This document shows, one piece after another, positions 1 to 20,961 of a stretch of DNA of 20,961 nt. How positions within the stretch are numbered: position 1 is the stretch's first letter; each line of letters opens with the position of its first letter. The position numbers and the translations under genes were made by a program. Location: positions 1 through 20,961 of the IMG/VR virus record IMGVR_UViG_3300042392_000392; one strand, given 5' to 3'. Origin of the DNA: a virus. The notes under the pieces were generated by a model. That model saw only the letters and a list, made by a program, of their open reading frames with translations. It was not told where the DNA came from and ran no database searches.

Positions 1-306
1 GACCAAGCCACTGACCTTGCTCAGATCGAGGTCAACAAGATCGAGGCTGCAAGCTCCAGCGTTTTTGTTTCTGGCTGGCGACCTGCTATTGGCTGGATCG
101 GCGTTGCGGCTATGGGCTACCAGTTTTTGGCCTACCCACTGTTTCAATGGGGTTGGAAGTGGGCACAAGCTACCGGATGGATTCCTGCTGGACTAGAACC
201 GCCTCCGGTGCTTGATGCTGACCAACTATGGGTTATCTTGTCAGGCATTTTGGGTATTGCTGGCATGAGGTCTTTTGAGAAAACCAAAGGCGTTGCTACA
301 AAGTGA
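1..306 (+). CDS. 3TM holin, C-terminal part (5' end outside window)
   Basis: The frame is open from the first base and ends at TGA 304-306, giving 101 residues without their true N-terminus. It resembles the three-transmembrane holin family (GTA_holin_3TM): a polar start, then the conserved-looking FVSGWRPAIGWIG, a hydrophobic segment through MGYQFLAYPLF, and a last hydrophobic stretch LWVILSGILGIAGMRSFEK with a basic tail. Such holins sit in the inner membrane and open it so that the endolysin reaches the peptidoglycan. No endolysin is visible, so it probably lies upstream of the window. The last 11 bases overlap, tail to tail, the end of the minus-strand DUF3310-like gene. The family call is recalled from the pattern, not searched. 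Confidence 0.85.
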   Translation, partial: DQATDLAQIEVNKIEAASSSVFVSGWRPAIGWIGVAAMGYQFLAYPLFQWGWKWAQATGWIPAGLEPPPVLDADQLWVILSGILGIAGMRSFEKTKGVATK

Positions 307-586
307 CGGGCTTTGTTTCTAACTGGATAAGCAACTCAAGGTAGTGGATGGCTTTTCGCAGGTCAGCCTCTCCACCTTTGTCTCTCCATCTGGTGACATA
401 TTTCACTACGTTGCCTTCACAGAATCCAAGGTTGTTAGCATGGATGTAGACAATGGGCTGGATGCCTTTGTCCTTGTAATGATTACCTGACTCTTGTTTA
501 TCAAGGGCAGACTGTGTGCCAGTTTGCATTCCGCATCGACCAATGTTTGTACAGTGGGTTGGGTTTTTACAAGTATCGCAAAGCAT
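296..586 (-). CDS. DUF3310 (SaV-like) phage protein
   Basis: This 96-residue protein carries the DUF3310 signature: a HYKDKGIQPIVYIHANNLGFCEGN block (residues about 36-59) followed by VVKYVTRWRDKGGEADLRKAIHYLELLI. The family is common in phage replication and nucleotide operons; its biochemical role is not established. The N-terminus adds a cysteine group (CDTCKN, then C, then GRCG), possibly a small zinc knuckle. The ATG at 586 overlaps the TGA of the upstream MazG-like gene by one base and has AAGGAAG at good distance; a GTG at 589 is the alternative. It is the last gene of the leftward early operon and runs 11 bases into the convergent holin gene. Confidence 0.85.
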   Translation of the reverse strand: MLCDTCKNPTHCTNIGRCGMQTGTQSALDKQESGNHYKDKGIQPIVYIHANNLGFCEGNVVKYVTRWRDKGGEADLRKAIHYLELLIQLETKPVTL

Positions 587-894
587 CACGCTTCCTTGAC
601 AAACTGACCGTCATTATTCATGTGGCCTTTGCGATACTTGTAAGCGTTGTAGAAGCATTGACGCAAATCCAAGTCACACAGCACACCCACGTTAACCAGG
701 GTGACCATCACATCACCAATAGCATCGGCAATCTCTGCACGGTCATTGGCCTCAATTGCAGCCACTAGCTCACCAGCCTCTTCCAAAGTTTTCTTTGCTT
801 GACCAAGTGCTGTACCGTTTTCGTAAATTCCACGATCTTGCGCCCATTGCATTACCAAGAACTCTGTCATTTGAAAAGATTGTGTTTCTTTCAT
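586..894 (-). CDS. MazG-like nucleotide pyrophosphohydrolase
   Basis: About 102 residues of mostly helical sequence with the features of the all-alpha NTP pyrophosphatase (MazG-like) fold: a KKTLEEAGELVAAI helix holding the ExxE metal motif, then a second acidic helix EIADAIGDVMVTLVNVG holding ExxD. Members hydrolyse (d)NTPs to monophosphate and pyrophosphate; in phages they are thought to shape nucleotide pools or lower alarmone levels. Length fits a single-domain phage MazG. I chose the ATG at 894 because it forms an ATGA overlap with the stop of the upstream winged-helix gene; the ATG at 903 is equally possible. The stop overlaps the DUF3310-like gene start, so the two are probably translated together. 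Confidence 0.8.
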   Translation of the reverse strand: MKETQSFQMTEFLVMQWAQDRGIYENGTALGQAKKTLEEAGELVAAIEANDRAEIADAIGDVMVTLVNVGVLCDLDLRQCFYNAYKYRKGHMNNDGQFVKEA

Positions 895-1202
895 ACTGTC
901 CATTCTCTTTCATTACGTCCGGAATTGGACTTTACGTTATTGCCTGTCAATGAGATAAGCCCCAAAACTTTCATCTCATTTAACCGCCTAGCAATCTGAT
1001 TTCCATCAAGGCTAGTCTTGGCAGCAATGCCATCTTTGCCTAGCGGTCCATGCTCTTTTAGGCAATCAGAGATGATCTTGTAATGTTCTGGCACAGACTT
1101 TTTAATTGAGTCTGCCGCTTCAAACGATGTGATTGGATCTTCATTTCTAACCCTTGGAAAAAGGTCCAAAGGATTGTTTTTGAAAAAGTCTCTGAAGTTC
1201 AT
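891..1202 (-). CDS. Winged-helix DNA-binding protein
   Basis: This 103-residue protein has a central helix-turn-helix pattern: HYKIISDCLKEHGPLGKDGIAAKT, then a recognition-helix-like segment LDGNQIARRLNEMKVLGLISLTG, which reads as a MarR/GntR-style winged helix with a short beta wing. The C-terminus is basic and asparagine-rich (NNVKSNSGRNEREW). AAGGA sits 7 bases upstream of the ATG at 1202. It lies in the leftward recombination operon, after an 87-base structured spacer. It is one of few candidates in the window for the factor that binds the repeated TAGGGTTTACCCTA dyads, though nothing in the sequence proves that. It may instead act in replication; similar small winged-helix proteins are common in phage early regions. 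Confidence 0.65.
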   Translation of the reverse strand: MNFRDFFKNNPLDLFPRVRNEDPITSFEAADSIKKSVPEHYKIISDCLKEHGPLGKDGIAAKTSLDGNQIARRLNEMKVLGLISLTGNNVKSNSGRNEREWTV

Positions 1203-1289
1203 GTTTATTCCTTGAGGTGGGGTACTCGCTGCACTGTTGCGCTCTACCGGGAATCCCCAGAAGACAGCATCCGCTTTCCCCCTTATTAA
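1203..1289 (-). promoter_or_regulatory. Structured GC-rich intercistronic spacer
   Basis: This 87-base gap interrupts an otherwise tightly packed minus-strand operon. Read on the minus strand, it holds the dyad GGGGATTCCC and then a hairpin: GGTA pairs with TACC, GC with GC, and GCA with TGC around an ACAG loop. There is no T-run after it, so it is not a standard terminator. It ends in the AAGGA ribosome site of the winged-helix gene. A regulatory or processing element is possible. No function can be assigned from sequence. Confidence 0.35.
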
Positions 1290-1541
1290 TTAGAAAGCCA
1301 AGTCATCCCAATCGTCGCCTTTGGGTTTTGTGGTTGGTTGGCTGGACTGCCTTGTCTGTTCTTTAGGGCGCACTGACAAACTGATAAAACCGACATCAGC
1401 TTTGCTCTTCTTTTTCCATCCAGAAATCCAGTATTCAATCCCATCAATATTGATAGAACCACTCATATCTGGATGTTTCTCTTCTGTTTTCTTGTCATTC
1501 TTGAACAAGGAACCACGATTAGTATTGTCGAATTCAGCCAT
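1290..1541 (-). CDS. Small protein with SSB-like acidic C-terminal tail
   Basis: An 83-residue protein of unknown family. The N-terminus is polar (FDNTNRGSLFKNDKK), the middle is a compact beta-rich stretch (GSINIDGIEYWISGWKKKSK, then VGFISLSVRPK), then comes a Q/S/T/K linker and the end GDDWDDLAF. That layout (small OB-like core, flexible linker, acidic tip ending in a hydrophobic pair and Phe) resembles bacterial SSB, whose tail ends DDDIPF. Its place directly after the ERF annealing gene fits a single-strand-binding partner. The start at 1541 has AAAGG upstream and begins 3 bases after the ERF stop. The DNA-binding role is inference; many phage genomes list such proteins as hypothetical. 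Confidence 0.6.
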   Translation of the reverse strand: MAEFDNTNRGSLFKNDKKTEEKHPDMSGSINIDGIEYWISGWKKKSKADVGFISLSVRPKEQTRQSSQPTTKPKGDDWDDLAF

Positions 1542-1544
1542 TAT

Positions 1545-2180
1545 TTAACCTTTTGCATTTTTGAGTGCAGAACGCACGGTGGAAGACATTTGACCTGCTA
1601 ACCAGACACGCTGATCAGCCTCCAATGCTTGTTCGTCAATCATGGCAAGAGCTTGTTTAGCCTTACCCTGGTCAACTAACTCTGTTGTTCCTGCTGCCAA
1701 GTCAGTCAAGAAGTCTTTGATGTCTTGAGGTAAGTCATCACCTATACCACCTCGGGGTGTAACTACTGGTGCATTACCTTTCTTTTTGATGCCTTCATCT
1801 GTAACTTTATCAGACGAATCAATTGCATCGTGTTCAACAATCTCAAGGGCTGCAACCCACAAATAGCGTCTAAGGTACGTCTGCACTGCTCCAAGATTTT
1901 GCACCTCGTGACAACCCTTTAAAGCCGCGCTAGACATGGGTGAAGAGATGGTGATTACCTCTTCTGGCTTTTCCACGTTGATGATTCGCATATCAGCATA
2001 TTCTTTGCTAAAGCTGATGATGCTTGTTAGGCCAACTTCATCAAAGATGCTTAAAGCCGGAATGATGAAATCTCCAAGCTCAAAGTATTTGTAACCAGCA
2101 AACTTGTTATGGCCTGATTTCTTGAGTTCAATGCTGTGAAACTTATGCCGAGCATTATTCAGTTTTTGGTAAATATTCAT
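1545..2180 (-). CDS. erf: ERF-family single-strand annealing recombinase
   Basis: About 211 residues. The N-terminal domain fits the ERF family (P22 Erf type): YQKLNNARHKFHSIELKKSG, then GYKYFELGDFIIPALSIFDEVGL, and the typical core GAVQTYLRRYLWVAALEI. ERF proteins form rings on single-stranded DNA and anneal complementary strands, supporting phage recombination and genome circularisation or repair. The C-terminal third is variable and charged. I chose the ATG at 2180: it has GGAA at -8, starts where ERF homology begins, and follows the upstream stop (2182-2184) by one base. In-frame upstream ATGs at 2204 and 2243 would overlap the previous gene. Neighbours (SSB-like tail protein, RusA across the divergent promoter) fit a recombination module. 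Confidence 0.88.
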   Translation of the reverse strand: MNIYQKLNNARHKFHSIELKKSGHNKFAGYKYFELGDFIIPALSIFDEVGLTSIISFSKEYADMRIINVEKPEEVITISSPMSSAALKGCHEVQNLGAVQTYLRRYLWVAALEIVEHDAIDSSDKVTDEGIKKKGNAPVVTPRGGIGDDLPQDIKDFLTDLAAGTTELVDQGKAKQALAMIDEQALEADQRVWLAGQMSSTVRSALKNAKG

Positions 2181-2181
2181 A

Positions 2182-2370
2182 TTATTTCCAGATTGTTGAG
2201 TCATATTCATCTTGGATGATCTGAGTTTGTGTATCGTCATCAAAGTCTTGGAACTCTAAGAAGTGGTTCTCACCACAGCAAGAGCGTTTATCGCTACGAG
2301 GCTCCATGCAGTAAGGGCAATACTGAACCCCATGCAGGTTTTCTTTGGCTTGAATCAGGAAGTCTTTCAT
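2182..2370 (-). CDS. Small zinc-ribbon-like protein
   Basis: A 62-residue protein starting at the ATG at 2370, which has a strong GGGGAG site upstream and forms an ATGA overlap with the preceding gene; the longer in-frame start at 2403 has no such support. Residues about 15-33 carry CPYCMEPRSDKRSCCGE, a four-cysteine arrangement (CxxC, then CC) that may bind zinc. The C-terminal half is acidic (EFQDFDDDTQTQIIQDEYDS). Function is unknown. It is second in the leftward operon, directly before the ERF gene, so an accessory role in recombination or early takeover is plausible but not shown. Confidence 0.65.
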   Translation of the reverse strand: MKDFLIQAKENLHGVQYCPYCMEPRSDKRSCCGENHFLEFQDFDDDTQTQIIQDEYDSTIWK

Positions 2371-2522
2371 TGTGTTCTCCCCACTGGTTTGGCAAGAAGC
2401 CAATTGTCACCAAGATGCCGGATTGACTTGACCCACTGACGGCAGTTGTGACGCTGTACATTTATTGGTACACCAGCAACACAGAACAGTTGACGAACCT
2501 TGATAAGAGCTTGCGTGTTCAT
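2367..2522 (-). CDS. 51-aa basic early protein
   Basis: First gene of the leftward operon. I start it at the ATG at 2522, which has AAAGGAAA upstream, rather than at 2582, which would run into the promoter region. The 51 residues are basic, with QALIKVRQLFCVAGVPINVQ followed by RHNCRQWVKSIRHLGDNWLLAKPV. The first part can be read as a helix-turn-helix-like pair (VRQLF...GVPINV) with the second as a recognition helix, comparable to small phage DNA-binding proteins, but this is weak. The stop overlaps the next start as ATGA. Unknown function; being first in an early operon and basic makes a regulatory role possible. Confidence 0.6.
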   Translation of the reverse strand: MNTQALIKVRQLFCVAGVPINVQRHNCRQWVKSIRHLGDNWLLAKPVGRTQ

Positions 2523-2631
2523 TAAATTTCCTTTCGTTGAGCAAGAGAATGAACTGTAAACGCTTTTTTTCAACAAAAACATAGGTGTTTACCCCTAGTG
2601 ACTTTTCACTTTTTTTTGTTAGGCTCACCGT
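2523..2631. promoter_or_regulatory. Divergent early control region
   Basis: This is the only gap from which transcription leaves in both directions: leftward to the recombination operon and rightward to the replication operon. It is AT-rich, with long T- and A-runs and the operator-like dyad at its centre. A second GTAAAC half-site at 2556-2561 is inverted relative to the GTTTAC at 2587-2592. A leftward -35-like TTGAAA lies at about 2566-2571, but no convincing -10 can be named for either side. Promoter activity is inferred from gene orientation. Confidence 0.6.
2582..2597. promoter_or_regulatory. Operator-like dyad, copy 1
   Basis: TAGGTGTTTACCCCTA is an imperfect inverted repeat and one of about seven related sites in the window. 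Its first 13 bases are identical to the copy at 11147-11162. It lies midway between two divergent operons, where one bound protein could control both. Confidence 0.6.
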
Positions 2632-2823
2632 ATGAGCCACCAAACACATGAATTCGTTTTAGCCTACGAGCTAATCGTCCAAGCTACTGATCAACTGGAG
2701 CCTTTGCTGCATCCAGATGATTTAGAGGCTAGTATTGTTGCTGTTTTGGCAACTGCACTAGAGATTGCGAGCCAACGTCCACTCAAGGAATTACATGAAA
2801 TCTACGCTGCCAAGCCCGTTTGA
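2632..2823 (+). CDS. 63-aa hypothetical early protein
   Basis: First gene of the rightward early operon. The 63 residues look helical and acidic, with AYELIVQATDQLEPLLHPDD and then IVAVLATALEIASQRPLKEL, and no recognisable domain. Codon use and amphipathic helices look natural. The ribosome site is weak (TTAGGCT about 10 bases upstream of the ATG), but no better start exists. It overlaps the following small ORF by 29 bases. Function is unknown; it could be a small dimeric regulator. Confidence 0.55.
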   Translation: MSHQTHEFVLAYELIVQATDQLEPLLHPDDLEASIVAVLATALEIASQRPLKELHEIYAAKPV

Positions 2824-2947
2824 TTGGAAGATCAAGCCAGCTACACTGTTTACCAAGACAGAGAAGTCCAACATGAACTCGTTCACTGTCGCCAAGACTC
2901 TTGAACGCAGAGAAATGAAGATCTATTCCAAAGCTGGAATAAAGTGA
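2795..2947 (+). CDS. 50-aa hypothetical protein
   Basis: A short ORF starting at ATG 2795 with AAGGAA five bases upstream. A longer in-frame start at 2765 has no ribosome site. The 50-residue product starts MKSTLPSPFDWKIKPATLFT and ends with a basic stretch (ERREMKIYSKAGIK). It overlaps the previous gene by 29 bases and fills otherwise empty DNA before the structured leader of the DUF1376 gene. No domain is recognised. It could be a spurious ORF, but the good ribosome site and the position argue for a real small early gene. Confidence 0.45.
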   Translation: MKSTLPSPFDWKIKPATLFTKTEKSNMNSFTVAKTLERREMKIYSKAGIK

Positions 2948-2964
2948 TATAGTAGTTTGAAACA

Positions 2965-3043
2965 CGGCTAGGTCGGGATTGATCCCCTGACCGAAAAGGG
3001 CACTCCCCCCCTGCCGCTTGTTTCTTTCAGGGAGTTTGCGGAG
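2965..3043 (+). promoter_or_regulatory. Structured leader upstream of the replication initiator-like gene
   Basis: A GC-rich leader in AT-rich surroundings. CGGC (2965-2968) can pair with GCCG (3013-3016) and enclose two hairpins: GGTC-GGGA with loop TTGA closed by TCCC-CT-GACC (2971-2992), and GGG-CACT-CCC (2998-3007). Alternatively CCGC (3014-3017) can pair with GCGG (3038-3041), which would bury the GGAG ribosome site of the gene at 3052. Two exclusive pairings of one strand suggest translational control. The pairings are visible; any regulatory effect is inferred. Confidence 0.4.
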
Positions 3044-3051
3044 ATGCTTCA

Positions 3052-3780
3052 ATGCACTACTACCAGTTTCATATTGGCGACTACGCTAGTCACACTCGTC
3101 ATCTTTCCTTGATCGAAGACATTGCTTACCGTAGGCTTCTGGACTTCTATTACCTCCATGAACAACCTATCAGACAGAGAGACATTGCTCGTCAGATAGG
3201 CATGAGAGATCAAGAGCAGGACGTTCTTACGGTCCTTAATGAGTTCTTTGTCTCCACTGATGCTGGCTTTGTTTCTCCAAGGGCAGACAAAGAAATACAA
3301 CATTACCACTCAAAAGTTGAGCAAGCGTCTAAGGCCGGTAAAGCATCCGCTGAACGCAGGTCCAACGTCCGTTCAACGGATGTTCAACCAACCAATAACC
3401 ATAAACCAATAACCATAAACCAAGAACCAATAACCAATAACCATAAACCAAAGAGAGAGAGCGCAACTTGCGTTGCTTGCCCTCTTGATGTTTCTGAACA
3501 GGTTTGGCAAGACTGGCTGGCACTCCGCAAATCAAAGAAGGCTGCTGTCACTGCAACCGTTCTTGAAGGTGCTAGGAAAGAAGCGTTCAAGCTTGATTGG
3601 CCATTGGAGAAGTTTTTAGCTGAATGGTGTACCCGTGGAAGCCAAGGCCTGAAGGCTGAATGGGTAAAGCCAGACCAACAAAGCATGAGCAAAACTGGCC
3701 TGATGAATCAGAAGGTGATTTCAGGTCTTACCCGTGGTCTTATTGGAGGTGACAACAATGTCCAACTACTTGGAAACTGA
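3052..3780 (+). CDS. DUF1376 replication initiator-like protein
   Basis: A 242-residue protein. The N-terminal ~90 residues match DUF1376 (YdaU-like): MHYYQFHIGDYASHTRHLSL, then AYRRLLDFYYLHEQP, and a winged-helix-like part (RQRDIARQIGM) ending near ADKEIQHYHSK. These proteins occupy the place of lambda O in many prophages and are thought to start replication. Residues about 113-134 are an Asn/Pro/Thr linker encoded by a 7-bp DNA repeat array. The C-terminal domain holds SEQVWQDWLALRKSKKAAVT and a KLDWPLEKFLAEWCTRGSQGLKAEWV segment typical of replication-protein C-termini. The ribosome site GGAG is 8 bases upstream. The next gene overlaps its end and may encode the helicase-loading partner. 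Confidence 0.82.
   Translation: MHYYQFHIGDYASHTRHLSLIEDIAYRRLLDFYYLHEQPIRQRDIARQIGMRDQEQDVLTVLNEFFVSTDAGFVSPRADKEIQHYHSKVEQASKAGKASAERRSNVRSTDVQPTNNHKPITINQEPITNNHKPKRESATCVACPLDVSEQVWQDWLALRKSKKAAVTATVLEGARKEAFKLDWPLEKFLAEWCTRGSQGLKAEWVKPDQQSMSKTGLMNQKVISGLTRGLIGGDNNVQLLGN
3390..3452 (+). repeat. Nine tandem 7-bp repeats inside the initiator-like gene
   Basis: Nine consecutive 7-bp units of the form AACCAWW (AACCAAT, AACCATA, AACCAAG, AACCAAA) fill exactly 63 bp. Because 7 is not a multiple of 3, the encoded peptide repeats every seven residues (PTNNHKP, ITINQEP, ITNNHKP). AT-rich tandem units within an initiator gene recall the lambda origin inside gene O. It could also be only a flexible linker that expands by slippage. 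Confidence 0.8.
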
Positions 3781-4144
3781 TTTCTGCACAGCAGATGATG
3801 GTCTTGATTACATTTTTGGCCGCATGATGGCAATCTTTGGATCTTCTTTTGCCAGACATTTTGAAGGTGTCGATCCTGGTCTTGTACGACAAGAGTGGAA
3901 AATTCAACTTGGTAGATTCTTGACATACAGACCAAGCATGGACTTTGCGATCAACAGCTTAGACGGGAACTTTGTTCCGAACGCCATCAAGTTTCGAAAC
4001 CTTTGCAACGCTGGCCCCAACATTCCTACTAAGCCCGTGCCTCAGATAACAAGGCAGCGCACACAAGCCGAAATAGAAGCAACTGAAATTGCTAAAGCAA
4101 AAGCCAAGGCTTTGTTGGCTGAACTTAAAAGAAATCTAGCATGA
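3758..4144 (+). CDS. Phage replication accessory protein, possible helicase loader
   Basis: A 128-residue protein starting at ATG 3758, which has an excellent GGAGGTGA site; the in-frame ATG at 3734 is poorer. It begins MSNYLETDFCTADDGLDYIF and has a conserved-looking core RMMAIFGSSFARHFEGVD, VRQEWKIQLGRFLTYRP and FVPNAIKFRNLCNAGPNIP, then a basic, Ala/Lys-rich helical tail. The pattern is familiar next to DUF1376 genes in proteobacterial phages, where lambda carries its helicase loader P. It is therefore a candidate loader or primosome component. No Walker motif is present, so it is not a DnaC-type ATPase. Its start overlaps the end of the initiator gene by 23 bases and its stop overlaps the next start (ATGA). 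Confidence 0.65.
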   Translation: MSNYLETDFCTADDGLDYIFGRMMAIFGSSFARHFEGVDPGLVRQEWKIQLGRFLTYRPSMDFAINSLDGNFVPNAIKFRNLCNAGPNIPTKPVPQITRQRTQAEIEATEIAKAKAKALLAELKRNLA

Positions 4145-4368
4145 ACTATGAACAAGCAACCAGAATCCTTGACCGAACCCAAGAAGGCTGGGAATTTAGC
4201 GAATTTGTCATCCTCCGAGCTCTTGAGCTTACGGGAGACTATGAACCAAGCGGAAGCTCGGGAATGGATTCAACGATACAAAAAGAGAATTCTGGAACAT
4301 GGGAGAGGCGAAGCCTTCAACTGGTGGCAGAACACACTGGCAGACATAACCAAACGGCGCGGAGTTAA
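4141..4368 (+). CDS. Hypothetical protein; overlaps the next gene in another frame
   Basis: The ATG at 4141 overlaps the upstream stop as ATGA. The first ~36 residues, MNYEQATRILDRTQEGWEFS followed by EFVILRALELTGDYEP, look like genuine protein and resemble short phage proteins with a LTGD motif. After that the reading (SGSSGMDSTIQKENSGTWERR) looks like the out-of-frame shadow of the gene at 4241. The ribosome site is weak, but translational coupling could serve. Either this is a real short gene whose tail overlaps the next one, or it is the front half of one ancestral gene now split by a frameshift. The frame has a normal stop at 4366-4368. Confidence 0.45.
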   Translation: MNYEQATRILDRTQEGWEFSEFVILRALELTGDYEPSGSSGMDSTIQKENSGTWERRSLQLVAEHTGRHNQTARS

Positions 4369-4423
4369 ATCAGCAGAGGATTTACGCCGCCGAATGAATA
4401 ATGAAAAAGAAATCAATGATTAA
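4241..4423 (+). CDS. 60-aa hypothetical phage protein
   Basis: The protein-like part of this frame starts at ATG 4241, with GGGAG five bases upstream: MNQAEAREWIQRYKKRILEH, then GRGEAFNWWQNTLADITKRRGVKSAEDLRRRMN. The frame is open back to ATG 4148, but residues from that stretch (NKQPESLTEPKKAGNLANLSS) look like the shadow of the overlapping gene at 4141. The WW and basic C-terminus are typical of small phage replication-region proteins, but no function is known. It precedes RusA by 15 bases. If the true start is 4148, the protein is 91 residues. Confidence 0.6.
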   Translation: MNQAEAREWIQRYKKRILEHGRGEAFNWWQNTLADITKRRGVKSAEDLRRRMNNEKEIND

Positions 4424-4438
4424 TATTGGAGACAATAA

Positions 4439-4867
4439 ATGACTTTTTGTGTGACGTTCCAAGTTGAAGCAACACCCGTAGGCAAAGGTAGGCCCAAGTT
4501 CGCCAGGAGAGGAAACTTTGTTTCTGCTTACACCCCTACCAAAACCCGAGACTACGAAGATCTGATTCGAGATGCTGCCAAACAAGCAATGGGAAGCTCT
4601 GTTCCGCTAAAAACGGCTGTAGCGGCTTATATCTACATCACAGTACCTATCCCTCAGTCTTACTCAAAGAGGCGCTTTAAGGACTGTTTAGAGGGCTTGG
4701 AGAGGCCATGCAAGAAGCCAGACATCGACAACATCATAAAAGCCTACTTAGATGCCATGAATGACATCGTTTATGACGATGACACCCAGGTTGTTTCCTT
4801 GCACAGCACAAAGGTTTATGGGACGGTGGGTCTGGTTGAAGTGTTGGTTAAAGAAGACATTGACTAA
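4439..4867 (+). CDS. rusA: RusA-family Holliday junction resolvase
   Basis: A 142-residue protein with clear RusA features. The early KGRPK (16-20) is a family hallmark. The catalytic stretch KPDIDNIIKAYLDAMNDIVY (93-112) supplies Asp95, Asp97 and Lys101, and the following DDDTQV supplies Asp114, matching the essential Asp/Asp/Lys/Asp set of E. coli RusA. The enzyme cuts four-way DNA junctions as a dimer; in phages it resolves recombination intermediates and debranches DNA before packaging. GGAG is 7 bases upstream of the ATG. It complements the ERF annealing protein encoded across the divergent promoter. Length is close to the usual ~120-140 residues. Confidence 0.9.
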   Translation: MTFCVTFQVEATPVGKGRPKFARRGNFVSAYTPTKTRDYEDLIRDAAKQAMGSSVPLKTAVAAYIYITVPIPQSYSKRRFKDCLEGLERPCKKPDIDNIIKAYLDAMNDIVYDDDTQVVSLHSTKVYGTVGLVEVLVKEDID

Positions 4868-4937
4868 GGGTAAGTCCCTATACAAAAACAAATAAACCAA
4901 ATGCAGAATTGGTTTTCCAATTAACAACTCAATTGAT

Positions 4938-5261
4938 ATGACTTACACAAAATTTGCATCAGCAACCAACATTTTTACTGGAGAACCACAAGCTCGGTTC
5001 GTGCCAATCCCTGATGTTCCCAGAAAGAAAAAAGGAACAACCCTGCATGATGATAAGTTTGACAAGCTAATTGGCTTTGATACAGCACTTGTTGTCCATG
5101 AGAACGATATGGGTGGAATGCGTAAGTCACTGCAACGCTACTTGAGAAACAAAGAGATGTCTCAGAAGGCATCTATGCGACAACTCAAGGACCACAAAAC
5201 CAAAAGCTACACGATCTGGTTGGTAAACGAGCCACCACAATACCTAAGGAGCAAGCAATGA
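4938..5261 (+). CDS. 107-aa hypothetical protein
   Basis: A charged 107-residue protein of unknown family. It begins MTYTKFASATNIFTGEPQAR, has KKKGTTLHDDKFDKLIGFDTALVV, a helix GGMRKSLQRYLRNKEMSQKASM, and ends with a conserved-looking KSYTIWLVNEPPQYLRSKQ. The basic helical centre could bind nucleic acid. The 70-base gap before it holds a perfect hairpin AATTGG-TTTT-CCAATT (4907-4922) and a weak operator-like dyad at 4865-4880. No ribosome site is visible before the ATG. The stop overlaps the next start as ATGA, so this gene opens the long chain of coupled small genes running to 8635. Confidence 0.6.
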   Translation: MTYTKFASATNIFTGEPQARFVPIPDVPRKKKGTTLHDDKFDKLIGFDTALVVHENDMGGMRKSLQRYLRNKEMSQKASMRQLKDHKTKSYTIWLVNEPPQYLRSKQ

Positions 5262-5398
5262 CCCCTTTGTACGACCTTTTGAAATGGCTGTTCGCCCGTG
5301 TACGCCCTGCGCCTGCGGATGAGCACTGCCCCTACTGCCACGGCCTTGGCTATGACAGCAGCGGATGGACTTGCACTTGCTTGAGGGAGAAGAAATGA
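5258..5398 (+). CDS. 46-aa zinc-finger-like protein
   Basis: A 46-residue protein joined to both neighbours by ATGA overlaps (5258-5261 and 5395-5398). AAGGAG lies 9 bases upstream of the ATG. The N-terminus is hydrophobic then basic (MTPLYDLLKWLFARVRPAP). The C-terminus carries CPYCHGLGYDSSGWTCTCL, a CxxC plus CxC arrangement resembling a DnaJ-type or small zinc-ribbon knuckle, with a CxGxG-like HGLGY. Function is unknown; adaptor or nucleic-acid contact is possible. The exact stop-start coupling on both sides makes it a convincing small gene. Confidence 0.65.
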   Translation: MTPLYDLLKWLFARVRPAPADEHCPYCHGLGYDSSGWTCTCLREKK

Positions 5399-6105
5399 CG
5401 ACGCAATTGGTTCGAGACTCCATGAAGCTGATGTCTGATGCTGGCGTAGATATTGTGGACATCAAGTGGTTCGACCTGACTGGAGCATTCTCAGAGCATA
5501 AACATGCCAACCTTGAGCCTGTGATGACGCATCGCCCACCATTTGACAAATGCTTTGTCACTTGGAGGGGAAAGACTCGCAGCCACCCGAGCTACGAGGT
5601 CTTGATGTTGGTAGCTGGGACAGAGCCAGACGAGGGCATCACTGTGTCAATGTGGAAGGGGCCAAGCGGTACAAGGTTACGCCCCATCCCCGCGATGTTT
5701 TACTTCATAGAGGATAACAATATCCGTTATGGCGCAGTCAGTGATGAAGAGCCTGTAGACAAGGAGTTGGCAGAGATCATGCTGGCGCAGATTGGGGTTT
5801 GGTACAGCGCCATGGATGAGCGCATTGAGGCTTACATTCCATCGGTCCGAGATACCTTCACAAATCGACGCAAGGTACAGCAGGGCAAGCTGCCGACCTA
5901 CGACTGGACAACGGTTTGGATTGAGCCAGCCAAGCCCCGCCAAGACCCCAAAGGGGGCACACACGCATCACCCCGCCTGCACGACCGCCGTGGTCATTTG
6001 AGGCGGCTTGCAAGCGGAAAGAATGTTTGGGTCAAGTCCTGCAAAGTGGGTGACGCCAGCAAAGGTGTGATATTTCACGACTACGCCATCAAGGAGAACG
6101 CATGA
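5395..6105 (+). CDS. Conserved phage protein with C-terminal RRGH motif
   Basis: A 236-residue protein starting at ATG 5395 (GAGGGAGA upstream, ATGA overlap); the in-frame ATG at 5365 would overlap the previous gene further. The first ~150 residues are globular with no motif I can name (DIVDIKWFDLTG, MTHRPPFDKCFVTW, LRPIPAMFYFIEDN). The end holds a compact motif, GGTHASPRLHDRRGHLRRL, followed by SGKNVWVKSCKVGDASKGVIFHDY. I recall this His/Arg-rich ending (HxxPRxHxRRGHxR...VxxxxVG) from many phage and mobile-element proteins, at the C-terminus of otherwise unlike proteins; its function is unknown. The motif's His and Arg residues could contact nucleic acid or form an active site. ATGA overlap with the next gene. 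Confidence 0.65.
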   Translation: MTTQLVRDSMKLMSDAGVDIVDIKWFDLTGAFSEHKHANLEPVMTHRPPFDKCFVTWRGKTRSHPSYEVLMLVAGTEPDEGITVSMWKGPSGTRLRPIPAMFYFIEDNNIRYGAVSDEEPVDKELAEIMLAQIGVWYSAMDERIEAYIPSVRDTFTNRRKVQQGKLPTYDWTTVWIEPAKPRQDPKGGTHASPRLHDRRGHLRRLASGKNVWVKSCKVGDASKGVIFHDYAIKENA

Positions 6106-6605
6106 CCAAAGACGAAGCACTCGACTTGGCGCTGGAGACGTTGAGATCAGCGGCAGGTGAACTATACAGAGTCACCTCGTACTGCGATACATATGACGCA
6201 CTTGCCAAAACAAACAATGCAATTATTGATATTCAGCAAGCCCGTTCAGCACCTGTGCAGAAACGCCCACAGAACTGCGGAACAGGCTATTGCAGTTGCG
6301 TTGAATGCGTGATGGAGCCAGCACCTGTGCAGGAGCCTATTGGCTACTTGTTCCAGCATGAAGAAAATGGACTGACTATGGTTTTCGATGTTCAGCAGGT
6401 TGAGTGGGGTTTTAAAAAGAACAACCCACGGCATCAAAAGATTGGCCCCGTCTACACCACCCCACCCGCAGCACAGCGGCAATGGGTTGGGCTGACGGAT
6501 GAGGAGATCGAAAAAGCCTGTGTTCCGCTTGGTGCGGCAATGCTGTCTTTTACAGAAGTCGCCCGAGCCATCGAAGCCAAATTAAGGAGCAAGAACAATG
6601 GATGA
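6102..6605 (+). CDS. Ea22-like modular repeat protein 1
   Basis: A 167-residue mosaic. The N-terminus (DEALDLALETLRSAAGELYR) is a helical segment. The middle is a Cys-rich insert (NCGTGYCSCVECVME) flanked by APVQ units, then EPIGYLFQHEENG..., closed by VYTTPPAAQ. The C-terminus RQWVGLTDEEIEKACVPLG...ARAIEAKLRSKN is a unit often seen at the end of such proteins. The EPVAW...PLYTTPP layout recalls the lambda ea22-type early proteins, whose function is unknown. Its APVQEP coding DNA is nearly identical to copies in the gene at 6693, including a 69-bp block. Joined to the previous gene by ATGA and overlapped by the small membrane-protein gene at 6598. Confidence 0.6.
   Translation: MTKDEALDLALETLRSAAGELYRVTSYCDTYDALAKTNNAIIDIQQARSAPVQKRPQNCGTGYCSCVECVMEPAPVQEPIGYLFQHEENGLTMVFDVQQVEWGFKKNNPRHQKIGPVYTTPPAAQRQWVGLTDEEIEKACVPLGAAMLSFTEVARAIEAKLRSKNNG
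6270..6338 (+). repeat. 69-bp duplicated block, copy A
   Basis: Encodes NCGTGYCSCVECVMEPAPVQ and matches the block at 6954-7022 at 63 of 69 positions by eye; the last 42 bases are identical. The two lie in different genes, so this is a recent duplication or gene-conversion tract. Confidence 0.8.
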
Positions 6606-6696
6606 ATGGACTTTAATTTTGTGTTTTCTGTCTGGGATGTTTGTTGGGCAACACATAACAATTTCATACATCCGAGCCAGAGGAGGAGCCAAATGA
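6598..6696 (+). CDS. 32-aa single-pass membrane protein
   Basis: A 32-codon ORF between the two repeat-protein genes. AAGGAG lies nine bases upstream of the ATG at 6598, and the TGA at 6694-6696 overlaps the next ATG as ATGA. The product starts MDEWTLILCFLSGMFVGQHI and ends with a basic tail (SYIRARGGAK), a classic short helix with positive charges at the C-terminal side, so the N-terminus probably faces out. It overlaps the end of the upstream gene by 8 bases. Function unknown; many phages encode such small membrane proteins (superinfection exclusion, lysis inhibition), but nothing here distinguishes these. Confidence 0.6.
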   Translation: MDEWTLILCFLSGMFVGQHITISYIRARGGAK

Positions 6697-7457
6697 GAGA
6701 CACGATAGACATGGCCCGTGAGGCTGGCTACGGCGAACACTTGTCGATGCTTCATGCGGTTGCGCTAAACCGCTTTGCTGAACTTGTTCGTGCTGATGAG
6801 CGTGCCCTTGCAGCACCTGTGCAGGAGCCTGTAGCAGAGTATCGCGGCGTTACCAATGATGGTCACTACATCATTAAGCCAATGCAGCCACTCAAAATCG
6901 GCGCACTGTTTTGCGCCACCCCACCCGCAGCACAGCCAGCACAAAAGAAACCGCAGAATTGCGGCACAAGCTATTGCTCATGCGTTGAATGCGTGATGGA
7001 GCCAGCACCTGTGCAGGAGCCTGTGGCGTGGCTTTATAAGGGTGATGCGGAGTTTGATGGTAAAGAATGGCGCGACAATATTCGTGTTACTACATCAAAG
7101 CAAGTTGCTGATTGGCAGGGGAAAGACATTCAACCCCTCTACACCACCCCACCCGCGCAGCCAGCGCCCGTGTGCATTGGATGGGATACCAAGGCCGACA
7201 CACCAATCATAGGGTACACCACCCCACCCACATCACCTGTGCAGGAGCCTGTGGCGTGGCTTGTTGAATTTGAAAACGGAGAACAAGAATTACATTTTGA
7301 CGAGCAATCGGTCGGTGAAATTCATACGCCCCTTTACACCACCCCACCCGCACAGCCAGCACCTGTGCAGGAATTGACCAACATTCAGCGCCACGAGCAA
7401 AACGTGGAGAAGTTTTTGGCAGCACGGCCAACACCTGTGCAGGAGAAGAACACATGA
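6693..7457 (+). CDS. Ea22-like modular repeat protein 2
   Basis: A 254-residue protein. I start it at ATG 6693, which has a strong AGGAGGAG site and the ATGA overlap, not at 6606 (out of the small gene's frame and without a ribosome site). After an N-terminal helix (TIDMAREAGYGEHLSMLHAV) come tandem modules: APVQEPVAEYRG...ATPPAAQ; a Cys-rich insert with NCGTSYCSCVECVME; APVQEPVAWLYKG...QPLYTTPPAQPAPV; SPVQEPVAWLVEF...TPLYTTPPAQPAPVQE; and an ending with PTPVQEKNT. Each module has a unique body between near-identical joints. The general EPVAW/PLYT pattern is known from phage ea22-like proteins of unknown function. The last repeat also provides the AGGAG ribosome site of the next gene. Confidence 0.6.
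   Translation: MRDTIDMAREAGYGEHLSMLHAVALNRFAELVRADERALAAPVQEPVAEYRGVTNDGHYIIKPMQPLKIGALFCATPPAAQPAQKKPQNCGTSYCSCVECVMEPAPVQEPVAWLYKGDAEFDGKEWRDNIRVTTSKQVADWQGKDIQPLYTTPPAQPAPVCIGWDTKADTPIIGYTTPPTSPVQEPVAWLVEFENGEQELHFDEQSVGEIHTPLYTTPPAQPAPVQELTNIQRHEQNVEKFLAARPTPVQEKNT
6954..7022 (+). repeat. 69-bp duplicated block, copy B
   Basis: Second copy of the block at 6270-6338, here inside the gene at 6693. Six mismatches, all in the first 27 bases; the remaining 42 bases are identical to copy A. Confidence 0.8.
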
Positions 7458-7642
7458 AAAAAGAAATTAAAGCATGGGCCATCAAGTTGAGAAAACGTAA
7501 TTTTTACCAAAATGTTGACGGCCATCTGTTTCTTTACTCAACCAAAAGCAATGCATCAACAGTGGCAATGAGGATCAGACACTGGGAAGAGATAAGCGCA
7601 GAGCCTGTCCGAGTCAGAGTCCGTATTGAAGAGATCGTATGA
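7454..7642 (+). CDS. 62-aa basic hypothetical protein
   Basis: A 62-residue basic protein (KAWAIKLRKRNFYQNVDGHL, then STKSNASTVAMRIRHWEEIS, ending EPVRVRVRIEEIV). It looks like an alpha/beta mini-domain with a C-terminal strand and is familiar as a small conserved phage protein, but no function is known. The ATG at 7454 forms an ATGA overlap with the repeat-protein gene; its AGGAG site (7441-7445) is part of the final CACCTGTGCAGGAG repeat. ATGA overlap also with the next gene at 7639-7642. Confidence 0.65.
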   Translation: MKKEIKAWAIKLRKRNFYQNVDGHLFLYSTKSNASTVAMRIRHWEEISAEPVRVRVRIEEIV

Positions 7643-8130
7643 AAAAGAAAAGTAAATACAAACCCCGTGGTGTTCGTTTTGACAACTTGTCTTGGATCGT
7701 TGCTGGATTTAAAAAAGTAGGTACTCTTCCTACTGCTGGTGTAGCACTCAAACTGAAGAACCATGAAGCCCTTGATTCAATCTTAATGGGCCAAGGAACA
7801 AGATCACACGTTGATGTGCTGATTGCTGCTGTCAACATGAGTGAAGCATTTATCTGTGTAAGAGATGAGTTAGGTTTAGATTGGAAAACAGAGATTAAAG
7901 CAGCCCAGGATGCTATTTACACAATGAGTAAACGAGGCTTTGAGAAAAACAGCTTTGTCTTTACTGGCCCAGAGATGAAAGCCGTAAAGCTAGTTATGGA
8001 TTTGCATGATGCACAGCTAGATGATTGCACTGTCCGAGAAATGGAGCAAGCCCTGTTCATTGTTGAAGAACATATCAGGATGAAGAAGGCTAGACCAATC
8101 ATCAAACAGGAAGAAGTAAATGAAGCGTGA
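7639..8130 (+). CDS. 163-aa conserved phage hypothetical protein
   Basis: A 163-residue helical protein with a basic start (KKKSKYKPRGVRFDNLSWIV), LKLKNHEALDSILMGQGTR, a long helix VLIAAVNMSEAFICVRDELG, and FTGPEMKAVKLVMDLHDAQL near the end. I recognise the KSKYKPR start and the NHEAL...GxxTR block as a recurring proteobacterial phage protein near replication genes, without a known role. It contains no catalytic motif that I can see. ATGA overlap with the gene before; the methyltransferase gene starts 11 bases before its stop, so the two are probably coupled. Confidence 0.6.
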   Translation: MKKKSKYKPRGVRFDNLSWIVAGFKKVGTLPTAGVALKLKNHEALDSILMGQGTRSHVDVLIAAVNMSEAFICVRDELGLDWKTEIKAAQDAIYTMSKRGFEKNSFVFTGPEMKAVKLVMDLHDAQLDDCTVREMEQALFIVEEHIRMKKARPIIKQEEVNEA

Positions 8131-8635
8131 ACTATTAATTGGCTGTGGCTCATATCACACCAAACTGATGGCATCTGATGGAACTAACGAGTGGTCCAGC
8201 TTAACAACCTTGGACTACAACGCAGACCACAAACCAGATGTGTGCTGGGACTTGATGAACCTGCCATTGCCTTTTGGTGATGGAGAGTTTGATGAAATCC
8301 ATGCCTATGAAGTGCTGGAGCATCTTGGCCAACAAGGTGACTACAAACTGTTCTTTGCTCAGTTCTCAGAATTCTGGCGACTGCTTAAACCAAACGGTCA
8401 TTTCCTTGCGACTTGCCCATCAAGAAACTCAGTGTGGGCTTTGGGTGACCCAAGCCATACAAGGATCATGCAGCTAGAGCAACTGGTATTTTTATCTCAA
8501 GCTGAGTACAAGAGGCAAGTAGGCAAAACACCTATGTCTGATTTTCGCAACATTTATAAGGCAGACTTTGAAACTGTCTACCAAGAAGACGATGGAGAGA
8601 TCATCAGGTTTGTGCTGAAAGCTATAAAGAATTGA
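8120..8635 (+). CDS. SAM-dependent methyltransferase (class I)
   Basis: A 171-residue class I (Rossmann) methyltransferase. LLIGCGS (5-11) is the glycine-rich SAM loop; LDYNADHKPDVCWDLMNLPL carries the acidic residue after strand 2 and the second Asp; FGDGEFDEIHAYEVLEHLGQ is the post-motif-II region typical of Methyltransf_11-type enzymes; WRLLKPNGHFLATCPS is the late conserved strand. No DPPY/NPPY motif is present, so a DNA adenine or N4-cytosine methylase is unlikely. The acceptor is unknown; such phage enzymes may modify a small molecule, sugar or protein. AGGAAGT lies upstream of the ATG, which overlaps the previous gene by 11 bases. Confidence 0.8.
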   Translation: MKRELLIGCGSYHTKLMASDGTNEWSSLTTLDYNADHKPDVCWDLMNLPLPFGDGEFDEIHAYEVLEHLGQQGDYKLFFAQFSEFWRLLKPNGHFLATCPSRNSVWALGDPSHTRIMQLEQLVFLSQAEYKRQVGKTPMSDFRNIYKADFETVYQEDDGEIIRFVLKAIKN

Positions 8636-8645
8636 TTTTGTAGCT

Positions 8646-8651
8646 TATAAT
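8646..8651 (+). promoter_or_regulatory. -10 box giving a possibly leaderless transcript
   Basis: A consensus TATAAT ends 7 bases before the ATG at 8659, so transcription would start at or next to the start codon. No ribosome site precedes that ATG. No good -35 is found at 16-18 bases. Confidence 0.35.
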
Positions 8652-8658
8652 TCAAGCC

Positions 8659-8991
8659 ATGAAACAACGTGGCGGCACAAGAAAAGGCGCTGGTCGAAAG
8701 AAGATCAGTGAGGAGGGCAGGACTATCCGAGCAAGGGTAGCCCCTGTCCACGAACAAGCATTGATGCTGGCAGGGAACGGTTCTTTGTCAGAAGGCATTC
8801 GTAGATTAGCTGAGAAGCACTGGAGACTGATTCATGGAGAGCCAGATAAACCCAAACAAAGCCATTCAGTATTTGATAGATACCGCACCCTTGTACGCCC
8901 AAGCGAAAGCAAACCGAATGTACCTGGAGGAAATGCGGAAGTCGGTCAAAGCAAAGCTGATGAAGGGTTGCCAAGAGTCAGTGCTGGGTAA
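8659..8991 (+). CDS. Small basic GGxRKGAGR protein, putative DNA-binding
   Basis: A 110-residue ORF. The start MKQRGGTRKGAGRKKISEEG is a well-known N-terminus of short phage/plasmid proteins, usually followed by a ribbon-helix-helix or HTH-like part; here that part is TIRARVAPVHEQALMLAGNGSLSEGIRRLAEKHW, which fits ribbon-helix-helix (strand RARV, then two helices). The C-terminal 50 residues (HSVFDRYRTLVRPSESKPN...) overlap another real gene in a different frame and look like low-quality sequence. The likely function is DNA binding, possibly local regulation. No ribosome site precedes the ATG; translation could be leaderless from the TATAAT at 8646. Confidence 0.6.
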   Translation: MKQRGGTRKGAGRKKISEEGRTIRARVAPVHEQALMLAGNGSLSEGIRRLAEKHWRLIHGEPDKPKQSHSVFDRYRTLVRPSESKPNVPGGNAEVGQSKADEGLPRVSAG

Positions 8992-9166
8992 GCAAGAGAT
9001 CTACGCCTATGCTCACCCTGACTACATAGAGATCCTTGAGGGCATCAAGGTGTCTGTTGAGCAAGAAGAGAACTACCGCTGGATGATGACTGCTGCCCAA
9101 GCCAGGATTGAGGTGTGGAAAACCACTCAATATTCAGCCCGTATGGAAGTTAGAGCTACCCAATGA
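8834..9166 (+). CDS. 110-aa hypothetical protein
   Basis: A 110-residue helical protein: INPNKAIQYLIDTAPLYAQA, then KANRMYLEEMRKSVKAKLMK, KQEIYAYAHPDYIEILEGIK, VEQEENYRWMMTAAQARIEV. The pattern (charged helix, YAYAHPDY, W near the end) is typical of a conserved phage protein found near HNH or RusA genes; its function is unknown. GGAG is 8 bases upstream of the ATG. It overlaps the previous gene by 158 bases in another frame, which is unusually long. The stop overlaps the HNH gene start as ATGA. Confidence 0.65.
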   Translation: MESQINPNKAIQYLIDTAPLYAQAKANRMYLEEMRKSVKAKLMKGCQESVLGKQEIYAYAHPDYIEILEGIKVSVEQEENYRWMMTAAQARIEVWKTTQYSARMEVRATQ

Positions 9167-9426
9167 ACAACAAGTTAAACAAAGAAGAGCGCATCCATTT
9201 GGCAAACATCAAGCAGCTACCCTGCTCAGTATGTGACGCACCTGGACCCAGTGAAGCCCATCACTATAAACAAGGGCTTCAATATACCTGTATTGCATTA
9301 TGTGTTGAATGCCATAGAGGTCCAATATTAGGATGGCATGGTCAAAAGAGAATGTGGGCTATTAAGAAAATGGATGAAATTGACGCATTAAATAATACTT
9401 ATAAAAACCTATTCAAAATCATCTGA
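9163..9426 (+). CDS. HNH/Ref-like small zinc nuclease
   Basis: An 87-residue protein with two zinc-type cysteine pairs framing a His motif: CSVCDAPGPSEAHHYKQG (Cys21, Cys24, His33-His34) and ALCVECHRG (Cys47, Cys50, His51), followed by GWHGQKRMWAIKKM. This is the layout of the small phage HNH proteins related to P1 Ref (RecA-dependent nuclease) and DUF968. Such enzymes cut DNA in recombination, or help terminase cut at packaging starts. Which applies here is unknown. It is the last gene of the rightward early operon; the terminase genes lie 2.2 kb downstream, separated by the counter-oriented cassette. Confidence 0.75.
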   Translation: MNNKLNKEERIHLANIKQLPCSVCDAPGPSEAHHYKQGLQYTCIALCVECHRGPILGWHGQKRMWAIKKMDEIDALNNTYKNLFKII

Positions 9427-9491
9427 ATTTAAAAGCATATTGGAATATCAAAAGTTTCAAAAACTTTGAGTTTCTAAAAATTGGTTAAATC

Positions 9492-9530
9492 GTGTTTGTA
9501 AAAAGTAAATGCGACTTTTTTTAAAAACAC
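9492..9530. terminator. AT-rich inverted repeat, possible terminator
   Basis: GTGTTT (9492-9497) pairs with AAACAC (9525-9530), and AAAAAGT (9500-9506) pairs with ACTTTTT (9514-9520) around the loop AAATGCG. It lies 66 bases after the HNH gene. The stem is AT-rich and followed by mixed sequence, so termination would be weak. Confidence 0.35.
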
Positions 9531-9548
9531 CCTGTTTTGATCCCCCGA

Positions 9549-9565
9549 TTAGGGTTTACCCTTAG
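9549..9565. promoter_or_regulatory. Operator-like dyad, copy 2
   Basis: TTAGGGTTTACCCTTAG contains the full GGGTTTACCC core. It is the only copy not near a gene start; it lies between two converging operons. Confidence 0.6.
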
Positions 9566-9621
9566 TTTTGCGGAGTGGGCGCTCACTTCACCTGAAAACC
9601 CAGCAGCGCATGAGACACTAG

Positions 9622-9643
9622 CGACAATGCCCCGACAATGCCC
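9622..9643 (+). repeat. 11-bp perfect tandem repeat
   Basis: CGACAATGCCC occurs twice without a gap (9622-9632 and 9633-9643), immediately upstream of a bidirectional hairpin. Confidence 0.8.
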
Positions 9644-9645
9644 TT

Positions 9646-9670
9646 AAAAAGCCCTTGTAGGCCTCTTTTT
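9646..9670. terminator. Possible bidirectional terminator
   Basis: AAAAA-GCC, a CTTGTA loop, GGC, a CTC bulge and TTTTT form a short hairpin bounded by A- and T-runs, so each strand has a stem followed by Ts. It suits a gap between converging operons. The GC stem is only 3 bp. Confidence 0.4.
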
Positions 9671-9768
9671 GTGCTGGTGCATACCTACTATGCCAAAACC
9701 CAGAAAATCGATTGTAGGTCCGTTAAATCGATGCGCTTGGAGTGAGTGCTTACTAACTTAACAACCCC

Positions 9769-9791
9769 AAAAAAACCCCAGCGAACCGGGG
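9769..9791 (-). terminator. Rho-independent terminator of the leftward cassette
   Basis: On the minus strand CCCC(9791-9788)-GGTTCGCT-GGGG(9779-9776) is followed by seven Ts (9775-9769). It begins 19 bases after the stop of the 56-aa gene and is correctly oriented to end the counter-oriented cassette. Confidence 0.75.
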
Positions 9792-9809
9792 AGTCTTTGA
9801 GCTTGTCAG

Positions 9810-9980
9810 TTATGCCATGGGCCAAAAGTCCTTTTTATCAATGGTCACCCAGCAACATGGGGGGTCATCGAATCGAATGCTGCAAAGCAAGTTAGACCCT
9901 TTGACCCTTTGAATGATGTACATCGGGGAATTGTCGTTTGTCAGGTCAACCCCGAAAGAACCCTTTTTTGCTTCATGCAT
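9810..9980 (-). CDS. 56-aa hypothetical protein
   Basis: A 56-residue protein starting at ATG 9980, with AGGGG six bases upstream; the start overlaps the end of the DUF7227-like gene by 8 bases. It begins MHEAKKGSFGVDLTNDNSPM, continues YIIQRVKGSNLLCSIRFDD and ends PPCCWVTIDKKDFWPMA, a compact beta-rich mini-protein with a Cys-Cys pair. Family and function are unknown. The coupling, good ribosome site and a terminator 19 bases beyond the stop make a real gene likely. It contains the tandem GACCCTTT-GACCCTTT on the plus strand (about 9895-9910). Confidence 0.6.
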   Translation of the reverse strand: MHEAKKGSFGVDLTNDNSPMYIIQRVKGSNLLCSIRFDDPPCCWVTIDKKDFWPMA

Positions 9981-10740
9981 AGTGAACCCCTAAGATCTGG
10001 GTGAACCCTGATGTATCTTTTTTGGCTTTCCCTTTGGCGTACAAAGCCACTACAACCCGCTTGGGTTCGATATGCCTTACATCCGTATTGTCTCCATCGA
10101 TCACACTCCATCCCCTAAAACTGACAGGGATATCCTGCTGTTTTTGGAAAACGACAGCAACCCGTGAATTATTCGGGTTCTGCAACCCTTTGATAGTGAT
10201 GGGCTTTGGAGTGATAGCGGAAAACGAATAGGTCAAATCATAGTTATCGGCTGTTTTTCCTGTCAGATTCCTGCCTGGATGTTTTGTATAGTCATAAAAC
10301 TGTACATCAGGGAATAACTGAAACAGGTTTTTGCCATCATGCACAATCAAATTCTCATAAGGGATGTCTGATGTCCCATTAGGTCTAACCAAAGGGTTAA
10401 AACCCTGTTTTTTGGCTTTTCTTTCAATAGACCAAACATCAGCAGCAAGTGACAGCAAAAAGGCCTGTTGATTGTCATAGTAAAACCGGGTTTTGCTGAT
10501 GCGCGCCTGTTGTACAGAATTGAAAGCCCCTCTACCTGCTGACTCCAAACAACCAAACATACAACCCGCTGATCGGGCCATAGAGCAAATTTTGTGATCG
10601 GGTTTAAGGTAGACGATTCCTGTTAAGTAACCGATCTTTTCACCTTTGATTGTCTTAGCTGATGATTCACCCAGGATGGTTTTGTAAGGCAAGCCTAATG
10701 ATGCCAGGATGGTTTTGTACGGGTTTTTCATGTTGTTCAT
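9973..10740 (-). CDS. DUF7227-like phage protein with cysteine cluster
   Basis: A 255-residue protein. The recognisable block is KGEKIGYLTGIVYLKPDHKI, then ICSMARSAGCMFGCLESAGRGAF, NSVQQARISKTRFYY and a helix AFLLSLAADVWSIERKAKKQG; this is the pattern I recall for the phage family DUF7227. Cys52, Cys60 and Cys64 (CX7CX3C) next to an invariant-looking AGRG could hold an iron-sulphur cluster or zinc. Later parts are VQFYDYTKHPGRNLTGKTAD and a Gly/Lys-rich end with VVVALYAKGKAKK. The biochemical role is unknown. The N-terminus carries an 11-residue tandem duplication (PYKTIL...PYKTIL). Start could be ATG 10740 or 10731; neither has a clear ribosome site. It is the main gene of the leftward cassette. 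Confidence 0.65.
   Translation of the reverse strand: MNNMKNPYKTILASLGLPYKTILGESSAKTIKGEKIGYLTGIVYLKPDHKICSMARSAGCMFGCLESAGRGAFNSVQQARISKTRFYYDNQQAFLLSLAADVWSIERKAKKQGFNPLVRPNGTSDIPYENLIVHDGKNLFQLFPDVQFYDYTKHPGRNLTGKTADNYDLTYSFSAITPKPITIKGLQNPNNSRVAVVFQKQQDIPVSFRGWSVIDGDNTDVRHIEPKRVVVALYAKGKAKKDTSGFTQILGVHYA
10671..10719 (-). repeat. 16-bp direct repeat at the start of the DUF7227-like gene
   Basis: CCAGGATGGTTTTGTA occurs at 10671-10686 and 10704-10719, spaced 33 bp apart, exactly 11 codons. It encodes the doubled PYKTIL near the N-terminus and looks like a recent in-frame tandem duplication. Confidence 0.8.
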
Positions 10741-10763
10741 TTCGTGAATATATTAAAAAATGA

Positions 10764-10859
10764 TTACTTTACAAGAATGTCAAAGTAAGAGAGGGCCAAA
10801 ACGCAAAGGATCAAGCCCAATGCAATGGCCGTGAGGATATCTTTGATCTTGTCATTCAT
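10764..10859 (-). CDS. 31-aa single-pass membrane protein
   Basis: A 31-residue protein, missed by usual length cutoffs. AGGAGA lies 7 bases upstream of the ATG at 10859, and its start overlaps the stop of the preceding gene by 8 bases. The charged N-terminus (MNDKIKD) is followed by an uninterrupted hydrophobic helix of about 20 residues (ILTAIALGLILCVLALSYF) and a short DILVK tail. This is a typical small phage inner-membrane protein. Role unknown; membrane takeover or exclusion functions are possible. Confidence 0.65.
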   Translation of the reverse strand: MNDKIKDILTAIALGLILCVLALSYFDILVK

Positions 10860-11058
10860 GAATGTCTCCTGAGTATGCGCGTTCTGCTTCCATTGACAGT
10901 GCTGTCAAGGTTTGCTTGTCAAGGATGCCTGAAACGTCAACCCCGTCAAACCAGACAGCCGTTAAACGATCAAGCCATGAAGGGATGGAGATGTCTAGCT
11001 CAACGTCAATGATGCCGCCATTGAGTAGGGTTGCATATCGGTGAATAGTGTCTTGCAT
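10852..11058 (-). CDS. 68-aa hypothetical protein
   Basis: First gene of the leftward cassette. The 68 residues contain a strand-rich middle (IIDVELDISIPSWLDRLTAV) and WFDGVDVSGILDKQTLTALS, then a helix MEAERAYSG. It resembles small phage proteins with a VxxGVDVTxxL motif, which have no known function. A perfect TTGACA lies on the minus strand at 11135-11130, about 70 bases upstream of the ATG, with only a poor -10, and an operator-like dyad lies directly upstream of that. The ribosome site is weak (AAGGCAGC). The stop is overlapped by the membrane-protein start. Confidence 0.6.
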   Translation of the reverse strand: MQDTIHRYATLLNGGIIDVELDISIPSWLDRLTAVWFDGVDVSGILDKQTLTALSMEAERAYSGDIHE

Positions 11059-11146
11059 GATGCTGCCTTTAAAGTTTCGTTAGTTGCAGTGATCAAAGCA
11101 TTGCGCCTTGATGTATCAATTATCGGGTCTGTCAACCATAAATCTA

Positions 11147-11162
11147 TAGGTGTTTACCCTAA
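11147..11162. promoter_or_regulatory. Operator-like dyad, copy 3
   Basis: TAGGTGTTTACCCTAA shares its first 13 bases with the copy at 2582. A second GTTTAC follows at 11163-11168. It lies 12 bases upstream of the leftward TTGACA box, the place for a regulator of the counter-oriented cassette. Confidence 0.6.
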
Positions 11163-11393
11163 GTTTACGATTGATTTTGTAGCTACAGTAGGAATCCCGA
11201 AACACCAACAACCCAAAGCCATGGGCATCTATTCATGTAGGGATAGATACAAGGATAGATAGAGGGTCTACAGAGGGAGAGCATAGAGGGAGAGTAAGGA
11301 TTCCAGCGCATAGACATACATCAGCAAAGAAACCATTAGCAACCCCACGAACACCAACCAACCTAACTCCATCGCGCACCCGAGACCAATGCG

Positions 11394-11412
11394 AATGCGA
11401 ATCATTCTCATT
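11394..11412. promoter_or_regulatory. Fur-box-like dyad
   Basis: AATGCGAAT-C-ATTCTCATT is a 19-bp dyad with arms matching at 8 of 9 positions. The overlapping 11391-11409 matches 14 of 19 positions of the classical Fur consensus. It lies 12 bases before the first dyad of the operator cluster. Chance similarity remains possible. Confidence 0.4.
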
Positions 11413-11423
11413 TAGATTTGGCC

Positions 11424-11514
11424 TAGGGTTTACCCCTAAGGGTTTATACCTAGGGGTTTACCCTGGTACTGGATGGACGTACAGGACTGTGGATGCGTAC
11501 AGTAGGGTTTACCC
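11424..11514. promoter_or_regulatory. Cluster of four operator-like dyads upstream of terminase
   Basis: Four related sites lie in 91 bp: TAGGGTTTACCCCTA (11424-11438), AAGGGTTTATACCTAGG (11438-11454, with two extra bases), TAGGGGTTTACCCTGG (11451-11466) and TAGGGTTTACCC (11503-11514). The first three abut or overlap, as operator arrays or iterons do. The arms TAGGGT and ACCCTA are exact reverse complements. About 150 bp separate the cluster from the terminase start. Confidence 0.7.
11471..11502 (+). repeat. Direct repeat within the operator cluster
   Basis: GGATGGACGTACAG (11471-11484) is repeated as GGATGCGTACAG (11491-11502) with a 2-base deletion. The start-to-start distance is 20 bp, about two helical turns. 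It lies between the third and fourth dyads. Confidence 0.65.
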
Positions 11515-11665
11515 CCCCCTTGAGTAAAACAGGGGTGCGCTCTGGAACAGGTACATCTTCACAGATCAATCTACGAAATCAGCAACAAAACAAACCTCTT
11601 TCCAAAAAAAAATTTTATTTCAAAATGGGATTAGAATTTGTAGACACCAAATCAAAGGAGAGAAC

Positions 11666-12115
11666 ATGGCTGGATATCCTATGCGTAGGGCGTTGGAGAA
11701 GAAGATTGAGGAGATGGGGGGGATAGAGTTTGTATGTGCTCATGTAGCGCAGGGGATGACGCTTAATCGGTTGGCTGAGTTCATTGAGTGTTCTAGGCCT
11801 ATGCTTTCTTTTTGGATCAACCATACGGAAGAGCGCAGGGTTGCGGTGTTGAATGCTCGTAAGTTGAAGGCTGAGAAGTTGGCTGAAGAGGCTTTGGAGA
11901 TTGCTGACGAGGTGGATGAGAGCAGTAACTCGGGGGTTAATAAAGCGAGGCTCCAGGTGGATACTCGTAAGTGGTTAGCTGGTAAGCTGGACCCGGAGGC
12001 TTATGGGGATACTGCCAAGACCCAAGTGAATATCAGTATGGGTGATTTACACCTTCAGGCTTTGAAGCATATGGGTAAGGTTGAGGTGGTTACTACATTG
12101 GAAAACAATGAATAA
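11666..12115 (+). CDS. terS: Terminase small subunit (Sf6-like)
   Basis: A 149-residue protein with an N-terminal helix-turn-helix (HVAQGMTLNRLAEFIECSRP, then MLSFWINHTEER), a helical oligomerisation part LKAEKLAEEALEIADEVDES, and the well-conserved ARLQVDTRKWLAGKLDPEAYGD ending of Sf6-type small terminases. The subunit recognises the packaging site on phage DNA and feeds the motor subunit. AAAGGAG stands 7 bases before the ATG. Guanine-rich codons in the first part (GGGGGGATAG) suggest codon use unlike the early genes. The next gene overlaps its end by 8 bases. The repeat-rich DNA immediately upstream is a natural candidate for its binding site. Confidence 0.87.
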   Translation: MAGYPMRRALEKKIEEMGGIEFVCAHVAQGMTLNRLAEFIECSRPMLSFWINHTEERRVAVLNARKLKAEKLAEEALEIADEVDESSNSGVNKARLQVDTRKWLAGKLDPEAYGDTAKTQVNISMGDLHLQALKHMGKVEVVTTLENNE

Positions 12116-13502
12116 TCCATTTATTGAGTTTATTAAGCTCTACAGAAACGACCCCAATAAGTTTGTCAAAGAGGTTCTGGGGGTTGAGCCTGATGAATGG
12201 CAGCAGGACTTTCTGCAAGCGGTGGCAAGCGGAGAACGCAAAATCTCCATTCGTTCCGGTCACGGGGTGGGTAAATCAACTACCGCTTCTTGGGCCATGC
12301 TTTGGTTCTTGTTGACCAGATATCCCGTCAAGGTCGTGGTGACTGCCCCTACTTCTGCTCAACTGTATGACGCTTTGTTTGCTGAACTCAAGAGATGGGT
12401 TAAGGAACTACCCCAACCTGTCCAAGATCTTCTTGATGTCAAACAAGAACGGATTGAACTGAAGGCTTCTGCTACCGAGGCGTTTATCTCTGCCCGTACA
12501 TCCCGTGCTGAACAGCCCGAAGCTTTGCAGGGGGTTCACTCGGATAACGTCATGCTGGTGGCTGATGAGGCTTCTGGTGTGCCTGAGGCGGTGTTTGAGG
12601 CGGCTGCTGGCTCGATGTCTGGCCACAATGCTCTAACCATCCTCTTGGGTAACCCGGTCCGGTCTTCTGGCTTCTTCTTTGATACACACAACCGTCTAAA
12701 GGATGAGTGGTGGACCCGCCGTGTCTCTTGTATAGACAGCACCAGGGTGAGTAAAGAGTACGTTGATGACATGAAATCCCGGTACGGGGAGGAAAGTAAT
12801 GCCTTCCGGATCCGAGTATTGGGTGAGTTTCCCCGTAGTGATGACGATACGATCATTCCTATGGACCTGCTTGAATCTGCCAAACACCGAGATACCCGTG
12901 CTTACGAAGACGCTCCCATTGTTTGGGGGCTGGACGTTGCGCGGTTTGGTTCCGACTCGTCAGTTCTGTGTAAGCGTCAATCAAACGTGGTCCATACGCT
13001 AGAGCGTTGGAGGAATTTGGACTTGATGCAGCTAACGGGTGCGGTGGTTTCTCAGTACGAAGCTTGTGACCACAAGAGCCGTCCGACTGAAATCCTGGTT
13101 GACAGTATCGGTTTGGGGGCTGGTGTGGTGGATCGGTTGCGAGAGTTGAACCTTCCGGCTCGTGGGATTAACGTGTCTGAAAGTCCGGCAATGGGCGGGA
13201 CGTATTTGAACTTGAGGGCTGAGTTGTGGCACAAAGCAAAGGCTTGGCTTGAGAAGCGGGACTGCAAGATTCCGAATAACGAGGATTTGATTGGTGAATT
13301 AGCAACCGTAAGGTATACATTTACCTCTAACGGCAAGATTAAGATTGAATCCAAGGATGATATTCGGCGCAGGGGTTTGAAGTCGCCTGACATGGCTGAT
13401 GCTTTTGTCTTGACATTCGCCTCAGATGCGGCCACTATCTCTTGGGGAAAGAGCAGTTCGTGGGGTAAGCCGATCAAAAGGCTGATCCGTGGATTGGTCT
13501 GA
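12108..13502 (+). CDS. terL: Terminase large subunit (packaging ATPase/nuclease)
   Basis: A 464-residue protein starting at ATG 12108 (GGAAAA upstream, 8-base overlap with the small subunit); the ORF extends to 12081 but that part is the shadow of the upstream gene. ATPase: Walker A SGHGVGKST (50-58), Walker B VMLVADEAS (148-156, Asp153-Glu154), coupling motif LLGNP (179-183). Nuclease (RNase H fold): GLDVARFGSD with Asp276, VDSIGLG with Asp332, and SPDMADA with Asp428/Asp431. All expected catalytic acids are present, so it should be active. It drives DNA into the prohead at the portal and cuts the concatemer. A strong terminator lies 20 bases after the stop. Confidence 0.95.
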   Translation: MNNPFIEFIKLYRNDPNKFVKEVLGVEPDEWQQDFLQAVASGERKISIRSGHGVGKSTTASWAMLWFLLTRYPVKVVVTAPTSAQLYDALFAELKRWVKELPQPVQDLLDVKQERIELKASATEAFISARTSRAEQPEALQGVHSDNVMLVADEASGVPEAVFEAAAGSMSGHNALTILLGNPVRSSGFFFDTHNRLKDEWWTRRVSCIDSTRVSKEYVDDMKSRYGEESNAFRIRVLGEFPRSDDDTIIPMDLLESAKHRDTRAYEDAPIVWGLDVARFGSDSSVLCKRQSNVVHTLERWRNLDLMQLTGAVVSQYEACDHKSRPTEILVDSIGLGAGVVDRLRELNLPARGINVSESPAMGGTYLNLRAELWHKAKAWLEKRDCKIPNNEDLIGELATVRYTFTSNGKIKIESKDDIRRRGLKSPDMADAFVLTFASDAATISWGKSSSWGKPIKRLIRGLV

Positions 13503-13521
13503 CCCTTTTCCTTAATCATTT

Positions 13522-13551
13522 GAGCCACCTTAAACAAGTGGCTCTTTTTTT
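13522..13551 (+). terminator. Rho-independent terminator after terL
   Basis: GAGCCAC (13522-13528), a 9-base loop, GTGGCTC (13538-13544), then seven Ts. The stem is a perfect 7 bp. It separates packaging genes from the structural operon. Confidence 0.9.
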
Positions 13552-13557
13552 GCCTTA

Positions 13558-13566
13558 TGGTAATAT
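13558..13566 (+). promoter_or_regulatory. Possible extended -10 promoter of the structural operon
   Basis: TGGTAATAT is an extended -10 (TGn plus TAATAT, 4 of 6 consensus) just after the terminator and about 25 bases before the next ATG. No good -35 is visible. Position rather than sequence carries the argument. Confidence 0.3.
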
Positions 13567-13590
13567 TCCCGTACCTTTTTGGAGATTCCA

Positions 13591-13773
13591 ATGAACATGG
13601 ATAAAGCTGCCGCTAAAATCGGCAAAGTAATGGGCGAATTCAAAGACAAGAAGCTGAAGTCTTCTTCTGGTCAAAAGGTCAAGTCTAGGGATCAGGCTGT
13701 TGCGATTGCAATGTCTGAGGCCAAGATGCCAAAGCGCGGTCAGCGTACCGCTACCAATCGGAGCAAGAAATGA
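13591..13773 (+). CDS. DUF6496-like basic protein
   Basis: A 60-residue lysine-rich protein starting at ATG 13591, with GGAG 6 bases upstream. It reads as DUF6496: AAAKIGKVMGEFKDKKLKSS, then SSGQKVKSRDQAVAIAMSEA and a basic end PKRGQRTATNRSKK. Family function is unknown; the small size, positive charge and helical middle suggest nucleic-acid contact. It opens a set of three coupled Lys-rich mini-genes between terminase and portal. The stop overlaps the next start as ATGA. The structural position hints at a virion or assembly role, but this is inference. Confidence 0.75.
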   Translation: MNMDKAAAKIGKVMGEFKDKKLKSSSGQKVKSRDQAVAIAMSEAKMPKRGQRTATNRSKK

Positions 13774-13916
13774 AACAAGGTTTGTACGCCGCAATTAATG
13801 CCAAACAAGAACGCATTAAAGCTGGCTCCAAAGAGAAGATGCGTCCTGTTGGGAGCAAAGGCGCCCCTACCGCCAAAGACTTTAAACAAGCAGCCAAGAC
13901 TGCTAAAAAGAAATGA
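13770..13916 (+). CDS. 48-aa lysine-rich protein
   Basis: A 48-residue protein linked by ATGA overlaps to both neighbours (13770-13773 and 13913-13916). GGAGCAAG lies just upstream of the ATG. It begins MKQGLYAAINAKQERIKAGS, continues KEKMRPVGSKGAPTAKDF and ends in KQAAKTAKKK. I recall this GLYANINAKQxRI...GSKGAPTAxxF pattern as a conserved tiny protein in the same place in other phage head operons. Function unknown; strongly basic. Too short for most gene-length filters. Confidence 0.7.
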   Translation: MKQGLYAAINAKQERIKAGSKEKMRPVGSKGAPTAKDFKQAAKTAKKK

Positions 13917-14209
13917 GTGCAGCCTGGACTCGCAAAGAGGGCAAAAGCCCTAAAGGTGGCCTAAATGAAAAGGGCCGTAAATCTTATGAGCGAGAAAATC
14001 CAGGCAGCAACTTGAAAGCTCCTGTTAAGTCTGGCGACAATCCCAGACGAGCTTCTTTTTTGGCTAGGATGGGCAATATGCCGGGGCCAGAGAAAAAGCC
14101 TGACGGTAGCCCAACAAGACTTTTACAAAGTTTGCAAGCTTGGGGCGCAAGCTCAAAGGCAGATGCAAAGTCAAAAGCTAAAGCTATATCTGCTAGGAAC
14201 AAAAAATGA
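13913..14209 (+). CDS. DUF6321-like basic protein
   Basis: A 98-residue protein that fits DUF6321: SAAWTRKEGKSPKGGLNEKG, then the near-invariant-looking APVKSGDNPRRASFLARMGN, MPGPEKKPDGSPTRLLQSLQ and AWGASSKADAKSKAKAIS. Role unknown. Rich in Lys, Arg, Gly and Pro, it is probably partly disordered; DNA binding is plausible. It is third in the set of coupled basic proteins and overlaps the next gene as ATGA. Confidence 0.75.
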   Translation: MSAAWTRKEGKSPKGGLNEKGRKSYERENPGSNLKAPVKSGDNPRRASFLARMGNMPGPEKKPDGSPTRLLQSLQAWGASSKADAKSKAKAISARNKK

Positions 14210-14640
14210 AATGCCCTATTGCAACCTACGACATCAAAGCCAACCTGAAGGCCCGTGATTGGGCTTTTAAGAATGTTGGCTACGGCCCTGCCAACCCAGA
14301 GGAAGACAATATCGACTTCTGGATGAAGAGGGCAGATGAATGGGATACGGACGTTGAAGAAGCCCAAACCATGCGCTGCGGTAACTGCGCTGCATTTATT
14401 CAAACCCCTGAAATGCTTGACTGCATTTTGAAAGGCATTGATGAAGAAACAGACGGATATGCCAAAGATGTGCAGGGAGCAGCTGATTTGGGCTACTGTG
14501 AACTGTTTGACTTTAAGTGCGCTGGCAACCGTACTTGTTCTGCATGGCTGTCTGGTGGTCCTATCACTAAGAAAATGAGCAAGAGTCAGCAAAATATGTT
14601 GATGATGGCTAAAACCGAATACGACATGGAGGACGAATAA
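14206..14640 (+). CDS. Cysteine-containing phage protein, possible metal binder
   Basis: A 144-residue protein with six cysteines after the N-terminal region: MRCGNCAAFIQTPEMLDCIL (CxxC plus one), LGYCELFDFKCAGNRTCSAW (three), followed by LSGGPITKK. The spacing resembles a high-potential iron-sulphur or zinc-binding mini-domain; I recall similar hypothetical proteins in phage head operons. The first 50 residues are polar and acidic (ANPEEDNIDFWMKRADEWDT). Function is unknown; the metal-binding idea rests on the paired cysteines. It precedes the Ala-rich gene with a one-base stop-start overlap (TAATG). Confidence 0.6.
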   Translation: MKCPIATYDIKANLKARDWAFKNVGYGPANPEEDNIDFWMKRADEWDTDVEEAQTMRCGNCAAFIQTPEMLDCILKGIDEETDGYAKDVQGAADLGYCELFDFKCAGNRTCSAWLSGGPITKKMSKSQQNMLMMAKTEYDMEDE

Positions 14641-15182
14641 TGTTTGACATACTTGCGCTTATGGCAGAAGAAGCAGCAGCGGCAGCAGCAGCGGAAGCAG
14701 CGGCAGCAGCGGCGGCAGAGGGGGCGGCTACAGCGGCAGTAACTGATGTGGCTGCGTCAGCAATGCCAGATATGAGTGGCATGACTGCGCCAGCAACGAG
14801 TGGGGCGCAAGACTCGGCAATGATGGATGGGATGGGTGGCAATCTTGGGTTGAGTGAGTTGATAGCACCACCGCAAGTTTCTGCTCCGCAAATGTCATTT
14901 GGGGAACAAATGGGTAATGTGGCAACTAATGCCATTAACCAGCAAATTGCTCCAGCCAAAGGGTTGTTCAATACAGTAATTGACCCAAAGTCCACAGCGG
15001 GTGATATTGGACGTTCTGCGTTTGAATACTCCATCAAATCAAAAGAAGAGCCAAGCATGGCTCCTCAAATGAGTCAATATTCAAACCCATATGCGAACAT
15101 GGCAAACAACACTGTAGGCGGCATCCCTTCTTTGTTGCAAAACACACAATCAGGCTTGTTGCCATTTTTTGGTACACGGTAA
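14640..15182 (+). CDS. Ala-rich structural-region protein
   Basis: A 180-residue protein. Residues about 8-38 are almost pure Ala with Glu at intervals of eight (EEAAAAAAAEAAAAAAAEG), encoded by GCA/GCG triplet runs. The middle is Met-, Ser- and Gly-rich (MPDMSGMTAPATSGAQDSAM, MMDGMGGNLG) and the end is Asn/Tyr/Pro-rich (SQYSNPYANMANNTVGGIPS). Such low-complexity proteins near the portal can be virion or ejection proteins, but no family is recognised. The triplet run is prone to slippage. It starts one base into the previous stop and ends 9 bases before the portal gene. Confidence 0.6.
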   Translation: MFDILALMAEEAAAAAAAEAAAAAAAEGAATAAVTDVAASAMPDMSGMTAPATSGAQDSAMMDGMGGNLGLSELIAPPQVSAPQMSFGEQMGNVATNAINQQIAPAKGLFNTVIDPKSTAGDIGRSAFEYSIKSKEEPSMAPQMSQYSNPYANMANNTVGGIPSLLQNTQSGLLPFFGTR

Positions 15183-15191
15183 GGAATCGAT

Positions 15192-17336
15192 ATGAATGAA
15201 AACCCTATTCTGATGGCAGAAACCCTCCAAGGCGAGATGGAGGACCAAGAGGTAATGTCGGAAGAGGAGTTGCAAGGCGTTGTCTCTGCTGAGATCTACG
15301 ATGCCATTTCATTCATTGATGACGATATTGGCGGCAACCGTGCATTGGCAACTGAGTATTACTACGGGCTACCATTTGGTGATGAAGAAGATGGCCGCTC
15401 ACAAGTAGTTTCGATGGATGTGCGCGATACAGTACAGGGCATCCTGCCAAGCCTGATGCGTATCTTCTTTGGTCCAGAGCGTGTTGTTGAGTTTATGCCT
15501 CAAGGCCCAGAAGATGTGCAAAGCGCAGATCAGGCCACCGACTACGTTGACTTCATCTTTAAGCGTGACAACCCAGGATTTAAGATCCTGCACTCCGCAT
15601 TTAAAGATGCCTTGGTTCGTAAATGCGGCATCATTAAGTATTGGTGGGATGAGTCGGTAGAGGTTAGTGCTGAGTCGTTCTCTATGCTGGACGAGCAAAG
15701 CATGATGATGCTGATTGAGAATCCAGATGTGGAGATATCTGCTGTTCGTGAGTATCCAGTTCCCGGCGCAGAGCCTATGAACGAAGCTCAAGGCATTATG
15801 ACCCCACCCCCAATGATGTATGACGTTGAGATCAAGCGCCGCATCAAATCTGGCAAGGTCAAGATTGAGGCACTGCCGCCAGAAGAGTTCCTGATTGACC
15901 GCCGTGCCAAGTCAATTGAAGAAGCCATCTTTGTCGGCCACCGGACAATGAAGACCGTAAGCGACTTGGTTGCTATGGGTTATGACTACGATGAGATGGT
16001 CGAGGTTGCTGGCAACGGTAACGACTTTGACAATAACGAAGAGTATCAAGCTCGTAACCCGTTTGCTGTTATCAGCACATCTAATAACGGCGACCCATCA
16101 AGCAAGAGTGTTCTCTACATTGAAGGCTACCTGAAGGTTGACTTTGATGGGGACGGCATTGCTGAGTTGCGCCGCATCTGCACTGTAGGTACTGGCAACA
16201 AGGTTCTGCGTAATGAAATCGTTGCTGATAGACAGTTTGCTGATTTCTGCCCAGACCCCGAGCCGCATACCTTTTTTGGTATGTGTCCTGCCGATGTGGT
16301 CATGGATATTCAGCGCATCAAGTCCAACGTACAGCGCGGCATCTTGGATTCTTTGGCCCAATCTATTCACCCCCGCACAGCGATTGTCGAGGGTCAGGCC
16401 AATATGGAAGATGTGCTGAACACCGAAGTGGGTGCGGTTATTCGCATGAGAGCGCCTGGAATGGTCCAGCCTTTCACAACTCCTTTTGTCGGCCAAGCAG
16501 CCTTCCCAATGCTGGACTATCTGGATGACATTAAGCAGACCCGCACAGGCATTTCTAAAGCTGCGGCAGGTCTTGATGCTGATGCACTGCAAAGCACCAC
16601 CAAGGCGGCTGTATCCGCTACGGTTAATGCTGCTCACCAGCACATTGAGATGATTGCCCGTATCTTTGCTGAGACAGGTTTACGTAAACTGTTTACAGGC
16701 ATCTTGAAGTTGGTTGTTGAGAACCAAGACCGCACTCGCATGATTCGTCTGCGTAACACCTTTGTGCCTATTGACCCCCGGTCTTGGGATTCAAAGATGG
16801 ATGTAGTTGTAAACGTAGGTGTTGGCGATGGCGCTATTGAGGACCGCATTGCTTTGTTGACCCAAGTGGCCGCTAGACAAGAGCAAATTCTTACTCAGCA
16901 AGGTCCAAGCAACCCTGTTGTTTCTGTGCAACAGTATACAAACACTTTGACCAAGATGCTTCAATTGGCTGGCATAAAAGATTCGCAGAATTACTTTAAC
17001 CAGTTACCTGCTGATTTCCAATTGCCACCACCACCAGAGCCAAAGCCAACTCCAGAAGAAATGCTTACCCAGGTTCAGGCGCAATCTATTCAGGCAGATA
17101 TTGAAAAGAAGGCTGCTGAGTTGCAATTAGAGCGCGAAAAAATGATCATGCAAGATGATCGTGAACGTGATCGAATTGAACAAGATGGTATTTTGCGTAG
17201 ATATGAGCTAGAATTGAAATATGGGGTACAAATTCAAAGTGCAGAAATCAATGCTGCCATGAACAAGGACCGTGAGTTAATCCGACAACAGGCTGCAATG
17301 AGTGAAGTTCCTCAACAGCCACAACCGATGATGTAA
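15192..17336 (+). CDS. Portal protein (P22/SU10-like)
   Basis: A 714-residue protein of the size expected for podovirus portals. Recognisable parts: an acidic N-terminus; YYYGLPFGDEEDGRSQVVSM and RDTVQGILPSLMRIFFGPER (clip/wing entry); RRIKSGKVKIEALPPEEFLI and DRRAKSIEEAIFVGHRTMKT, typical of P22-like portals; ICTVGTGNKVLRNEIVADRQ; and KQTRTGISKAAAGLDADALQ from the crown side. The last ~100 residues are a Gln/Glu/Arg-rich coiled coil, which would form the barrel. Twelve copies form the DNA channel at one capsid vertex, bind the terminase motor and later the tail. AAGGAATCG precedes the ATG. Gene order portal-small protein-scaffold-capsid is standard. Confidence 0.9.
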   Translation: MNENPILMAETLQGEMEDQEVMSEEELQGVVSAEIYDAISFIDDDIGGNRALATEYYYGLPFGDEEDGRSQVVSMDVRDTVQGILPSLMRIFFGPERVVEFMPQGPEDVQSADQATDYVDFIFKRDNPGFKILHSAFKDALVRKCGIIKYWWDESVEVSAESFSMLDEQSMMMLIENPDVEISAVREYPVPGAEPMNEAQGIMTPPPMMYDVEIKRRIKSGKVKIEALPPEEFLIDRRAKSIEEAIFVGHRTMKTVSDLVAMGYDYDEMVEVAGNGNDFDNNEEYQARNPFAVISTSNNGDPSSKSVLYIEGYLKVDFDGDGIAELRRICTVGTGNKVLRNEIVADRQFADFCPDPEPHTFFGMCPADVVMDIQRIKSNVQRGILDSLAQSIHPRTAIVEGQANMEDVLNTEVGAVIRMRAPGMVQPFTTPFVGQAAFPMLDYLDDIKQTRTGISKAAAGLDADALQSTTKAAVSATVNAAHQHIEMIARIFAETGLRKLFTGILKLVVENQDRTRMIRLRNTFVPIDPRSWDSKMDVVVNVGVGDGAIEDRIALLTQVAARQEQILTQQGPSNPVVSVQQYTNTLTKMLQLAGIKDSQNYFNQLPADFQLPPPPEPKPTPEEMLTQVQAQSIQADIEKKAAELQLEREKMIMQDDRERDRIEQDGILRRYELELKYGVQIQSAEINAAMNKDRELIRQQAAMSEVPQQPQPMM

Positions 17337-17612
17337 ATGGACGATTTAGATATTAATCTCGCAAGAGGCGACAGGGCTAGGTTACTCCTTGAGGACGAGC
17401 TTCTCAATGAGTTGCTTAAAAAGATTGAAGATGATTGTTTCAGTGAGATTCGGGGGTCCAAGTTAATGGAAGGCCCGATCAGAGAGCAAGCGTATTTGCT
17501 CCTCACTACGATTGACATCTTGAGGGCAAAGCTCCGCTCTGTGATGGATACGGGCAAGATGGCAGAAGTTGCCCTTGCTCGCCGCCGGGGTCGTCCCCCA
17601 AAGTCAGTTTGA
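17337..17612 (+). CDS. 91-aa protein between portal and scaffold
   Basis: A 91-residue protein whose ATG immediately follows the portal stop. It is helical and acidic at first (ARLLLEDELLNELLKKIEDD), with GPIREQAYLLLTTIDILRAK in the middle and a basic end ARRRGRPPKSV. GRPPK after RRR resembles an AT-hook minor-groove motif. Small proteins of this type and place occur in other phage head operons; function unknown. Translation may rely on coupling to the portal, since only a weak ribosome site exists within the portal 3' end. Confidence 0.65.
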   Translation: MDDLDINLARGDRARLLLEDELLNELLKKIEDDCFSEIRGSKLMEGPIREQAYLLLTTIDILRAKLRSVMDTGKMAEVALARRRGRPPKSV

Positions 17613-17633
17613 TTGATAAACTAAGAGGTAAGT

Positions 17634-18620
17634 ATGTCCGATAACGCACAAGCAGTCGGTTCGATGACAGTTAACCAAGCAGCGCAAAACTTTGCTTCCA
17701 TGCTAGACACTCAAGAAGGTGTTGACACTGGTGCAGAGGCGCAACCGGAAGAGGAGCAATCCTCTTCTGAGTCTGAAGAAGTTGAATCTGCGGAATTGCA
17801 AGAAGAAGCAGGGGAGACTTCTGAGGAAGTAGAAAGCGAAGACGAAGAGTCTGAGGAAGAAGCCCCCAGGAACGAGAAGTTTATTGTCAAAGTTGACGGT
17901 AAAGAAATCGAAGTTCCAAAGGATGAACTTATCCGAGGTTATCAACGTGAAGCTGACTACACGCGGAAAACGCAGAAACTAGCAGAAGAGCGCAAATTTG
18001 TGGAGTCTGAGTTTCAGCAAGTCCGTGGTGAGCGTGAGCAATATGCTCAGATTTTGGGGCAATTACAGCAAAAATTGCAGGAGTTTGAACCAGCAGAGCC
18101 TGATTGGAACCGCTTGGAGTATGAAGACCCGACTGAATATGCCCGTCAATGGACATCACATCAGCGCCGTCTTCAACAGAAAAATGCGGTTTATGCAGAG
18201 CAGTTGCGGTTACAACAAATGCAACAAGCTGAATCTCAAAAGCATATCCAGAATGTTTTGCAGCAGGAAGTTAAAAGCCTGAAGGAGAAAATTCCAGAAT
18301 GGACTTCTCCGGAAAAAGCCAAAACAGAAGGTAAAGCTTTGTTGGAATACGGTCAAGGGTTGGGTTTTTCAGAGCAGGAACTGAACGGTATTTCTGATTC
18401 TCGGGCATTGCTCGCGCTGCACAAGGCGTGGAAGTATGACCAGATGATGAGCAAACGTCCAGAACTCCAAGCAAAGATTAAAAAAGCCCCTCGCATGGCG
18501 ACTCCAGGTTCAGCGGGTAGCGTAAATTCCAAGTCGAGTGATATTAATAACGCAAAAAAACGTCTTGCACAGACCGGAAGCGTCAGAGATGCCGCATCCC
18601 TTTTTGAAAAGTTTATCTAA
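17634..18620 (+). CDS. Capsid scaffolding protein
   Basis: A 328-residue protein with the usual profile of a phage scaffold: a very acidic N-terminus (EEEQSSSESEEVESAELQEE and more Glu to about residue 80), a short conserved block KFIVKVDGKEIEVPKDELIR with GYQREADYTRKTQKLAEERK, a long Gln/Glu-rich coiled coil (about 100-220), and a C-terminus with basic patches (QAKIKKAPRMATPGSAGSVN and AKKRLAQTGSVRDAASLFEK). Such proteins guide capsid-protein assembly and leave the prohead before or during packaging. AAGAGGT lies before the ATG. It directly precedes the capsid gene by 9 bases. No protease domain is visible. Confidence 0.85.
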   Translation: MSDNAQAVGSMTVNQAAQNFASMLDTQEGVDTGAEAQPEEEQSSSESEEVESAELQEEAGETSEEVESEDEESEEEAPRNEKFIVKVDGKEIEVPKDELIRGYQREADYTRKTQKLAEERKFVESEFQQVRGEREQYAQILGQLQQKLQEFEPAEPDWNRLEYEDPTEYARQWTSHQRRLQQKNAVYAEQLRLQQMQQAESQKHIQNVLQQEVKSLKEKIPEWTSPEKAKTEGKALLEYGQGLGFSEQELNGISDSRALLALHKAWKYDQMMSKRPELQAKIKKAPRMATPGSAGSVNSKSSDINNAKKRLAQTGSVRDAASLFEKFI

Positions 18621-18629
18621 GGATTTATC

Positions 18630-19610
18630 ATGGCTGCTATTACCAACACCTACACGCGCTTTGACGCGAAAGGCGTTCGCGAAGATCTCTCGAATGTTAT
18701 CTACCAAATCTCTCCAGAAGAGACTCCATTCATGTCTAATATTGGCCGTGAAAACGTGTCCAATACATTCTTTGAATGGCAAACCGATGATCTGGCTGCT
18801 GCGATCACAACTAACGCGCAGATCGAGGGCGATGACATCACCTCTTTCACAGCCGTTACAGCTACAGTTCGTTTGGGTAACTACACCCAGATTAGCCGTA
18901 AAGATGTGATCATTGCTGGCACTTTGGAAGCCGTTGACAAAGCAGGTCGCCGTAGCGAACTGAGCTATCAAATGGCTAAGAAGTCTGCTGAGATCAAGCG
19001 CGACATGGAAGCCACAATGCTGGCTAACCAAGCCGCTGCTGCTGGCTCTACCTCCTCTGCCCGTAAAACAGGCGCACTGTTGGCCTTCTTGAAGACCAAC
19101 ACCAACGAAGGCTCTGGCGGTGGTGATCCATCGTACACAACCATCCCTGATGCGGCTCGTACTGATGCCACCACTACTAACTTGCGTTCGTTCAGCGAGA
19201 CATTGCTGAAGGATGTGATTCAGAAGGTGTGGACAGAAGGCGGCGCTCCTTCCATCGTTATGGCTGGTCCTGTTAACAAGCAGAACCTGTCTAAGATGGC
19301 TGGTATTGCTGGTCAGCGTTTCAACGTCACTGGTCCAAAGCCATCCACCATCATTGGTGCAGCCGACATTTATGTCTCTGATTTTGGTAACGTGAGCATT
19401 GTTGCTAACCGCTTCCAGCGTGAGCGTGATGTGTTTGTGTTGGATCCAGAATACGCAAGCGTTGCGTTCCTGCGCCCCTTCCAGACCGTGGAACTGGCAA
19501 AGACAGGCGATGCTGAGAAGCGTATGCTGTTGTGCGAGTGGGGCTTGAAAATCAAGAACGAGAAGGCTCATGGCGCTGTCTATGACCTGAACTCTACAAT
19601 TCAGTCTTGA
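18630..19610 (+). CDS. Major capsid protein (SU10-type)
   Basis: A 326-residue protein matching the SU10-like major capsid family: NTYTRFDAKGVREDLSNVIY, then SPEETPFMSNIGRENVSNTF, EWQTDDLAAA, and an end with RFQRERDVFVLDPEYASVAF, LRPFQTVELAKTGDAEKRML and LCEWGLKIKNEKAHGAVYDL. This is an HK97-fold coat protein that forms the icosahedral shell. Codons here are C/G-richer and more uniform than in neighbours, consistent with very high expression. AAGGATTTATC precedes the ATG. A strong terminator directly after it would keep the mRNA end stable and limit downstream expression. Confidence 0.92.
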   Translation: MAAITNTYTRFDAKGVREDLSNVIYQISPEETPFMSNIGRENVSNTFFEWQTDDLAAAITTNAQIEGDDITSFTAVTATVRLGNYTQISRKDVIIAGTLEAVDKAGRRSELSYQMAKKSAEIKRDMEATMLANQAAAAGSTSSARKTGALLAFLKTNTNEGSGGGDPSYTTIPDAARTDATTTNLRSFSETLLKDVIQKVWTEGGAPSIVMAGPVNKQNLSKMAGIAGQRFNVTGPKPSTIIGAADIYVSDFGNVSIVANRFQRERDVFVLDPEYASVAFLRPFQTVELAKTGDAEKRMLLCEWGLKIKNEKAHGAVYDLNSTIQS

Positions 19611-19617
19611 TCTGAAT

Positions 19618-19647
19618 AAAGGGTGGGCTAATAACCCACCCTTTTTT
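19618..19647 (+). terminator. Rho-independent terminator after the capsid gene
   Basis: AAAGGGTGGG (19618-19627), a 7-base loop, CCCACCC (19635-19641) and six Ts. The stem is perfect, 7 GC-rich pairs plus three A-T pairs. It lies 7 bases after the capsid stop and only 4 bases before the next ATG. Confidence 0.92.
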
Positions 19648-19651
19648 ACTT

Positions 19652-19966
19652 ATGCACACAGAACTTTTTGACGTAAACCCCCTCACTGGTACTCGCAAGA
19701 TGTGGCATTACGATGCCGACAAAGACGAGGCTACCATTGAAACAATTATTGATGCGACTGAAATAGTTGCAGACAACCAACAGAAATTCAATTCATTTGA
19801 TGAAAAAGCTAATTGGAAAGGCGATATGCACCATGTTGCATCCATTCCTATGGCTTTGTTTTATAAAATGAAAGCAGAAGGAAAATTGGATGACCAAGCT
19901 TACATGAAGCGTTGGCTCAATTCGCCTGAGAACCGTGCATTTCGCACAAGACCTGGAGAAGTTTGA
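19652..19966 (+). CDS. Conserved 104-aa head-region protein
   Basis: A 104-residue protein: MHTELFDVNPLTGTRKMWHY, DADKDEATIETIIDATEIVA, FDEKANWKGDMHHVASIPMA, LFYKMKAEGKLDDQAYMKRW, LNSPENRAFRTRPGEV. I recall this arrangement (LFDxxPxTG...ASIPxxxFY...WLNxxxNRxFRTRPG) from other phage head operons, after the capsid gene. Function is unknown; head completion is possible. The conserved N-terminus fixes the start at 19652, yet that ATG is only 4 bases beyond the T-run of the terminator and has no ribosome site. It may be translated from read-through transcripts or as leaderless mRNA. Stop overlaps the next ATG by one base. Confidence 0.7.
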   Translation: MHTELFDVNPLTGTRKMWHYDADKDEATIETIIDATEIVADNQQKFNSFDEKANWKGDMHHVASIPMALFYKMKAEGKLDDQAYMKRWLNSPENRAFRTRPGEV

Positions 19967-20631
19967 TGGATAGTAAGACCATTGGAATTTTGGTTCCAAC
20001 ACGGGATTTTGTTAACTCTGGATTTGCGTTTGATTTGGCTAGGCTAGTTGGATTTACTGTAGGGACATCAAATCACAAGGTTGTGATCTACACTAGCTCT
20101 GGTACTTTGTTGTCGGCACAACGTCAAGACTTGGCGCGAGATGCTGTTGCTGCTGGGTGTACACATACCCTATGGCTAGACAGTGATATGCGATTTCCAA
20201 AGGATTCAATTCTCCGCTTGTTAGAACATGACACACCAATTGTCTGTGGCAACTATGCAAAACGTAGGTTCCCAACTGAACCTATTGCGGTAAAGAAAAA
20301 CACGCCTGATATGGATGCAACATTCATAAATCGGGTATATACTGAGGACGAGTCAACAGGACTTGTTGAAGTAGACTACTGCGGGATGGGCGTTATGCTT
20401 GTCAAATCCGAAGTCTACAAATCTATGGAATATCCTTGGTTTGCCATACCTTGGGTTCCCGCTGCGGAAGACTACATTGGTGAAGATGTATGGTTTTGCC
20501 GTAGAGCAGCCCAAAATGGGCATAAAACATTTGTTGATCAGGATTTGTCTAAGCAAATCTTCCATATTGGCACATTTGAATATAAACATGAACACACACT
20601 GGCGTGTAGGGATGTAGAAAATGGCACTTGA
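19966..20631 (+). CDS. GT-A-type glycosyltransferase-like protein
   Basis: A 221-residue protein resembling GT-A (family 2/Anp1-like) glycosyltransferases: a Rossmann start KTIGILVPTRDFVNSGFAFD, RQDLARDAVAAGCTHTLWLDSDM with the DxD metal/nucleotide-sugar motif at Asp72-Asp74, then GNYAKRRFPTEPIAV, DYCGMGVMLVKSEVYKSMEY, and EDVWFCRRAAQNGHKTFVDQ with IFHIG near the end. It lies between capsid and adaptor genes, so it may decorate virion protein or DNA, or act on host glycans. ATG 19966 has GGAGA upstream and overlaps the previous stop; a TTG at 19963 is the only longer start. The adaptor gene overlaps its end by 11 bases. Confidence 0.8.
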   Translation: MDSKTIGILVPTRDFVNSGFAFDLARLVGFTVGTSNHKVVIYTSSGTLLSAQRQDLARDAVAAGCTHTLWLDSDMRFPKDSILRLLEHDTPIVCGNYAKRRFPTEPIAVKKNTPDMDATFINRVYTEDESTGLVEVDYCGMGVMLVKSEVYKSMEYPWFAIPWVPAAEDYIGEDVWFCRRAAQNGHKTFVDQDLSKQIFHIGTFEYKHEHTLACRDVENGT

Positions 20632-20961
20632 CACATTTGCGGGTCTTAAAACCACGATAGCGGATTACCTTAACCGGGATGACTTGACATCAATCATCCC
20701 GAGTTTTATCTCTATTGCGGAAGCAAAGTTCAACCGCAAGCTGCGTGTTCGCCAGATGATTAAACGTGCAGAGGCTCAGATTGAAACATCATTCTTTGCC
20801 TACCCTTCTGATTGGCTCCAGGCCAAAGAGTTCCAACTTAACACCAACCCAATTGTTCGTCTGGGGTTTGTGACTGAAGCTCAAGGTGATGATCTCAAGG
20901 GTGGAAGGTTCACGGCTGCTGGTCAACCGCTGTACTACACAATCACTGGTAGCCAGCTAGA
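20621..20961 (+). CDS. SU10-like adaptor (head-tail connector), 3' end outside window
   Basis: The frame from ATG 20621 stays open to the window end, giving about 113 residues. It begins MALDTFAGLKTTIADYLNRD, DLTSIIPSFISIAEAKFNRK, LRVRQMIKRAE, then FFAYPSDWLQAKEFQLNTNP. This is the pattern of the SU10-type adaptor family, which sits under the portal and joins it to the tail in podovirus virions. AGGGA is about 10 bases upstream. Its presence after the capsid and glycosyltransferase genes indicates that tail genes follow beyond the window. Confidence 0.85.
   Translation, partial: MALDTFAGLKTTIADYLNRDDLTSIIPSFISIAEAKFNRKLRVRQMIKRAEAQIETSFFAYPSDWLQAKEFQLNTNPIVRLGFVTEAQGDDLKGGRFTAAGQPLYYTITGSQL

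Follow-up and report, generated by a model that had tools for sequence, protein, structure and literature searches.

A directional 17-bp motif beside putative promoters and ahead of terminase genes in uncultured phages

What reads a short, dyad-like sequence that recurs at several places in the non-coding DNA of an uncultured phage? The question is raised by the IMG/VR record IMGVR_UViG_3300042392_000392, of which a stretch of 20,961 nt, here called the window, was analysed at its full length. The first-pass annotation listed seven such sites, and all were found at the places given (Table 1): six are strong and one, at 11438-11454 (AAGGGTTTATACCTAGG), is degenerate and carries an additional base. 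All are on the + strand, with none on the - strand. Re-reading of the window places GTGTTTACC at 2585 and 11150 (+), and GGGTTTACC at 9552, 11426, 11454 and 11505 (+). The exact 14-mer TAGGGTTTACCCTA is matched by none of the window sites; at up to 3 mismatches it has 6 matches, which represent five places with the 9550 site counted on both strands, compared to a mean of 0.79 and a maximum of 4 in 100 shuffled sequences. Stripped of its flanks, GTTTACC is also found in coding DNA, at 2848 and 5222. The proposed confinement to non-coding DNA holds when short mechanical ORFs are ignored; three sites lie inside such ORFs, none with support as a gene, namely site A (80 aa, - strand, 2407-2649), site C (73 aa, + strand, 11041-11262) and the last array site (77 aa, 11493-11726).

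Table 1. Motif sites, proposed promoter elements and relevant genes in the window
Feature	Position	Strand	Remarks
Proposed weak -35, TGTTTT, leftward early promoter	2576..2581	-	By inspection; similar layout in L249
Site A, TAGGTGTTTACCCCTA	2582..2597	+	Between two divergent early operons; fully matches virome consensus
Proposed weak -35, GTGACT, rightward early promoter	2598..2603	+	Proposed from the letters
Candidate binder, 110-aa RHH-like protein of early operon	8659..8991	+	
Site B, TTAGGGTTTACCCTTA	9549..9564	+	Convergent gap 3' of early operon
Second 16-bp dyad of site B block, AAGTGAGCGCTCACTT type	9573..9588		
Proposed leftward cassette promoter	11119..11146	-	-35 TAGATT (11141-11146), 16 nt, -10 GATAAT (11119-11124); putative
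Site C, TAGGTGTTTACCCTAA	11147..11162	+	Head of leftward gp88 cassette
Fur-box-like sequence, AATGCGAATCATTCTCATT	11394..11412		Beside array
Array site D1, CTAGGGTTTACCCCTA	11423..11438	+	
Array degenerate copy, GGGTTTATACC core	11438..11454	+	Similar GGGTTTCTACC copies in relatives
Array site D2, TAGGGGTTTACCCTGG	11451..11466	+	
Last array site D3, GGGTTTACCC	11502..11517	+	Runs into C tract, then G-rich block
Terminase small subunit, Sf6 type (PF20901)	11666..12115	+	First gene past array
Terminase large subunit	12108..13502	+	Start picked by inspection within ORF 12081-13502

The consensus of the motif is a directional 16-17-mer, TAGGKGTTTACCCYTAG, with a constrained centre, and not the perfect TAGGGT/ACCCTA dyad around a 2-base centre that had been suggested from the window. 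Even the bases that the consensus pattern leaves unspecified are biased (T/G 94 of 105, T/C 94 of 105). Of the non-coding 10-mers in 159 related loci, GGGTTTACCC is the one that occurs in most loci, with 268 non-coding versus 25 coding matches, or 8.85 versus 0.19 per 10 kb, so that equal density in coding DNA can be dismissed. When the arms of GGGTTTACCC are kept and the centre is altered (GGGTATACCC, GGGTTAACCC, GGGTTCACCC and GGGTCTACCC), the same loci contain 0, 2, 0 and 0 non-coding matches, and the near neighbour GGGTTTTCCC has 25; the near absence of other centres indicates that the TT/AA centre is important, rather than a spacer of any two bases. At the place of site B, relatives have either TT or AA as the centre, at the same position, which favours a DNA dyad over a signal on one strand. 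The site B block holds a second dyad, of the AAGTGAGCGCTCACTT type; of 80 terminase-set loci, 38 have it when 2 mismatches are allowed (none for the reversed control), and the copy in the window was picked up when 3 were allowed. Chance or base composition as the source of the motif is ruled out by the shuffles, the non-coding enrichment, the biased bases and the reversed control. The sites form a real family and have the look of protein targets.

The 17-mer TAGGTGTTTACCCTTAG has at least 120 matches in viral contigs versus 5 for its reversed control. Nearly letter-for-letter copies are found in more than 100 other uncultured phages, often adjoining a gene switch and pointing towards the packaging genes. 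A full 17-mer match is found in none of 50,697 named phage records, and positions 9400-11700 of the window have no detected DNA similarity to named phages. Contig G440 carries ten sites, none of them in the selected ORFs (at least 60 aa); another, G456, has three sites within an ORF. The sole Rfam match is a sub-threshold int-alpA, located elsewhere, and a tRNA search found none. A translation-start reading, with ATG closing the reversed 17-mer and TAGGTGT in a ribosome-binding leader, was dropped on inspection. String searches of literature, as far as the accessible portions of the texts go, did not find the motif sequence as an operator, in agreement with the earlier statement that no described phage operator has such a sequence. 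The core GGGTTTACCC is contained in the REP palindrome of Pseudomonas putida GB-1, which differs from the motif in flanks and length and is a host chromosomal hairpin repeat (PMC2817692).

The location of the sites relative to promoters is conserved in relatives, as claimed, at the divergent early promoter, at the promoter of the leftward cassette and ahead of terminase. To score spacing, -35 boxes within one mismatch of TTGACA were counted as distinct sequences for 216 sites. On the first side, the offset from motif centre to box peaks at 8 (16 boxes) and 19 (9 boxes), compared to a mean of 1.40 per offset, with offsets 35 (7) and 29 (6) also high; on the other side, the count of 5 at offset 8 is barely above six offsets with 4 (mean 1.00). 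A recognisable -35 box at a preferred offset is seen in a minority of sites, and most sites are without one. In the window, the boxes are weak matches, found by looking. Both proposed early promoters have the -35 at 8 nt from the centre of site A, with -10 sequences TACAGT at 2553-2558 (leftward, where the -35 starts at that distance) and TAGGCT at 2620-2625 (rightward). The proposed cassette promoter is likewise 8 nt from the centre of site C, in the same frame as in L005, L010 and L216, and by inspection several of the G440 sites abut a -35-like hexamer at this same offset. Site B has no promoter at the preferred spacing.

We consider it probable (roughly 0.6) that TAGGKGTTTACCCYTAG is the operator of a dimeric transcription factor that activates early and cassette promoters, and that the array on the terminase side is a multi-site target. 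Such a sequence-specific factor, we infer, would bind the motif in a broad group of uncultured phages, sitting just upstream of the -35 box, centred near -44 or, when it lies another helical turn out, near -55, and most likely activating rather than repressing the weak promoters. Within the window it would act on both early promoters that diverge from site A and, at site C, on the promoter of the leftward gp88 cassette. The tandem copies ahead of terminase would be bound by the same factor, probably coupling late expression or packaging to its level. Operators of activators or repressors beside -35 boxes are well known from lambda CI at PRM and from class II sites of CRP. The motif resembles these in being a 14-17 bp dyad that occurs as single and tandem sites and at divergent promoters, with a centre near -44 and a second preference one helical turn away; it differs in being common to different kinds of phages and in having a direction fixed relative to the terminase genes.

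A single common control protein is suggested by the motif. The first-pass proposal of one DNA-binding protein fits the promoter geometry on one hand; on the other, no phage protein common to all motif-bearing phages was found, including among the 30 commonest protein clusters of 19 large contigs, counted as motif-bearing although one of them, G462, lacks a site under the regular expression applied. The commonest cluster is present in 12 of these 19, and the 30 represent, as named by look, terminase, structural, lysis, DNA-metabolism and unknown proteins. Two of the three proteins first put forward, at 891 and 2367, are rejected as universal binders, being missing from several motif-bearing genomes. 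The third, at 8659, is the only one to have gained support: it may belong to a family whose presumed members lie directly behind the site in other phages, with a weak link to the window protein (E = 0.011, reached in round 2 of a profile test not seeded with that protein, after no match in round 1). This RHH-like family is the best phage candidate for the binder, at about one chance in four. In all 17 members of its cluster (cluster 9) the gene follows the site immediately, and it is the commonest first gene on that side of the site; relatives have variant dyads in the corresponding promoter position, and the motif centre is flipped in some RHH promoters. Of 114 unique family genes, 20 have the exact consensus in the 330 nt ahead of them, and 76 have at least 5 mismatches. 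In the window, the gene and the motif sites are apart; in G425 the gene is present and the motif absent from the 20 kb examined, and L246 has a variant dyad before the same gene. Of the 55 gp88-set loci with an RHH-like member outside the window type, 22 are without the motif, and matches to the RHH-like profile are found in 26 of 207 fragments. A profile comparison of two RHH-like subfamilies gave a probability of 18% (P = 0.0013).

RHH repressors of the MetJ/Arc/CopG kind are small strand-helix-helix proteins with tandem-site operators. The candidate is similar in its size and strand-helix-helix-like sequence, in the position of its gene behind a presumed operator and in the tandem-site arrays, and differs in that its family has no Pfam match, no clear PHROG match and no structural relative found among solved structures (PDB; Foldseek, VIA-align), and in being undetected in most large motif-bearing contigs (members in 2 of 34). 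Overall confidence is low in the AlphaFold2 models of the RHH-like proteins (mean pLDDT 64 and 74), with two helices of high local pLDDT and no strand assigned.

On the terminase side, the array is kept in 64 of the 66 related loci that reach far enough to include it, which bears out the expected conservation in place. Its end carries GGGTTTACCCCC in 64 of 66 loci, the exceptions being L057 and L077, and 62 loci have a G-run pattern within 60 nt. Site direction is nearly uniform, at 188 of 189 in the scanned stretch, and the motif points towards the small-subunit gene in 28 of 28, 22 of 22 and 10 of 12 cases and towards the large-subunit gene in 20 of 20 and 30 of 33. Three types of terminase are preceded by the motif; their small subunits, in types 2 and 3 so named by position only, have no mutual BLAST similarity. 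An array devoted to one TerS family is therefore rejected, and a specific small subunit as sole binder is unlikely.

Arrays bound by TerS at cos or pac sites are familiar from the lambda R sites and from Sf6-type TerS, and like them the direct repeats here are shortly upstream of terS and adjoin a conserved block. The array could be read by TerS as a signal for packaging or for a terminus (pac, cos or the edge of a direct terminal repeat), with the isolated sites secondary. The fixed C tract that closes the array before terS and the uniform direction would suit this, as would the phage phiM5 (TerL 55% identical), where the left copy of 357-bp terminal repeats ends just before terL. Types 1 and 3 have related large subunits (30% identity, E 2e-68), so that a common packaging mechanism is possible; types 2 and 3 have a weak likeness (E 1e-6). 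Moreover, 2 of 6 large contigs of the window's terminase type are opened at the array, and 9 contigs start at -400 to -620 versus about 3.4 expected (0.02 per 100 bp and contig). However, contig ends spread over many bases, C tracts may break assemblies, and the idea that the starts mark one cos base was dropped. The same directional sign before three dissimilar kinds of small subunit, and again at early promoters far away, makes a packaging signal quite unlikely. An origin of replication, with iterons accompanied by G-rich and A/T-rich tracts and possibly primed by a transcript near the site, we find improbable. It would account for the order of site, half-kilobase spacer (approximately), G-run block, A/T tract and small subunit seen in most of the examples inspected of the three terminase types; this order was read by eye, counted for neither type 2 nor type 3, and fits L089, L342 and L419 poorly, and the DUF1376 replication protein does not track the motif, being missing from several motif-bearing genomes. 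If the terminase transcript had a leader with UAGGG-UUUA-CCCUA hairpins, whose arms by inspection can pair around the UUUA loop, arrays in one direction would be explained. Against this, the centre is turned round at the place of site B and in a number of RHH promoters, and sites upstream of -35 boxes would not be transcribed from those promoters; an RNA element is highly improbable.

Alphaproteobacterial phages are said to use sites of a host regulator, CtrA. If the motif were likewise the site of a host regulator, of which phages of one host group carry a best-affinity copy as switch or decoy, the failure to find a common binder among the phages would be natural. Regulator sites in phage non-coding DNA are a point of likeness, and AATGCGAATCATTCTCATT beside the array is one letter off a published Fur-box consensus, AATGAgAATcATTctCATT (PMC1790865); SlmA-like dyads are found in the site B region. 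Yet in the genomes scanned the 17-mer is not found as a motif repeated along the chromosome: exact-match scans, with low power for degenerate sites, found the 16-mer unchanged in one genome among 398 of Pseudomonadota and in one among 399 from the order of G097, and AGGGTTTACCCT has at most 3 copies per genome in the 398; these genomes may not represent the host, which is perhaps of another phylum. We regard a host-regulator site as unlikely. In a tentative further reading, with the odds against it, one directional element, TAGGKGTTTACCCYTAG, common to phages whose small terminase subunits have no detectable likeness, would mark the border between a leftward early or cassette promoter and the rightward terminase operon. 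It would be read by one factor, either encoded by the host or a phage protein that evolves very fast, and the surrounding regions, with their Fur-box-like and SlmA-like sites, would be composite platforms for reading or titrating host regulators.

The operator reading remains the one we prefer. A 17-bp sign that recurs at least 120 times in stretches of viral contigs, with no full match among the named phage records, offers a handle on gene control in uncultured phages. It could help to locate early promoters and terminase regions from sequence, and it points to a small protein family without a Pfam entry as a testable candidate. It also raises the question of why different kinds of phages should have one switch in common.

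Six strong sites of one directional motif, and a degenerate copy at a seventh place, are found in the window. The first-pass annotation had described them as a family of 14-mer dyads confined to non-coding DNA. None of the six matches that 14-mer exactly; with up to three mismatches it has six matches in the window, against a mean of 0.79 in shuffled sequence. The confinement holds in the main: GGGTTTACCC, the most widely found non-coding 10-mer (99 of 159 loci, two duplicates being left out), has 268 non-coding and 25 coding matches, but three of the six strong sites lie within mechanical ORFs of 73-80 aa, which are not taken for genes. The arms of GGGTTTACCC with other centres are nearly absent from the same loci, and GGGTTTTCCC has 25 non-coding matches there.

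Motif sites in the window, by start of the core (strong sites, n = 6)
Site	Core start	Strand	Class	Location
A	2585	+	strong	
B	9552	+	strong	convergent gap
C	11150	+	strong	head of leftward gp88 cassette
D1	11426	+	strong	array upstream of terminase
degenerate copy	11438	+	degenerate	array upstream of terminase
D2	11454	+	strong	array upstream of terminase
D3	11505	+	strong	array upstream of terminase

The window is a virus contig of 20,961 bases from IMG/VR. Its leftward early block encodes a DUF3310 protein, a MazG-like protein, a 103-aa protein and an Erf-type annealing protein, and the rightward early operon a DUF1376/primosomal protein and others; a sub-threshold Rfam match to int-alpA RNA (31.4 bits, gathering threshold 35.8) precedes the DUF1376 gene at 2961-3032. 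The early operons are followed by the leftward cassette with gp88 and then by the two terminase genes, for a small subunit of Sf6 type (terS) and the large subunit, past which the genes are read as portal and capsid; capsid homologues were found.

The motif family proposed in the first-pass annotation is real and conserved. Relatives were collected with a terminase query (the best 80 of 425, at least 94% identity) and with a gp88 query (the best 80 of at least 586). Together with the window, 70 of the 81 terminase loci contain a site of the searched kind, and the other 11 are contigs that start 4 to 881 bases before the terminase match; in L022 and L033 the sole site match falls after it. Upstream sequence of 800 bases or more is available for 66 loci; 64 of these keep the last array site, GGGTTTACCCCC (exceptions L057 and L077), and 62 have a G-run pattern no more than 60 bases from it. 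The 700 bases scanned in these 66 loci hold 188 sites in one direction versus 1 in the opposite; ten loci show no site in this stretch: in nine the array sits at -1262 to -2065 instead, and L057 has no array. Place B is likewise a conserved block, whose centre is either TT or AA depending on the phage, and a second dyad stands behind it.

The motif is also more widespread than was supposed. TAGGNGTTTACCCNTA has at least 120 matches in the viral collection, with its free positions occupied, in 105 unique contexts, by T60/G34/C8/A3 and T75/C19/G6/A5, and G the commonest base after its last A (42 of 105). TAGGTGTTTACCCTTAG also has at least 120 matches, its reversed control 5 in all; at full length it occurs in none of 50,697 named phage records (the 24 listed match partly) and none of 72,556 plasmids (the 4 listed match partly). 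Under the regular expression used, eight of 19 large contigs have a single match; the contig G440 has ten sites. Among the literature matches listed for the exact strings GGGTTTACCC, AGGTGTTTACCC, GGGTAAACACC and GGGTAAACCC, no title concerns phage control, and a search on phage operators and terminase listed nothing on the motif by title. The core string, with other flanks, is part of a Pseudomonas putida REP palindrome (PMC2817692).

When ORFs within 3 kb of the sites were clustered in 207 loci, with no prior choice, the commonest clusters included three terminase types and one small protein; several other common clusters consist of unknown ORFs or of ORFs antisense to genes. Read along the strand of the site, the terminase genes come after it: the small subunit of the window's type 1 in 10/12 cases, type 2 in 28/28 (large subunit 30/33), and type 3 in 22/22 (large subunit 20/20). 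Types 2 and 3 were named, and their first genes called small subunits, from position and the look of the sequence. In the window, 516 bases separate site C from terS downstream of it, and type 2 and 3 sites are mostly similarly spaced (482-828 bases, one 1,208). The three small-subunit types have no BLAST similarity to one another; among the large subunits, types 1 and 3 are 30% identical, and types 2 and 3 weakly alike.

In most of the examples listed for the three types the order is site, spacer of about half a kilobase, G-run block, A/T tract, small subunit, with L089, L342 and L419 fitting poorly. This order would fit a packaging terminus, an origin or a long late leader equally. Contig ends bear on the first of these: of the six large contigs (36-46 kb) with the window's type, two, G004 and G005, have their ends between the array and the terminase genes, where contig starts are about 2.5-fold denser than 0.02 per 100 bp and contig, yet spread rather than at a single base. 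Because the small subunits are dissimilar, the site is unlikely to be the target of one TerS family, and the likeness of the large subunits leaves these odds unaltered, since the argument rests on the small ones. The two ends of L030 (G004; 35,955 bases) have 19 bases in common. G-run blocks of the GGGGGAGGGGG type and A/T tracts, seen at 11518-11550 and before terS in L407, L142 and L034, might fold into G-quadruplexes or serve as an R-loop origin.

The motif is most likely the operator of a putative transcription factor. Boxes resembling -35 elements, sought around 216 unique TAGGKGTTTACCC sites with one mismatch allowed and only distinct sequences counted, peak on one side at 8 (16 boxes) and 19 (9) bases from the centre, where the average offset has 1.40; the next offsets are 35 (7) and 29 (6). 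On the opposite side, offset 8 has 5 boxes, barely above six offsets with 4 (mean 1.00). In five strong cases (L120, L127, L133, L161, L181), TTGACA and TATAAT-like boxes stand directly beside the site. Weak -35-like hexamers lie 8 bases from the centre of site A on both sides and of site C on the cassette side, a frame that recurs for site C in L005, L010 and L216; these proposed window promoters were picked by inspection once the spacing rule had been seen. A promoter-like repeat, TTGATTTTGTAGC, occurs at 8632-8644, before the ribbon-helix-helix-like (RHH-like) gene, and at 11171-11183, behind site C. Of the 80 loci in the terminase set 41 have it, against none for the control; a related form precedes terS. 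The leftward cassettes of relatives carry a stereotyped leader, TTTAATAGGTGTNANNATG (L218 at 2949, L219 at 886, and others; 79 matches to its core), which looks like a ribosome-binding site.

One DNA-binding protein for all sites had been suggested, and here the evidence divides. The small protein of cluster 9, RHH-like, is encoded directly behind a site in 17/17 loci (median distance 88 bases), but a profile search detected no family member in 32 of 34 large motif-bearing contigs, nor in 181 of 207 motif fragments. G413 has site A and no member within the stretch examined, and the 30 commonest clusters of the 34 large contigs (19 chosen for the motif) include no evident DNA-binding protein common to motif carriers. 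The core of the window protein (8659-8991) aligns without gaps with cluster 9 proteins; a profile built without it finds it only in the second round (E = 0.011, 26,634 ORFs), below the KGAG-type proteins of L249, L376, L154, L189 and L092. In L092, L154 and L376 the 17-mer lies 253-305 bases from the KGAG-type gene. Within the wider family, 20 of 114 unique genes are preceded, at no more than 330 bases, by the exact consensus, and 76, including most window-type genes among the matches listed, have at least five mismatches at best. In many MxRP-type genes the place of the consensus is taken by a variant dyad, TTAGGACAAACCCTAA for example; for that subfamily, this is the pattern to be expected if the promoter is autoregulated and its operator drifts. 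The gp88 set was not selected for the motif; there the motif is present in 17/26 loci with an MxRP-type protein, 16/29 with other RHH-like members, 2/2 with the window type and 7/23 with none. The exact 16-mer occurs in only 1 of 398 Pseudomonadota genomes and in 1 of 399 from the order to which G097 belongs; exact matching misses degenerate sites, and the host may lie elsewhere.

Sequences resembling two other binding sites adjoin the motif. At place B the dyad resembles the SlmA site GTGAGTACTCAC (PMC3116907), and L066 and L070 have this 12-mer. Dyads GAGTGGGCGCTCACTT (9573-9588) and GTGAGTGCTTAC (9742-9753) look like the nucleoid-occlusion SlmA site, and such dyads stand as two successive copies in many relatives. 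Adjoining the array at 11394-11412, AATGCGAATCATTCTCATT is one letter off AATGAgAATcATTctCATT, the Fur-box consensus of Xanthomonas (PMC1790865). Within two mismatches it is found in 26/80, 20/80 and 26/207 loci of the three sets, and its reversed control in none. The Fur-box-like sequence stands beside the array and recurs in loci with other terminases, so this may be a region where host iron status is sensed.

Follow-up and report, generated by a model that had tools for sequence, protein, structure and literature searches.

The window, by which the whole stretch of DNA analysed is meant, is a 20,961-bp fragment of a freshwater phage in which the rightward late genes open with the small terminase gene terS at 11666, followed by the large terminase gene terL and the portal gene. 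A dense, operator-like array of palindromes occupies positions 11394 to 11517, between a short leftward ORF and terS, and a gene of the GP88 family also lies leftward of it. The array units, the constant elements that follow them, and the terminase genes are as follows.

11394 to 11412, no strand assigned: F, the Fur-box-like palindrome AATGCGAATCATTCTCATT in the first array slot, with one mismatch to TGAGAATNATTCTCA
11423 to 11438, plus strand: A1, CTAGGGTTTACCCCTA
11437 to 11452, plus strand: A2/B, TAAGGGTTTATACCTA, 14 bp past A1 and overlapping it by 2 bp
11451 to 11466, plus strand: A3, TAGGGGTTTACCCTGG, 14 bp past A2
11469 to 11484, no strand assigned: S1, CTGGATGGACGTACAG, a relaxed SOS/LexA-type site (CTGG-N8-ACAG)
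11487 to 11502, no strand assigned: S2, CTGTGGATGCGTACAG, a strict SOS/LexA-type site (CTGT-N8-ACAG), 18 bp past S1
11502 to 11517, plus strand: A4, GTAGGGTTTACCCCCC, in relatives usually the final array unit
11512 to 11535, no strand assigned: C-run/G-run dyad CCCCCCCC-TTGAGTAAAACA-GGGG, a constant element 3' of the array
11604 to 11616, no strand assigned: A9T4 tract, a constant element of the array-terS interval
11666 to 12115, plus strand: terS, small terminase (Sf6_terminase; PF20901, 1.3e-17; phrog_1482)
12096 to 13502, plus strand: terL, large terminase (phrog_2, 2.9e-50)

An earlier note on this DNA had reported three overlapping or abutting dyads at 11424-11466. These are present and more regular than was described: all three (11423-11466) are copies of a single 16-bp near-palindrome of the TAGGGGTTTACCCCTA type, tiled at 14 bp. 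The 12-14 bp direct repeat reported after them was also recovered, and resolves into two tandem CTG[T/G]-N8-ACAG palindromes of the SOS/LexA type, with TGGATG recurring at a spacing of 20 bp and GTACAG at 18 bp. The fourth dyad was located at 11502-11517, where it is a further copy of the 16-bp A palindrome and merges into the C-run/G-run dyad. The Fur-box-like palindrome begins at 11394, exactly where the earlier reader had started the element, and had been left unnamed. The array of the window phage thus contains one Fur-type site, two LexA-type sites, and four A-type palindromes. Matches to GGGTTTACCC with at most one mismatch numbered 8 in the window against 0.69 expected (shuffle maximum 4), and those to TAGGGGTTTACCC with at most three mismatches numbered 23 against 3.4 expected (shuffle maximum 7). 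The array region is flanked by two similar conserved motifs, GATTTTGTAGCTACA (11173-11187) on its left and GAATTTGTAGACA (11634-11646) immediately 5' of the terS ribosome site.

For comparison with relatives, 80 loci with a close terS were fetched, and sites were counted on 69 loci (the window and 68 relatives); the loci belong to related phages of common ancestry, and the counts are hence not of independent events. A comparable array lies 5' of terS in about 70 relatives, and where upstream sequence is present the 650 bp before terS are mostly composed of the same kinds of unit: A (GGGTTTACCC), SOS-type palindromes (37 of them strict), Fur-type sites, P (TATGC-N7-GCATA), Z (GTTAT-N5-ATAAC), and a TetR-type palindrome (GTTAGTGAGYRCTCACTAAC). 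Across the 69 loci, 160 copies of GGGTTTACCC fall within the 650 bp upstream of terS versus two in 228 kb downstream, and Fur sites of the AATGAGAATNATT type were found upstream of terS in 28 loci and nowhere in the same 228 kb. On the left the arrays are bordered by a conserved GCGC..TGAGAC mark and on the right by the constant GGGTTTACCCCCC, a G-run, and an AT tract. Within these borders the content varies: 45 distinct arrays were counted among the 53 that could be delimited, the usual order being one of Fur, P, or Z, then A and SOS units, then A-type units. Loci L010 and L015 are 98% identical in terS and 96% in the right flank, and the array is only 58% identical. Judged from this pair, array cassettes are exchanged faster than terS and the right flank change. 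L094:1-460 bears an array of A units where L091 bears a TetR-type array, and GGGGGGGAGGGGGTGTGTGTGG follows both. In some relatives (e.g. L007, L050, L051) an apparent coding insert separates the array from terS, and A sites lie about 850 bp upstream. Many records of cyanophages, pelagiphages, and Methylophilales phages resemble the segment L083:2210-2530 of another locus over short stretches of DNA (about 69-76%), and the matched part is annotated there as a structural protein or lies near ribonucleotide reductase.

Rapid gain, loss, and swapping of units is also what would be expected of neutral or selfish palindromic mini-repeats, or of recombination linkers with no regulatory role. The units nevertheless keep an exact operator consensus and spacing, occupy a fixed place, and have almost no copies in coding regions, and this explanation is considered very improbable.

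The spacing was examined for each known class of site. Upstream of terS, CTGT-N8-ACAG occurred 37 times versus once in total at spacers N5-N7 and N9-N11, and it did not occur downstream of terS. A flanking TA is conserved on either side of the SOS units; in the window, S2 has the strict core and S1 the relaxed core only. A CTGG half-site is present in almost half of these units, and the SOS core is not AT-rich. Fur-type sites were found at spacer N1 only and have the 7-1-7 inverted repeat of the TGAGAAT-N-ATTCTCA type, from which the window site TGCGAATCATTCTCA differs by one mismatch. NtrC units (TGCACCA-N3-TGGTGCA), often paired 40 bp apart, were found in related arrays and are absent from that of the window; in the array regions GCACC-N5-GGTGC was counted 21 times versus none at N2-N4 and N6-N8. 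As a control, TACTGT-N8-ACAGTA was located in betaproteobacterial genomes, where it adjoins genes whose translations read as RecA (L396, L399) or as UmuD-like (L397, L398). The name Tet was assigned to GTTAGTGAGYRCTCACTAAC before its neighbouring genes were examined. In bacterial genomes this palindrome adjoins TetR-type genes in most of the 19 matches examined, and PF00440 was found by Pfam in all 10 of the proteins encoded beside it that were submitted; these neighbours mark the genome matches as TetR operators rather than chance occurrences. Among 399 genomes of the order of the metagenome-assembled genome (MAG) G019, the palindrome was found at one mismatch or fewer in two genomes only, both times on phage-like contigs, and a related outer half-site accompanies some of the distant TetR homologues in these genomes, at no more than the level of shuffled sequence. 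It is well supported by these consensus and spacing results that the array units are putative operators of transcription regulators, with LexA and Fur consensus in the window.

A structural reading was also considered. As single-stranded DNA, 11394-11466 folds better than shuffled sequence (z -3.7), and the other parts of the array do not. A hairpin or RNA element was rejected: the half-sites of the Tet palindrome vary independently and without compensatory pairing, and no Rfam match was obtained in the window.

The A unit is distributed more widely than the others, and the additional sites in the window are listed below.

2582 to 2597, plus strand: solitary A site TAGGTGTTTACCCCTA in the divergent early region
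9549 to 9564, plus strand: A site TTAGGGTTTACCCTTA in a second intergenic cluster
9570 to 9589, no strand assigned: degenerate TetR-type palindrome GCGGAGTGGGCGCTCACTTC in the second cluster
9738 to 9757, no strand assigned: TetR-type palindrome TGGAGTGAGTGCTTACTAAC in the second cluster
11147 to 11162, plus strand: solitary A site TAGGTGTTTACCCTAA, some 90 bp 5' of the leftward gene at 10852-11058

Many relatives have an A-type site in a position resembling that at 11147, about 520-550 bp before terS. The second cluster, at 9540-9760 at the end of the early operon, comprises the A site, the two TetR-type palindromes, a GCGCATGAGACA mark, and terminator-like hairpins, and similar clusters are present in relatives G001, G002, G005, and G006. 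At 9686-9694 it also contains TACTATGCC, which fits TACTRTGMC, presumably the nick consensus of some LUZ24-like phages. A possible extra A site, TAGGGACTTACCCTTA, lies on the minus strand at 4865-4880 (13/16), from the end of a RusA-like gene into the intergenic gap. Elsewhere in the window, two ORFs at 6102-7457 encode repeated APVQEP and TTPPAAQ peptides, and parts of 6451-7032 show a 97% match to a Manatee Spring phage across about 200 bases.

Because A is also found in the divergent early region and elsewhere, this commonest unit may belong to a phage protein. The host-clade sample consisted of genomes of the order of G019, which was taken as betaproteobacterial and may not be the host clade of the phage; in it, A and P were not enriched and stood near chance level, and Z was not above its control. 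A rather improbable alternative built on the A unit is that a repressor or activator encoded by the phage binds the A palindromes and acts at early and late promoters, with the host-type sites as extra inputs. The chance-level frequency of A in the sampled genomes and its presence at 2582, at 9549, and at 11147 upstream of the leftward GP88 operon would agree with this. However, no HTH regulator was recognised among the scanned proteins of the window, which is a fragment, and from one relative to another an A array can take the place of a Tet array, as in L091 and L094.

At least four lineages with different terminases have analogous arrays upstream of, or adjoining, the terminase genes. The TetR-type palindrome was present in at least 120 stretches among the viral-contig matches listed, and genomes totalling 257 Gb gave 33 matches to a slightly looser pattern. 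A second terminase lineage (L217 type) has 3-8 copies of the palindrome directly upstream of terS, and in G426, G444, and G420/G424 arrays adjoin terminase genes of other families; G421 is an exception, its array being near helicase/primase-type genes. The arrays of these unrelated phages contain TetR-type sites, paired NtrC sites (TGCACCA-N3-TGGTGCA), and Fur boxes, and in several lineages the array is followed by a G-rich stretch and an AT tract before the terminase. Fur-type sites in other lineages include, for example, AAATGAGAATGATTATCATTT. Array phages of different lineages have almost no proteins in common (BLASTP, 1e-6), on which ground a shared phage-encoded binder was rejected, with the proviso that a diverged small DNA-binding protein could escape at this threshold. 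No published description of such arrays was found in the open-access PMC papers covered.

One way in which such sites could serve a phage is as decoys that titrate host regulators and so derepress the SOS, iron, and nitrogen regulons for its benefit. Known operator classes in multi-copy arrays would suit this purpose, and no phage gene would be necessary. A decoy has no need, however, for a place upstream of terminase in unrelated phages, and only 1-3 sites of known class are present per genome in the family of the window phage; we regard this explanation as quite improbable.

The earlier note had offered an origin or pac-type site, or a late-gene switch, and its general reading of a dense nucleoprotein-type site rather than a simple promoter agrees with the finding of no sigma-70-like promoter there. 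Of these options, the late-gene switch is the better supported and the origin has no support; the reading is thus supported in part, and the regulator-operator nature of the units had not been foreseen. For an origin with iteron-like repeats, direct tandem sites with an AT tract nearby and a GC skew that turns positive near 11000 could be cited. The inflection suggested as a check coincides with the switch in coding strand and lends no support to an origin, replication genes (O-like/primosomal) are at 3052, and the array units match regulator sites. No initiator gene or initiator-type iterons adjoin the array, the neighbours being terminase and GP88, and an origin is extremely improbable.

A packaging function would be an unlikely, though more substantial, explanation: the array, the C-run/G-run dyad, and the A-tract would form a pac or terminal-repeat site at which bound regulators position or pause the terminase. 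A place upstream of terminase is kept across unrelated lineages, several of which also have the G-rich stretch and AT tract 3' of the array. In the Sinorhizobium phage phiM5, the closest isolate by TerL (55% identical), a 357-bp terminal repeat ends just upstream of terL at a C-run/G-run dyad similar to that of the window, whereas no operator array was seen there by eye. Of 80 loci, 14 have a contig end within 0-500 bp upstream of terS, an enrichment over the level of about 2 per 250 bp elsewhere. These ends are scattered and not sharp, however, which array strain variation would also produce; sharp physical ends at the C/G dyad were rejected on this ground, and the scatter is what headful cutting, or assembly breaks where the sequence varies, could give. 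The window TerS is moreover of the Sf6 type (PF20901), and in Sf6-type terminases pac lies inside the terminase gene. Packaging could explain the position of the array and leaves the LexA, Fur, NtrC, and TetR consensus unexplained; the array may lie beside a packaging site, both readings then being true.

The preferred reading, to which we give an even chance, is that a modular array of predicted operators for dimeric regulators, several of them global regulators of the host, stands at the head of the late/packaging operon. As long as there are few phage genomes, the bound regulators would act as a nucleoprotein block against rightward late transcription. Replication would then titrate the regulators, LexA being removed also by RecA activation, and the late genes would come on. 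LexA, Fur, and TetR-type proteins are DNA-bound in undisturbed cells, and therefore what the modules have in common would be occupancy. For this reason the modules would be interchangeable: any abundant regulator could act as a brake, and modules could be swapped between phages. We infer that host proteins occupy the sites and that the array controls late transcription, the latter because its position where the packaging operon begins is conserved and because solitary A sites lie near other promoter regions; titration by copy number is hypothesized. Against this reading, no sigma-70 -35/-10 hexamers were found in 10900-11720, and NtrC as a rule activates transcription. The CTGG half-sites and the core of the SOS units also count against it, as do the frequencies of A, P, and Z and the rarity of the Tet palindrome in the sampled genomes of the order of G019. 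A scan of 12 array phages gave no phage integrase domain, and no relative of the window terS turned up in 84,980 species genomes, so these phages are probably virulent and lysogenic regulation is unlikely; the latter result also closed off host identification through a prophage.

A wider proposal, made tentatively, is that unrelated phages time the packaging operon with exchangeable host LexA, Fur, NtrC, and TetR operators used as titratable copy-number sensors, late genes starting only once genome copies outnumber the regulators. If so, a large group of uncultured freshwater phages would run their late genes via the host's own regulators, and iron, nitrogen, or DNA-damage status, or titration of the regulators by copy number, would time packaging and lysis. 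The regulator sites carried would provide a sequence-based clue to host range, and a modular, fast-evolving control region would join the known modes of phage late-transcription control.

Several known systems resemble parts of the array. The SOS (LexA) boxes of beta- and gammaproteobacteria share CTGT-N8-ACAG with flanking TA; the array versions differ in that they belong to a phage, stand in tandem among other operators upstream of terminase, and have a CTGG arm in almost half of cases. Bacillus phage GIL01, which is temperate and has a Gram-positive host, reportedly has LexA-controlled promoters and uses a phage-encoded LexA homologue; as there, host LexA would help to control phage genes, a prediction made here from the sites, whereas arrays of the window type combine and exchange several regulator types in phages without a recognisable integrase. 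The stx1 gene of Shiga-toxin phages is under Fur-box control and likewise has a host-type Fur site in a phage control region, but there the site serves a single prophage promoter, and here it is one member of a mixed packaging-operon array in phages that have no recognisable integrase. NtrC enhancer sites are paired, as at glnA, and the same consensus (TGCACCA-N3-TGGTGCA) occurs in pairs here, in the arrays of unrelated phages and not at host nitrogen genes. The TetR-family operator GTTAGTGAGYRCTCACTAAC, found at bacterial TetR genes, occurs here within phage arrays and not at TetR target genes. The recurrence of similar arrays at this place in unrelated phages suggests that many phages may link their late genes to regulators of the host.
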